In this document: piece by piece, positions 1 through 64,000 of the stretch
Layout of the letters: every line of letters begins with the position of its first letter
Position numbering within the stretch: position 1 is the first letter of the stretch
Source of the DNA: Megaleporinus macrocephalus
Lineage: Eukaryota; Chordata; Actinopteri; Characiformes; Anostomidae
NCBI GenBank assembly: GCA_021613375.1
Contig: CM038725.1
Span: forward strand, 38,422,324-38,486,323
DNA: 64,000 nt
Reading direction: 5' to 3'
The notes under the pieces: model-generated
Seen by the model: only the letters and a program-made list of their open reading frames with translations
What the model was told of the DNA's origin: nothing
The model's database searches: none
Position numbers and translations under genes: made by a program

Positions 1-1490
1 CCGACCAACACCTCCCACACCTCCCGAACCAACACCTCCCACACCTCCCGAACCAACACCTCCCACACCTCCTGAACCAACACCTCCCACACCTCCCGAC
101 CAACACCTCCCACACCTCCCGAACCAACACCTCCCACACCTCCCGAACCAACACCTCCCACACCTCCTGAACCAACACCTCCCACACCTCCCGACCAACA
201 CCTCCCACACCTCCCGAACCAACACCTCCCACACCTCCCGAACCAACACCTCCCAACCAACACCTCCCACACCTCCCAACCAACACCTCCCACACCTCCC
301 GACCAACACCTCCCACACCTCCCGAACCAACACCTCCCACACCTCCCGACCAACCCTGCCACCCATGTCCCCGAACCAACCCTGCCTCCCACACCTCCCG
401 ACCAACCCTGCCTCCCACACCTCCCGACCAACCCTGCCTCCCACACCTCCCGACCAACACCTCCCACACCTCCCGACCAACACCTCCCACACCTCCCGAC
501 CAACACCTCCCACACCTCCCGACCAACACCTCCCACACCTCCCGACCAACCCTGCCACCCATGTCCCCGAACCAACCCTGCCTCCCACACCTCCCGACCA
601 ACCCTGCCTCCCACACCTCCCGACCAACACCTCCCACACCTCCCGACCAACACCTCCCACACCTCCCGACCAACACCTCCCACACCTCCCGACCAACACC
701 TCCCGACCAACCCTGCCTCCCACACCTCCCGAACCAACACCTCCCACACCTCCCGAACCAACACCTCCCACACCTCCTGACCAACACCTCCCACACCTCC
801 CGACCAACACCTCCCACACCTCCCGACCAACCCTGCCTCCCACACCTCCCGAACCAACACCTCCCACACCTCCCGACCAACACCTCCCACACCTCCCGAA
901 CCCACACCTCCCACACCTCCCGAACCAACACCTCCCACACCTCCCGACCAACACCTCCCACACCTCCCGACCATACCTCCCACACCTCCCGACCAACCCT
1001 GCCTCCCACACCTCCCGACCAACCCTGCCTCCCACACCTCCCGACCAACACCTCCCACACCTCCCGACCAACCCTGCCTCCCACACCTCCCGAACCAACA
1101 CCTCCCACACCTCCCGACCAACCCTGCCTCCCACACCTCCCGACCAACCCTGCCTCCCACACCTCCCGACCAACCCTGCCTCCCACACCTCCCGACCAAC
1201 CCTGCCTCCCACACCTCCCGACCAACCCTGCCTCCCACACCTCCCGAACCAACACCTCCCACACCTCCCGACCAACACCTCCCACACCTCCCAACCAACC
1301 CTGCCTCCCACACCTCCCGAACCAACACCTCCCGACCAACACCTCCCACACCTCCCGAACCAACACCTCCCACACCTCCCGACCAACCCACACCTCCCGA
1401 CCAACCCTCCCGCCCACGTCCCCGAACCAACAGTGCCTCCCACGTTTCCTGACGAACCCTGCCACCCCCATCCCCGCCAGCCCTGCCACA
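1..1490 (+). repeat. 23/24-bp C-rich minisatellite in a paip1 intron
   Basis: More than 60 head-to-tail units built on CAACACCTCCCACACCTCCC; units with GACC are 23 bp and units with GAACC 24 bp. A variant with CCCTGCCTCC is interspersed. The array continues past the left edge. The plus strand has almost no runs of G; the minus strand is rich in GGG tracts. Because it lacks stops, it gives false proline-rich open frames. Confidence 0.95.
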
Positions 1491-1624
1491 TTGACTGATC
1501 GACCAGTCTTTATAAAGAACTTTGGTTATCAGTTTATAAAAGAAAGCTAATTTTTCACTTCATTCAGGTTTAAACTCTACTGTAAACTCGAGTGAAATAA
1601 AACCTGATTTAATTTCTGTTCCAG

Positions 1625-1750
1625 GTGAAAAGTTCGAAGGGTCCTCCGACTCGCGCGACAGTCCTGCTGGTGGCGCTGAAGGAGCTGATGGATACGCTGT
1701 TCTCAAAGCCCACGGACGCTAACATCATCTGCGCCGTCAAACTGCTGAAG
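1625..1750 (+). CDS. paip1: paip1 coding exon (first in window)
   Basis: 42 whole codons, VKSSKGPP to AVKLLK, between ctgttccag and the donor gtaaga. Phase 0 at both ends. Part of the MIF4G-like helical repeat region. Confidence 0.93.
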
Positions 1751-3044
1751 GTAAGAACACCTGCCGCTGGGTTCAGGAGGGAGTTCACCTCCAGGTAGAT
1801 TCGGTTTCTGCAGACCTCTAGACCGGGGGTCTCAGTAACACCTGCTGTGGTACGATATTCTCACCGTACTCGACTCTGCCTTTTTAAGGGTAATAGCTGT
1901 TGCCATTGGTGCATTAAAGAGCCATAACATGGAAAACTGAACCCCCCAACCCCCCCACCAGTCACACCCCAGTCTGTACTCTATAGAACATACAGTCTGT
2001 ACAGCACATACAGTCTGTGCTACCCATCCAGACCCTGCAATCTATACAGCACATACATTCCATACAATCTGTATAGTCTATACAGCACATACAGTACATA
2101 CATTCCATATAGACCGTACAGTCCATACAACCTATACAGTCTCTGAAGTCTATACAGCCTATACATTCCATACAGTCTATATAGTCTATACAGCACATAC
2201 AGTACATATAGCCCCTATATTGTCCATATAGACTGTACAGTCCGTACAACCCATACAGTCTTTGCAGCCTATACAGCCCTTACAGCATGTGCATTCCATT
2301 CCGTCAATACAGTCTGTACAGCTCATTCAGTACATACATTCCATTCAGTCTACATAGTCTGTATAGTCTATACAACACATACATTCCATACAGTCTATGT
2401 AGTATATACAGCACATACAGTACATACAGCCCATATAGACGGTACAGTCTGTACAACCCATACAGTCTTTGCAGTCTATACAGCCCTTACAGCATGTCCA
2501 TTCTATACAGTCTACATAGTCCATACAGTCTGTATAGTCGATACACCCCTACAGTTTGTAGAGCCCTTACAGTCTATACAGTTCATACGGCACTTAAAGC
2601 CTTTATCATCCGTACAGTCCATACAGCCTTTATAGTCTGTACAGTTTATACAGCTCTCACAGTCTGTACAGCTCGTATAGTCTACATGGTCCATACAGGC
2701 TATACAGCCCATACAGTCTATACAGTTCATACGGCCTATACAGTCTATACACTCCATGCATCCTTTAAGTGCAGATGATTTCATTGGGTTGTGTTTATGT
2801 TCTAGCTAACCGGCTCGGTTCTGGAGGACTCATGGAAGCAGAGTGGAGATCACCACATGGACATGATCATCCAGAGGACTGAGAACATCGTGCTGGACAC
2901 CGAGTGCAGCAGGTCTTTAATGGTTTATGATCTTTAATTGTTACAGTAGTGCATCTTCTGCTCCACCTTAGATGATCCTGACTGCACTGTAGCCTACCTG
3001 CAGCAGCTCTTAGTGGGTGTTTGTGTGAGTGTGAGTATATATAA

Positions 3045-3087
<43 letters not shown>

Positions 3088-6000
3088 TTGTGTGTGTGTG
3101 TTAGGGATGTGAAGCGGATGCTCCTGCAGTTGGTGAAGTTGAGGTCCAGTAACTGGGGCAGAGTTCACTCAGCAGCACAGTTCAGTGAAGCTACGCCGGA
3201 CAACGACCCCAACTACTACATGGTACGAATAAACAACAACAACAACAACACAACCACACAAACAAACATTAACAGTAACTGAACCTGCAGTCAGTGTAAA
3301 CTCATACAGTGGTTACAGTGCGTGTTATTGGACAGTACAGTCAGTATGTTGGGGTAACCAGGTGTGCAGGTGATACAGGTACAGTTATATCTCCTGATGT
3401 TCATCATGAAGCTCTCACAGGAGATGAAGATCAGCTGTCGAGTTTAGAAAACACAGCAAAGTTAAACTCTACTAAACTGGAAATACAGGTTTTTCTGTGG
3501 ACTGGAATAGTCTGTAGAGTATCTGATACACATGCTATGTGGTGTGTTGTTAATGATGTTGTTGATGATGATGATGTTGTTGATTATGGTGATGATAATG
3601 ATGATGATGAGGGTGATGATGATGATTGTCTCTCCGTCTCTCAGAACGAGCCCACCTTCTACACTGCAGATGGAACTCCGTTCACAGCTGCAGATCCAGG
3701 TGTGTGTTCTCTGCCGGCGCTGTACCTCCTGACGTGGGTCGTACTGAGTATTGAATACTGAGTACTGAGTACTGAGTTATGATGAGGTGTTTAAAACAGA
3801 ACGTTTACCAACCAGTTTACTCCTGAACACATCGGTGTGAAATTGAACTGACTCGTTCCTGAACACAGAAATTCTTTTAGAATCAAACTGAAAATGAGTC
3901 CTGATTCAAACAAGTCAGCTCAGCAAGTGTTCACATTAGATATATATGTTTATCCATATGCTATTATTTTTATTTATTTATTCATTATTTGGGAGTCATT
4001 TGCACCACAGTGAACCAAACGAACGAGTCGAAAGTGTTAGTGTAAGAAGATCTGCTCTCAGAACAGACACAGGGAGGTTAGATGAGCTGCTTTCTGTTGT
4101 GGAGAAGTGAAAGTGGAGAGTTTCTCCTCCTGCAGGAGCTCCTGACGCTCTCTGAGCGCTCTAGTTACAGAGACACGGCCGGCCCGTCAGCTGTGACTGG
4201 TGGAGTGGGTTTGTGTTGTGGTGAACAAAACTGAATGGTGTGAATAAAGTAATAATAATAATAATAATAATAATAATAGTAATAATTATAAGAATAGTAG
4301 TAGTAGTAGTAGTAGTAATGTTAATATTAATATAGTAGTAGTAAGGTTAATAGTAATAATAATAGTAGTAGTAATGTTTACAGTAATAATAGTAGTAATG
4401 TTAATTGTAATAATAGTAGTAGTAATGTTTACAGTAATAATAGTAGTAGTAATGTTTACAGTAATAATAGTAGTCATGTTACTAGTAATAATAGTAGTAG
4501 TAATGTTTACAGTAATAATAGTAGTAGTAGTAACGTTTACAGTAATAATAGTAGTAGTAATGTTAATAGTAAAAATAGTAGTAGTAATGTTTACAGTAAT
4601 AATAGAAGTAGTAATGTTAATAGTAGTAGTAACGTTTACAGTAATAATAGTAGTAGTAATGTTAATAGTAATAATAGTAGTAGTAATGTTTACAGTAATA
4701 ATAGTAGTAGTAATGTTAATAGTAATAATAGTAGTAGTAATGTTAATAGTAGTAGTAATGTTAATAGTAATAATAGTAGTAGTAATGTTAATAGTAATAA
4801 TAGTAGTAGTAATGTTTACAGTAATAATAGTAGTAGTAATGTTAATAGTAATAATAGTAGGAGTAGTAATAATAGTAGTAGTAATGTTTACAGTAATAAT
4901 AGTAGTAGTAATGTTAATAGTAATAATAGTAGTAGTAATGTTTACAGTAATAAGATTAGTAGTAATGTTAATAGAAATAGTAGTAATGTTAATAGTAATA
5001 ATAGTAGTAGTACTAATGTTTACAGTAATAATAGTAGTAGTAATGTTAATAGTAATAATAGTAGGAGTAGTAATAATAGTAGTAGTAATGTTAATAGTAA
5101 TAATAGTAGTAGTAGTAATGTTTACAGTAATAATAGTAGTAGTAATGTTAATAGTAATAATAGTAGTAGTAATGTTTACAGTAATAAGATTAGTAGTAAT
5201 GTTAATAGTAATAGTAGTAATGTTAATAGTAATAATAGTAGTAGTACTAATGTTTACAGTAATAATAGTAGTAGTAATGTTAATAGTAAAAATAGTAGGA
5301 GTAGTAATAATTGTAGTAGTAGTAGTAATGTTAATAGTAATAATAGTAGTAGTAATGTTTCCAGTAATATAAGTAGGAGTAGTAATGTTAATAATAGTAG
5401 TAGTAGTAGTAAAGTTAATAATAATAATAATAATAGTAGTAGTAGTAGTAATGTTTACAGTAATAATAGTAGGAGTAGTAATGTTAATAGTAATAGTAGT
5501 AGTAGTAATGTTTACAGTAATAATAGTAGTAGTAATGTTAATAGTAATAATAGTAGTAGTAATGTTTACAGTAATAATAGTAGTAGTAATTTTAATTGTA
5601 TTAATAGTAGGAGTAGTAATAATAGTAGTAGTAATGTTAATAGTAATAGTAGTAATGTTTACAGTAATAATAGTAGTAGTAATGTTTACAGTAATAATAG
5701 TAGGAGTAGTAATGTTTATAGTAATAGTAGTAATGTTAATAGTAATAATAGTAGTAGTAATGTTAATAGTAATAATAGTAGTAGTAATGTTAATAGTAAT
5801 AATAGTAATGTTAATAGTAATAATAGTAGTAATGTTTACAGTAATAATAGTAGTAGTAATGTTAATAGTAATAGTAGTAATGTTAATAGTAATAATAGTA
5901 GTAGTAATGTTTACAGTAATAATAGTAGTAGTAATGTTAATAGTAATAGTAGTAATGTTAATAGTAATAATAGTAGTAGTAATGTTTACAGTAATAATAG

Positions 6001-7879
6001 TAGTAGTAATGTTTATAGTAATAGTAGTAATGTTAATAGTAGTAGTAGTAATGTTAATAGTAATAATAGTAGTAGTAATGTTTACAGTAATAATAGTAGT
6101 AGTAATGTTTATAGTAATAGTAGTAATGTTAATAGTAGTAGTAGCAGTAATGTTAATAGTAGTAGTAATAGTAATGTTAATAGTAATAATATTAGTAATG
6201 ATAAAAGTAATTATAATGATAATAATTTGTGACTGTGTTGGTTCCACAGAGTACTCGGAGAAGTACCAGGAGATCCTGGACCGCGAGGACTATTTCCCAG
6301 AGGAGTTCGAGGAAAATGGGAATGAGTTGTGAGTTGAAGCTGCAGTCTGCTTTTGGGTGATGTGGGGCCGCGTTAGGTGTGTTGTTCGCTGACCTGTGTG
6401 ACCCGGCTGACCTGTCCACCTCTATTCACGTCCTGTCCCTCTGATTGTCCTGTACGCGATGAGGTCAGCAGGGCTGTGAGTGATGAGTCAGCGAGAGCTT
6501 TAGGACTTTAGGACAGCAGCACTCATTCACGTCCCCTCAGCCTGCTGTAACCAGCTGTGACTAGGGGCGTGTTTAAAAAATCGATTTTTCGATTCAAATC
6601 GATCTTCATTTGAATAATCTGATATCGATTCGAAATTCTTATTGCTTCTCTGGCCTCCTCCCTTTTGGTTAGCTGAGCTGAAGTTCTAACACAAAGGCAG
6701 AAGAAACAAGCGCTTGAAAGTGGGCGTGGCCAAAAAACACTAACGTTTTTAGTAATGGTAGGTTGAGTGTTCCTTGTACATTTACCACATTAGTTCTCTG
6801 AAAATCTCTTTTCATATTAAAACAAAACATATTATTGTAACTGAAATATCCCTAAATGAATCCATATTGAATTGAATTGAATCGAATCAGAAATCGAATT
6901 GAATCGGGACCTTGTGAATCGTGATCGAATCAATCCAGGAAATCAGTGGCGATACCCAGCCCTAGCTGTGACCAGCAGGGGGAGACAGGACTCCTCTCAC
7001 TGTGTCCTGAACACTTTCTCAGCTCCCTAACGTTACTCCAATAGTGTAACAGAGAGAGACTACAGAGTTGTGAAACAGTCTACAGAGTCTGAAACTCAGT
7101 TTGTGCGTATAAATCAGGTTCTGTTGCCTTTTGATTAATTGGTTTTGCTATAGTTTAGTCTACTGAACATATTTTGTGTACTTTCAGCAGAAATTCTATG
7201 TACTTTCAAATTTAATATTAACTTTATTATATACTTTACTCTTTAATATTTACTTTCAACTTTTATATACTTTCAGCTTTATTATATACTTTACCCTTTA
7301 ATACTTTCAACTTTTATGTACTTTCAACTTTATTATATACTTTACACTTCATTATATACTTTTTGTTTACTTTAAATTTTAATATATATTTTAAACTTTG
7401 TTGTATATTTTAAACTTTGTTTTATACTTTAAACTTTATTGTATATTTTAAACTTTATTATATACTTAACCTTATTGTATATTTTAAACTTTATTGTATA
7501 TTTTAAACTTTATTATGTACTTAACCTTATTATATATTTTAAACTTTATTGAATATTTTGAACTTTATTATATACTTAACCTTATTGTATATTTTAAACT
7601 TTATTGTATATTTTAAACTTTATTGTATATTTTAAACTTTATTGTATATTTTAAACTTTATTGTATATTTTAAACTTTATTGAGTACTTTTACTGTTATT
7701 TGATTACATGCGTCATTGCTTTATTAGTATTATTATCTGTAGGTAAGAAGGTTATTCTTCAGCTGAACTGCTGCTTTTCCGTCTGCAGGCTCGACCTCGA
7801 TGAGGACGAGATGGATCCTGAGATCGAGGAAGCGTTCGAGAAGTTCTGCCTGGAGTCGGAGAGGAAAAGGAAACCGTAG
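1625..7879 (+). CDS. paip1: Paip1, C-terminal 191 residues (six exons; 5' part outside window)
   Basis: Exons 1625-1750, 2806-2912, 3105-3222, 3645-3699, 6250-6328 and 7789-7879 join in frame to a TAG at 7877-7879. The product matches the C-terminal part of Paip1: the end of the MIF4G-like domain (ICAVKLLK, LTGSVLED, RSSNWGRVH), the linker NEPTFYTADGTPFTAADP, and the acidic C-terminal poly(A)-binding-protein site ending MDPEIEEAFEKFCLESERKR. Known role: Paip1 binds PABP and eIF4A/eIF3 and stimulates cap-dependent translation in the cytoplasm. Human Paip1 is about 479 residues, so the N-terminal part, with the PAM2 motif and most of MIF4G, should lie left of position 1. All seen junctions are GT-AG with consistent phases and no frame breaks, so the gene looks intact. 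Every larger intron is filled with tandem repeats. Identification rests on remembered family sequence, not a search. Confidence 0.95.
1751..1960 (+). other. Non-repetitive intron sequence
   Basis: Unique-looking intron start after the donor at 1751. I see no gene or element in it. Confidence 0.6.
1970..2770 (+). repeat. Degenerate TACAGTCTATACAGC repeat in paip1 intron
   Basis: Irregular 9-10-bp and longer units around tacagtctatacag/cccatacag. There is more divergence between copies than in the other arrays, suggesting an older repeat. A larger block around 2100-2300 recurs with changes at about 2340-2480. No coding sense on either strand. Confidence 0.85.
2806..2912 (+). CDS. paip1: paip1 coding exon
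   Basis: Starts LTGSVLEDSW after ttctag and ends in phase 2 inside the Arg of TECSR. The donor gtcttt is weak, but the phase fits the next exon exactly. Confidence 0.92.
3045..3103 (+). repeat. TG/TA microsatellite at a 3' splice site
   Basis: (TG)n 3045-3071, (TA)n to about 3087 and (TG)n 3090-3101 run directly into the ttag acceptor of the next paip1 exon. Confidence 0.95.
3105..3222 (+). CDS. paip1: paip1 coding exon
   Basis: Encodes DVKRMLLQLVKLRSSNWGRV onward to DPNYYM. The acceptor is a TG repeat ending ttag, without an ordinary pyrimidine tract. Donor gtacga is followed by an AAC repeat. Confidence 0.93.
3223..3644 (+). repeat. Intron with AAC and GAT/GTT triplet tracts
   Basis: An AAC tract lies at about 3230-3255 and a GATGAT/GTTGAT tract at about 3550-3628, with unremarkable unique sequence between. 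Nothing else is seen. Confidence 0.75.
3645..3699 (+). CDS. paip1: paip1 coding exon
   Basis: Encodes NEPTFYTADGTPFTAADP, one of the best conserved Paip1 stretches. Acceptor gtctctcag, donor gtgtgt, exits in phase 1. Confidence 0.94.
4246..6225 (+). repeat. TAA/TAG-triplet minisatellite with GTTTACAG core
   Basis: About 2 kb of units of roughly 24-30 bp such as GTTTACAGTAATAATAGTAG alternating with GTTAATAGTAATAATAGTAG. The unit length is mostly a multiple of three, so both strands show long stop-free frames (Ile/Thr-rich on minus, Val/Ile-rich on plus) that are not genes. The unique stretch 3700-4245 before it shows no feature. Confidence 0.95.
6250..6328 (+). CDS. paip1: paip1 coding exon
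   Basis: Encodes EYSEKYQEILDREDYFPEEF and then EENGNEL, the acidic linker before the C-terminal PABP-binding site. Acceptor ttccacag, donor gtgagt. It follows directly on a 2-kb triplet array. Confidence 0.93.
6562..6964. mobile_element. Probable hAT-type MITE (403 bp) with 8-bp target duplication
   Basis: The element starts TAGGGGCGTG and ends ACCCAGCCCTA, giving short imperfect inverted ends (TAGGG at each). It is flanked by an exact 8-bp direct repeat GCTGTGAC at 6554-6561 and 6965-6972, the duplication size typical of hAT transposons. The interior is rich in ATCGATT/GAATCGA and has no transposase reading frame, so it is non-autonomous. It lies in the last paip1 intron. Confidence 0.85.
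7190..7690 (+). repeat. 18-bp AT-rich minisatellite in last paip1 intron
   Basis: Units around TTTTAAACTTTATTGTATA, about 18-19 bp, degenerating leftward into TATATACTTTACTCTTTA-like sequence. Confidence 0.9.
7789..7879 (+). CDS. paip1: paip1 terminal coding exon
   Basis: Completes Leu and encodes LDLDEDEMDPEIEEAFEKF then CLESERKRKP and TAG. This is the C-terminal PABP-binding segment. Acceptor gtctgcag. Confidence 0.95.
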
Positions 7880-8575
7880 GATCGGCAGACGGGGGCCGCC
7901 TGACGTCTCCAGACCGGACGCCAAGAGAAACCGAGTTTTATTAGATTTTATTTTAGACCGTTTCAGTACGTAAACCAGCACCTCCAGCTTCTGGGGTTCT
8001 CCCGGACCCTCCATCAGAAGGCAGTCGCCGCCGGACGGGTCCTGGTTTGCTCTGATTCTCTCTCCCTGTTTGGTTTGCGGTGGGTTCTTATTTCTTCAGT
8101 CTGAGAAGCTGAGTAGGGTGTTCTGATATGGAGCTAGCCGCTTTAGCCGAGGACGTAAGAGCTGCTCGTTTGGTACTCCAGAAAAAAAATCATACAAGAT
8201 ATAAAAAAAAAAAAAAAAAGATAAAAGGGAGAAAAAGATCAGTTTTTTCTGAATTTACCACAACAGCGTGTTGGTGAGCTTGTTTTTCTTTTAGGTTCTT
8301 CCTCCTTCAGGTCCACTTTGGACCTTTTTAAAAGTTTTACAGGTTTGATGCACTTCTGGAAGCCTCCGCCGCCAGCCTGGTCTGAATCCCCAAATACGAT
8401 GTCCGGTTCGAGCCGGTGGGAGGAGATGGATTCAGGACCACTGTGACATTCAGCACTGTTCACATCGCCCTCCCCCCCGCCGCCCCGCCCAGAGGAAACC
8501 TTTATTTTATTATAGTATTGTAAATATTATTTACAGCATTGTTTGCCTGCAATAAATCTTTATAACTCAACATCT
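7880..8575 (+). other. paip1: paip1 3' UTR
   Basis: Non-repetitive sequence from the TAG to just after an AATAAA at 8551-8556, followed by a T/GT-rich stretch (about 8572-8588) expected of a poly(A) site. An internal A-rich run lies at about 8180-8222. The exact cleavage site is not visible. Confidence 0.75.
8551..8556 (+). terminator. Polyadenylation signal AATAAA of paip1
   Basis: Canonical hexamer about 670 bp past the stop with a U-rich element downstream. It is the only AATAAA seen in this 3' region. Confidence 0.75.
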
Positions 8576-8589
8576 GTTCTCTTTTATTC

Positions 8590-9060
8590 CTTCATCACTC
8601 GCTCACTCCAGTTTGGCAGCCTCATGAGTGTGTCTAAACAGTGGACAACAGTATAAAGACTGAAGTTTGTTTCTCACTCGCTCGCTCACATTAGGCAGTA
8701 TGAAGAGTGTATTAGTGGTGCTCATGTGTGTCTCCCAGTTCGTTAATGGTTTTACACTACGCCTCCACAGTTTGCTGACAGACTTTCTGCAGTTTGGTCT
8801 CGCCTGTGATCTTCGCTCTACCCTCCACTGCCGTGGGTGACGCCAGTTTCAGCCTCGTCCTCTCACAAGCCTGATTATAAGAACATGTGTGTGTAGCTGC
8901 TTTGCCACTATTGAGTATGTGTATATTCAGGAACTGTTTGTGTGTATCAGTGAAATGTTAGTGGAATGTTGATAAAACGTAACGTCACACTGTTCGCCAA
9001 AGCCGGTGTCGTCTCTGGAAGTCCCTTACCCCGTAGTGCTGTTCTGAACAGCTACATCCA
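8590..9060 (+). other. Unique intergenic sequence between paip1 and c5orf34
   Basis: No open frame, RNA gene or repeat that I can support. Confidence 0.5.
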
Positions 9061-9066
9061 GATCTA

Positions 9067-9495
9067 CACCCCACCCTAACCCTAACCCAACCCTAACCTA
9101 ACCTTAACCTTAACCTAACCCTAACCCAACCCTAACCTAACCTTAACCTTAACCCGACCCAACCCTAACCTAACCTTAACCTAACCCTAACCTAACCTTA
9201 ACCTAACCCTAACCCAACCCTAACCCTAACCTAACCTTAACCTAACCCTAACCCAACCTTAACCTAACCCTAACCCAACCCTAACCCAACCCTAACCCTA
9301 ACCCTAACCTAACCCTAACCCAACCCTAACCTAACCTTAACCTTAACCTAACCCTAACCCAACCCTAACCTAACCTTAACCTTAACCCGACCCAACCCTA
9401 ACCCTAACCTAACCTTAACCTAACCCTAACCTAACCTTAACCTAACCTTAACCCAACCCTAACCCAACCCTAACCTAACCTTAACCCTAACCTTT
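9067..9495 (+). repeat. Interstitial telomere-like array
   Basis: About 430 bp of CCCTAA-type repeats mixed with CCCAA, CCTAA and CTTAA variants (ccctaaccctaacccaac). The C-rich strand of the vertebrate telomere repeat is on the plus strand. It lies between two genes, so it is interstitial. A block ending in cttaacccgacccaaccct occurs twice (about 9152 and 9381), showing internal duplication. Confidence 0.92.
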
Positions 9496-9554
9496 AACCT
9501 CCCTGTATTATACTCAGTGTACACTCCCACTGCAGTAATGAACCAGCTACTGAC

Positions 9555-9765
9555 CATGGTGATGATGATGACAATGATAATGATGGTGGTGGTGGTGAGA
9601 ATGGTAATGATGATGGTGATTGTAGTGGTGATAATGAAAGTGATGGTGGTGATGATGGTGATGATGGTGGTGATGATGACGATGATAATAATGATGGTCT
9701 TGGTGATGATGATGTGGTGGTGATGATAATGATGATGATGGTGGTGGTGATGATGATGGTATACT
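9555..9765 (+). repeat. GAT/GGT triplet array
   Basis: Impure GATGATGGTGGTGGTGATG tract; open frames on both strands here are repeat artefacts. Confidence 0.9.
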
Positions 9766-10109
9766 CTAGTTTTATAGGCTGCAGTTTTGGATGGACATCA
9801 TATCTGCAGTATCCCTGGAGCTGTCCAGTGTGAGACCATGAAGATGCCCACCAGGACGTAACCTCCCTAATCCCACCCAAACAGACAACCCATTTTAAAT
9901 CTACTTCTAAATTGTTTAAACAGACAAACTGTTAAATTCTCAGATAATGTAGTAAAACATGCTCCGTCTAATGAATAGAATAAAGAGTTTATTTATTATA
10001 GAGTTACTTCATTTGAGTAGTAATGTTTCCTGTGTTTTTCATTGAGGGCCACAAACACTGCAGAGAAGATAAACTTTATCACCTGTAGAAATAAAGTTCA
10101 GTAACTCAA

Positions 10110-10146
<37 letters not shown>

Positions 10147-10505
10147 CGTTATAATAATGATGATAATAATAATAATAGTTATAATAATAATAATAGTTAT
10201 AATAATAATAATAATAATAGTTATAATAATAATAATAATAGTTATAATAATAATGATAATAATAATAATAGTTATAATAATAATAATAATAGTTATAATA
10301 ATAATAATAATAATTGTTATAATAATAATAATAATAATAGTTATAATAATGATGATAATAATAATAGTTATAATAATAATAATAATAATAGTTATAATAA
10401 TAATAATAATAATAATAGTTATAATAATAATGATAATAATAATAATAGTTATAATAATAATAATAATAATAGTTATAATAATGATGATAATAATAATGAT
10501 ATAAG
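10110..10505 (+). repeat. ATA-triplet array with periodic GTTATAATAAT
   Basis: Units of about 20-27 bp, (AAT)n interrupted by agttataataataataat. It lies just upstream of the likely c5orf34 first exon. Confidence 0.92.
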
Positions 10506-10599
10506 GAGGCAGTAACGAGGAGAGGTAAACAGTGGCATTAATTATAAATAACATTAGAGCCAGTGATATGAATGCAGCTGCAGTTCCGCTCTCAGCCAC

Positions 10600-10715
10600 C
10601 GGGGGCAGCGTCACTGAACACGCGCGCTGCGGCTCTGCAGAAGAAGAAGCGGCAGCTGAACACAAACAGTTGGCGGGTTTCGGTTTAAATACAAACACCG
10701 TTTAAACTACTGCAG
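10600..10715 (+). other. Probable promoter and non-coding first exon of c5orf34
   Basis: A short GC-richer island (cgcgcgctgcggctctgcag at 10620-10639) follows the AT array. It runs into CTACTGCAG with a strong donor GTGAGG at 10716, the first copy of a donor that is then repeated. A TTGGCGGG motif lies at 10670-10677. The start site cannot be seen, so the left limit is a guess. The coding exon at 13,821 has an acceptor just before its ATG, which requires an upstream non-coding exon. Confidence 0.55.
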
Positions 10716-11226
10716 GTGAGGATTTAAACTACTGCAGGTGAGGATTTAAACTACTGCAGGTGAGGATTTAAACTACTGCAGGTGAGGATTTAAACTACTG
10801 CAGGTGAGGGTTTAAACTACTGCAGGTGAGGATTTAAACTACTGCAGGTGAGGATTTAAACTACTGCAGGTGAGGGTTTAAACTACTGCAGGTGAGGATT
10901 TAAACTACTGCAGGTGAGGATTTAAACTACTGCAGGTGAGGATTTAAACTACTGCAGGTGAGGGTTTAAACTACTGCAGGTGAGGGTTTAAACTACTGCA
11001 GGTGAGGATTTAAACTACTGCAGGTGAGGGTTTAAACTACTGCAGGTGAGGATTTAAACTACTGCAGGTGAGGATTTAAACTACTGCAGGTGAGGGTTTA
11101 AACTACTGCAGGTGAGGATTTAAACTACTGCAGGTGAGGATTTAAACTACTGCAGGTGAGGATTTAAACTACTGCAGGTGAGGATTTAAACTACTGCAGG
11201 TGAGGATTTAAACTACTGCAGGTGAC
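10701..11226 (+). repeat. 22-bp minisatellite carrying a splice donor
   Basis: About 24 head-to-tail 22-bp copies with core CTACTGCAGGTGAGGATTTA (or GGGTTTA). Each contains the perfect donor context CAG/GTGAGG. The unit has no ATG. Copies are nearly identical, which points to recent expansion or homogenisation. Confidence 0.95.
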
Positions 11227-11379
11227 AGATCAGTTACAGCTAACCCGGCAGTAACACCTGCGGCACTTAAGGTGTAGCGGACAATCCTCAGTACAAGCCG
11301 TGTATGTAGTAAAGTTAGGATTTTAGTCTAGACTAGATTTAAATCCGGTTAATGATGTTCTGAGTGTTCGAGGTGTGAA

Positions 11380-13797
11380 ATGGTTCAGCTGTTCTTTACA
11401 GTGGAGGTGGTGGTGTTTACAGTGGTGGTGGTGATGTTTACAGTGGTGATGGTGTTTATAGTGGCGGTGATGGTGTTTACAGTGGCGGTGATGATGTTTA
11501 TAGTGGCGGTGATGGTGTTTACAGTGGTGGTGATGGTGTTTACAGTGGTGATGATGGTATTTACAGTGGTGGTGGTGATGGTGTTTACAGTGGTGGTGAT
11601 GTTTACAGTGGTGGTGATGATGTTTATAGTGGTGGTGATGGTGTTTATAGTGGTGGTGATGTTGTTTACAGTGGTGGTGATGTTTACAGTGGTGGTGATG
11701 GTGTTTACAGTGGTGGTGGTGGTGATGTTTACAGTGATGGTGATGGTGTTTACAGTGGTGGTGATGGGTTTTACAGTGGTGGTGATGGTGTTTACGGTGG
11801 TGGTGGTGTTTACAGTGGTGGTGATGGTGTTTACAGTGGTGGTGATGGTGTTTATAGTGGTGGTGATGGTGTTTATAGTGGTGGTGATGTTTATAGTGGT
11901 GGTAATGGTGTTTATAGTGGCGGTGATGATGTTTATAGTGGCGGTGATGGTGTTTACAGTGGTGGTGATGATGTTTATAGTGGTGGTGATGGTGTTTACA
12001 GTGGTGGTGGTATTGTTTACAGTGGTGATGATGGTATTTACAGTGGTGGTGGTATTGTTTACAGTGGTGATGATGGTATTTACAGTGGTGGTGGTGATGG
12101 TGTTTACAGTGGTGGTGATGATGTTTATAGTGGTGGTGATGTTTACAGTGGTGGTGATGATGTTTATAGTGGTGGTGATGGTGTTTATAGTGGTGGTGAT
12201 GTTGTTTACAGTGGTGGTGATGTTTACAGTGGTGGTGATGATGTTTATAGTGGTGGTGATGGTGTTTACAGTGGTGGTGGTGGTAATGTTTACAGTGATG
12301 GTGATGGTGTTTACAGTGGTGGTGATGGTGTTTACAGTGGTGGTGATGGTGTTTATAGTGGTGGTGATGTTTATAGTGGTGGTAATGGTGTTTACAGTGG
12401 CGGTGATGATGTTTATAGTGGCGGTGATGGTGTTTACAGTGGTGGTGATGATGTTTATAGTGGTGGTGATGGTGTTTACAGTGGTGGTGGTATTGTTTAC
12501 AGTGGTGATGATGGTATTTACAGTGGTGGTGGTATTGTTTACAGTGGTGATGATGGTATTTACAGTGGTGGTGGTGATGATGTTTATAGTGGTGGTGATG
12601 ATGTTTATAGTGGTGGTGATGTTTACAGTGGTGGTGATGATGTTTATAGTGGTGGTGATGGTGTTTATAGTGGTGGTGATGGTGTTTACAGTGGTGGTGA
12701 TGATGTTTATAGTGGTGGTGATGGTGTTTACAGTGGTGGTGGTGGTGATGTTTGCAGTGATGGTGTTTACAGTGGTGGTGGTGGTGTTTACAGTGGTGAT
12801 AATGGTGTTTACAGTGGTGGTGATGGTGTTTACAGTGGTGATGATGGTGTTTACAGTGGTGGTGATGATTGTGTTTACGGTGGTGGTGGTGATGGTGTTT
12901 ACAGTGGTGGTGGTGATGTTTACAGTGGTGGTGATTGTGTTTACAGTGGTGATGGTGTTTACAGTGGTGGTGGTGATGTTTACAGTGATGTTGATGGTGT
13001 TTACAGTGGTGGTGATGTTTACAGTGGTGGTGATTGTGTTTACAGTGGTGATGGTGTTTACAGTGATGGTGGTGATGTTTACAGTGATGGTGATGGTGTT
13101 TACAGTGGTGGTGATGATGTTTATAGTGGTGGTGATGGTGTTTACAGTGGTGGTGGTGGTGATGTTTGCAGTGATGGTGATGGTGTTTACAGTGGTGATA
13201 ATGGTGTTTACAGTGGTGGTGATGGTGTTTACAGTGGTGATGATGGTGTTTACAGTGGTGGTGATGATTGTGTTTACGGTGGTGGTGGTGGTGATGTTTA
13301 CAGTGGTGGTGATTGTGTTTACAGTGGTGATGGTGTTTACAGTGGTGGTGGTGATGTTTACAGTGATGGTGATGGTGTTTACAGTGGTGGTGATGTTTAC
13401 AGTGGTGGTGATTGTGTTTACAGTGGTGATTGTGTTTACAGTGATGGTGGTGATGTTTACAGTGGTGGTGATGGTGTTTACAGTGGTGGTGATGGTGTTT
13501 ACAGTGGTGATGATGGTGTTTACAGTGGTGGTGATGATGTTTACAGTGGTGGTGGTGGTGATGTTTACAGTGGTGGTGATGGTGTTTACAGTGGTGGTGA
13601 TGATGTTTACAGTGGTGGTGATGGTGTTTACAGTGGTGGTGATGGTGTTTATGGTGATGGTGTTTACAGTGGTGGTGATGGTGTTTACAGTGGTGGTGAT
13701 GGTGTTTACAGTGGTGGTGATGGTGTTTACAGTGGTGGTGGTGATGGTGTTTACAGTGGTGGTGGTGATGGTGTTTACAGTGGTGGTGATGGTGTTT
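11380..13797 (+). repeat. GTTTACAGTGGTGGTGATG minisatellite in c5orf34 intron 1
   Basis: About 2.4 kb of units of 15-24 bp (mostly 18 or 21) with core GTTTACAGTGGTGGTGATGG. Several multi-unit blocks recur (for example 11,560-12,090 resembles 12,090-12,560). The unit length is a multiple of three and lacks stops, so an 852-codon His-rich frame on minus and an 825-codon Val-rich frame on plus are artefacts. Confidence 0.96.
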
Positions 13798-13820
13798 GGT
13801 CTGATTACTTCTGTCCACAG

Positions 13821-14011
13821 TGATGGCAGCTGTCCGGTTCATGGTGATGTACGGTGATGAGTCGGTGGACGTGTCCTTCACGGATGGTTCTCGTCTCCAG
13901 CTGTCTCCCTGCGGGGCCGAATACGTTCTGGAGAAAGCTCCTCCGGCTCACCCTCTGCACGAGAGGAGACGAGTGAGACACAGGACCCGGTTCACCATCA
14001 GCCAGTACAGG
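13821..14011 (+). CDS. c5orf34: c5orf34 coding exon 1 (start codon)
   Basis: Acceptor tctgtccacag, two UTR bases, then ATG at 13823 and 63 codons ending TRFTISQYR before gtaatc. The start was chosen because MAAV... aligns with the known N-terminus and the acceptor lies 2 bp upstream. Confidence 0.93.
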
Positions 14012-17000
14012 GTAATCAGTACTGCCCCCAGTGGACACGGTGCAGTTCCTCCACATCACCACAGGAGGCGCCACGGCTACACTCTGTACACCCACTTAAC
14101 ACTCTGTACACCCACTGAACACTCTGTACACCCACTGAACACTCTGTACGCCTACTGAACACTCTGTACACCCACTGAACACTCTGTACACCCACTTAAC
14201 ACTCTGTACACCCACTGAACTCTCTGTACACCTACTGAACACTCTGTACACCCACTGAACACTCTGTACACACACTTAACACTCTGTACACCCACTTAAC
14301 ACTCTGTACACCCACTGAACTCTCTGTACACCCACTGAACACTCTGTACACCCACTGAACACTCTGTACACCCACTGAACACTCTGCACACCCACTGAAC
14401 ACTCTGTACGCCTACTGAACACTCTGTAAGCCTACTGAACACTCTGTACACCTACTGAACACTCTGTACACCCACTTAACACTCTGTACACCCACTTAAC
14501 ACTCTGTACACCCACTGAACACTCTGTACACCCACTGAACACTCTGTACGCCTACTGAACACTCTGTACGCCTACTGAACACTCTGTACACCCACTGAAC
14601 ACTCTGTACACCCACTTAACACTCTGTACACCCACTGAACTCTCTGTACACCTACTGAACACTCTGTACACCCACTGAACACTCTGTACACCCACTTAAC
14701 ACTCTGTACACCCACTGAACACTCTGTACACCCACTGAACACTCTGTACGCCTACTGAACACTCTGTACACCCACTGAACACTCTGTACACCCACTTAAC
14801 ACTCTGTACACCCACTGAACTCTCTGTACACCTACTGAACACTCTGTACACCCACTGAACTCTCTGTACACCTACTGAACACTCTGTACACCCACTGAAC
14901 ACTCTGTACACCCACTGAACACTCTGTACACCCACTGAACACTCTGTACACCCACTGAACTCTCTGTACACCTACTGAACACTCTGTACACCCACTGAAC
15001 TCTCTGTACACCCACTGAACACTCTGTACACCCACTGAACACTCTGTACACCCACTGAACACTCTGTACACCCACTTAACACTCTGTACACCCACTGAAC
15101 TCTCTGTACACCCACTGAACTCTATGTACACCTACTGAACACTCTGTACACCCACTGAACACTCTGTACACCCACTGAACACTCTGTACACCCACTGAAC
15201 ACTCTGTACACCTACTGAACACTCTGTACACCCATTGAACACTCTGTACACCCACTGAACACTCTGTACACCCACTGAACACTCTGTGCACCCACTGAAC
15301 TCTCTGTACACCTACTGAACACTCTGTACACCTACTGAACACTCTGTACACCTACTGAACACTCTGTACATCCACTTAACACTCTGTACACCCACTGAAC
15401 TCTCTGTACCCCAACTGAACTCTCTGTACACTTACTGAACACTCTGTACACCCACCTAACACTCTGTACACCCACTGAACACTCTGTACACCCACTGAAC
15501 ACTCTGTACACCTACTGAACACTCTGTACACCCACTTAACACTCTGTTCACCCACTGAACACTCTGTACACCCACTGAACACTCTGTACACCTACTGAAC
15601 ACTCTGTACACCCACTTAACACTTTGTACACCCACTGAACACTCTGTACACCCACTGAACACTCTGTACACCTACTGAACACTCTGTACCCCTACTGAAC
15701 ACTCTGTACACCCACTTAACACTCTGTACACCCACTTAACACTCTGTGCACCTACTGAACACTCTGTGCACCCACTGAACACTCTGTACACCTACTGAAC
15801 ACTCTGTACACCCACTTAACACTCTGTACACCGACTGAACTCTCTGTACACCCACTGAACACTCTGTACACCCACTGAACACTCTGTACACCCACTGAAC
15901 ACTCTGTACACCCACTTAACACTCTGTACACCCACTTAACACTCTGTGCACCTACTGAACACTCTGTGCACCCACTGAACACTCTGTACCCCCACTGAAC
16001 ACTCTGTACCCCCACCGAACACTCTGTACCCCCCACTGAACACTCTGTACCCCCCACTGAACACTCTGTACGCCCACTGAACACTCTGTACCCCCACTGA
16101 ACACTCTGTACCCCCACTGAACACTCTGTACCCCCACTGAACACTCTGTACACCCAAAATATCCTCTTAACACTCTGTTTTTCTTTGCTGGGAAAGTAGA
16201 AGGTGGTCATGTTACTCCGTGGCTGGTGGTCATGTGGGATGAGCAGAAAATACAATGTAAATAAAAGTATCTAGAAGTACTTTATCTGTGTAGTATTGAG
16301 TAGAAGTAGTAAAGTACTGTGAGTAGATCTGGTGTAACTGAGCTGTGAGGCTGCAGATACACTGATCAGATTCATTACACTGTGTAGTCAACCTGCTGAA
16401 TCATTTTACCCCACATCCCATAATTCCTCAGTCCACCCTGTGTTCTGCTTAGGCTTTGCTGGTTGACGCCTTGAACTTCAGGAATAAGTACGCAGAGCGG
16501 CCGTATTTACCTGAGGAGCTCATTCCTGAAGACCAGAAGGAGGTAGGACTTCCGTACAGCTGCTGTTTACCAGTACGTTCTCATCTCAGGAGGCTTCAGG
16601 AACTTCCACACTCGTTTCCACTGAAACTGACCAGAAACCAGCAGCAGAACTGTCTGAGCCTTCAAATCCCCAGTGACCAGTCACACCACCCACACACCAA
16701 CTGTTCACTCCACAATACTCACTCCCACCGAGGAGTGAGTAGCTCATTCACCAGTTTTCCTGTTCCACCTTAAACAATGCTAACAGCTAGCATCGGCATC
16801 ATAACAGCTAGCATCAGCACCATAGCAGCTAGCATCAGCCTCATAACAGCTAGCATCAGCACCGTAACAGCTAACTCTACTACATGTCTTCTCCTTCAGG
16901 TGCTGATAAAGTAACAGCTAACATCAGCACCGTAACAGCTAACTGTACTACACATCTTCTCCGTCAGGAACTGGTAGAGTAACAGCTAGTGTCAGCACAG

Positions 17001-20000
17001 TAACAGCTAGTGTCCGCGTTGTAATAGCTAGCACCAACACTGTAACAGCTAACTGTACAACATGTCTTCTCCTTCAGGAGCTGATAAAGTAACAGCTAGC
17101 GTCAGCACCGTAACAGCTACCATCAGCATCGTAACAGCTAGCGTCAGCACCGAAACAGCTAACTGTAGTACACTTCTTCTCCTTCAGGAGCTGGTAGATT
17201 AACAGCTAGTGTCAGCACCATAACAGCTAGCATCAGCACCGTGACAGCACCGTCTTGTCTTTCAGGAGCTGATAAAGTAACAGCTAACGTCACCACAGTA
17301 ACAGTAAGCGTCAGCATCGTAACAGCTAGCGTCAGGATCGTAACAGCTAGCTGTACAAAACGTCTTCTTCTTCAGGAGCTGATAGACTAACAGCTAACGT
17401 CATCACTGCAACAGCTAGCGTCATCACTGTAACTACAAACATAAGCACCGTAACAGCTAATGTCATCGCTGTAACAGCTAACGTCAGCACTGTAACAGCT
17501 AATGTCATCGCTGTAACAGCTAATGTCAGCACTGTAACGGCTAACGTCAGCACTGTAACGATGCGTCTTCTCCCTCAGGAACTGCTAGCTGAGGTCTCTG
17601 AGGCTGAGTGGTCTTCAGCAGACCCCTGCAGCGTCGCCCACGGCCCAGGAGGAGCAGTAACGGTGTGTTCGGTGGACGGTCATGCGCGGCTGGTTCTGTC
17701 CAGCTCTGGTCAGGAGTTCACGGTGGAGTTCACGAGCAGGAGCAGCCAGAATGAAGAGCGTCCTCCGGGACTACTGGTCAGTAGTTCACAGCCGTCCACA
17801 GCGTCCAGACACGTCCGTTCATCAGAGAGCCTGCAGAGACACGCTCACGGGTCACTCGAGGACACGGCGAGGTCACAGAGGAGGGTCATCCACACACGTG
17901 TGGTCCAGCACCACTCTGGACTCCATCACCCTCACACCTGGAGCTTCCCCCTCGCTATAGCTCTCAGCCAATGGGGAGCCGCTGGACAGCACAGGGGCAA
18001 TGAGACGGAGGGAGAGTTAGGCCACGCCCCCACCCCTGTCTCTCAGGCGATGGAGAAATGTAGCCTTCCTCTTCCTCTCCCGCTGACCTGCCCCTGCCCT
18101 CATCAGCACAGGTCAGTACTCTCTCAGTACATACTCAAATACTCACTCAGTACTGTTCAATACTAAACTCTAATAACAGTATCACATTAATAAATAGTAT
18201 TAATAATAAATTAGGGATCCTGTACCAGAATCGACACTGCTGATTGGCTGATCATACCCGCTGCGTGTTTTATTATTATTATTTTTTTATTATAATTATT
18301 ATTTTTTTATTATATTAGTAAGAATAAAGTAGAGAGAAGTTTTATAAACACAGCTTTTGATCAGATGTGATGTTTTGAATGTTTTAAATGATAACCAGGC
18401 CGTTAATGTGAATCCTCGAGATCTGAGGAGGGTTTTTTTGGAGGTCTATGGACCAATTAGAAGTAAGAGATCATCACAGTCATTACCGTCCTCCAGAAGA
18501 TGGTCATATAGCTGCGTAGGTGCTGCGGTAGTGACCCGGATTTGCCATAAACAGTTCTACAATTTAGATAACTGTCTGTTAAAGAACATCCTTATTTATA
18601 TGTATATATATATATATATATATGATAGAGTATCAGCTAACGGCAGCACCGTAACAGCTAACGGCAGCACCGTAACAGTTAAGGTCAGTACTGTAACAGC
18701 TAACGGCAGCACTGTAACAGCTAACGGCAGCACTGTAACAGCTAACGGCAGCACCGTAACAGCTAACGGCACCGTAGTGGCTAATATCAGCACCGTAACA
18801 GCTAATGTCAGCACAATAACAGTTAACGGCTGCAGTGTAGTGGCTAACAGCAGCACTGTAATGGCAAATGGCACCACCGTAACAGCTAAGGTCAGTACTG
18901 TAGAAGTTAACATTAGCAATGTAACAGCTAATGACAGCACCATAACAGCTAACGTCAGCACCGTAACGGCTAACGGCAGTACTGTAACAGCTAACGTCAG
19001 CACAATAACAGTCATTGTCCGCACTGTAACAGCTGACGCCAGCACTGTAACAGCTAACGCCAGCACTGTAACGGCTAACATCAGCACCATAATGGCTTAT
19101 GTCAGCACCGTAACGGCTTATGTCAGCACCGTAACAGCTAACGTTAGCACCATGACAGCTAACGTCAGCACCGTAACTGTTAACGGCAGTACCATAACAG
19201 CTAACGTTAGCACAATAACAGTTAACGTCAGCAACGTAAGAGCTAACGTTAGCACTGTGACAGCTAACATAACAGCTAACGAAGATGATGGTCCTAATGT
19301 TCTACCCAGGTGGCGGTTTGGCAGCGGAGCATCTGATTGGCCAGAACTGAATGCGTCCACCGAGCTGGTGAGGGTGGTCTGGTGTCACGGCATCGTTTAC
19401 CGGTAACGATCATATCCATCACGTTAATCATATCGTTATTATAACTCGTTATTAATCACTAATAATCTCAACAATCACTCCCGTTATCGAGTCCTGAGCA
19501 GCTCCAGTCCGTATTCACACTTCCACCTTAAACAGAGCAGCTGTTACATTCTGAGCCATTTAAGGTGGAGCTGCAGGTTTGAATAAGAAGCTGACTCTGA
19601 GTCAGTCTGCTGTGTGTATAGAGTCTGACTCGTGTGTCTGTGTAATGAAGCTGCGGGTGAATGTGTGATGAGTGTAATTGTGTGTCAGGCTGGTAGGTGG
19701 CGCTGTGCCCGTGGTGGAGGTTTCTCCTGCAGATGGTTCAGTGATCAGGTCTAATGGAGTCCTAGCTGAGTACTTCACCCACTACAGACCCTCATCATCT
19801 GCTGTAAGATACACCCACCCACACTACAGGACAATTATAACAATTAGAGTAATATTAATAATACTAATACTAATATTAGTAATAATGAGTATCCAGTAGG
19901 AATGAAAGCTCACTGTGTTCGTATCTCAGTTTTACTGATGTATATTATGTAGTAACTGAGCTGCAGTCAGTCTGTTGCGGTAATGACAGTGTTTGAAGGC

Positions 20001-23000
20001 TGAGTATAGTAAACAGTAAACATCTGTTTGTTTACAGATTGCGGAGAGTGTTTACTACCTCAGTGGTCTTCCACCTGACCTGCCTGGACAAACCTACTCA
20101 GTCAGGAACGTAGTGACCAGAGCCAGCAGGTTTGCAGAGTCATGTGGGATACAGCACCCACCTAGAAACAACATAGCAACCAAATGTCAAATGTCACTAT
20201 AGCAATTTCCTAGCAACACCTTAGCAACCTCCTGTATTACCACAGCAACCTCTTAGTAACATCATGGCAGCCTAATAGCAACTACCTGGACTAACACTGC
20301 AACTGCCTAGCACCACATTAACTATTTTATGGCAACCACTTGAAATACCATAGCAACAGCTTAGCAACCCTAAAGCAACCACCCCATATACCATAGCAAA
20401 CATATGCAATACCATAGCAACCAAATGTGAGCCCATAACAATGACCTAGCAGCACCTTAGCAACCCTGTGGGATACCATAGCAACCATCTAGCAACATCC
20501 TAGCAAACCTAAAGCAACCACCTGGGATACAACAGAAACAACATGGCTACCACGTGGAATAGCAACAACGAACTAGCAGCACCCTAGCAACCCCATGCAA
20601 TACCAAAGCAAACATCTAGCAACATCTTAGCAAACTTAAAGCAACCACCTGGGATACAACAGAAACAACATAGCAACCATGTGGAATGCCATCGCATCCA
20701 CATAGCAACCACATGGCATACAATAGCAACCATATGTCATACCATGACAGTTGCCTAGCAACACCTTAGCAACCACCTGTCAGACCACAGTAACCTCTAA
20801 GTAACTTCCTAACAGCCACCTAGCAACTACCTGGACTAACACTGCAACTGCAAGGCATCACATTAACTATTTTGTGGCAACCACCTGAAATACCATAGCA
20901 ACACCTTAGCAGCCCTAAAGCAACCACCCAAGAAGGCATAGCAACCATATGGAATGTCATAGCAACAACAAACTAGCAGCACCTTAGCAACCCCATGCAA
21001 TACCATAGCAACCATCTAGCAGCATCCTAGCAAACTTAAAACAACCACCTGGGATACAACAGAAACAACACAGCAACCATGTGGAATACCATCGCAGCCC
21101 TAAAGCAGCCCTAAAGCAACCAGCCAAGATGCCATAGCAACCAACTGTTAACCCATAACAACCACTTAGCACTAAGCAGCACCTTAGCAACCCCTTAGGA
21201 TACCATAGCAACCATCTAGCAACATCCTAGCAGCCAGCTAGCAACACCTTAACTACCACATGGGAAGCCATCACAACAGTCTGACGGTGTTTTGGTTTCA
21301 GGATCCTGCAGTGCTACAGACAGGCCGGCACCTGCACAGCTCCCACAATGCCTCAGTGCTGCTGGAGGAAGGTGAGCACAGCCGTTTAAGGTGGAGCTGC
21401 CTCAGACTGAGGAGGTCTGGAGGTCAGGGTGGGTGAGGAGAGTGGAGTGCTTTGATGTGGTTCACCTGAAGTGTGAGTACCTGTGTTGGGCAGGTGGAGG
21501 TGACGGAGCGTGAGCGTGTGATCTCAGACCTGCAGGTGGAGGAGACTGGCCAGTTTCAGGCTCTCTCAGACGGCACCGCCCACATCACCTTTCTGGACGG
21601 AGTTCAGCTGCAGATGCTGTGGAACACTCGCACACCTGCACAGGTACACAGACTAACCTGTACTACACACACCTGCACAGGTACACACACTAACCTGTAC
21701 CACACACACCTGCACAGGTACACACACTAACCTGTACTACACACACCTGCACAGGTACACACACTAACCTGTACTACACACACCTGCACAGGTACACACA
21801 CCTGCACAGGTACACACACTAAGCTGTACCACACACACCTGCACAGGTACACACACTAACCTGTACTACACACACCTGCACAGGTACACACACTAACCTG
21901 TACTACACACACCTGCATAGGTACACACACTAACCTGTACTACACACACCTGCACAGGTACACACACTAACCTGTACTACACACACCTGCACAGGTACAC
22001 ACACTAACCTGTACCACACACCTGCACAGGTACACACACACTAACCTGTACTACACACACCTGCACAGGTACACACACTAACCTGTACTACACACACCTG
22101 CACAGGTACACACACTAACCTGTACTACACACACCTGCACAGGTACACACACTAACCTGTACTACACACACCTGCACAGGTACACACACTAACCTGTACC
22201 ACACACACCTGCACAGGTACACACACTAACCTGTACTACACACACCTGCACAGGTACACACACTAACCTGTACCACACACGCCTGCACAGGTACACACAC
22301 TAACCTGTACTACACACACCTGCACAGGTACACACACTAACCTGTACTACACACACCTGCACAGGTACACACACTAACCTGTACTACACACACCTGCACA
22401 GGTACAAACACACTAACTTGTACTACACACACCTGCACAGGTACACTCACTAACCTGTACTACACACACCTGCACAGGTACACACACTAACCTATACTAC
22501 ACACACCTGCACAGGTACACACACTAACCTGTACCACACACCTGCACAGGTACACACACACTAACCTGTACTACACACACCTGCACAGGTACACACACTA
22601 ACCTGTACTACACACACCTGCACAGGTACACACACTAACCTGTACTACACACACCTGCACAGGTACACACACTAACCTGTACCACACACACCTGCACAGG
22701 AACACACACTAACCTGTACTACACACACCTGCACAGGTACACACACTAACCTGTACCACACACACCTGCACAGGTACACACACTAACCTGTACTACACAC
22801 ACCTGCACAGGTACACGCACTAACCTGTACTACACACACCTGCACAGGTACACACACTAACCTGTACTACACACACCTGCACAGGTACACACACACTAAC
22901 CTGTTCTACACACACCTGCACAGGTACACTCACTAACCTGTACTACACACACCTGCACAGGTACACACACTAACCTGTACTACACACACCTGCAAAGGTA

Positions 23001-26000
23001 CACACACTAACCTGTACTACACACACATGCACAGGTACACACACTAACCTGTACTACACACACCTGCACAGGTACACACACACTAACTTGTACTACACAC
23101 ACCTGCACAGGTACACACACTAACCTGTACTACACACACCTGCACAGGTACACACAATAACCTGTACCACACACACCTGCACAGGTACACACACTTACCT
23201 GTACCACACACACCTGCACAAGTACACACACTAACCTGTACTACACACACCTGCACAGGTACACACACACTAACCTGTACTACACACACCTGCACAGTTA
23301 CACACACTAACCTCTACTACACACACCTGCACAGGTACACACACTTACCTGTACCACACACACCTGCACAAGTACACACACTAACCTGTACTACACACAC
23401 CTGCACAGGTACACACACACTAACCTGTACTACACACACCTGCACAGTTACACACACTAACCTCTACTACACACACCTGCACAGGTACACACACTAACCT
23501 GTACTACACACACATGCACAGGTACACACACTAACCTGTACCACACACACCTGCACAGGTACACACACTTACCTGTACCACACACACCTGCACAGGTACA
23601 CACACTTACCTGTACCACACACACCTGCACAGGTACACACACTTACCTGTACCACACACACCTGCACAGGTACACACACTAACCTGTACTACACACACAC
23701 TAACCTGTACCACACACACCTGCACAGGTACACACACTAACCTGTACTACACACACCTGCACAGGTACACACACTAACCTGTACCACACACACCTGCACA
23801 GGTACACACACTAACCTGTACCACACTCACCTGCACAGGTACACACACTAACCTGTACCACACACACCTGCACAGGTACACACACTTACCTGTACCACAC
23901 ACACTAACCTGTACCTCACACACCTGCACAGGTACACACAATAACCTGTACCACACACACCTGCACAGGTACACACACTAACCTGTACTACACACACCTG
24001 CACAGGTACACACACTAACCTGTACCACACACACCTGCACAGGTACACACACTAACCTGTACCACACACACCTGCACAGGAACACACACTAACCTGTACT
24101 ACACACACTAAACTGTATGACACACACCTGCACAGGTACACACACTAACCTGTACTACACTCCTGCACAGGTACACACACTAACCTGTACGACACACACC
24201 TGCACAGGTACACACACTAACCTGTACTACACACACCTGCACAGGTACACACACTAACCTGTACGACACACACTTGCACAGGTACACACACTAACCTTTA
24301 CTACACACACCTGCACAGGTACACAAACTTACCTGTACTACACACACCTGCACAGGTACACACACTTACCTGTACCACACACACTAACCTGTACTACACA
24401 CACCTGCACAGGTACACACACTTACCTGTACCAGACACACTAATCTGTACCACACACACTTGCACAGGTACACACACTAACCTGTACTACACACACCTGG
24501 TACAGGTACACACACTTACCTGTACGACACACACCTGCACAGGTACACACACTAACCTGTACCACACACACCTGCACAGGTACACACAATAACCTGTACC
24601 ACACACACCTGCACAGGTACACACACTAACCTGTACCACACACACCTGCACAGGAACACACACTAACCTGTACTACACACACCTGCACAGGTACACACAC
24701 TAACCTGTACTACACACACATGCACAGGTACACACACTAACCTGTACCACACACACCTGCACAGGTACACACACTTACCTGTACCACACACACCTGCACA
24801 GGTACACACACTAACCTGTACTACACACACCTGGTACAGGTACACACACTTACCTGTACGACACACACCTGCACAGGTACACACACTAACCTGTACCACA
24901 CACACCTGCACAGGTACACACACTAACCTGTACCACACACACCTGCACAGGAACACACACTAACCTGTACTACACACACCTGCACAGGTACACACACTAA
25001 CCTGTACTACACACACCTGCACAGGTACACACACTAACCTGTACCACAAACACCTGCACAGGTACACACACACTAACCTGTACCACACACACCTGCACAG
25101 GTACACACACACTAACCTGTACTACACTCCTGCACAGGTACACACACTAACCTGTACGACACACACCTGCACAGGTACACACACTAAGCTGTACGACACA
25201 CACTTGCACAGGTACACACACTAACCTTTACTACACACACCTGCACAGGTACACACACTTACCTGTACTACACACACCTGCACAGGTACACACACTTACC
25301 TGTACCACACACACTAACCTGTACTACACACACCTGCACAGGTACACACACTTACCTGTACCAGACACACTAATCTGTACCACACACACCTGCACAGGTA
25401 CACACACTAACCTGTACTACACACACCTGGTACAGGTACACACACTTACCTGTACGACACACACCTGCACAGGTACACACACTAACCTGTACCACACACA
25501 CCTGCACAGGTACACACACACTAACCTGTACTACACTCCTGCACAGGTACACACACTAACCTGTACGACACACACCTGCACAGGTACACACACTAACCTG
25601 TACGACACACACTTGCACAGGTACACACACTAACCTTTACTACACACACCTGCACAGGTACACACACTTACCTGTACTACACACACCTGCACAGGTACAC
25701 ACACTTACCTGTACCACACACACTAACCTGTACTACACACACCTGCACAGGTACACACACTTACCTGTACCAGACACACTAATCTGTACCACACACACCT
25801 GCACAGGTACACACACTAACCTGTACTACACACACCTGGTACAGGTACACACACTTACCTATACGACACACACCTGCACAGGTACACACACTAACCTGTA
25901 CCACACACACCTGCACAGGTACACACAATAACCTGTACCACACACACCTGCACAGGTACACACACTAACCTGTACCACACACACCTGCACAGGAACACAC

Positions 26001-28450
26001 ACTAACCTGTACTACACACACCTGCACAGGTACACACACTAACCTGTACCACACACACTTGCACAGGTACACACACTAACCTGTACCACACACACCTGCA
26101 CAGGTACACACACTTACCTGTACCACACACACCTGCACAGGTACACACACTTACCTGTACCACACACACCTGCACAGGTACACACACTAACCTGTACCAC
26201 ACACACCTGCACAGGTACACACACTAACCTGTACCACACACAGCTGCACAGGTACACACACTTACCTGTACTACACACACCTGCACAGGTACACACACTA
26301 ACCTGTACCACACACACCTGCACAGGAACACACACTAACCTGTACCACACACACCTGCACAGGTACACACACTAACCTGTACCACACACACCTGCACAGG
26401 TACACACACTTACCTGTACTACACACACCTGCACAGGTACACACACTAAACTGTACGACACACACCTGCACAGGTACACACACTAACCTGTACTAAACAC
26501 ACACCTGCACAGGTACCCACACTAACCTGTACGACACACACCTGCACAGGTACACACACTAACCTGTACCACACTCACCTGCACAGGTACACACACTAAC
26601 CTGTACCACACACACCTGCACAGGTACACACACTTACCTGTACCACACACACTAACCTGTACCACACACACCTGCACAGGTACACACACTAACCTGTACC
26701 ACACACACCTGCACAGGAACACACACTAACCTGTACTACACACACCTGCACAGGTACACACACTAACCTGTACGACACACACCTGCACAGGTACACACAC
26801 TAACCTGTACGACACACACCTGCACAGGTACAAACACTAACCTGTACCACACACACCTGCACAGGTACACACAATAACCTGTACCACACACACCTGCACA
26901 GGTACACACAATAACCTGTACCACACACACCTGCACAGGTACACACACTAACCTGTACTACACACATCTGCACAGGTACACACACTTACCTGTACGACAC
27001 ACACACTAACCTGTACCACACACACCTGCACAGGTACACACAATAACCTGTACTACACACACCTGCACAGGTACACACACTTACCTGTACCACACACACC
27101 TGCACAGGTACACACACTTACCTGTACCACACACACCTGCACAGGTACACACACTAACCTGTACCACACACACCTGCACAGGTACACACACTAACCTGTA
27201 CTACACACACACTAACCTGTACCACACACACCTGCACAGGTACACACACTAACCTGTACTACACACACCTGCACAGGTACACACACTAACCTGTACCACA
27301 CACACCTGCACAGGAACACACACTAACCTGTACCACACACACCTGCACAGGTACACACACTAACCTGTACCACACACACCTGCACAGGTACACACACACT
27401 AACCTGTACTACACACACCTGCACAGGTACACACACTAACCTGTACTACACACACACTAACCTGTACCACACACACCTGCACAGGTACACACACTAACCT
27501 GTACTACACACACCTGCACAGGTACACACACTAACCTGTACCACACACACCTGCACAGGAACACACACTAACCTGTACCACACACACCTGCACAGGTACA
27601 CACTGGCCTGCTTGTGTGTGATGTGTGTAGTTGTTTGTGTGTTCGGCTGCAGGAGCTCTTCGCCGGGGGGGTGCAGTCTTGCAGTGAGGGGCCGGAGCTG
27701 TGCCAGCTCATTCTGCCTGATGGCCAGCAGCACCTGCTGCCGGTAGATGTGGGTGGAGCCTATGGCAGGTAAATACCTGTAGAGGTGATTTTCATCTTCA
27801 TCGTGAAGCTTCATTAACGTCTCTGCGTCTGTGAGGGGAGGGGGTCTCTAACTGCTCTCCTGCTGCAGGTACGTGGCGGTGGCGGCGCGGTGGTGTCGGT
27901 GGGTGAAGCAGACGTACCTGGACACGAGCAGCAGCGCAGACGGACCTCAGACTGACCGGCCAATAGACAGCAGGTATAACAGTCTAGCCCCCTCCCCTCA
28001 CGGTCTGACCCTCACGCCTGAGTTATTATTGAGGTCTGAGTAGAAAACAGAGTTATGATTGATTAGCGTGTATTAATTGATTAGCGTTTATTAATTAATT
28101 AATAAGTAGAGTAATCAGTGTGGACTCTTCTTCTCAGGTCTGTGCTGACGGAGCTGCAGAAGATCCGGAGGTTCAACTGTATCCTTCTGGAAGTGGCGTA
28201 CAGACATACAGGAGGATAAAGAATCGAGTATTGTCTGAAGTTCATGTTTGTTTTTTCTCTTAACCCCCTGCGCTCAGTTCTCCTGGACAGTAGCTCCATT
28301 CTGAACCCTCCAAGAGACCACTCTCAGAGTTCCACACCGACTCCTGACCTCTCTGACCTTGACATCACCGAACGCAGTGTGTCGGAGGCTCTGCAGAGAA
28401 CCACAAAAGCCATCCAGGACATAAACGCTGTCCTGGCCCAGAAGCACTAA
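13823..28450 (+). CDS. c5orf34: C5orf34 homologue, complete coding region (12 coding exons, 588 residues)
   Basis: Exons 13821-14011 (ATG at 13823), 16453-16542, 17579-18111, 19310-19402, 19689-19803, 20038-20129, 21302-21371, 21494-21643, 27653-27768, 27869-27973, 28138-28178 and 28278-28450 join in frame to TAA. The protein aligns along its length with remembered human C5orf34 (about 638 residues): start [20 protein letters not shown] with [70 protein letters not shown]; end [16 protein letters not shown]. The family has uncharacterised N- and C-terminal domains (I recall DUF4524 and DUF4520) and no established function. I see no signal peptide, membrane segment or catalytic motif. Its position beside paip1 matches human 5p12. 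All splice sites and the frame are intact although 14 kb of intron is mostly satellite. Several arrays are copies of its own exon edges. Confidence 0.93.
14074..16155 (+). repeat. 20-bp minisatellite in c5orf34 intron after coding exon 1
   Basis: About 104 copies of ACTCTGTACACCCACTGAAC. Length is almost perfectly constant at 20 bp up to about 16,025; variation is confined to a few positions (ccc/cct, ctgaac/ttaac, aca/tct, tacg). The last roughly 10 copies form a distinct subfamily with TACCCCCACTGAAC and occasional 21-bp units. Confidence 0.97.
16453..16542 (+). CDS. c5orf34: c5orf34 coding exon 2
   Basis: 30 codons, [20 protein letters not shown] through LIPEDQKE, matching the ALDFRN...P.L.E.IIP segment of the family. 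Acceptor tgcttag, donor gtagga. Confidence 0.92.
16780..17570 (+). repeat. 21-bp GTAACAGCTAACGTCAGCAC array with embedded acceptor copies
   Basis: 21-bp units GTAACAGCTAGCATCAGCAC, interrupted at intervals of about 70-110 bp by copies of tcttctccttcag/gagctg. Those copies have AG ends at 16899, 16967, 17077, 17187, 17265 and 17375. They resemble the true exon 3 acceptor and first ~10 exonic bases (17,565-17,588). Confidence 0.94.
17579..18111 (+). CDS. c5orf34: c5orf34 coding exon 3 (largest)
   Basis: 533 bp from [11 protein letters not shown] to HPHQH-like end, phase 2. Includes [20 protein letters not shown] and the later WSFPLAIAL and [11 protein letters not shown] motifs shared with the family; the middle is low-conservation Ser/Arg/His-rich sequence. 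The acceptor tcttctccctcag is the last of seven near-copies upstream. Confidence 0.92.
18597..18624 (+). repeat. TA microsatellite
   Basis: (TA)n of about 28 bp at the left edge of the second 21-bp array. The 18,112-18,596 stretch before it shows only AT-rich intron sequence. Confidence 0.9.
18635..19280 (+). repeat. 21-bp GTAACAGCTAACGGCAGCAC array, second locus
   Basis: Same 21-bp family and orientation as 16,780-17,570, on the other side of coding exon 3. This array lacks the embedded acceptor copies and ends about 30 bp before the exon 4 acceptor. Confidence 0.94.
19310..19402 (+). CDS. c5orf34: c5orf34 coding exon 4
   Basis: Encodes [20 protein letters not shown] then [11 protein letters not shown], aligning with ELVKMVWYKGVTYR of the family. 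Phase 2 at both ends. Confidence 0.92.
19689..19803 (+). CDS. c5orf34: c5orf34 coding exon 5
   Basis: Encodes [20 protein letters not shown] and [14 protein letters not shown]; the DGSV.(R/K)S.G..YFTHY pattern is family-typical. Acceptor gtgtcag, donor gtaaga. Confidence 0.93.
20038..20129 (+). CDS. c5orf34: c5orf34 coding exon 6
   Basis: Encodes [20 protein letters not shown] and [10 protein letters not shown]. Acceptor tttgtttacag, donor gtttgc. Confidence 0.92.
20140..21290 (+). repeat. TAGCAACC-type minisatellite in c5orf34 intron 6
   Basis: Degenerate units of roughly 18-20 bp around CCATAGCAACCACCTAGCAA. A block at about 20,220-20,640 recurs with changes at about 20,780-21,070 (aactaccTGGACTAACACTGCAACTG in both), so there is a larger duplication of about 550 bp. 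Confidence 0.9.
21302..21371 (+). CDS. c5orf34: c5orf34 coding exon 7
   Basis: Encodes [20 protein letters not shown] then CWRK, aligning with RILQ...CCWK. Acceptor ttggtttcag, donor gtgagc. Confidence 0.92.
21494..21643 (+). CDS. c5orf34: c5orf34 coding exon 8
   Basis: 50 codons, [20 protein letters not shown] through [17 protein letters not shown]. The last 13 coding bases, cacacctgcacag, and the donor gtacac are the seed of the 37-bp array that begins immediately. Confidence 0.93.
21625..27605 (+). repeat. 37-bp minisatellite carrying the exon 8 splice donor
   Basis: About 160 copies of a 37-bp unit with parts ACCTGCACAGGTACACACAC and TAACCTGTACTACACAC. It starts at the last 13 coding bases of exon 8 and fills essentially the whole intron. 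Each unit contains CAG/GTACAC, identical to the functional donor. Truncated units and shuffled variants are frequent. A 409-bp higher-order repeat is visible around 24.2-26.0 kb. All Cys/Val-rich open frames on minus are artefacts. Confidence 0.97.
27653..27768 (+). CDS. c5orf34: c5orf34 coding exon 9
   Basis: Encodes [20 protein letters not shown] then [18 protein letters not shown], aligning with LTFPDGQEQLIQIEHPEPYERY. It lies about 50 bp after the 37-bp array ends. Confidence 0.92.
27869..27973 (+). CDS. c5orf34: c5orf34 coding exon 10
   Basis: Encodes [20 protein letters not shown] and a polar tail. The Y...(V/A)..WCR motif is shared with the family. Confidence 0.92.
28138..28178 (+). 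CDS. c5orf34: c5orf34 coding exon 11
   Basis: Short exon encoding [13 protein letters not shown]. Acceptor cttctcag, donor gtatcc, exits in phase 1 and completes Phe with the next exon ([11 protein letters not shown]). Confidence 0.88.
28278..28450 (+). CDS. c5orf34: c5orf34 terminal coding exon
   Basis: Encodes [17 protein letters not shown]...[34 protein letters not shown] and TAA. Its last 43 bp are the founding unit of the arrays that follow, and its last ~100 bp recur at 30,745 and 31,954. Confidence 0.93.
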
Positions 28451-30090
28451 AGAAATCCAGGACATAAACGCTCTACTGGCCCAAAACCACAAAAGCTATC
28501 CAGGACATGAACGCCGTCCTGGCCCAAAAGTGCTAAAGATATCTTGGACATGAAGACTTTACTGGCTCAGAACCACTAAATCCATCCAGGACACAAACGT
28601 CCTTCTGACCCAAAACCAATAAATCCATCCAGGACACAAACATCCTCCTGACCCAAAACCACTAAACCCATCCAGGACACAAAGGTCCTTCTGACCCAAA
28701 ACCACTAAATCCATCCAGGACACACGTCCTCCTGACCTAAAACTACTAAATCCGTCCAGGACACAAATGTCCTCCTGACCCAAAGCTACTAAACACATCT
28801 AGGACACAAACAACCTCCTGACCCAAAACTACTAAACCAATCCAGGGCACAAACATCCTCCTGACCCAAAACTACTAAACCAATCCAGGACACGCACATC
28901 CTCCTGACCCAAAACTACTAAACCAATCCAGGACGCACACATCCTCCTGACCCAAAACTACTAAACCAATCCAGGACACACACATCCTCCTGACCCAAAA
29001 TCACTAAATCCATCCAGAACTAAAATGCTGTCCTGGCCCAAAACCACTAAACCAATCCAGGATACAGACATCCTTCTGACCTAAAACTACTAAACCAATC
29101 CAGGACACAAATGTCCTCTTGTCCAAAACAACTAAACCCATCCAGGACACAAATGTCCTCCTGACCCAAAACCACTAAACCCGTCCAGGACACAAACATC
29201 CTTTTGAACCCAAAACCACTAAACCCATCCAGGACACAAATGTCCTTCTGACCCAAAACCACTAAATCCATCCAGGACACAAACCCTCTACTGACCCAAA
29301 ACTATTAAATACATCCAGGACACAAACGTCCTCCTGACCCAAAATCACTAAATCCATCCAGAACTAAAATGCTGTCCTGGCCCAAAACCACTAAACCAAT
29401 CCAGGATACAGACATCCTTCTGACCTAAAACTACTAAACCAATCCAGGACACAAATGTCCTCTTGTCCAAAACAACTAAACCCATCCAGGACACAAATGT
29501 CCTCCTGACCCAAAACCACCAAACCCGTCCAGGACACAAACATCCTTTTGAACCCAAAACCACTAAACCCATCCAGGACACAAATGTCCTTCTGACCCAA
29601 AACCACTAAATCCATCCAGGACACAAACCCTCTACTGACCCAAAACTATTAAATACATCCAGGACACAAACGTCCTCCTGACCCAAAATCACTAAATCCA
29701 TCCAGAACTAAAATGCTGTCCTGGCCCAAAACCACTAAACCAATCCAGGATACAGACATCCTTCTGACCTAAAACTACTAAACCAATCCAGGACACAAAT
29801 GTCCTCTTGTCCAAAACAACTAAACCCATCCAGGACACAAATGTCCTCCTGACCCAAAACCACCAAACCCGTCCAGGACACAAACATCCTTTTGAACCCA
29901 AAACCACTAAACCCATCCAGGACACAAATGTCCTTCTGACCCAAAACCACTAAATCCATCCAGGACACAAACCCTCTACTGACCCAAAACTATTAAATAC
30001 ATCCAGGACACAAACGTCCTCCTGGCCCAAAACCACTAAATCCATCCAGGACACAAAAGTCCTCCTGACACAAATCCAGAACAGGAACGC
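28451..30090 (+). repeat. 43-bp last-exon-derived array, diverged part
   Basis: Units of about 43 bp running ATCCAGGACACAAACGTCCT, then CCTGACCCAAAACCACTAAA. They are a diverged version of the end of the c5orf34 coding region. A 344-bp block of eight units repeats three times (starts near 29,040, 29,384 and 29,728). Early units (28,448-28,560) are closest to the exon. Confidence 0.94.
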
Positions 30091-30173
30091 TCTGTGTTGA
30101 GACGTGATTTGTGGAGGTTCTGGACTCTGAACTGAAGTGCTGGTCAGTTATTGAGGTTGGTCTAGAAACAGGA

Positions 30174-30847
30174 ATTGTCTCGTGTTTGAACTCTTTGATC
30201 TGTTTGAATGTTTGAACTGGACGTTGTATTAAATTTGTTTGCTCACAGTTCGAGTGGACATGTTGTTTTCTTGCCCTTTGGTTCAAAGTCAGTTTACACC
30301 TCAGAGCGAGAACTCCGAGTCAGAGATTCTGTTGAGTCGTCATTTCTGGTGCTACTACAGGGCAGCGAGAGAGGAACTGCTAGAGACGTGACAGAGAGAG
30401 ACAGAGAGAGAGCGAAGACACCGTCCTGTCCTGTGTCCACCCCGAACATTATGGTATGTGTTTGCGTTTATATTGCGTGTAGTCGTGCTAGTAGTTATTG
30501 TGCTGCTCATATGGTATTAATAGTGATGGTATATTTAGTGTGTTAGCGTGCGACCCAGCCGGACGCGAGTTTAAGTTCTAGCTTGCTGTAGATGATGTGT
30601 TGCTGCTCTGTGGTCACTTCTTGCGGGGAGGTTTGTTGAGCTGCACTGAATAACCAGAACCATAAATCCAGCGCTAAAAGTTTAGGACTACATACTCGCC
30701 TGCCACGCTGATTACTGTGACCCATCTCAGAGGTCCAGGCTGACCTCTCTGACCTTAACATCACTGACCGTAGTGTGTCGGAGCCTCAGCGAAGAACCAC
30801 AAAAGCCATCCAGGACATAAACGCTGTCCTAGCACAGAAGCACTAAA
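30174..30847 (+). repeat. Duplicated segment copy 1, ending in a copy of the c5orf34 last-exon tail
   Basis: Nearly identical to 31,393-32,056, offset 1209 bp. The first ~560 bp are unrecognised. The end (30,748-30,847) restates the terminal coding exon in frame: [34 protein letters not shown] and TAA, preceded by an acceptor-like cccatctcag. The inner part also holds an exon-like piece between gtttgctcacag (30,248) and atg/gtatgt (30,453). A 112-codon frame inside is not recognised. Confidence 0.85.
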
Positions 30848-31392
30848 GGATCCAGGATATAAACGCTGTCCTGGCCCAGAAGCACTAAAGGAATCCAGGA
30901 TATAAATGCTGTCCTGGCCCAGAAGCACTAAAGGATCCAGGATATAAATGCTGTCCTAGCACAGAAGCACTAAAGGAATCCAGGATATAAATGCTGTCCT
31001 GGCACAGAAGCACTAAAGGAATCCAGGATATAAACGCTGTCCTGGCACAGAAGCACTAAAGGAATCCAGGATATAAACGCTGTCCTGGCCCAGAAGCACT
31101 AAAGGAATCCAGGATATAAATGCTGTCCTAGCACAGAAGCACTAAAGGAATCCAGGATATAAACGCTGTCCTGGCCCAGAAGCACTAAAGTCATCCAGGA
31201 CATAAACACTGTCCTAGCACAGAAGCACTAAAGGAATCCAGGATATAAACGCTGTCCTGGCCCAGAAGCACTAAAGGAATCCAGGATATAAATGCTGTCC
31301 TGGCCCAGAAGCACTAAAGGAATCCAGGACACAAACATTGTTCTGGCCCAGAAGCACTAAAGGAATCCTGGATGTATACGCTGTCTTGGCCA
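30848..31392 (+). repeat. 43-bp last-exon-derived array, conserved part
   Basis: About 13 copies of ATCCAGGATATAAACGCTGT + CCTGGCCCAGAAGCACTAAA, much closer to the coding sequence than the 28.5-30.1 kb units. Each still contains the TAA stop in register. Confidence 0.95.
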
Positions 31393-32056
31393 TAATTGTC
31401 TCTTTGATCTGTTTGAATGTTTGAACTGGACGTTGTATTAAATTTGTTTGCTCACAGTTCGAGTGGACATGTTGTTTTCTTGCCCTGTGGTTCAAAGTCA
31501 GTTTACACCTCAGAGCGAGAACTCCGAGTCAGAGATTCTGTTGAGTCGTCATTTCTGGTGCTACTACAGGGCAGCGAGAGAGGAACTGCTAGAGACGTGA
31601 CAGAGAGAGACAGAGAGAGAGCGAAGACACCGTCCTGTCCTGTGTCCACCCCGAACATTATGGTATGTGTTTGCGTTTATATTGCGTGTAGTCGTGCTAG
31701 TAGTTATTGTGCTGCTCATATGGTATTAATAGTGATGGTATATTTAGTGTGTTAGCGTGCGACCCAGCCGGACGCGAGTTTAAGTTCTAGCTTGCTGTAG
31801 ATGATGTGTTGCTGCTCTGTGGTCACTTCTTGCGGGGAGGTTTGTTGAGCTGCACTGAATAACCAGAACCATAAATCCAGCGCTAAAAGTTTAGGACTAC
31901 ATACTCGCCTGCCACGCTGATTACTGTGACCCATCTCAGAGGTCCAGGCTGACCTCTCTGACCTTAACATCACTGACCGTAGTGTGTCGGAAGCTCAGCG
32001 AAGAACCACAAAAGCCATCCAGGACATAAACGCTGTCCTAGCACAGAAGAACTAAA
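31393..32056 (+). repeat. Duplicated segment copy 2, ending in a second copy of the last-exon tail
   Basis: Same as 30,174-30,847 with a few substitutions (ccctttgg/ccctgtgg; gagcctcag/gaagctcag) and a small deletion at the left end. Its exon-tail copy reads [20 protein letters not shown] then AQKN and stop. The near identity indicates a recent tandem duplication. Confidence 0.9.
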
Positions 32057-32700
32057 GAAATCCTGGATATAAACGCTGTCCTAGCACAGAAGAACTAAAG
32101 AAATCCTGGATATAAACGCTGTCCTGGCCCAGAAGCACTAAAGGAATCCAGGATATAAATGCTGTCCTGGCCCAGAAGTACTAAAGGAATCCAGGATATA
32201 AATGCTGTCCTGGCCCAGAAGCACTAAAGTCATCCAGGATATAAACGCTGTCCTAGCCCAGAAGCACTAAAGGAATCCAGGATATAAACACTGTCCTGGC
32301 CCAGAAGCACTAAAGGAATCCAGGATATAAATGCTGTCCTGGCCCAGAAGCACTAAAGTCATCCAGGACATAAACACTGTCCTGGCCCAGAAGCACTAAA
32401 GGAATCCAGGACATAAACATTGTTCTGGCCCAGAAGGACAAAAGGAATCCAGGACATAAATGCTATCCTGGCCCAGAAGCACTAAAGGAATCCCGGACAT
32501 AAACACTGCCCTGGCCCAGAAGCACTAAAGGAATCCTGGACATAAACATTGTTCTGGCCCAGAAGGACTAAAGGAATCCAGGATATAAATGCTATCCTGG
32601 CCCAGAAGCACTAAAGGAATCCAGGACACAAACATTGTTCTGGCCCAGAAGCACTAAAGGAATCCAGGACATAAACACTGTTTTGGCCCAAAACACTGAT
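32057..32700 (+). repeat. 43-bp last-exon-derived array, third block
   Basis: About 15 further units of the same 43-bp family, ending in diverged copies near 32,690-32,760. Confidence 0.94.
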
Positions 32701-32760
32701 AAAGACATCCAACATATAAGTTTTCTGCTGACTCCAAACAACTAAAGCCATCAAGAACTA

Positions 32761-32766
32761 AATAAA
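32761..32766 (+). terminator. Candidate distal polyadenylation signal for c5orf34
   Basis: AATAAA just after the last recognisable 43-bp unit. I saw no AATAAA between the TAA at 28,450 and here, only an ATTAAA in each 1.2-kb copy, so the 3' UTR may run through the repeats. Unproven. Confidence 0.35.
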
Positions 32767-33004
32767 GCGGTGGTCATCAGCTCTGATCCAGGAGCTCTAC
32801 TTTTCTGCCGACTTCCATTCCACCCTTTTTTCACTTGTGTGGTAGATCAGTCAGTGTGGTCAGTGCTCTTCAGTCCTGTCGTGAAGATGCTTCAGAGAAG
32901 AAGCCACCAGAAGATGAAGGGCAGTTTGGATTTGTTGAAGATTTCTGGTCAGCCTGTAGTTGTGATCGTGTTATTGTCACTGTTCTACTGAACTGTGGAA
33001 AACA

Positions 33005-33320
33005 GTTTTTGTAGAGCTCCAGCGCTGAATGTCCAAGAGGTCAGAGGAGCTCCATCACTCCAACTTAACCCAAAGGAGGTCTGTTGAGCTCCGTCACTCC
33101 AACTCAACCCAAAAGACGTTAGAGGAGCTCCATCACTCCAACTTATTTTAAAGGTGTTGAATTCATTGTAAGGGTAATGATTGAATCTTCATCACTCCAG
33201 CTGATTGTAATGGTACTTAATGAAGCTCCGTCACTCCAGCTGATTGTAATGGTATTAAATGGAGCTCCATCACTCCAGCTGATTGTAATGGTTTGTAAAG
33301 GTGTTTAATGGAGCTCTGCA
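33005..33320 (+). repeat. Short GAGCTCCATCACTCCA repeat
   Basis: About eight degenerate units of roughly 35-45 bp around GGAGCTCCATCACTCCAGCT. It separates the c5orf34 tail from the fyb1 side. Confidence 0.85.
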
Positions 33321-33469
33321 CTCCTGACTCATCATTGATCAGAGCGTGTTTATGCTGTTGAAGGTGAGTGTATGAGGAGGAGTGGACTCCGGGTCAGTGT
33401 GAGCTTTGTTGTGGGCTGCTGTGTAAATGAGATGCTCTTTTCTCACTTCTGCATTGTCAAAGCAGTGAG

Positions 33470-33553
33470 ATGCCACTGACTTCCTCTAGAGAAGCGTCTC
33501 AAGCTGAATTTGGCTCTGCAGACTCAGTGCAGTGCAGCTTGGGCCGCTCGCCG
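33470..33553 (+). CDS. Candidate fyb1 first coding exon (weak)
   Basis: ATG followed by 27 sense codons (MPLTSSREASQAEFGSADSV...) ending exactly at a strong donor CCG/GTGAGT in phase 0, the phase the exon at 42,204 needs. The protein has no remembered match, so it may equally be 5' UTR. A second option is ATGCTGTTGAAG/GTGAGT at 33,352-33,363. The true fyb1 start is unresolved. Confidence 0.25.
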
Positions 33554-34100
33554 GTGAGTTCACTGGACAGCTTCACACCAGCTTCCAGGTTCAGGTAACG
33601 TTCCTGTGTTTGGTGTTGGTTTTGCAGTTCAGCTGTGAAGTTAGCGTAGCTGTCTCTCTATAATAACTTGTGGTCACCAGTTAGTGTTATGGGAATCGTT
33701 TAGTTGAGGTCTAAGTTGGTTACAGCAGAACATGCTGATGTCTACAAGCATGCATGCTTCATGATGTACTTCAGTCTGTTTGTATCTGGAACAGTTTACC
33801 TGTAGCTGGTCTATTACAGGTACTGAACATCTCCACCTGGGTTCAGTTGTTTGATGATTTTAGCAACATGCTAACCTGGAGACTGTAAGATAACATTACT
33901 CACTACATCAGCCGTGCTTAGTCCTGCAGGACTTTAGGAAACGCTGTGGGGTTAGTCCAGGCGTCCTGGTGTACTTTAACATGTGAACTAGAAAAGTACT
34001 GTTGATCATGTGGATGTGGAAGTTCTTAACCTCTGAAACTGCGGGGGTCTGTATGTGGGTCAACAATTCAGTTCCTGCCTCTCAAAACTACAGAGCTTAC
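33554..34100 (+). other. Unique non-coding sequence, probable fyb1 first intron
   Basis: Not repetitive; no open frame or element recognised. Confidence 0.5.
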
Positions 34101-34109
34101 ACCTTCATG

Positions 34110-35990
34110 GTTAGCAGTTACTGAATATAGGTATTGTATTATATACTGAGTACAGTTTCTCATTAGGGTGAATGTATAACTCTAAATGTAGGTATTGTAT
34201 ATAAACTGAGTTACAGTTTCTCATTAGGTTGAATGTATAACTCTAAATGTAGGTATTGTATATAAACTGAGTTACAGTTTCTCATTAGGTTGAATGTATA
34301 ACTCTAAATGTAGGTACTGTATATAAACTGAGTTACAGTTTCTCATTAGGTTGAGTGTATAACTCTAAATGTAGGTATTGTATATAAACTGAGTTACAGT
34401 TTCTCATTAGGTTGAATGTATAACTCTAAATGTAGGTATTGTATATAAACAGAGTTACAGCGTCCCATTAAGTTGAATATATAACTAAATGTAGGTATTG
34501 TTTATAAACTGAGTTACAGTTTCTCATTAGGTTGAGTGTATAACTAAATGTAAGTATTGTATATAAACTGAGTTACAGTTTCTCATTAGGTTGAATGTAT
34601 AACTCTAAATATAGGTACTGTTTATAAACTGAGTTACAGTTTCTCATTAGGTTGAATGTATAACTCTAAATGTAGGTATTGTATATAAACAGAGTTACAG
34701 CGTCCCATTAAGTTGAATATATAACTAAATGTAGGTATTGTTTATAAACTGAGTTACAGTTTCTCATTAGGTTGAGTGTATAACTAAATGTAGGTATTGT
34801 ATATAAACTGAGTTACAGTTTCTCATTAGGTTGAATGTATAACTCTAAATGTAGGTACTGTATATAAACTGAGTTACAGTTTCTCATTAGGTTGAGTGTA
34901 TAACTCTAAATGTAGGTATTGTATATAAACTGAGTTACAGTTTCTCATTAGGTTGAATGTATAACTCTAAATGTAGGTATTGTATATAAACAGAGTTACA
35001 GCGTCCCATTAAGTTGAATATATAACTAAATGTAGGTATTGTTTATAAACTGAGTTACAGTTTCTCATTAGGTTGAGTGTATAACTCTAAATGTAGGTTT
35101 TGTATATAAACTGAGTTACAGTTTCTCATTAGGTTGAATGTATAACTCTAAATGTAGGTACTGTATATAAACTGAGTTACAGTTTCTCATTAGGTTGAAT
35201 GTATAACTCTAAATGTAGGTATTGTATATAAACTGAGTTACAGTTTCTCATTAGGTTGAATGTATAACTCTAAATGTAGGTATTGTATATAAACTGAGTT
35301 ACAGTTTCTCATTAGGTTGAATGTATAACTAAATGTAGGTATTGTATATAAACTGAGTTACAGTTTCTCCTTAGGTTGAATGTATAACTCTAAATGTAGG
35401 TATTGTATATAAACTGAGTTACAGTTTCTCATTAGGTTGAATGTATAACTCTAAATGTAGGTATTGTTTATAAACTGAGTTACAGTTTCTCATTAGGTTG
35501 AATGTATAAGTCTAAATGTAGGTATTGTATATAAACTGAGTTACAGTTTCTCATTAGGTTGAATGTATAACTATAAATGTAGGTATTGTTTATAAACTGA
35601 GTCACAGTTTCTCATTAGGTTGAATGTATAAGTCTAAATGTAGGTATTGTATATAAACTGAGTTACAGTTTCTCATTAGGTTGAATGTATAACTATAAAT
35701 GTAGGTATTGTATATAAACTGAGTTACAGTTTCTCATTAGGTTGAATGTATAAGTCTAAATGTAGGTATTGTATATAAACTGAGTTACAGTTTCTCATTA
35801 GGTTGAATGTATAACTCTAAATGTAGGTATTGTATATAAACTGAGTTACAGTTTCTCATTAGGTTGAATGTATAACTATAAATGTAGGTATTGTTTATAA
35901 ACTGAGTCACAGTTTCTCATTAGGTTGAATGTATAACTATAAATGTAGGTATTGTTTATAAACTGAGTAACAGTTTCTCATTAGGTTGGA
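34110..35990 (+). repeat. 61-bp minisatellite, forward orientation
   Basis: About 31 copies of a 61-bp unit: TAGGTATTGTATATAAACTG, AGTTACAGTTTCTCATTAGG, TTGAATGTATAACTCTAAAT. Some units have lost CTC (58 bp). A variant pair (cagagttacagcgtcccatt followed by tttataaac) recurs at about 34,440, 34,680 and 34,980, showing block duplication. The same unit occurs inverted at 57,690-58,262. Confidence 0.96.
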
Positions 35991-36775
35991 TTGTAGCCCA
36001 CCAGTTCAGTTGTATGTGTCTGTTGTAGCTTGACATGAAACAAAGGCTCATAGCCGCCCCCCTCCCCACCAGTGCCTACCACCCAGCTTCTTTTTTAAAT
36101 GATCATGTGCTCATTTCCTGTAATGTTTCACACAGTTTTTCTTGCCTGCCTGCATTTCCTCCTTCACACACTGAGATCTGATATGAGGGCCAGCACGGAC
36201 AGTCAATTCTTCCAAACAGTTACTGAATAAATATCTCTAACTACTAATGAATTACTGAATTCTTACTACTCAGTACTTCTGAGTACTTCTCTCAAACACA
36301 GTTACAAATATACCTTCAGTATGAGCCCAACAGACCCTTCAGTTCTTCATATGCAGACACTCGGCTATTAAACATCATTTCAACTCCTTGTGAATGGAAA
36401 TAGTGCTCACACCCCCCTCGTCTACCCACTGACCCCCCACCCACATAGGAAATTATTGGTGGAACCATGTGGCCGATGGTTTGTATACACATATACCGCT
36501 GTAGTACAAGCACACACACTACACCAGAGCCGCCGCCTATTGATCTTCAGAGGTTCCATAGGACACTCATAGCAGCACCTTACAGAGATCTTAGGGCACC
36601 ATCTAGTTTTCCTGACCATAGAAACCACCACAAGTGCTGTAGAAACGGGTTAACTACACTTCAGCAACCACGTGGGATACCACACCAACCACCTGTCAAC
36701 ACCTTGTGTGTTCTTTTTTTTTCACGGGACGTTTGTGCCTGAGCCTCTGCGGACGGCTGGACGCTCAAATGACCC
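35991..36775 (+). other. Unique non-coding sequence between arrays
   Basis: No supported gene; overlapping 60-90-codon frames on both strands have no recognisable domain or splice context. Confidence 0.5.
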
Positions 36776-36779
36776 AGCG

Positions 36780-37130
36780 GGTATTTATACACTTGGACTG
36801 GGTTTATAACTGGGTATTACTGGGTTTATAACTGGGTTTATTACTGGGTTTATAACTGGGTATTACTGGGTTTATAACTTGGTATTTCTGGGCTTATAAC
36901 TGGGTTTATTATTGGGTTTATAACTATGTTATTCACTGGTTGCATTACTGGGTTTATAACTGGGTATTACAGGGTTTATAACTGGGTATTACTGGGTTTA
37001 TTACTGGGTTTATAACTAATGTTTTTCACTGGCTGCATTACTGGGTTTATAACTAATGTTTTTCACGGGTTGCATTACTGGGTTTATAACTGGTTTATAA
37101 CTACCTTTATAACTGTTTGTAACTGGGTAT
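36780..37130 (+). repeat. GGGTTTATAACTGGGTATTACT repeat
   Basis: Short units of 11-22 bp (GGGTTTATAACTGGGTATTA) that look like the simple precursor of part of the 87-bp unit that follows. Confidence 0.9.
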
Positions 37131-40100
37131 TATGAGTATAGTTTGTATAGGACTAGCATTAAGCTCTGTGCTTGGTTTGTTACTGGGTTTATAACTGGTC
37201 TATAACTGGTCCTATGTTATGAGTATAGTTTGTATAGGGTTAGCATTGAGCTCTGTGCTGGGTTTATTACTGGGTTTATTACTGGGTTTATAACTGGTCT
37301 ATAACTGGTCCTATGTTATGAGTATATTTGTATAGGGTTAGCATTAGGCTTTGTGCTGGGTTTATTACTGTGTTTATAACTGGTCTATGACTGGTCCTAT
37401 GTTATGAGTATAGTTTGTATAGGGTTAGCATTGAGCTCTCTGCTGGGTTTATTACTGTGTTTATAACTGGTCTATAACTGGTCCTATGTTATGAGTATAG
37501 TTTGTATAGGGTTAGCATTGAGCTCTGTGCTGGGTTTATTACTGGGTTTATAGCTGGTTTGTAACTGGTCCTATGTTATGAGTATATTTGTATAGGGTTA
37601 GCATTGAGCTCTGTGCTGGGTCTATTACTGGGTTTATAACTGGTCTATAACTGGTCCTATGTTATGAGTATAGTTTGTATAGGGTTAGCATTGAGCTCTG
37701 TGCTGGGTTTATTACTGGGTTTATAGCTGGTTTGTAACTGGTCCTATGTTATGAGTATATTTGTATAGGGTTAGCATTGAGCTCTGTGCTGGGTTTATTA
37801 CTGGGTTTATAACTGGTCTATAACTGGTCCTATGTTATGAGTATAGTTTGTATAGGGTTAGCATTGAGCTCTCTGCTGGGTTTATTACTGGGTTTATTAC
37901 TGGTCTATAACGTCCTATTTTATGAGTATAGTTTGTATAGGGTTAGCATTGAGCTCTGTGCTGGGTTTATTTCTGTGTTTATAACTGGTCTATAACTGGT
38001 CCTGTTATGAGTATTGTTTGTATAGGGTTAGCATTGAGCTCTGTGCTGGGTTTATTACTGGGTTTATAACTGGTCTATAACTGGTCCTATGTTATGAGTA
38101 TAGTTTGAATAGGGTTAGCATTGAGCTCTGTGCTGGGTTTATTACTGTGTTTATAACTGGTTTATAACTGGTCTATAACTGGTCCTATGTTATGAGTATA
38201 GTTTGTATAGGGTTAGCATTGAGCTCTGTGCTGGGTTTATTACTGGGTTTATAACTGGTCTATAACTGGTCCTATGTTATGAGTATAGTTTGTATAGGGT
38301 TAGCATTGAGCTCTGTGCTGGGTTTATTACTGGGTTTATAACTGGTTTATAACTGGTCTATAACTGGTCCTATGTTATGAGTATAGTTTGTATAGGGCTA
38401 GCATTGAGCTCTGTGCTGGGTTTATTACTGGGTTTATAACTGGTCTATAACTGGTCCTATGTTATGAGTATAGTTTGTATATGGTTAGCATTGGGCTCTG
38501 TGCTGGGTTTATTACTGGGTTTATTACTGGGTTTATAACTGGTTTGTAACTGGTCTTATGTTATGAGTATAGTTTGTATAGGGCTAGCATTAAGCTCTGT
38601 GCTGGGTTTATTACTCTGTTTATAACTGGTCTATAGCTGGTCCTATGTTATGTGTATAGTTTGTATAGGGTTAGCATTGAGCTCTGTGCTGGGTTTATTA
38701 CTGGGTTTATAACTGGTCTATAACTGGTCCTATGTTATGAGTATAGTTTGTATAGGGCTAGCATTGAGCTCTGTGCTGGGTTTATTACTGGGTTTATTAC
38801 TAGGTTTATAACTGGTCTATAACTGGTCCTATGTTATGACTATAGTTTGTATAGGGTTAGCATTGAGCTCTGTGCTGGGCTTATTACTGGGTTTATAACT
38901 GCTTTATAACTGGTCTATAACTGGTCCTATGTTATGAGTATAGTTTGTATAGGGCTAGCATTGAGCTCTGTGCTGGGTTTATTACTGGGTTTATAACTGG
39001 TCTATAACTGGTCCTATGTTATGAGTATAGTTTGTATAGGGCTAGCATTGATCTCTGTGCTGGGTTTATTACTGGGTTTATAACTGGTCTATAACTGGTC
39101 CTATGTTAAGAGTATAGTTTGTATAGGGTTAGCATTGAGCTCTGTGCTGGGTTTATTACTGGGTTTATAGCTGGTTTGTAACTGGTCCTATGTTATGAGT
39201 ATATTTGTATAGGGTTAGCATTGAGCTCTGTGCTGGGTTTATTACTGGGTTTATAACTGGTCTATAACTGGTCCTATGTTATGAGTATATTTGTATAGGG
39301 TTAGCATTGAGCTCTGTGCTGGGTTTATTACTCTGTTTATAACTGGTCTATAGCTGGTCCTATGTTATGAGTATAGTTTGTATAGGGTTAGCATTGAGCT
39401 CTCTGCTGGGTTTATTACTTGGTTTATAACTGGTTTATAACTGGTCCTATGTTATGAGTATAGTTTGTATAGGGTTAGCATTGAGGTCTGTGCTGGGTTT
39501 ATTACTGGGTTTATTACTGTGTTTATAACTGGTCTATAACTGGTCCTATGTTATGAGTATAGTTTGTATAAGGCTAGCTTTGAGCTCTATGCTGGGTATA
39601 TTACTGTGTTTATAACTGGTTTATAACTGGTCCTATTTTATGAGTATAGTTTGTATAGGGTTAGCATTGAGCTCTCTGCTGGGTTTATTACTGGGTTTAT
39701 TACTGGTCTATAACTGGTCCTATGTTATGAGTATAGTTTGTATAGGGTTAACATTGAGCTCTGTGCTGGGTTTATTACTGGGTTTATTACTGGTCTATAA
39801 CTGGTCCTATGTTATGAGTATAGTTTGTATAGGGTTAGCATTGGGCTCTGTGCTGGGTTTATTACTGGGTTTATAACTGGTCTATAACTGGTCCTATGTT
39901 ATGAGTATAGTTTGTATAGGGTTAGCATTGAGCTCTCTGCTGGGTTTATTACTGGGTTTATTACTGGTCTATAACTGGTCCTATGTTATGAGTATATTTT
40001 GTATAGGGTTAGCATTGAGCTCTGTGCTGGGTTTATTACTGGGTTTATAACTGGTCTATAACTGGTCCTATGTTATGAGTATAGTTTGTATATGGTTAGC

Positions 40101-41775
40101 ATTGAGCTCTGTGCTGGGTTTATTACTGGGTTTATAACTGGTCTATAACTGGTCCTATGTTATGAGTATAGTTTGTATAGGGTTAGCATTGAGCTCTGTG
40201 CTGGGTTTATTACTGGGTTTATTACTGGTCTATAACTGGTCCTATGTTATGAGTATAGTTTGTATAGGGTTAGCATTGAGCTCTGTGCTGGGTTTATTAC
40301 TGGGTTTATTACTGGTCTATAACTGGTCCTATGTTATGAGTATAGTTTGTATAGGGTTAGCATTGAGCTCTCTGCTGGGTTTATTACTGTGTTTATAACT
40401 GGTCTATGACTGGTCCTATGTTATGACTATATTTGTATAGGGTTAGCATTAAGCTTTCATCTGGGTTTATTACTGGGTTTATTACTGGTCTATAACTGGT
40501 CCTATGTTATGAGTATAGTTTGTATAGGGTTAGCATTGAGCTCTGTGCTGGGTTTATTACTGGGTTTATTACTGGTCTATAACTGGTCCTATGTTATGAG
40601 TATAGTTTGTATAGGGTTAGCATTGAGCTCTGTGCTGGGTTTATTACTGGGTTTATAACTAGTCTATAACTGGTCCTATGTTATGAGTATAGTTTTTATA
40701 GGGTTAGCATTGAGCTCTGTGCTGGGTTTGTTACTGGTTTTATAACTGGTCTATAACTGGTCCTATGTTATGAGTATAGTTTGTATAGGGTTAGCATTGA
40801 GCTCTGTGCTGGGTTTATTACTGGGTTTATAACTAGTCTATAACTGGTCCTATGTTATGAGTATAGTTTGTATAGGGTTAGCATTGAGCTCTGTGCTGGG
40901 TTTATTACTGGGTGTATAACTAGTCTATAACTGGTCCTATGTTATGAGTATAGTTTGTATAGGGTTAGCATTGAGCTCTGTGCTGGGTTTATTACTGGGT
41001 TTATAACTGGTTTATAACTGGTCCTCTGTTATGAGTATAGTTTGTATAGGGTTAGCATTGAGCTCTGTGCTGGGTTTATTACTGGGTTTATTACTGTGTT
41101 TATAACTGGTCTATAACTGGTCCTATGTTATGAGTATAGTTTGTATAAGGCTAGCTTTGAGCTCTATGCTGGGTATATTACTGGGTTTATAACTGGTCTA
41201 TAACTGGTCCTATGTTATGAGTATAGTTTGTATAGGGTTAGCATTGAGCTCTGTGCTGGGTTTATTACTGGGTTTATAACTGGTCTATAACTGGTCCTAT
41301 GTTATGAGTATAGTTTGTATAGGGTTAGCATTGAGCTCTCTGCTGGGTTTATTACTGGGTTTATAACTAGTCTATAACTGGTCCTATGTTATGAGTATAG
41401 TTTTTATAGGGTTAGCATTGAGCTCTGTGCTGGGTTTGTTACTGGGTTTATAACTGGTCTATAACTGGTCCTATGTTATGAGTATAGTTTGTATAGGGTT
41501 AGCATTGAGCTCTGTGCTGGGTTTATTACTGGGTTTATAACTGGTCTATAACTGGCCCTATGTTATGAGTATAGTTTGTATAGGGTTAGCATTGAGCTCT
41601 GTGCTGGGTTTGTTACTGGGTTTATAACTGGTCTATAACTGGTCCTATGTTATGAGTATAGTTTGTATAGGGTTAGCATTGAGCTCTGTGCTGGGTTTAT
41701 TACTGGGTTTATAACTGGTCTATAACTGGTCCTATGTCATGAGTATAGTTTGTATAGGGTTAGCATTGGGCTCTG
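37130..41775 (+). repeat. 87-bp minisatellite upstream of fyb1 exon
   Basis: About 53 copies of an 87-bp unit: GGTCCTATGTTATGAGTATA, GTTTGTATAGGGTTAGCATT, GAGCTCTGTGCTGGGTTTAT, TACTGGGTTTATAACTGGTC, tataact. Units differ mainly in the number of TACTGGGTTTAT modules. In copies without TAA it is an open frame of 29 codons per unit, which explains two hydrophobic 78-codon frames; these are not genes. Confidence 0.97.
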
Positions 41776-42203
41776 TGCTCAGAGATGCTCTTGTCTGTGA
41801 GTTCAGGCCTTTTTTACTCCTCAGGATGTGACACGCCTGGTAAAGTGTAAACACACATGTGGTTTCAGTGAGAAGTTAAAAATGCACTCCGGCAGCTTAA
41901 CAGCAGAACATACACTCCTCACTCTAACACAGTCAGAGTGCTCAGCACTGTAACCAGCTGGTTTTCATTCTCTTCCATGATTTTTCCATCGTAGCCAGTG
42001 GAAAGTGGCGTGACGGGGCCGGTCGGAGTCTGAACAGCCCTTTAGTCGTGTAGTTTAAGGTTTGAGGTAAAGCCTCGGCTCTTCAGAGTAGATGTGGTTT
42101 CTGCTGCTCGTATTCAGCACTTTAACCAACGTGTGCTGTGGATCTTCATAATTCCCGAATAAACCAGTTACTTCTGCTTTTGTTTGTGTTTCCGGCTCTG
42201 CAG
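41776..42203 (+). other. Unique sequence up to the fyb1 exon acceptor
   Basis: No repeat. It ends in the acceptor tttccggctctgcag. An in-frame ATG at 42,138 lies in this intron-like sequence. Confidence 0.6.
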
Positions 42204-43113
42204 GGCTCTCACAGTAACGTCCACGCCCTGAGGTCTCGCTTTAACCCTCCCGCTGACTCTGCCCCGCCTCCTTCGCCGAACAAACCAGGCTCTGGGGCCC
42301 CCAGCATCCCACAGCCCCCTGAGACACCCACTTCTAGCCACACTCCCAAGCCCAAACCGCCCCCCAAAAAGCCCTGCATCAACGCAGTCTCCATGGACAC
42401 ACGGTTTAGACCGCCTGTCCCAGCAGGGAAGGTTACTGGTTTCACTCCTTCACCCAACAAACCAGCTCCTGGTTCCGTCGCTGCCCTGAGAGAGGGGCTA
42501 CAGAAGGGTGGGCAGGATGAGAGTAAAGGCTTGCGACCTTCAAACGCCATCACCCCCAAACCATTGGGGTCCAAGTTCCCGCCTGTTGATGGACAAAAAC
42601 CGGCAAAGTTTATGGGCCCCCGGAACCTGATAACTGACGGAGAGACCGCTCGGCTCCCGCCGGTCGATGGAGAGAAGCTGCCGAAGTTCCCTGCCGCTAA
42701 GTTCCCGCCAGCCGGAGAGGAGAAACCATCAAAGTTCAGTCCAGCAGCTGGTCCAAAACCTCCAGCTCCCTGGCTGAAGCCACCTGTACTCAAACAGAAC
42801 GAACCAGAGACGCAGAAGGAAACCTCTGGCCAGAGCTCCGCCCACAGTGACACAGGCTCCACCCACAATGCTGCAGGGCTTGTTCAGATGAAGAAGAATC
42901 TGTTTCTGGGCAGGCAGAGCAATTCAGAGTCGCCTAAAGAAGTCTCCCCGGGCAACGTAGGCACCGACCGGAGTTCCATAAGCTCCGTCCCAGACGTGGA
43001 ATCCTCCGGCCAGCCCAAAAAGAAGCCCCTGCCCAGCAAGGTGTCTTTGGGAATGTGTCCAGCAAAGCCCAGGAGGCCACCTGTAGTGGACCTCGAACCA
43101 TTCAGGGACCATG
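42204..43113 (+). CDS. fyb1: fyb1 large proline-rich exon
   Basis: 910 bp, starts GSHSNVHALRSRFNPPADSA, has repeated K(F/L)PPVDG(Q/E)K modules, the KKNLFLGRQSN motif, and ends RRPPVVDLEPFRDH plus one base before gtgagg. The RSRFN start and KKNLF motif resemble the N-terminal region of fish and mammal FYB1. Disordered scaffold sequence. Confidence 0.9.
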
Positions 43114-44906
43114 GTGAGGTCATCTGTTACTCATATTTCTGGACATAGAGAAGCTCCACCTGGACCTAGTTCTGATACTTACTCAAACCCTAAATCTAGT
43201 CCTAACTCCTAGTAAACCCGTAAACCTAGTCCTGATTTTTACCGCAATCCTAAATCTAGTCTTAACCCTTTATAAGCCTATAAACCGAGTCCTGATCCAT
43301 ACCCAAGTTCTGAATCTAGTGTTAGATCTTAGTAAACCCATCAAGCAAGTCCTGATTCTTACTCCAACTCTAAATCTAGTCTTAGCTCTTAGCAAATCCA
43401 TAAACCTAGTTCTGATCCATACTCAAGTTCTGAATCTAGTGTTAGATCTTAGTAAACCCATCAACCAAGTGCTGATTCTTACTCCAACTCTAAATCTAGT
43501 CTTAGCTCCTAGCATACCCATGAACCTAGCCCTGATTCATACTCAAGTCCTAAATCTTACCCTAAGTCCACCCTAAACCATTTTTTTACTTTACCCCTTA
43601 ACTCTAGAAACACTCCTAAATCCAACCCTATCCCCCTAAACCCATAACTAAACCTACCCAGAACCCGTAAATCTACTCTAAACCCATAACTAAACCCCTA
43701 ACTATACCCTAAACCTACCCAGAACCCATAAATCTATCCTAAACCCATAACTAAACCCCTAACTATACCCTAAACCTACCCAGAACCCGTATATCTACTC
43801 TAAACCCATAACTAAACCCCTAACTATACCCTAAACCTACCCAGAACCCGTAAATCTACTCTAAACCCATAACTAAACCCCTGACTATACCCTAAACCTA
43901 CCCAGAACCCATAAATCTATGCTAAACCCATAACTAAACTCCTAACTATATCCTAAACTTCTGCAGAACCCCTGAATCTACTCTAAACCCATAACTAAAC
44001 CCATCTCTAAACCTCTAGATCTGCCATACACTATCTCTAAACCCCCAATTCTACTTCAGACTCCTCCATGTACTCATACAGGTTAGTGAGTGACTGATGT
44101 CCACACTGAAACTGATGTTCTGTTTGTAAGGTTCCTCAGGTTCTTTAAGCTTCCCGGCTGATGATTTCCCCCCACCTCCCCCAGAAGACCCACCAGCAGT
44201 CCCACCACTTCCACTGTGAGTAAACCTGTAGGACATACTTCACTGAGTCCTGCCCAAACTGCCCCGCCCTGTCTGGTGTCCGACGTTAGCTTCTTTAGCT
44301 TTAGCCCTTAAGCTACAAGGCCTGAGGCAGCAGAAAGTTGGAATTAGAACTTTGTGAACAGAAATCCAAACTCCGTAACACGCATGGGTGTGATGTTTCA
44401 TTTCTGCAGTTAGCATGACGCTAATAGATACGGTGTAAGCTCCTGTTTATCTGTTAGCTACATTAGCCCCGTAGCTCCAGCGCTAAAGCTAGTCGTGAAA
44501 GCACTGAGTGTGACTCCTGGTGGGCTCTGTGGGGGGTTTGATGGGGGCGAGGTTTGATTTTTCACTTGGCTTCTTTGGCTTCTTTGGCTTTAATGGCGCA
44601 CTGAGCGTCACCGAGCAGCAGCACAGCGCGGCTGAACTCGGCCTGTGTGTTGACACTGTGGTCAGCTTTAATCACTTCAGCTGATAGCAGTGTTCAGGAA
44701 GAGGAACTACCGGGGGGGGCTGGGTGGCTGGGTGGTCCCTATCTGTGTTTACAGAAGCGTCTTAAACAATGTTCTTGTTCACGTTTAGCAAACCACACGT
44801 CGCGCGCAGGCCTGGAGGACGTATATCCAGTGAACTACAAGTTTGAGTAATTTCCTTATTAATTCAGTACTTAATGAGTAAATGAAGATCTGTTATTATG
44901 AGTGCT

Positions 44907-44937
<31 letters not shown>

Positions 44938-47900
44938 ATTATAATCAATCACCGCTACTCCTCATTCTCAAATAATAGAGCTAACGTTACCTCCGTCACC
45001 TCAAAGTCTCTGTGTTATCCTAACGTTACCTCCATCACCTCAAAGTCCCTGTGTTATCCTAACGCTACCTCCGTCACCTCAAAGTCTCTGTGTTATCCTA
45101 ACGCTACCTCCGTCACCTCAAACTCCCTGTGTTATCCTAACGCTACCTCCGTCACCTCAAACTCCCTGTGTTCTCCTAACGTTACCTCCATCACCTCAAA
45201 CTCCCTGTGTTCTCCTAACATTACCTCCATCACCTCAAAGTCTCTGTGTTATCCTAACGTTACCTCCATCACCTCAAACTCCCTGTGTTATCCTAACGTT
45301 ACCTCCATCACCTCAAAGTCTCTGTGTTATCCTAACGCTACCTCCGTCACCTCAAAGTCTCTGTGTTATCCTAACGTTACCTCCATCACCTCAAAGTCTC
45401 TGTGTTATCCTAACGTTACCTCCATCACCTCAAAGTCTCTGTGTTATCCTAACGTTACCTCCATCACCTCAAACTCCCTGTGTTATCCTAGCGTTACCTC
45501 ATCACCTCAAAGTCCCTGTGTTATCCTAGCGTTACCTCCATCACCTCAAACTCCCTGTGTTCTCCTAACGTTACCTCCATCACCTCAAAGTCCCTGTGTT
45601 ATCCTAACGTTACCTCCATCACCTCAAAGTCTCTGTGTTATCCTAACATTACCTCCATCACCTCAAACTCCCTGTGTTCTCCTAACGTTACCTCCATCAC
45701 CTCAAAGTCCCTGTGTTATCCTAACGTTACCTCCATCACCTCAAAGTCCCTGTGTTATCCTAACGTTACCTCCATCACCTCAAAGTCTCTGTTATCCTAA
45801 CGTTACCTCCATCACCTCAAAGTCTCTGTGTTATCCTAACGTTACCTCCATCACCTCAAACTCCCTGTGTTATCCTAACGTTACCTCCATCACCTCAAAG
45901 TCTCTGTGTTATCCTAACGCTACCTCCATCACCTCAAAGTCTGTGTTATCCTAACGTTACCTCCATCACCTCAAACTCCCTGTGTTCTCCTAACGTTACC
46001 TCCATCACCTCAAAGTCTCTGTGTTATCCTAACGCTACCTCCATCATGCTTCGGTTTCTCCATGTTGCCTCTCCTTTAACGCACACGCTCAACACTGAAA
46101 CTAGCGGGAGTTACAGCGGACAATGCAGAGAAAGGGTGGGGCCGCTTTCGTCCTGTATCCTGATTGGTTCAGTCCACTGTCTATATTTAAGAGGTGGGCC
46201 AATGGGCTGCCCGGTATGCCAGATTACCAGTCCAGCCCTGCTTGTTAAGAGTCTACGAGTCACCGAGTCTCCGGGTCACTGAGTGTAAATGCTTCTTGCA
46301 GGACAGGAATCTTTCTAGCGTAGAGTAGTAACTCCAGAACAGAGCAGACCTGCCCCCCAGCTCAACTCTTAGCAAGGTGGTCCTTTCATCAAGTGCCACC
46401 TGCAGAACACCCAGCTCACTCCAAACATCAAGTAGACAACATCCCTCACTGCTAGTCCAAGCTTCATTGTCCTCGCCCTGTTAGCTGCTACAGTTCTCCA
46501 GTACGCCATCTGCCGCATCCCATAATGCAAAGCACACCTGGCTGCAGGAGATGTTTAGATCAAACTTGTGGAGCACACCTAATACTTGGGTCGAGGTCGG
46601 ATCATGTTCTCACCAGAAACAAACCGCTCCGGAGTTCGTTTGGAACCGGACCGAGACCACCTCCTCTCGAGGGTCTCGGTGTGGTTGGTTTGGTCCGCAC
46701 CCGAGTGTGATTACTGTTTTCACACCTGCCAAAACGAACCAGAGCCTGTTTTAACCGGACTCACTAGAGCTGGTGTGAAAACCCTCTTAGAGTTAGCCAG
46801 TAGGACCCGCCATTCAGGGTCATTTCCTTTGGTCCATTGGTCAAAGTCACAGCTAAGCAGGAGAGCTCCAGAACTGAGGATACAGAGACTACACCAGGGG
46901 TCACTAATAGGCAGACCCCGATCCGGACCCAGACGTTGTCCAACGTGGACCCAAACCAATAAACTATTGAGAATGTGTGATATACTGAAATATACTGAAT
47001 GGTATGTGTGGTGTGTTGGTGTTTCAGTAGCTGATGGTATGAGATGCTGATACTAGACTACTTCAGTAAACAGGATACACCACTGAATCAGAACACACGC
47101 TAGAGATGATGATGGTCTCGAGCCGAGATGTTTAATTAGAATTCAGTAAGGTCCAGTTGGTGGACCGTCATCATTTCTAATGACTGGTCAGTGAGTTTAC
47201 TGCACCCGTATACCATGAAGAAGAATAAATGTTCCACCGCTTAAAATAAACACTGTCGAAACATGGCCTGGGTCCGTATCTAGACCACGGTCTGCCTATT
47301 AATGACCGCTGGTCTAGACCTTGGCCTGAGGAGATCTCCTCTAGTTGGACCTTACTGAAATACTCCTGGACTAGTCTGTCATAAATGTGGCTTTGATACT
47401 TTTGTGTAGCTACAGATTTTAAATATGTGACCAAAATATGAAATCTTATTTCACACAATAACGGGAAACTTGGAGTGATCTTACTTGGAGATACCTACTG
47501 AGAACATCTCTGCTACAGTCAGAATTCTCTGAAATCAAACCGTTGAAGTTTAGTACTTGGCCGTTTCCTATCCGACTCTTCCGGTGAAACTTATCTGATG
47601 CACTTATTGGATCCCAAATCGTGAAGAGAATGAAGATCTCCGGTTTTCTCCTTTATCACATCTCGTTACAGTTGATGGAGCCAAAGAATCGACTCTTACA
47701 GTCGTTGGCGGAGAGTCGACCTCTACTTCCAAACATTGACCCTACACCCTACCGTACTCCTGGAGACGACTCTACCTAGACACGCTTATGTGGTCCACAC
47801 AGTTTCTTACATGGTCCACACAGTTTCTTACGTGGTCCACACTGTTCCTCCACCTGTTTCAGACCTGCTGATACAGCCTGATGTTCTGACTGCAGCTCTC

Positions 47901-47944
47901 TGAGAAAAGGAGCTCCTGAGCTCCTGTAGACTCTGTGGATTACC

Positions 47945-48000
<56 letters not shown>

Positions 48001-51000
48001 AGGCGGGTGGTGAACGAAGAGAGTTACGACGATGTTGGAGTGATGAACACGCCTCGGTCTAAACCAGGTTTACATCCGTCCACAGCTGTGTTTCTCAGCC
48101 CTGAGCCTGGAGAACCAGAGCCCTGCTCATTTTAACGTTCTCCCTGCCCATCCGGTCTACACACCTGATTAACACCCCTAATCAATCACCGCTGATCAGT
48201 CACAGCTGATCAGTCACCGCTGATCAATCACTGCTGGTCAGCTGGTTTTTGAAATACGGTGTCTGAGATAAAGAAGGGAGAGCTCTTCAGGGGCTGTAGG
48301 CCTCCAGGACCAGGGTGGAGAAGCACTACAACACATCCACTGCTACACACTTTGTACTGACCTAGAACTCCAGTGTTCTTCATCCTGATCTCCAGCTACT
48401 GCAGCGTAACACCCACCCACTCTAAACCCACTGGAGTACTCGCTGCTTTATAAGGAACATACCTATTAATGGTTCCCAGGGGTCTCAGTGGTTATCTGGG
48501 GTCTTAATGGTCCAAAGCGGTCTCAATAGATCTCTGAGGTTTTAATGGTTACCAAGGATCTTAATGGTTCTCTAAGGTCTCAATGGTTCTCAGGAGTCTT
48601 AATGATTCTCTGGGGTCTTTTTGGATCTCTTGGCCCATAATAGCCCTGGGGTCTTAATAGGTCTCTTCTCTTTGGGCTTAATGGTTCTTTAGGGTCTTAT
48701 TCCTTCTATGGGTTCTTAATGTTTCTCTTGGATCTTAATGGATATCTGGTTCTTAATGGATCTCTGGTGTCTTAATGGTTCCTTAGGGTCTTATTCCTTC
48801 TCTGGGTTCTTAATGTTTCTCCAGATCTTAATGGATATCTGGGTCCTTAATTGGTCTCTGGGGTCTTAATAAAGCTCGGAGGTGGGGTCTTAATGGTTCT
48901 CTAGAGTCTAGATCAGTCTCTTGGGTCTTTATGGATCTCTGTGGACATAATGGTTCTCTTGGGTCTTATAGGTTATTTAGTGTCTTAATGGATCTCTGGG
49001 TGTCTTATTGTTTCCCTGGATCTTAAATGGATATCTGGGTTCTTAATGGATCCCTGGGGTATTAATGGTTCTCTTGGGTCTTATTGGTTCTTTGGGGTTA
49101 TAATGGATCTCTAGAATCTAGATCAGTATCTTTGGTATTAATGGTTTTCTTGAGTCTTACTGGTTATTTAAGGTCTTAATGGATCTTTGGGTGTCTTATT
49201 GTTTCCTTGGATCTTAAATGGATATCTGGGTTCTTAATGGATCCCTGGGGTCTAATTGTATATCTGGGTGGGGTCTTAGTGGTTCTCTAAGGTCTAGATC
49301 GGTCTCTGAGGTCTTAATGGATTTCTGGGATCTTAATGGTTCCCTGTGGTACCATGCTACAGATACAGTGGATAGAGATCAGGTTGAAGAAGTACTGCAG
49401 TCTTGCAGATGCTACAGAGCCCACGTCATGAAAAGCTGAATTTCTATGTAGTATATAAACACCATGCAAAACCTACGACCTCTCAGTGAATACAGAGGCC
49501 TAACACAGAGCTACCAATCAGAGCAGAGCTCATTTACATAGACAAGCTTAAAGGCACAGCAACCAGAACAGTCTGATTAATGGAGAACGATCATGTAGAG
49601 ATGAGTTCTGACTGAACGAGACCGGATCTGGGCTCTTTAATGTCACAAGGTCTGGTTTCTGTGTTTAGATACATGATCTATAAATTCTGAGTGTTTATTT
49701 ATAATTTTTCTTCTATTTCCTGTTTTTAGGCCAGAACAGTGAAGCTCCTGAGGTAAACGTGTTTTACTGAGTGTGAAAAGACGACGCATGGAAAATGAAA
49801 CTAGAATAAAATTCTAATTCTCATCTCTTCTGTCCTCAAGGACGAGTTTAATGACGACTCGGAGACGTATGAGGACATCGAGGAGAGATGGTGAGAGAAA
49901 CCGCTCCAGTACACCACTCAGCCTACAGCAGTATAGCTCCGCCCATTCAGTCTACAGCAGTTTAGATCCACCCTTTCAGTCTACAGCACTTTAGCTCCGC
50001 CCACTCAGCCTATAGCAGTTTAGCTCCACCATTCAGCCTACAGCAGTTTAGCTCCACCCACTCAGCCTACAGCAGTTTAGCTCCGCCCACTCAGCCTACA
50101 GCAGTATAGCTCCGCCCACTCAGCCTACAGCAGTTTAGCTCCGCCCACTCAGCCTATAGCAGTTTAGATCCACCCTTTCAGCCTACAGCAGTTTAGCTCC
50201 GCCCACTCAGCCTACAGCAGTTTAACTCCGCCCACTCAGCCTACAGCAGTATAGCTCCGCCCATTCAGCCTACAGCAGTTTAGCTCCGCCCACTCAGCCT
50301 ATAGCAGTTTAGATCCACCCTTTCAGCCTACAGCAGTTTAGCTCCGCCCACTCAGCCTACAGCAGTTTAACTCCGCCCACTCAGCCTACAGCAGTATAGC
50401 TCCGCCCATTCAGCCTACAGCAGTTTAGCTCCACTCATTCAGCCTACAGCAGTTTAGCTCCACTCATTCAATCTACAGCAGTTTAACTCCACTCATTCAG
50501 CTTACAGCAGTTTAGCTCCACCCATTTAGCCTACAGCAGTTTAGCTCCACTCATTCAGCCTACAGCAGTTTAGCTCCACCCATTCAGCCTACAGCAGTTT
50601 AGCTCCACCCATTCAGTCTACAGCAGTGTAGCTGCATCCATTCAGTTTACAGAGCAGTTTAGCTCCACTCATTCAGCCTACAGCAGCTTAGCTCCACCCA
50701 TTCAGCCTACAGCATTTTAGCTCCACCCATTCAGCCCACAGCAGTTTAGCTCCACCCATTCAGCCTACAGCAGTTTAGCTCCACCCATTCAGCCTACAGC
50801 AGCTTAGCTCCACCCATCCAGCCTACAGCAGCTTAGCTCCACTCATTCAGCCTACAGCAGTTTAGCTCCACTCATTCAGTCTACAGCGGTTTAGCTCCAC
50901 CCATTCAGTCTGCAGCAGTTTAGCTCCACCCATTCAGCCTGCAGCAGTTTAGCTCCACCCATTCAGTCTGCAGCCGTTTAGCTCCACCCACTTAGCCTAC

Positions 51001-54000
51001 AGCAGTTTAGCTCCACCCATTCAGTCTGCAGCAGTTTAACTCCACCCATTCAGCCTACAGCAGTTTAGCTCCACCCACTTAGCCTACAGCAGTTTAGCTC
51101 CACCCATTCAGTCTGCAGGATGTCTGTCTTAAACCAAACAGGCCGAATGCAGAAAACGGGAAACCAAACGAAACTAAAGACACAGACGCCTCAAAGAAAG
51201 ACAAGGAGTCGAAGAAGCAGAAGAAAAAGATGGAGAAGGAGGAGAAGGAGAAAGCAGAGCGAGAGAGGAAGGAGAAGAAGGAAATGGAGAAGAGAGAGCA
51301 TGAGGCCAGGAAGAAGTTTAAGGTGGTATTTTTAGAGGAGCTCTTCAAATTATATATTTAGAACCAATGCTTTTAACAACACTCAGTATAACACAAACAG
51401 GAAGCTCACCAACACCACGCTGTATGTTGCAGTGGTGGTGATGATGTTCACAGTAGTGGTGACGGTGTTTACTTCAACTTCAACTTCAGTTGCTTGAAAC
51501 CTGCTTGAAACTGGTGGTGGTGTTTACAGTGGTGGTGATGGTGTTTACAGTGGTGGTGGTGGTGATATTTACAGTGGTGGTGATGATGTTTACAGTGGTG
51601 GTGATGGTGTTTACAGTGGTGGTGGTGGTGTTTACAGTGGTGGTGATGATGTTTACAGTGGTGGTGGTGGTGTTTACAGTGATGGTGATGTTTACAGTGG
51701 TGGTAATGGTGTTTACAGTGGTGGTGGTGATGTTTACAGTGGTGGTGATGGTGTTTACAGTGGTGGTGGTGGTGTTTACAGTAGTGGTGGTGATGGTGTT
51801 CACAGTGGTGATGATGGTGTTTACAGTGGTGATGGTGTTTACAGTGGTGGTGACGATGTTTGTGGTGGTGGTGATGTTTACAGTGGTGGTGATGGTGTTC
51901 ACAGTGGTGGTGATGGTGTTTACAGTTGTGGTGGTGATGGTGTTTACAGTGGTGGTTGTGATGTTTACAGTGGTGGTGGTGGTGTTTACGGTGGTGGTGG
52001 TGTTTACAATGGTGGTGATGGTGTTTACAGTGGTGGTGAGGCTGTTTACAGTGGTGGTGCTTACAGTGGTGGTGATGGTGTTTACAGTGGTGGTGGTGAT
52101 GGTGTTTACGGTGGTGGTGTTCACAGTGGTGGTGATGGTGTTTACAGTAGTGGTGGTGATGGTGTTCACAGTGGTGGTGATGGTGTTTACAGTTGTGGTG
52201 GTGATGGTGTTTACAGTGGTGGTTGTGATGTTTACAGTGGTGGTGATGATGTTTACAGTGGTGGTGGTGATGTTTACAGTGGTGGTGATGAAGTTTACAG
52301 TGGTGATGATGGTGTTTACAGAGGTGGTGGTGATGGTGTTTACAGTGGTGGTGATGGTGTTTACAGTGGTGGTGATGATGTTTGTGGTGGTGGTGATGTT
52401 TACAGTGGTGGTGATGGTGTTCACAGTGGTGGTGATGGTGTTTACAGTGGTGGTGATGATGTTTGTGGTGGTGGTGATGTTTACAGTGGTGGTGATGGTG
52501 TTCACAGTGGTGGTGATGGAGTTTACAGTAGTGGTGGTGATGGTGTTCACAGTGGTGGTGATGATGTTCACAGTGGTGGTGACGGTGTTTACTTCAACTT
52601 CAACTTCAGTTGCTTGAAACCTGCTTGAAACTGGTGGTGGTGTTTACAGTGGTGGTGATGGTGTTTACAGTGGTGGTGGTGGTGATATTTACAGTGGTGG
52701 TGATGATGTTTACAGTGGTGGTGATGGTGTTTACAGTGGTGGTGATGGTGTTTACAGTGGTGGTGATGGTGTTTACAGTGGTGGTGATGAAGTTTACAGT
52801 GGTGATAATGGTGTTTACAGTGGTGGTGGTGATGGTGTTTACAGTGGTGGTGATGGTGTTTACAGTGGTGGTGGTGATGTTTACAGTGATGGTGATGTTT
52901 ACAGTGGTGGTAATGGTGTTTACAGTGGTGGTGGTGATGTTTACAGTGGTGGTGATGAAGTTTACAGTGGTGGTGATGGTGTTTACTTCAACTTCAACTT
53001 CAGTTGCTTGAAACCTGCTTGAAACTGGTGGTGGTGTTTACAGTGGTGGTGATGGTGTTTACAGTGGTGGTGGTGGTGGTGATATTTACAGTGGTGGTGA
53101 TGATGTTTACAGTGGTGGTGATGGTGTTTACAGTGGTGGTGATGGTGTTTACAGTGGTGGTGGTGGTGTTTACAGTGATGGTGATGTTTACAGTGGTGGT
53201 AATGGTGTTTACAGTGGTGGTGGTGATGTTTACAGTGGTGGTGATGAAGTTTACAGTGGTGATGATGGTGTTTACAGTGGTGATGGTGTTTACAGTGGTG
53301 GTGATGATGTTTGTGGTGGTGGTGATGTTTACAGTGTTGGTGATGGTGTTCACAGTGGTGGTGATGGTGTTTACAGTAGTGGTGGTGATGGTGTTCACAG
53401 TGGTGGTGATGGTGTTTACAGTTGTGGTGGTGATGGTGTTTACAGTTGTGGTGGTGATGGTGTTTACAGTGGTGGTGGTGGTGTTTACGGTGGTGGTGGT
53501 GTTTACATTGGTGGTGATGGTGTTTACAGTGGTGGTGATGGTGTTTACAGTGGTGGTGTTTACAGTGGTGGTGATGGTGTTTACAGTGGTGGTGGTGATG
53601 GTGTTTACAGTGGTGGTGGTGGTGTTCACAGTGGTGGTGATGATGTTTACAGTAGTGGTGGTGATGGTGTTCACAGTGGTGGTGATGGTGTTTACAGTTG
53701 TGGTGGTGATGGTGTTTACAGTGGTGGTGGTGATGTTTACAGTGGTGGTGATGATGTTTACAGTGGTGGTGGTGATGTTTACAGTGGTGGTGATGATGTT
53801 TACAGTGGTGATGATGGTGTTTACAGAGGTGGTGGTGATGGTGTTTACAGTGGTGGTGATGGTGTTTACAGTGGTGGTGATGATGTTTGTGGTGGTGGTG
53901 ATGTTTACAGTGGTGGTGATGGTGTTCACAGTGGTGGTGATGGAGTTTACAGTAGTGGTGGTGATGGTGTTCACAGTGGTGGTGATGGTGTTTACAGTGG

Positions 54001-57000
54001 TGGTGATGATGTTTGTGGTGGTGGTGATGTTTGTGGTGGTGGTGATGTTTACAGTGGTGGTGATGGTGTTCACAGTGGTGGTGATGGAGTTTACAGTAGT
54101 GGTGGTGATGGTGTTCACAGTGGTGGTGATGATGTTCACAGTGGAGGTGACGGTGTTTACTTCAACTTCAACTTCAGTTGCTTGAAACCTGCTTGAAACT
54201 GGTGGTGGTGTTTACAGTGGTGGTGATGGTGTTTACAGTGGTGGTGGTGGTGATATTTACAGTGGTGGTGATGATGTTTACAGTGGTGGTGATGATGTTT
54301 ACAGTGGTGGTGATGGTGTTTACAGTGGTGGTGGTGGTGTTTACAGTGGTGGTGATGATGTTTACAGTGGTGGTGGTGGTGATATTTACAGTGGTGGTGA
54401 TGGTGTTTACAGTGGTGGTGATGGTGTTTACAGTGGTGGTGATGAAGTTTACAGTGGTGATAATGGTGTTTACAGTGGTGGTGGTGATGGTGTTTACAGT
54501 GGTGGTGATGGTGTTTACAGTGGTGGTGGTGATGTTTACAGTGATGGTGATGTTTACAGTGGTGGTAATGGTGTTTACAGTGGTGGTGATGAAGTTTACA
54601 GTGGTGATGATGGTGTTTACAGTGGTGATGGTGTTTACAGTGGTGGTGATGATGTTTGTGGTGGTGGTGATGTTTACAGTGGTGGTGATGGTGTTCACAG
54701 TGGTGGTGATGGTGTTTACAGTAGTGGTGGTAATGGTGTTCACAGTGGTGGTGATGGTGTTTACAGTAGTGGTGGTGATGGTGTTCACAGTGGTGGTGAT
54801 GGTGTTTACAGTTGTGGTGGTGATGGTGTTTACAGTGGTGGTTGTGATGTTTATGGTGGTGGTGGTGTTTACAGTGGTGGTGATGGTGTTTACAGTGTTG
54901 GTGGTGATGGTGTTTACAGTGGTGGTGGTGGTGTTTACAGTGGTGGTGATGGTGTTTACAGTGGTGGTGATCTTTACAGTGGTGGTGATGATGTTTACAG
55001 TGGTGGTGATGGTGTTTACAGTGGTGGTGGTGATGATGTTTACAGTGGTGGTGGTGGTGTTTACAGTGGTGGTGATGGTGTTTACAGTGGTGGTGATCTT
55101 TACAGTGGCGGTGATGATGTTTTCAGTGATGGTGATGATGTTTTCAGTGATGGTGATGATGTTTTTAGTGGTGGTGATGGTGTTTACAGTGGTGGTGATG
55201 GTGTTTACAGTGGTGGTGATGGTGTTTACAGTGGTGGTGATGATGTTTACAGTGGTGGTGGTGGTGTTTACAGTGGTGGTGATGGTGTTTACAGTGGTGG
55301 TGATGATGTTTACAGTGGTGGTGATGGTGTTTACAGTGGTGGTGATCTTTACAGTGGTGGTGATGATGTTTACAGTGGTGGTGATGGTGTTTACAGTGGT
55401 GGTGGTGATGGTGTTTACAGTGGTGGTGGTGGTGTTTACAGTGGTGGTGATGGTGTTTACAGTGGTGGTGATCTTTACAGTAGTGGTGATGATGTTTTCA
55501 GTGATGGTGATGATGTTTACAGTGGTGGTGATGGTGTTTACAGTGGTGGTGATGGTGTTTACAGTGGTGGTGATGGTGTTTACAGTGGTGGTGATGATGT
55601 TTACAGTGGTGGTGGTGGTGTTTACAGTGGTGGTGATGGTGTTTACAGTGGTGGTGATGATGTTTACAGTGGTGGTGATGGTGTTTACAGTGGTGGTGAT
55701 GGTAACCAGGGGTCTCCATGTCTACAACACTAATATACACATTGTATTTACTATGAAACTATGTAGGAACGTTTCTTGCAGCTTCAATTGCTTGAAACGT
55801 GCTTGAAACTATCTTGCACCTGAGTTTTGTGATGTACTGGTTCCTGATGCCCCCTGAACCGACTGATCCAAGGTTGATTATTGGAAATAGATTATTATTG
55901 AATCGCCTCTTGTAACTGTCAAGTTGCATGGAATCTGTGTTGCAGGCAACTTGAATCATGCAACTACTTGCTTGTAAGTTTCAAAGCCAGTTTAAGAGCT
56001 CTAGGAGCAGCTTCTCTTCCTCGTGCAGTAATGCTATTGTTAACTGATACCGGCCTGTGATTAGCTGAAGGGTCCCGTGGAGGTCCTGCTGAGGGGCAGT
56101 GCCAGAGCGGACTGTAAGGGCAGTAAGACTGACCTGGAGCTGGAGAAAGGGGAGGCGCTGGAGATCATCCGCATGATGGGAAATCCCACCGGACGCTGGC
56201 TCGCCAGGGACAGTCACGGACACTGTGAGTTAGCTCCTCCTACTCCTCACACATGAATCTATAAGTGAGTCTCTCGATAAATAAACCCCTCCCACTCATT
56301 TCACACTCTGATGGGTTTTGCTCCCAGATGTATAAGCCCCACCCCTTTTCCCATCTACTTTATTTTGACAGGAAGCACCCACATGTGATAGCCTCATGTA
56401 TCCCCACCCGCTTCACTTTACTCTGAAAGGTTGCTCCCAGATGTAAAAGCCCCGCCCATTCCAAACCACTTTACTCTGATAGGATGCTCCCACATGTATA
56501 AGCCCCGCCCATTCCGACCCACTTTACTCTGAAAGGTTGCTCCCATATGTAAAAGCCCCGCCCATTCCGACCCACTTTACTCTGATAGGATGCTCCCTCA
56601 TGTATAAGCCCCGCCCATTTCCAGGCACTTTCCTCTGAAAGGATGCCCCCAGATGCATAAGCCCCTCCTGTTTACACCCACTTGACTGGTAGGATGTGCC
56701 CAAATGTATAAGCCCCACCCACTTTACTCTGAAAGGATGCTCCTAGATGGATAAGCCCCACCCACTTTACTCTGAAAGGTTGCTCCCAGATGTAAAAGCC
56801 CCGCCCATTCCAACCCACTTTACTCTGAAAGGTTGCTCCCATATGTAAAAGCCCCGCCCATTCCGACCCACTTTACTCTGGTAGGATGCTCCCACATGTA
56901 TAAGCCCCGCCCATTCCCACCCATTTTACTCTAAGCGGATCCTCCCAGATGTATAAGCCCCACCCACTTTACTCTGAAAGGATGCTCCTAGATGGATAAG

Positions 57001-59432
57001 CCCCACCCACTTTACTCTGAAAGGTTGCTCCCAGATGTAAAAGCCCCGCCCATTCCGACCCACTTTACTCTGGTAGGATGCTCCCACATGTATAAGCCCC
57101 GCCCATTCCCACGCATTTTACTCTAAAAGGATGCTCCCAGATTTATAATCCCCGCCCATTCCGCCCCACTTTACTCTGATAGGATGCTCCCATATGTTTA
57201 AGCCCCACCCATTTCCAGGCACTTTCCTCTGAAAGGATGCCCCCAGATGCATAAGCCCCTCCTGTTTACACCCACTTGACTGGTAGGATGCTCCCAAATG
57301 TATAAGTCCCACCCACTTTACTCTGAAAGGATGCTCCCAAATGTATAAGTCCCACCCACTTTACTCTGAAAGAATGCTCCCAGATGTATAAGCCCCACCC
57401 ACCTTACTCTGAAAGGAGGCACCCAGACATATAAGCCCTGCCCCTTGCAGACTATTTCTGAGTGTTAGAAGCCTGTAGCTGGTGTTTGGTTAAAGCTCTG
57501 TGAAGCTTATTTGGATGTTGATGTGTGTAGATGGTTATGTGAAGACTGATCTGGTGGACGTTGATGCTAATGATAAGCAGGCGATCACTCAGGATGTTTA
57601 TGATGATGTAGCTGCTCCTGATCAGTCGAACAGGTACACACCCTAAATCACTATAACTCATATAACCAATCACTTAAAACCTCATCCTATACCTACATTT
57701 AGTTATACATTTAACCTAAAGAGAAACTGTAACTCAGTTTATATACAATACCTACATTTAGAGTTATACATTCAACCTAAAGAGAAACTGTAACTCAGTT
57801 TATATACAATACCTACATTTAGAGTTATACATTCAACCTAATGAGAAACTATAACTCAGTTTATATACAATACCTACATTTAGTTATACATTCAACCTAA
57901 TGAGAAACTGTAACTCAGTTTATATACAATACCTACATTTAGAGTTATACATTCAACCTAAAGAGAAACTGTAACTCAGTTTATATACAATACTTACATT
58001 TAGAGTTATACACTCAACCTAATGAGAAACTGTAACTCAGTTTATATACAATACCTACATTTAGTTATACATTCAACCTAATGAGAAACTGTAACTCAGT
58101 TTATATACAATACCTACATTTAGTTATACATTCAACCTAATGAGAAACTGTAACTCAGTTTATATACAATACCTACATTTAGAGTTATACATTCAACCTA
58201 ATGAGAAACTGTAACTCAGTTTATATACAATACCTACATTTAGAGTTATACATTCAACCTATACATTTATGTGGGCTAATGAATAATTATAATTATTATT
58301 TTTCTTTCTCCTGTTTCAGTTCGACTAAAGGTAAGACCAGTATTACTTTGATTTTAACATGACGTGCAGTTATTAATGTAGTTCTTCTAGTTAAATGTAA
58401 TACACAGTGTGAGTCAAAAGTTTTAGGACATGCTTTTATTTCAGAAAGGAAAGGGAAAATGACGTAACTGAATCTGAAAGGTGGTCGTGTATCAGATCGA
58501 AGAAGATCAGAACTGTCTCAGAAATCGATTGATTGAACACTGAGCATGTTGATCAATGTGGTTGTTGTTGTAACTTTCTGTGTTGATAACATTTGAACAA
58601 GAGAAATTAGTAATCTGATTACATCAATCAGTTTCTGAGTTCTTCTTTCATCTCATTGGAAAAACTTGCCCTTAATCCAAATATGGTGGCTTTCAAGATG
58701 GCGGCCATGTTTGGGAAATAGACTTAAAGATAGACCCCCTCACCCGTTACTAGCTGGGGTATTCAGATACGTCGTTTTCACTTTCACTTCTAAGATAAAA
58801 GAGTGTCCTGATACTTTTGACTCACCCTGTAGTTTAAAAATAATTCGACTTTTATTAAAATCAGAACATGGACTTTCTGTTTTCTTCTCCAGCCTCGTTG
58901 CCGGAGGGCGAGGATATTTACGACTGTGTGGACGAAGGAGGTTCTGATTCCAGGTCAAACAATTAATTAATTAATTAATTAATTAACAGCTCATTTGCAT
59001 ATTTAACGTATTGGAATGTGTTGTAGTTATACCAGCTAGTCTAGTCCAGTCAGTGTAAACCTTCTCATATGATTGACTTAGTTATGAACACACTGTCTGG
59101 TGTCTGAGACGCTGGTTATGATAGTCATTCAGTTGGTAGTAGATATTCAGTGGTGTGCTGCCACCTAGTGGACTGTAGTATCTCTGCAGGTCAAAGGCTC
59201 GGTCCGATCTGCCTGTAGGTTTTTAATTCTGATCTCTCCATGTTCACAGCTTCCCTCTTCCTCCTCCTCCTCCTCCTCCTGAGGCTGATGGAGGTCAGTC
59301 ACTGTGTTTAGTTCTGATTTATAAACATGTTTATTTATATTTGATATCAGTGGAGCTGTAGCTCGCCCCTCCTCACTGCTCTCTCCTCCCTTAAGACACG
59401 TACGATGACGTCATCTCGAGCAGTCTGCTCAG
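42204..59432 (+). CDS. fyb1: Fyb1-like adaptor (ADAP/SLAP-130), partial: 12 exons, about 576 codons
   Basis: Twelve exons join in phase: 42204-43113, 44131-44215, 48003-48067, 49730-49752, 49841-49890, 51142-51322, 56065-56224, 57531-57633, 58320-58330, 58893-58953, 59250-59293, 59396-59432. Order of parts: long Pro/Lys-rich region with KKNLF and PAKPRRPPVVDLEPF; FPPPPP (EVH1-type ligand); YDDV; SETYEDIEE; a Lys/Glu coiled stretch ending ARKKFK; a helical SH3 domain (LKGPVEVLL...DLELEKGEALEIIR...GRWLARDSHGHYGYVKTDLV); then YDDV, IYDCV and YDDV motifs. This is the layout of FYB1. Known role: scaffold in T cells, platelets and myeloid cells, binding SLP-76 via phosphorylated YDDV motifs, SKAP1 and Ena/VASP, to drive integrin activation. 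The start codon and the C-terminal SH3 domain are not identified or lie outside. Fish may have two fyb1 copies, and I cannot tell which this is. Confidence 0.9.
43180..43570 (+). repeat. 60-bp CCTAAATCTAGTCTTA repeat in fyb1 intron
   Basis: About six degenerate 60-bp units (CCAACTCTAAATCTAGTCTT and AGTAAACCCATCAACCAAGT). Confidence 0.9.
43615..44040 (+). repeat. 61-bp AACCCATAACTAAACCCC repeat in fyb1 intron
   Basis: About seven 61-bp units (AACCCATAACTAAACCCCTA, ACTATACCCTAAACCTACCC, AGAACCCGTAAATCTACTCT). Telomere-like in look but the unit is different. Confidence 0.92.
44131..44215 (+). CDS. fyb1: fyb1 exon with EVH1-type FPPPPP motif
   Basis: Encodes SLSFPADDFPPPPPEDPPAV then PPLP; FPPPP followed by acidic residues is the Ena/VASP EVH1 ligand pattern. 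Two acceptors are possible: AG at 44,130, or CAG at 44,139 giving a start at 44,140; both keep the frame. Confidence 0.8.
44216..44975 (+). other. Unique fyb1 intron sequence
   Basis: No gene or element seen; a short (AAAT)n run lies near 44,910-44,932. Confidence 0.5.
44980..46045 (+). repeat. 39-bp minisatellite in fyb1 intron
   Basis: About 27 copies of a 39-bp unit: CTAACGTTACCTCCATCACC then TCAAAGTCTCTGTGTTATC, with AAACTCCCTGTGTTCTC variants. Confidence 0.96.
46046..46894 (+). other. Unique intron sequence, possible old transposon debris
   Basis: No supported gene. The stretch 46,590-46,790 reads like a degraded interspersed repeat (ttttcacacctgcc and tggtgtgaaaacc facing each other), but I cannot define its ends. 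Confidence 0.35.
46895..47311. mobile_element. Probable hAT (Charlie-like) MITE, 417 bp
   Basis: Ends are CAGGGGTCACTAATAGGCAG and the inverse of CTGCCTATTAATGACCGCTG, an inverted terminal repeat of about 45 bp with mismatches that includes GGACCCAG. CAGGGGTC-type tips are typical of hAT/Charlie elements. Flanking 8-mers gactacac (46,887-46,894) and gtctagac (47,312-47,319) match at six of eight positions, compatible with a decayed target duplication. No transposase frame. Confidence 0.75.
47312..47948 (+). other. Unique fyb1 intron sequence
   Basis: No supported feature; a short GTGGTCCACACAGTTTCTTAC triplication lies near 47,789-47,845. Confidence 0.5.
47949..47998 (+). repeat. (GT)25 microsatellite abutting a 3' splice site
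   Basis: Uninterrupted 50-bp GT run ending 4 bp before the fyb1 exon at 48,003. Confidence 0.97.
48003..48067 (+). CDS. fyb1: fyb1 exon with first YDDV motif
   Basis: Encodes RVVNEESYDDVGVMNTPRSK plus P. The acceptor AG follows a 50-bp GT repeat and the dinucleotide ac, with no pyrimidine tract. Donor gtttac. Confidence 0.85.
48460..49350 (+). repeat. About 20-bp GGTCTTAATGGTTCTCTGGG repeat
   Basis: Degenerate units of 19-21 bp, GGTCTTAATGGATCTCTGGG, filling most of this fyb1 intron. A block ending tttccttggatcttaaatgg recurs at about 49,009 and 49,203. Confidence 0.9.
49730..49752 (+). CDS. fyb1: fyb1 microexon (23 bp)
   Basis: Encodes GQNSEAPE; acceptor tgtttttag, donor gtaaac. Restores phase 0 for the next exon. 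Confidence 0.8.
49841..49890 (+). CDS. fyb1: fyb1 exon with YEDIE motif
   Basis: Encodes DEFNDDSETYEDIEER; human FYB1 has SEGETYEDIE here. Acceptor tgtcctcaag, donor gtgaga. Confidence 0.9.
49910..51118 (+). repeat. 29-bp minisatellite in fyb1 intron
   Basis: About 41 units of CAGCAGTTTAGCTCCACCCA + TTCAGCCTA (28-29 bp). Left copies carry CCGCCCACTC, right copies CCACCCATTC. A four-unit block (about 50,040-50,220) is repeated at about 50,220-50,400. Confidence 0.95.
51142..51322 (+). CDS. fyb1: fyb1 basic/acidic coiled exon
   Basis: Encodes a Lys/Glu-rich helix (KKDKESKKQKKKMEKEEKEK ... EHEARKKFK) preceding the SH3 domain, as in the family. The acceptor aaaccaaacag is adenine-rich and weak. 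Confidence 0.9.
51430..55705 (+). repeat. GTTTACAGTGGTGGTGATG array with recurrent spacer, fyb1 intron
   Basis: About 4.3 kb of 15-24-bp units with the same core as the array at 11,380-13,797. It is cut into blocks by a nearly invariant spacer of about 42 bp (CTTCAACTTCAACTTCAGTT, GCTTGAAACCTGCTTGAAAC) at about 51,470, 52,590, 52,986 and 54,160. A diverged single copy of the spacer lies outside at about 55,778-55,812. Long Val- or Thr-rich frames here are artefacts. Confidence 0.96.
56065..56224 (+). CDS. fyb1: fyb1 helical SH3 exon
   Basis: Encodes LKGPVEVLLRGSARADCKGS, the LELEKGEALEIIRM strand pair and GRWLARDSHGHY. Acceptor cctgtgattag, donor gtgagt. Confidence 0.93.
56290..57440 (+). 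repeat. About 52-bp CCCACTTTACTCTGAAAGGA repeat
   Basis: Units CCCACTTTACTCTGAAAGGA, TGCTCCCAGATGTATAAGCC, ccgcccattccga. The distinctive block with cttgactggtaggatg occurs at about 56,620-56,700 and 57,215-57,296, an offset of about 594 bp. Confidence 0.93.
57531..57633 (+). CDS. fyb1: fyb1 exon: end of SH3 plus YDDV
   Basis: Completes Tyr and reads GYVKTDLVDVDANDKQAITQ then DVYDDVAAPDQSN; human has QEVYDDVAEQDD at this place, a SLP-76 SH2 site. Confidence 0.93.
57690..58262 (-). repeat. 61-bp minisatellite, inverted copy
   Basis: About nine units whose reverse complement is the 61-bp unit of 34,110-35,990 (AATGAGAAACTGTAACTCAG, TTTATATACAATACCTACAT, TTAGAGTTATACATTCAACC). Same consensus, opposite strand, about 22 kb away. 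Confidence 0.95.
58320..58330 (+). CDS. fyb1: fyb1 11-bp microexon
   Basis: t-tcg-act-aaa-g between ctcctgtttcag and gtaaga, adding SSTK. Both splice sites are strong and the phase links the flanking exons exactly; without it the frame would break. Confidence 0.7.
58403..58831. mobile_element. Probable Tc1/mariner-type MITE
   Basis: Left end ACAGTGTGAGTCAAAAGTTT-TAGGACA is the inverted match of the right end TGTCCTGATACTTTTGACTC-ACCCTGT: a 26-bp terminal repeat with about 4 mismatches. CAGGGTGAGTCAAAAGT-like ends are known from mariner-related elements of animals. A TA duplication is not clean. About 430 bp, no transposase. It lies between the 11-bp microexon and the IYDCV exon of fyb1. Confidence 0.7.
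58893..58953 (+). CDS. fyb1: fyb1 exon with IYDCV motif
   Basis: Encodes SLPEGEDIYDCVDEGGSDS; human has DDDIYDGIEEED. Acceptor tcttctccag. Confidence 0.88.
58964..58985 (+). repeat. (AATT)n microsatellite
   Basis: Five AATT units just after the fyb1 exon ending at 58,953. Confidence 0.9.
59250..59293 (+). CDS. fyb1: fyb1 polyproline exon
   Basis: Encodes SFPLPPPPPPPEADG over a CCT repeat. Acceptor tgttcacag, donor gtcagt. The CCT run is a likely site of length polymorphism. Confidence 0.85.
59396..59432 (+). CDS. fyb1: fyb1 exon with last YDDV motif in window
   Basis: Encodes DTYDDVISSSLL and exits in phase 2 at ctgctcag/gtcagt, a few bases before the 11-bp array begins. The rest of the gene is to the right of the window. 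Confidence 0.85.
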
Positions 59433-59445
59433 GTCAGTTCATACT

Positions 59446-62400
59446 CGTCTCGTTCTCCTCACTCTCTCCTCAGGCTCTCCTCACTCTCTCCTCACGCTCT
59501 CCTCACTCTCTCCTCACTCTCTCCTCACTCTCTCCTCACGCTCTCCTCAGGCTCTCCTCAGGCTCTGCTCACGCTCTCCTCAGGCTCTCCTCAGGCTCTC
59601 CTCAGGCTCTCCTCACGCTCTCCTCACGCTCTGCTCACGCTCTCCTCACGCTCTCCTCACGCTCTCCTCACTCTCTCCTCACGCTCTCCTCACTCTCTCC
59701 TCACTCTCTCCTCACGCTCTCCTCACTCTCTCCTCACGCTCTCCTCACGCTCTCCTCACTCTCTCCTCACTCTCTCCTCACGCTCTCCTCACGCTCTCCT
59801 CACTCTCTCCTCACGCTCTCCTCACTCTCTCCTCACTCTCTCCTCACGCTCTCCTCACGCTCTCCTCACTCTCTCCTCACTCTCTCCTCACGCTCTCCTC
59901 ACGCTCTCCTCTTTCTCTCCTCACTCTCTCCTCACGCTCTCCTCACGCTCTCCTCACTCTCTCCTCAACGCTCTCCTCACTCTCTCCTCACTCTCTCCTC
60001 ACTCTCTCCTCAACGCTCTCCTCACTCTCTCCTCAACGCTCTCCTCACTCTCTCCTCACTCTCTCCTCACTCTCTCCTCAACGCTCTCCTCACGCTCTCC
60101 TCACTCTCTCCTCACTCTCTCCTCACGCTCTCCTCAGGCTCTGCTCACGCTCTCCTCACGCTCTCCTCTCGCTCTCACCACGCTCTCCTCACTCTCTCCT
60201 CACGCTCTCCTCACTCTCTCCTCACTCTCTCCTCACGCTCTCCTCACGCTCTCCTCACGCTCTCCTCACTCTCTCCTCACTCTCTCCTCACGCTCTCCTC
60301 ATGCTCTCCTCACGCTCTCCTCACACTCTCCTCACGCTCTCCTCACGCTCTCTCTGCACAACGTTCTCCTCATTCTCTCCTCACGCTCTCTCTGCACAAC
60401 GTTCTCCTCATTCTCTCCTCACGCTCTCTCTGCACAACGTTCTCCTCACTCTCTCCTCACGCTCTCCTCACGCTCTCCTCACTCTCTACTCACTCTCTCC
60501 TCAACGCTCTCCTCACGCTCTCCTCAACGCTCTCCTCACGCTCTCCTCACTCTCTCCTCATGCTCTCCTCAACGCTCTCCTCACGCTCTCCTCACTCTCT
60601 CCTCACTCTCTCCTCAACGCTCTCCTCACTCTCTCCTCACTCTCTCCTCACGCTCTCCTCACTCTCTCCTCACTCTCTCCTCACTCTCTACTCACTCTCT
60701 CCTCAACGCTCTCCTCAACGCTCTCCTCACGCTCTCCTCACTCTCTCCTCAACGCTCTCCTCACGCTCTCCTCACTCTCTCCTCACTCTCTCCTCACTCT
60801 CTCCTCACTCTCTCCTCAACGCTCTCCTCACGCTCTCCTCACTCTCTCCTCACTCTCTCCTCACTCTCTCCTCACTCTCTCCTCACTCTCTCCTCACTCT
60901 CTCCTCACTCTCTCCTCACGCTCTCCTCAGGCTCTCCTCACTCTCTCCTCACTCTCTCCTCAACGCTCTCCTCAACGTTCTCCTCACGCTCTCCTCACGC
61001 TCTCCTCACGCTCTCCTCACGCTCTCCTCACGCTCTCCTCACTCTCTCCTCACGCTCTCCTCACGCTCTCCTCACTCTCTGCACAACGCTCTCCTCACGC
61101 TCTCCTCACGCTCTCCTCACTCTCTCCTCACGCTCTCCTCACTCTCTCCTCACTCTCTCCTCAACGCTCTCCTCACGCTCTCCTCACTCTCTCCTCACTC
61201 TCTCCTCACTCTCTCCTCACTCTCTCCTCACTCTCTCCTCAACCCTCTCCTCACGCTCTCCTCACTCTCTCCTCTCGCTCTCACCACTCTCTCCTCACTC
61301 TCTCCTCACTCTCTCCTCACGCTCTCCTCACGCTCTCCTCAGGCTCTCCTCACGCTCTCCTCACGCTCTCCTCACGCTCTGCTCACTCTCTCCTCACGCT
61401 CTCCTCACTCTCTCCTCACTCTCTCCTCACTCTCTCCTCACGCTCTCCTCACTCTCTCCTCACGCTCTCCTCTCGCTCTCACCACGCTCTCCTCACGCTC
61501 TCCTCACGCTCTCCTCACGCTCTCCTCACGCTCTCCTCACTCTCTCCTCTCGCTCTCACCACGCTCTCCTCACTCTCTCCTCACTCTCTCCTCACTCTCT
61601 CCTCACGCTCTCCTCACTCTCTCCACACTCTCTCACCACGCTCTCCTCACGCTCTCCTCACGCTCTCCTCACGCTCTCCTCACTCTCTCCTCACGCTCTC
61701 CTCACGCTCTCCTCACTCTCTCCTCTCGCTCTCACCGCTCTCTCCTCACTCTCTCCTCACTCTCTCCTCACGCTCTCCTCACTCTCTCCTCACTCTCTCC
61801 TCACTCTCTCCTCACTCTCTCCTCACTCTCTCCTCAGGCTCTCCTCACGCTCTGCTCACGCTCTCCTCACGCTCTCCTCACTCTCTCCTCACTCTCTCCT
61901 CACTCTCTCCTCACTCTCTCCTCAACGCTCTCCTCACGCTCTCCTCACTCTCTCCTCACTCTCTCCTCACTCTCTCCTCACGCTCTCCTCAGGCTCTCCT
62001 CACTCTCTCCTCACTCTCTCCTCAACGCTCTCCTCAACGTTCTCCTCATTCTCTCCTCACGCTCTCTCTGCACAACGTTCTCCTCATTCTCTCTCTGCAC
62101 AACGTTCTCCTCACGCTCTCCTCACGCTCTCCTCACTCTCTCCTCAATGCTCTCCTCACGCTCTCCTCACGCTCTCCTCACGCTCTCCTCACTCTCTCCT
62201 CACGCTCTCCTCACTCTCTCCTCACGCTCTCCTCACTCTCTCCTCACTCTCTCCTCAACGCTCTCCTCACGCTCTCCTCACTCTCTCCTCACTCTCTCCT
62301 CACTCTCTCCTCAACGCTCTCCTCACGCTCTCCTCACTCTCTCCTCACGCTCTCCTCACTCTCTCCTCACGCTCTCCTCACTCTCTCCTCACGCTCTCCT

Positions 62401-64000
62401 CAGGCTCTCCTCACTCTCTCCTCACTCTCTCCTCAACGCTCTCCTCACGCTCTCCTCACTCTCTCCTCACTCTCTCCTCACTCTCTCCTCAACGCTCTCC
62501 TCACTCTCTCCTCACTCTCTCCTCACGCTCTCCTCACGCTCTCCTCACGCTCTCCTCAGGCTCTCCTCACGCTCTCCTCACGCTCTCCTCACGCTCTGCT
62601 CACGCTCTCCTCACGCTCTCCTCAGGCTCTCCTCAGGCTCTCCTCACTCTCTCCTCACGCTCTCCTCACTCTCTCCTCACTCTCTCCTCACTCTCTCCTC
62701 ACTCTCTCCTCACGCTCTCCTCTCGCTCTCACCACGCTCTCCTCACTCTCTCCTCACGCTCTCCTCACGCTCTCCTCACTCTCTCCTCACTCTCTCCTCA
62801 CGCTCTCCTCAGGCTCTCCTCAGGCTCTCCTTAGGCTCTGCTCACGCTCTCCTCAGGCTCTCCTCACTCTCTCCTCACGCTCTCCTCACACTCTCCTCTC
62901 GCTCTCCTCACTCTCTCCTCACTCTCTCCTCACTCTCTCCTCACTCTCTCCTCAACGCTCTCCTCACGCTCTCCTCACTCTCTCCTCACTCTCTCCTCAC
63001 TCTCCTCACTCTCTCCTCACGCTCTCCTCAGGCTCTCCTCAGGCTCTCCTCAGGCTCTGCTCACGCTCTCCTCAGGCTCTCCTCACGCTCTCCTCACGCT
63101 CTCCTCACGCTCTCCTCTCGCTCTCCTCACTCTCTCCTCACTCTCTCCTCACTCTCTCCTCACTCTCTCCTCACTCTCTCCTCAACGCTCTCCTCACGCT
63201 CTCCTCACTCTCTCCTCACTCTCTCCTCACGCTCTCCTCTCGCTCTCACCACGCTCTCCTCACGCTCTCCTCACGCTCTCCTCACTCTCTCCTCACTCTC
63301 TCCTCAACGCTCTCCTCACGCTCTCCTCACTCTCTCCTCACTCTTTCCTCACTCTCTCCTCACGCTCTCCTCTCGCTCTCACCACGCTCTCCTCACGCTC
63401 TCCTCACGCTCTCCTCACGCTCTCCTCACGCTCTCCTCACTCTCTCCTCAGGCTCTCCTCAGGCTCTCCTCAGGCTCTCCTCAGGCTCTCCTCACGCTCT
63501 CCTCAGGCTCTCCTCACGCTCTCCTCACGCTCTCCTCACGCTCTGCTCACGCTCTCCTCAGGCTCTCCTCACGCTCTCCTCACGCTCTCCTCACGCTCTC
63601 CTCACGCTCTCATCACGCTCTCCTCACTCTCTCCTCACGCTCTCCTCACGCTCTCCTCACTCTCTCCTCACTCTCTCCTCACTCTCTCCTCACGCTCTCC
63701 TCTCGCTCTCACCACGCTCTCCTCACGCTCTCCTCACGCTCTCCTCACGCTCTCCTCACTCTCTCCTCACTCTCTCCTCACTCTCTCCTCACGCTCTCCT
63801 CAGGCTCTCCTCAGGCTCTCCTTAGGCTCTGCTCACGCTCTGCTCACGCTCTCCTCAGGCTCTCCTCAGGCTCTCCTCACTCTCTCCTCACTCTCTCCTC
63901 ACTCTCTCCTCACGCTCTCCTCAGGCTCTGCTCACGCTCTCCTCACGCTCTCCTCAGGCTCTCCTCAGGCTCTCCTCACTCTCTCCTCACGCTCTCGTCG
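59446..64000 (+). repeat. 11-bp CTCTCCTCACG array running off the window
   Basis: More than 400 units of CTCTCCTCAC(G/T) (11 bp) with CTCTCCTCAACG (12 bp) and CTCTCCTCAGG variants. It is strongly pyrimidine-rich on plus. Because no frame has a stop, an artefactual 1174-codon Ser/Leu/His frame appears. Higher-order blocks recur (for example gctctctctgcacaacgttc at about 60,346, 60,385, 60,424, 62,060 and 62,090). Confidence 0.97.

Follow-up and report, generated by a model that had tools for sequence, protein, structure and literature searches.

Exon-edge sequence in minisatellites of the c5orf34 gene of Megaleporinus macrocephalus is no more frequent than chance gives in repeat-filled introns

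The locus and its genes

The window, by which we mean the whole stretch of DNA analysed, comprises 64,000 bases (C24:38422324-38486323) of the 1.28-Gb assembly of M. macrocephalus, and tandem repeats constitute 43,911 of these bases (68.6%). Three genes are represented in it, all on the plus strand: the terminal portion of paip1 (exons 1625-7879), the coding region of c5orf34 (12 coding exons, at 13821-28450) and a portion of fyb1 (from 42204). The gene models are predictions composed from open frames, splice signals, homology, Pfam and structure matches. Pfam matches were found to MIF4G, to four families in c5orf34 and to hSH3, and the fyb1 model is backed by the FYN-binding protein structures 2gtj and 1ri9. 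Among the matches listed, the closest to the c5orf34 protein is that of Colossoma macropomum, at 76% in the search listing and 80% in the alignment.

Minisatellites carrying exon-edge sequence in c5orf34

An earlier note on this DNA described four arrays in c5orf34, each containing the exon boundary next to which it lies, as independent events. Two of the four, a donor array of 37-bp units and a set of acceptor copies, bear out this description directly, while the array at the end of the coding sequence and that at the presumed 5'UTR donor do so in part.

The 37-bp array (21631..27603, plus strand) takes up nearly the whole intron between coding exon 8 (21494..21643) and coding exon 9 (27653..27768). 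Its first 13 bases are the last 13 bases of coding exon 8, which ends at 21643, and over this stretch the units are identical to the exon edge. The array contains 151 donor cores (at most 4 mismatches in 17), and AG/GT is intact in 138 of them. A 33-base core of the unit, searched with at most two mismatches, matches at 138 places in the genome, and the window likewise contains 138, so that the unit is confined to this intron within the searched part of the genome. The residues TPAQ, from the end of coding exon 8, occur in 8 of the 16 aligned relatives, counted by eye, with TPTQ in their place in Colossoma, the closest relative. The restriction of the unit to this intron and the partial conservation of its exonic part in relatives make coding exon 8 the likely source; the array therefore most probably arose from the exon edge, and the exon-to-array direction is well supported by this comparison. 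Splicing at any of the first five later donors is predicted to give a product with a stop, and therefore the first donor should be needed for correct expression of c5orf34.

The second case lies upstream of coding exon 3 (17579..18111), where a composite array of 21-bp-type units (16781..17559, plus strand) includes six copies of the acceptor of that exon, beginning at 16887, 16955, 17065, 17175, 17253 and 17363, with the true exon start at 17579. Each copy holds about 10 exonic bases and has 2-6 mismatches in 23. The residues at the start of coding exon 3 differ among relatives, and copying there may therefore have gone in either direction. A 21-bp array of the same family is present in the next intron (18630..19268, plus strand; 68.7% over 587 bases) with no exon edge in it. 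A further candidate, the 21-bp array with the unit TTTACAGTGGTGG next to the first coding acceptor (11395-13797), was rejected as a fifth case, since its unit recurs in fyb1; the best match near that acceptor junction is 16 of 24 bases. The 21-bp unit TTTACAGTGGTGGTGATGGTG forms large arrays both in this c5orf34 intron (11395-13797) and in a fyb1 intron (51512-55703), at 85.9% over 2489 bases.

The third array, with 43-bp units (28399..30078, plus strand), has its onset in the last codons of the final coding exon (28278..28450, with the stop at 28448-28450) and runs past the stop. It begins at the end of the coding sequence as the earlier note had described, but a stop codon does not count as an exon edge. 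The residues IQDI near the c5orf34 C-terminus were counted by eye in 10 of the 15 relatives that reach this point, and comparison with these proteins makes the coding sequence the likely source of the array. Between c5orf34 and fyb1, two tandem copies of a segment of roughly 1.2 kb (30181-32697) each include a partial last c5orf34 exon followed by a 43-bp array. These two downstream arrays (30793..31391 and 32002..32697, plus strand) are related to each other and to the first, and outside the arrays the two segment copies are identical in 604 of 614 alignment columns.

The fourth array, of 22-bp units (10701..11225, plus strand), lies at the presumed 5'UTR donor of c5orf34 and has 24 donor-like copies, namely 23 copies of CTGCAGGTGAGG and one variant. 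With a scoring matrix built from 28 donors of the window, its sites score 8.5, a site upstream of the array at 10524 scores 8.6 and one downstream at 11372 scores 7.8. Because these two sites score similarly, it is from the array itself that we infer the end of exon 1 to lie within it, which is plausible. Just upstream of the array is a GC-rich stretch (10670-10710) with the motifs GGCGGG and TTTAAA, which we take to resemble cell-cycle promoter elements.

The units of the four arrays differ, as the earlier note had said, but independence does not extend to every array of these families: the acceptor-bearing 21-bp family is shared with the next intron, and the two downstream 43-bp arrays, situated within a near-identical duplication, are therefore related duplicates and no further independent events. 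Two more unit families recur at distant places in the window. Arrays here arise and spread without exon edges as well. A 61-bp unit forms arrays at 34124-35988 and 57689-58261 in opposite orientation, 96.5% identical over 579 bases. In addition, an 11-bp array (59454-63996) made up of TCTCCTCACGC and variants with CTCAGG starts a short distance downstream of a predicted fyb1 donor and abounds in pyrimidine-CAG motifs that resemble acceptors. A listing of general repeats added nothing to this picture.

Placement of arrays relative to exon edges

The earlier note had further proposed that tandem duplication starts preferentially at exon edges, and had set out in advance a comparison of edges with random intron positions. 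Using a 24-base junction probe, with a copy defined by at least 20 matches, nearby copies were found in the window for two of the 58 coding junctions, with none among the 11 of paip1 or the 24 of fyb1. All four cases lie in c5orf34, one of three genes, a clustering that may count against an account by random duplication. The comparison itself gave the opposite of what had been proposed: copies accompany 2 of the 54 intron-flanking junctions versus 1364 of 2000 random intron positions and, at a laxer cut-off of 18 matches, 3 of 54 versus 1451 of 2000. Probes shifted away from the edge found copies in 3 of 54 cases at +12, 2 of 54 at +24, 8 of 54 at +36, 11 of 46 at +60, 18 of 34 at +200 and 21 of 28 at +400, with no local rise at the edge itself. 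Similarly, when arrays with a period below 9 or a TRF score below 150 are left out, array coverage drops on the donor side from 0.94 (+641 to +1280) to 0.04 (+1 to +10) and on the acceptor side from 0.81 (+321 to +640) to 0 (+1 to +10). Copies and coverage are depleted at edges, as expected from selection on exons and splice sites.

Depletion alone could be compatible with strong selection acting on a biased mutation process, and therefore random founder placement was modelled under the same array thresholds. Introns were collapsed to one unit per array and the founder units were placed at random, a null that depends on the collapsed intron lengths, the choice of unit for composite arrays and the TRF thresholds. 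For the 16 arrays of coding introns, 2.8 edge overlaps are expected and 2 are observed; of these two, the 37-bp array alone reaches the edge within the interval called by TRF. Once collapsed, the intron that follows coding exon 8 measures 86 bp, and a 37-bp unit placed there touches an edge with P = 0.49. With the two arrays of intron 1 included (18 arrays), 3.0 overlaps are expected, or 2.6 with stricter unit lengths, against 3 seen when the presumed 5'UTR donor is counted (P of 3 or more 0.62, or 0.51 with the stricter lengths); this count takes in no coding-sequence end. Founder positions are compatible with a uniform distribution (KS p = 0.71).

Elsewhere in the genome, exons of two protein families were sampled with 1.5-kb flanks, for which 38 of 59 loci were usable, the other 21 being interrupted by a stop within the match; of 76 possible edges, 61 scored high enough as splice sites to be kept. 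One locus with a single long open frame, L009, was excluded beforehand; its frame of 1958 codons matches the myosin head domain over positions 2-679 of 679 and is apparently intronless. None of the 61 scored edges has copies in this small sample of mostly less repeat-rich DNA, and off the same edges copies were found 2 times at +12, 5 at +100 to +300 and 11 at +800. The sample shows no excess and sets no tight limit. Across the window and these 61 edges, edge sequence was not found in arrays more often than sequence from random intron positions, and the excess that the earlier note had looked for is absent from the sample examined. The exon-edge copies are real, yet they are no more than chance gives in introns so filled with repeats.

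Origin of the edge-bearing arrays

The four arrays are probably products of ordinary minisatellite birth and growth in an unusually tandem-repeat-rich region, tolerated since the outermost site survives. Short tandem duplications would arise along introns, indifferent to exon edges, and in a short ancestral intron a duplicated unit would readily straddle a splice site. Duplication across a splice site or a stop would be nearly neutral because the outermost copy still supplies an intact coding sequence and a functional site. Through slippage and unequal exchange the array may subsequently lengthen and become homogeneous, within the intron or beyond the stop, leaving long runs of decoy sites; we infer both this course of growth and the neutrality of the decoys. 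The earlier suggestion that duplication is tolerated only where the outermost copy still works is consistent with these arrays; purifying selection gives this result with no need of a new system.

It is very unlikely that the arrays came first and supplied or overwrote the sequence of the exon edges. The identity of unit and edge over 13 coding bases in the 37-bp case and the variable residues at the start of coding exon 3 would fit such an order, but the presence of TPAQ and of IQDI in a number of relatives argues against it, as does the lack of the 37-bp core from any other place in the searched genome. For the edge of coding exon 8, an origin from the array is rejected on the partial conservation of TPAQ and the confinement of the unit to this intron in the searched genome; arrays older than the exon boundary, which the earlier note had named as a finding that would speak against its proposal, are apparently not the case here.

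It is very unlikely that exon edges are favoured starting points of tandem duplication, as might come about through breaks, R-loops or stalled processing at splice sites. Such a preference could account for two coding junctions, a presumed 5'UTR donor and a coding-sequence end being involved in one gene with differing units, but the number of overlaps equals that of random placement, copies show no peak at the edges and none was found at the 61 edges elsewhere. A broader version has just as little probability, namely that duplications bearing splice sites are born or survive more than others in short introns, so that introns would grow outward from their own splice sites and the 37-bp intron would be a ladder of about 150 self-regenerating CAG/GT sites, perhaps spliced recursively.

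Removal of that intron by recursive splicing, with the array as a ladder of zero-length exons, is very improbable. In its favour, the 37-bp units end in CAG/GT, so that splicing to one would rebuild an identical donor; 138 of 151 cores retain AG/GT preceded by CACCTGCAC-like sequence, and the array has 124 occurrences of CTAAC, which could act as a branch site. Against it, pyrimidine runs are scarce in the stretches that precede CAG, and AG/GT is no better conserved than the rest of the core (the T of GT is lowest, at 94%), which is what plain homogenisation predicts.

Relation to known systems and significance

A search of one literature collection, covering the titles and abstract openings of the matches listed, returned no description of edge-seeded minisatellites. 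Human IFI6 is described as having a minisatellite at an exon end whose units carry a splice donor, two downstream units serving as donor sites (PMC4526556). The 37-bp array of c5orf34 is alike in lying at an exon end, and its unit contains the donor of the adjoining exon, which places it among the minisatellites carrying splice-site copies of the IFI6 type. In IFI6 the use of later units gives protein variants, whereas in the 37-bp array the first five later units are predicted to lead to a stop; unit length and gene are unrelated. As described, the IFI6 minisatellite with its multiple splice donors is a direct precedent.

Another described route to new splice sites and intron gain is the tandem duplication of AGGT segments (PMC3443670). 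It resembles the situation in c5orf34 in that a duplicated AG/GT multiplies potential splice sites, but as described it makes a new intron out of exonic sequence, whereas in c5orf34 an intron already present becomes longer and the exons keep their arrangement. Among fishes, the genome of Nothobranchius furzeri is likewise rich in minisatellites, the most abundant of those described being centromeric (PMC2688266), in contrast to the M. macrocephalus window, where they fill the introns of ordinary genes.

As evidence for a new duplication process, the c5orf34 arrays do not stand up. With about 150 near-identical donors one after another, the first of which would have to be used to keep the frame, the intron that follows coding exon 8 amounts to a natural experiment, and it could test how the spliceosome chooses among equal donors and how repeat-filled introns are tolerated.
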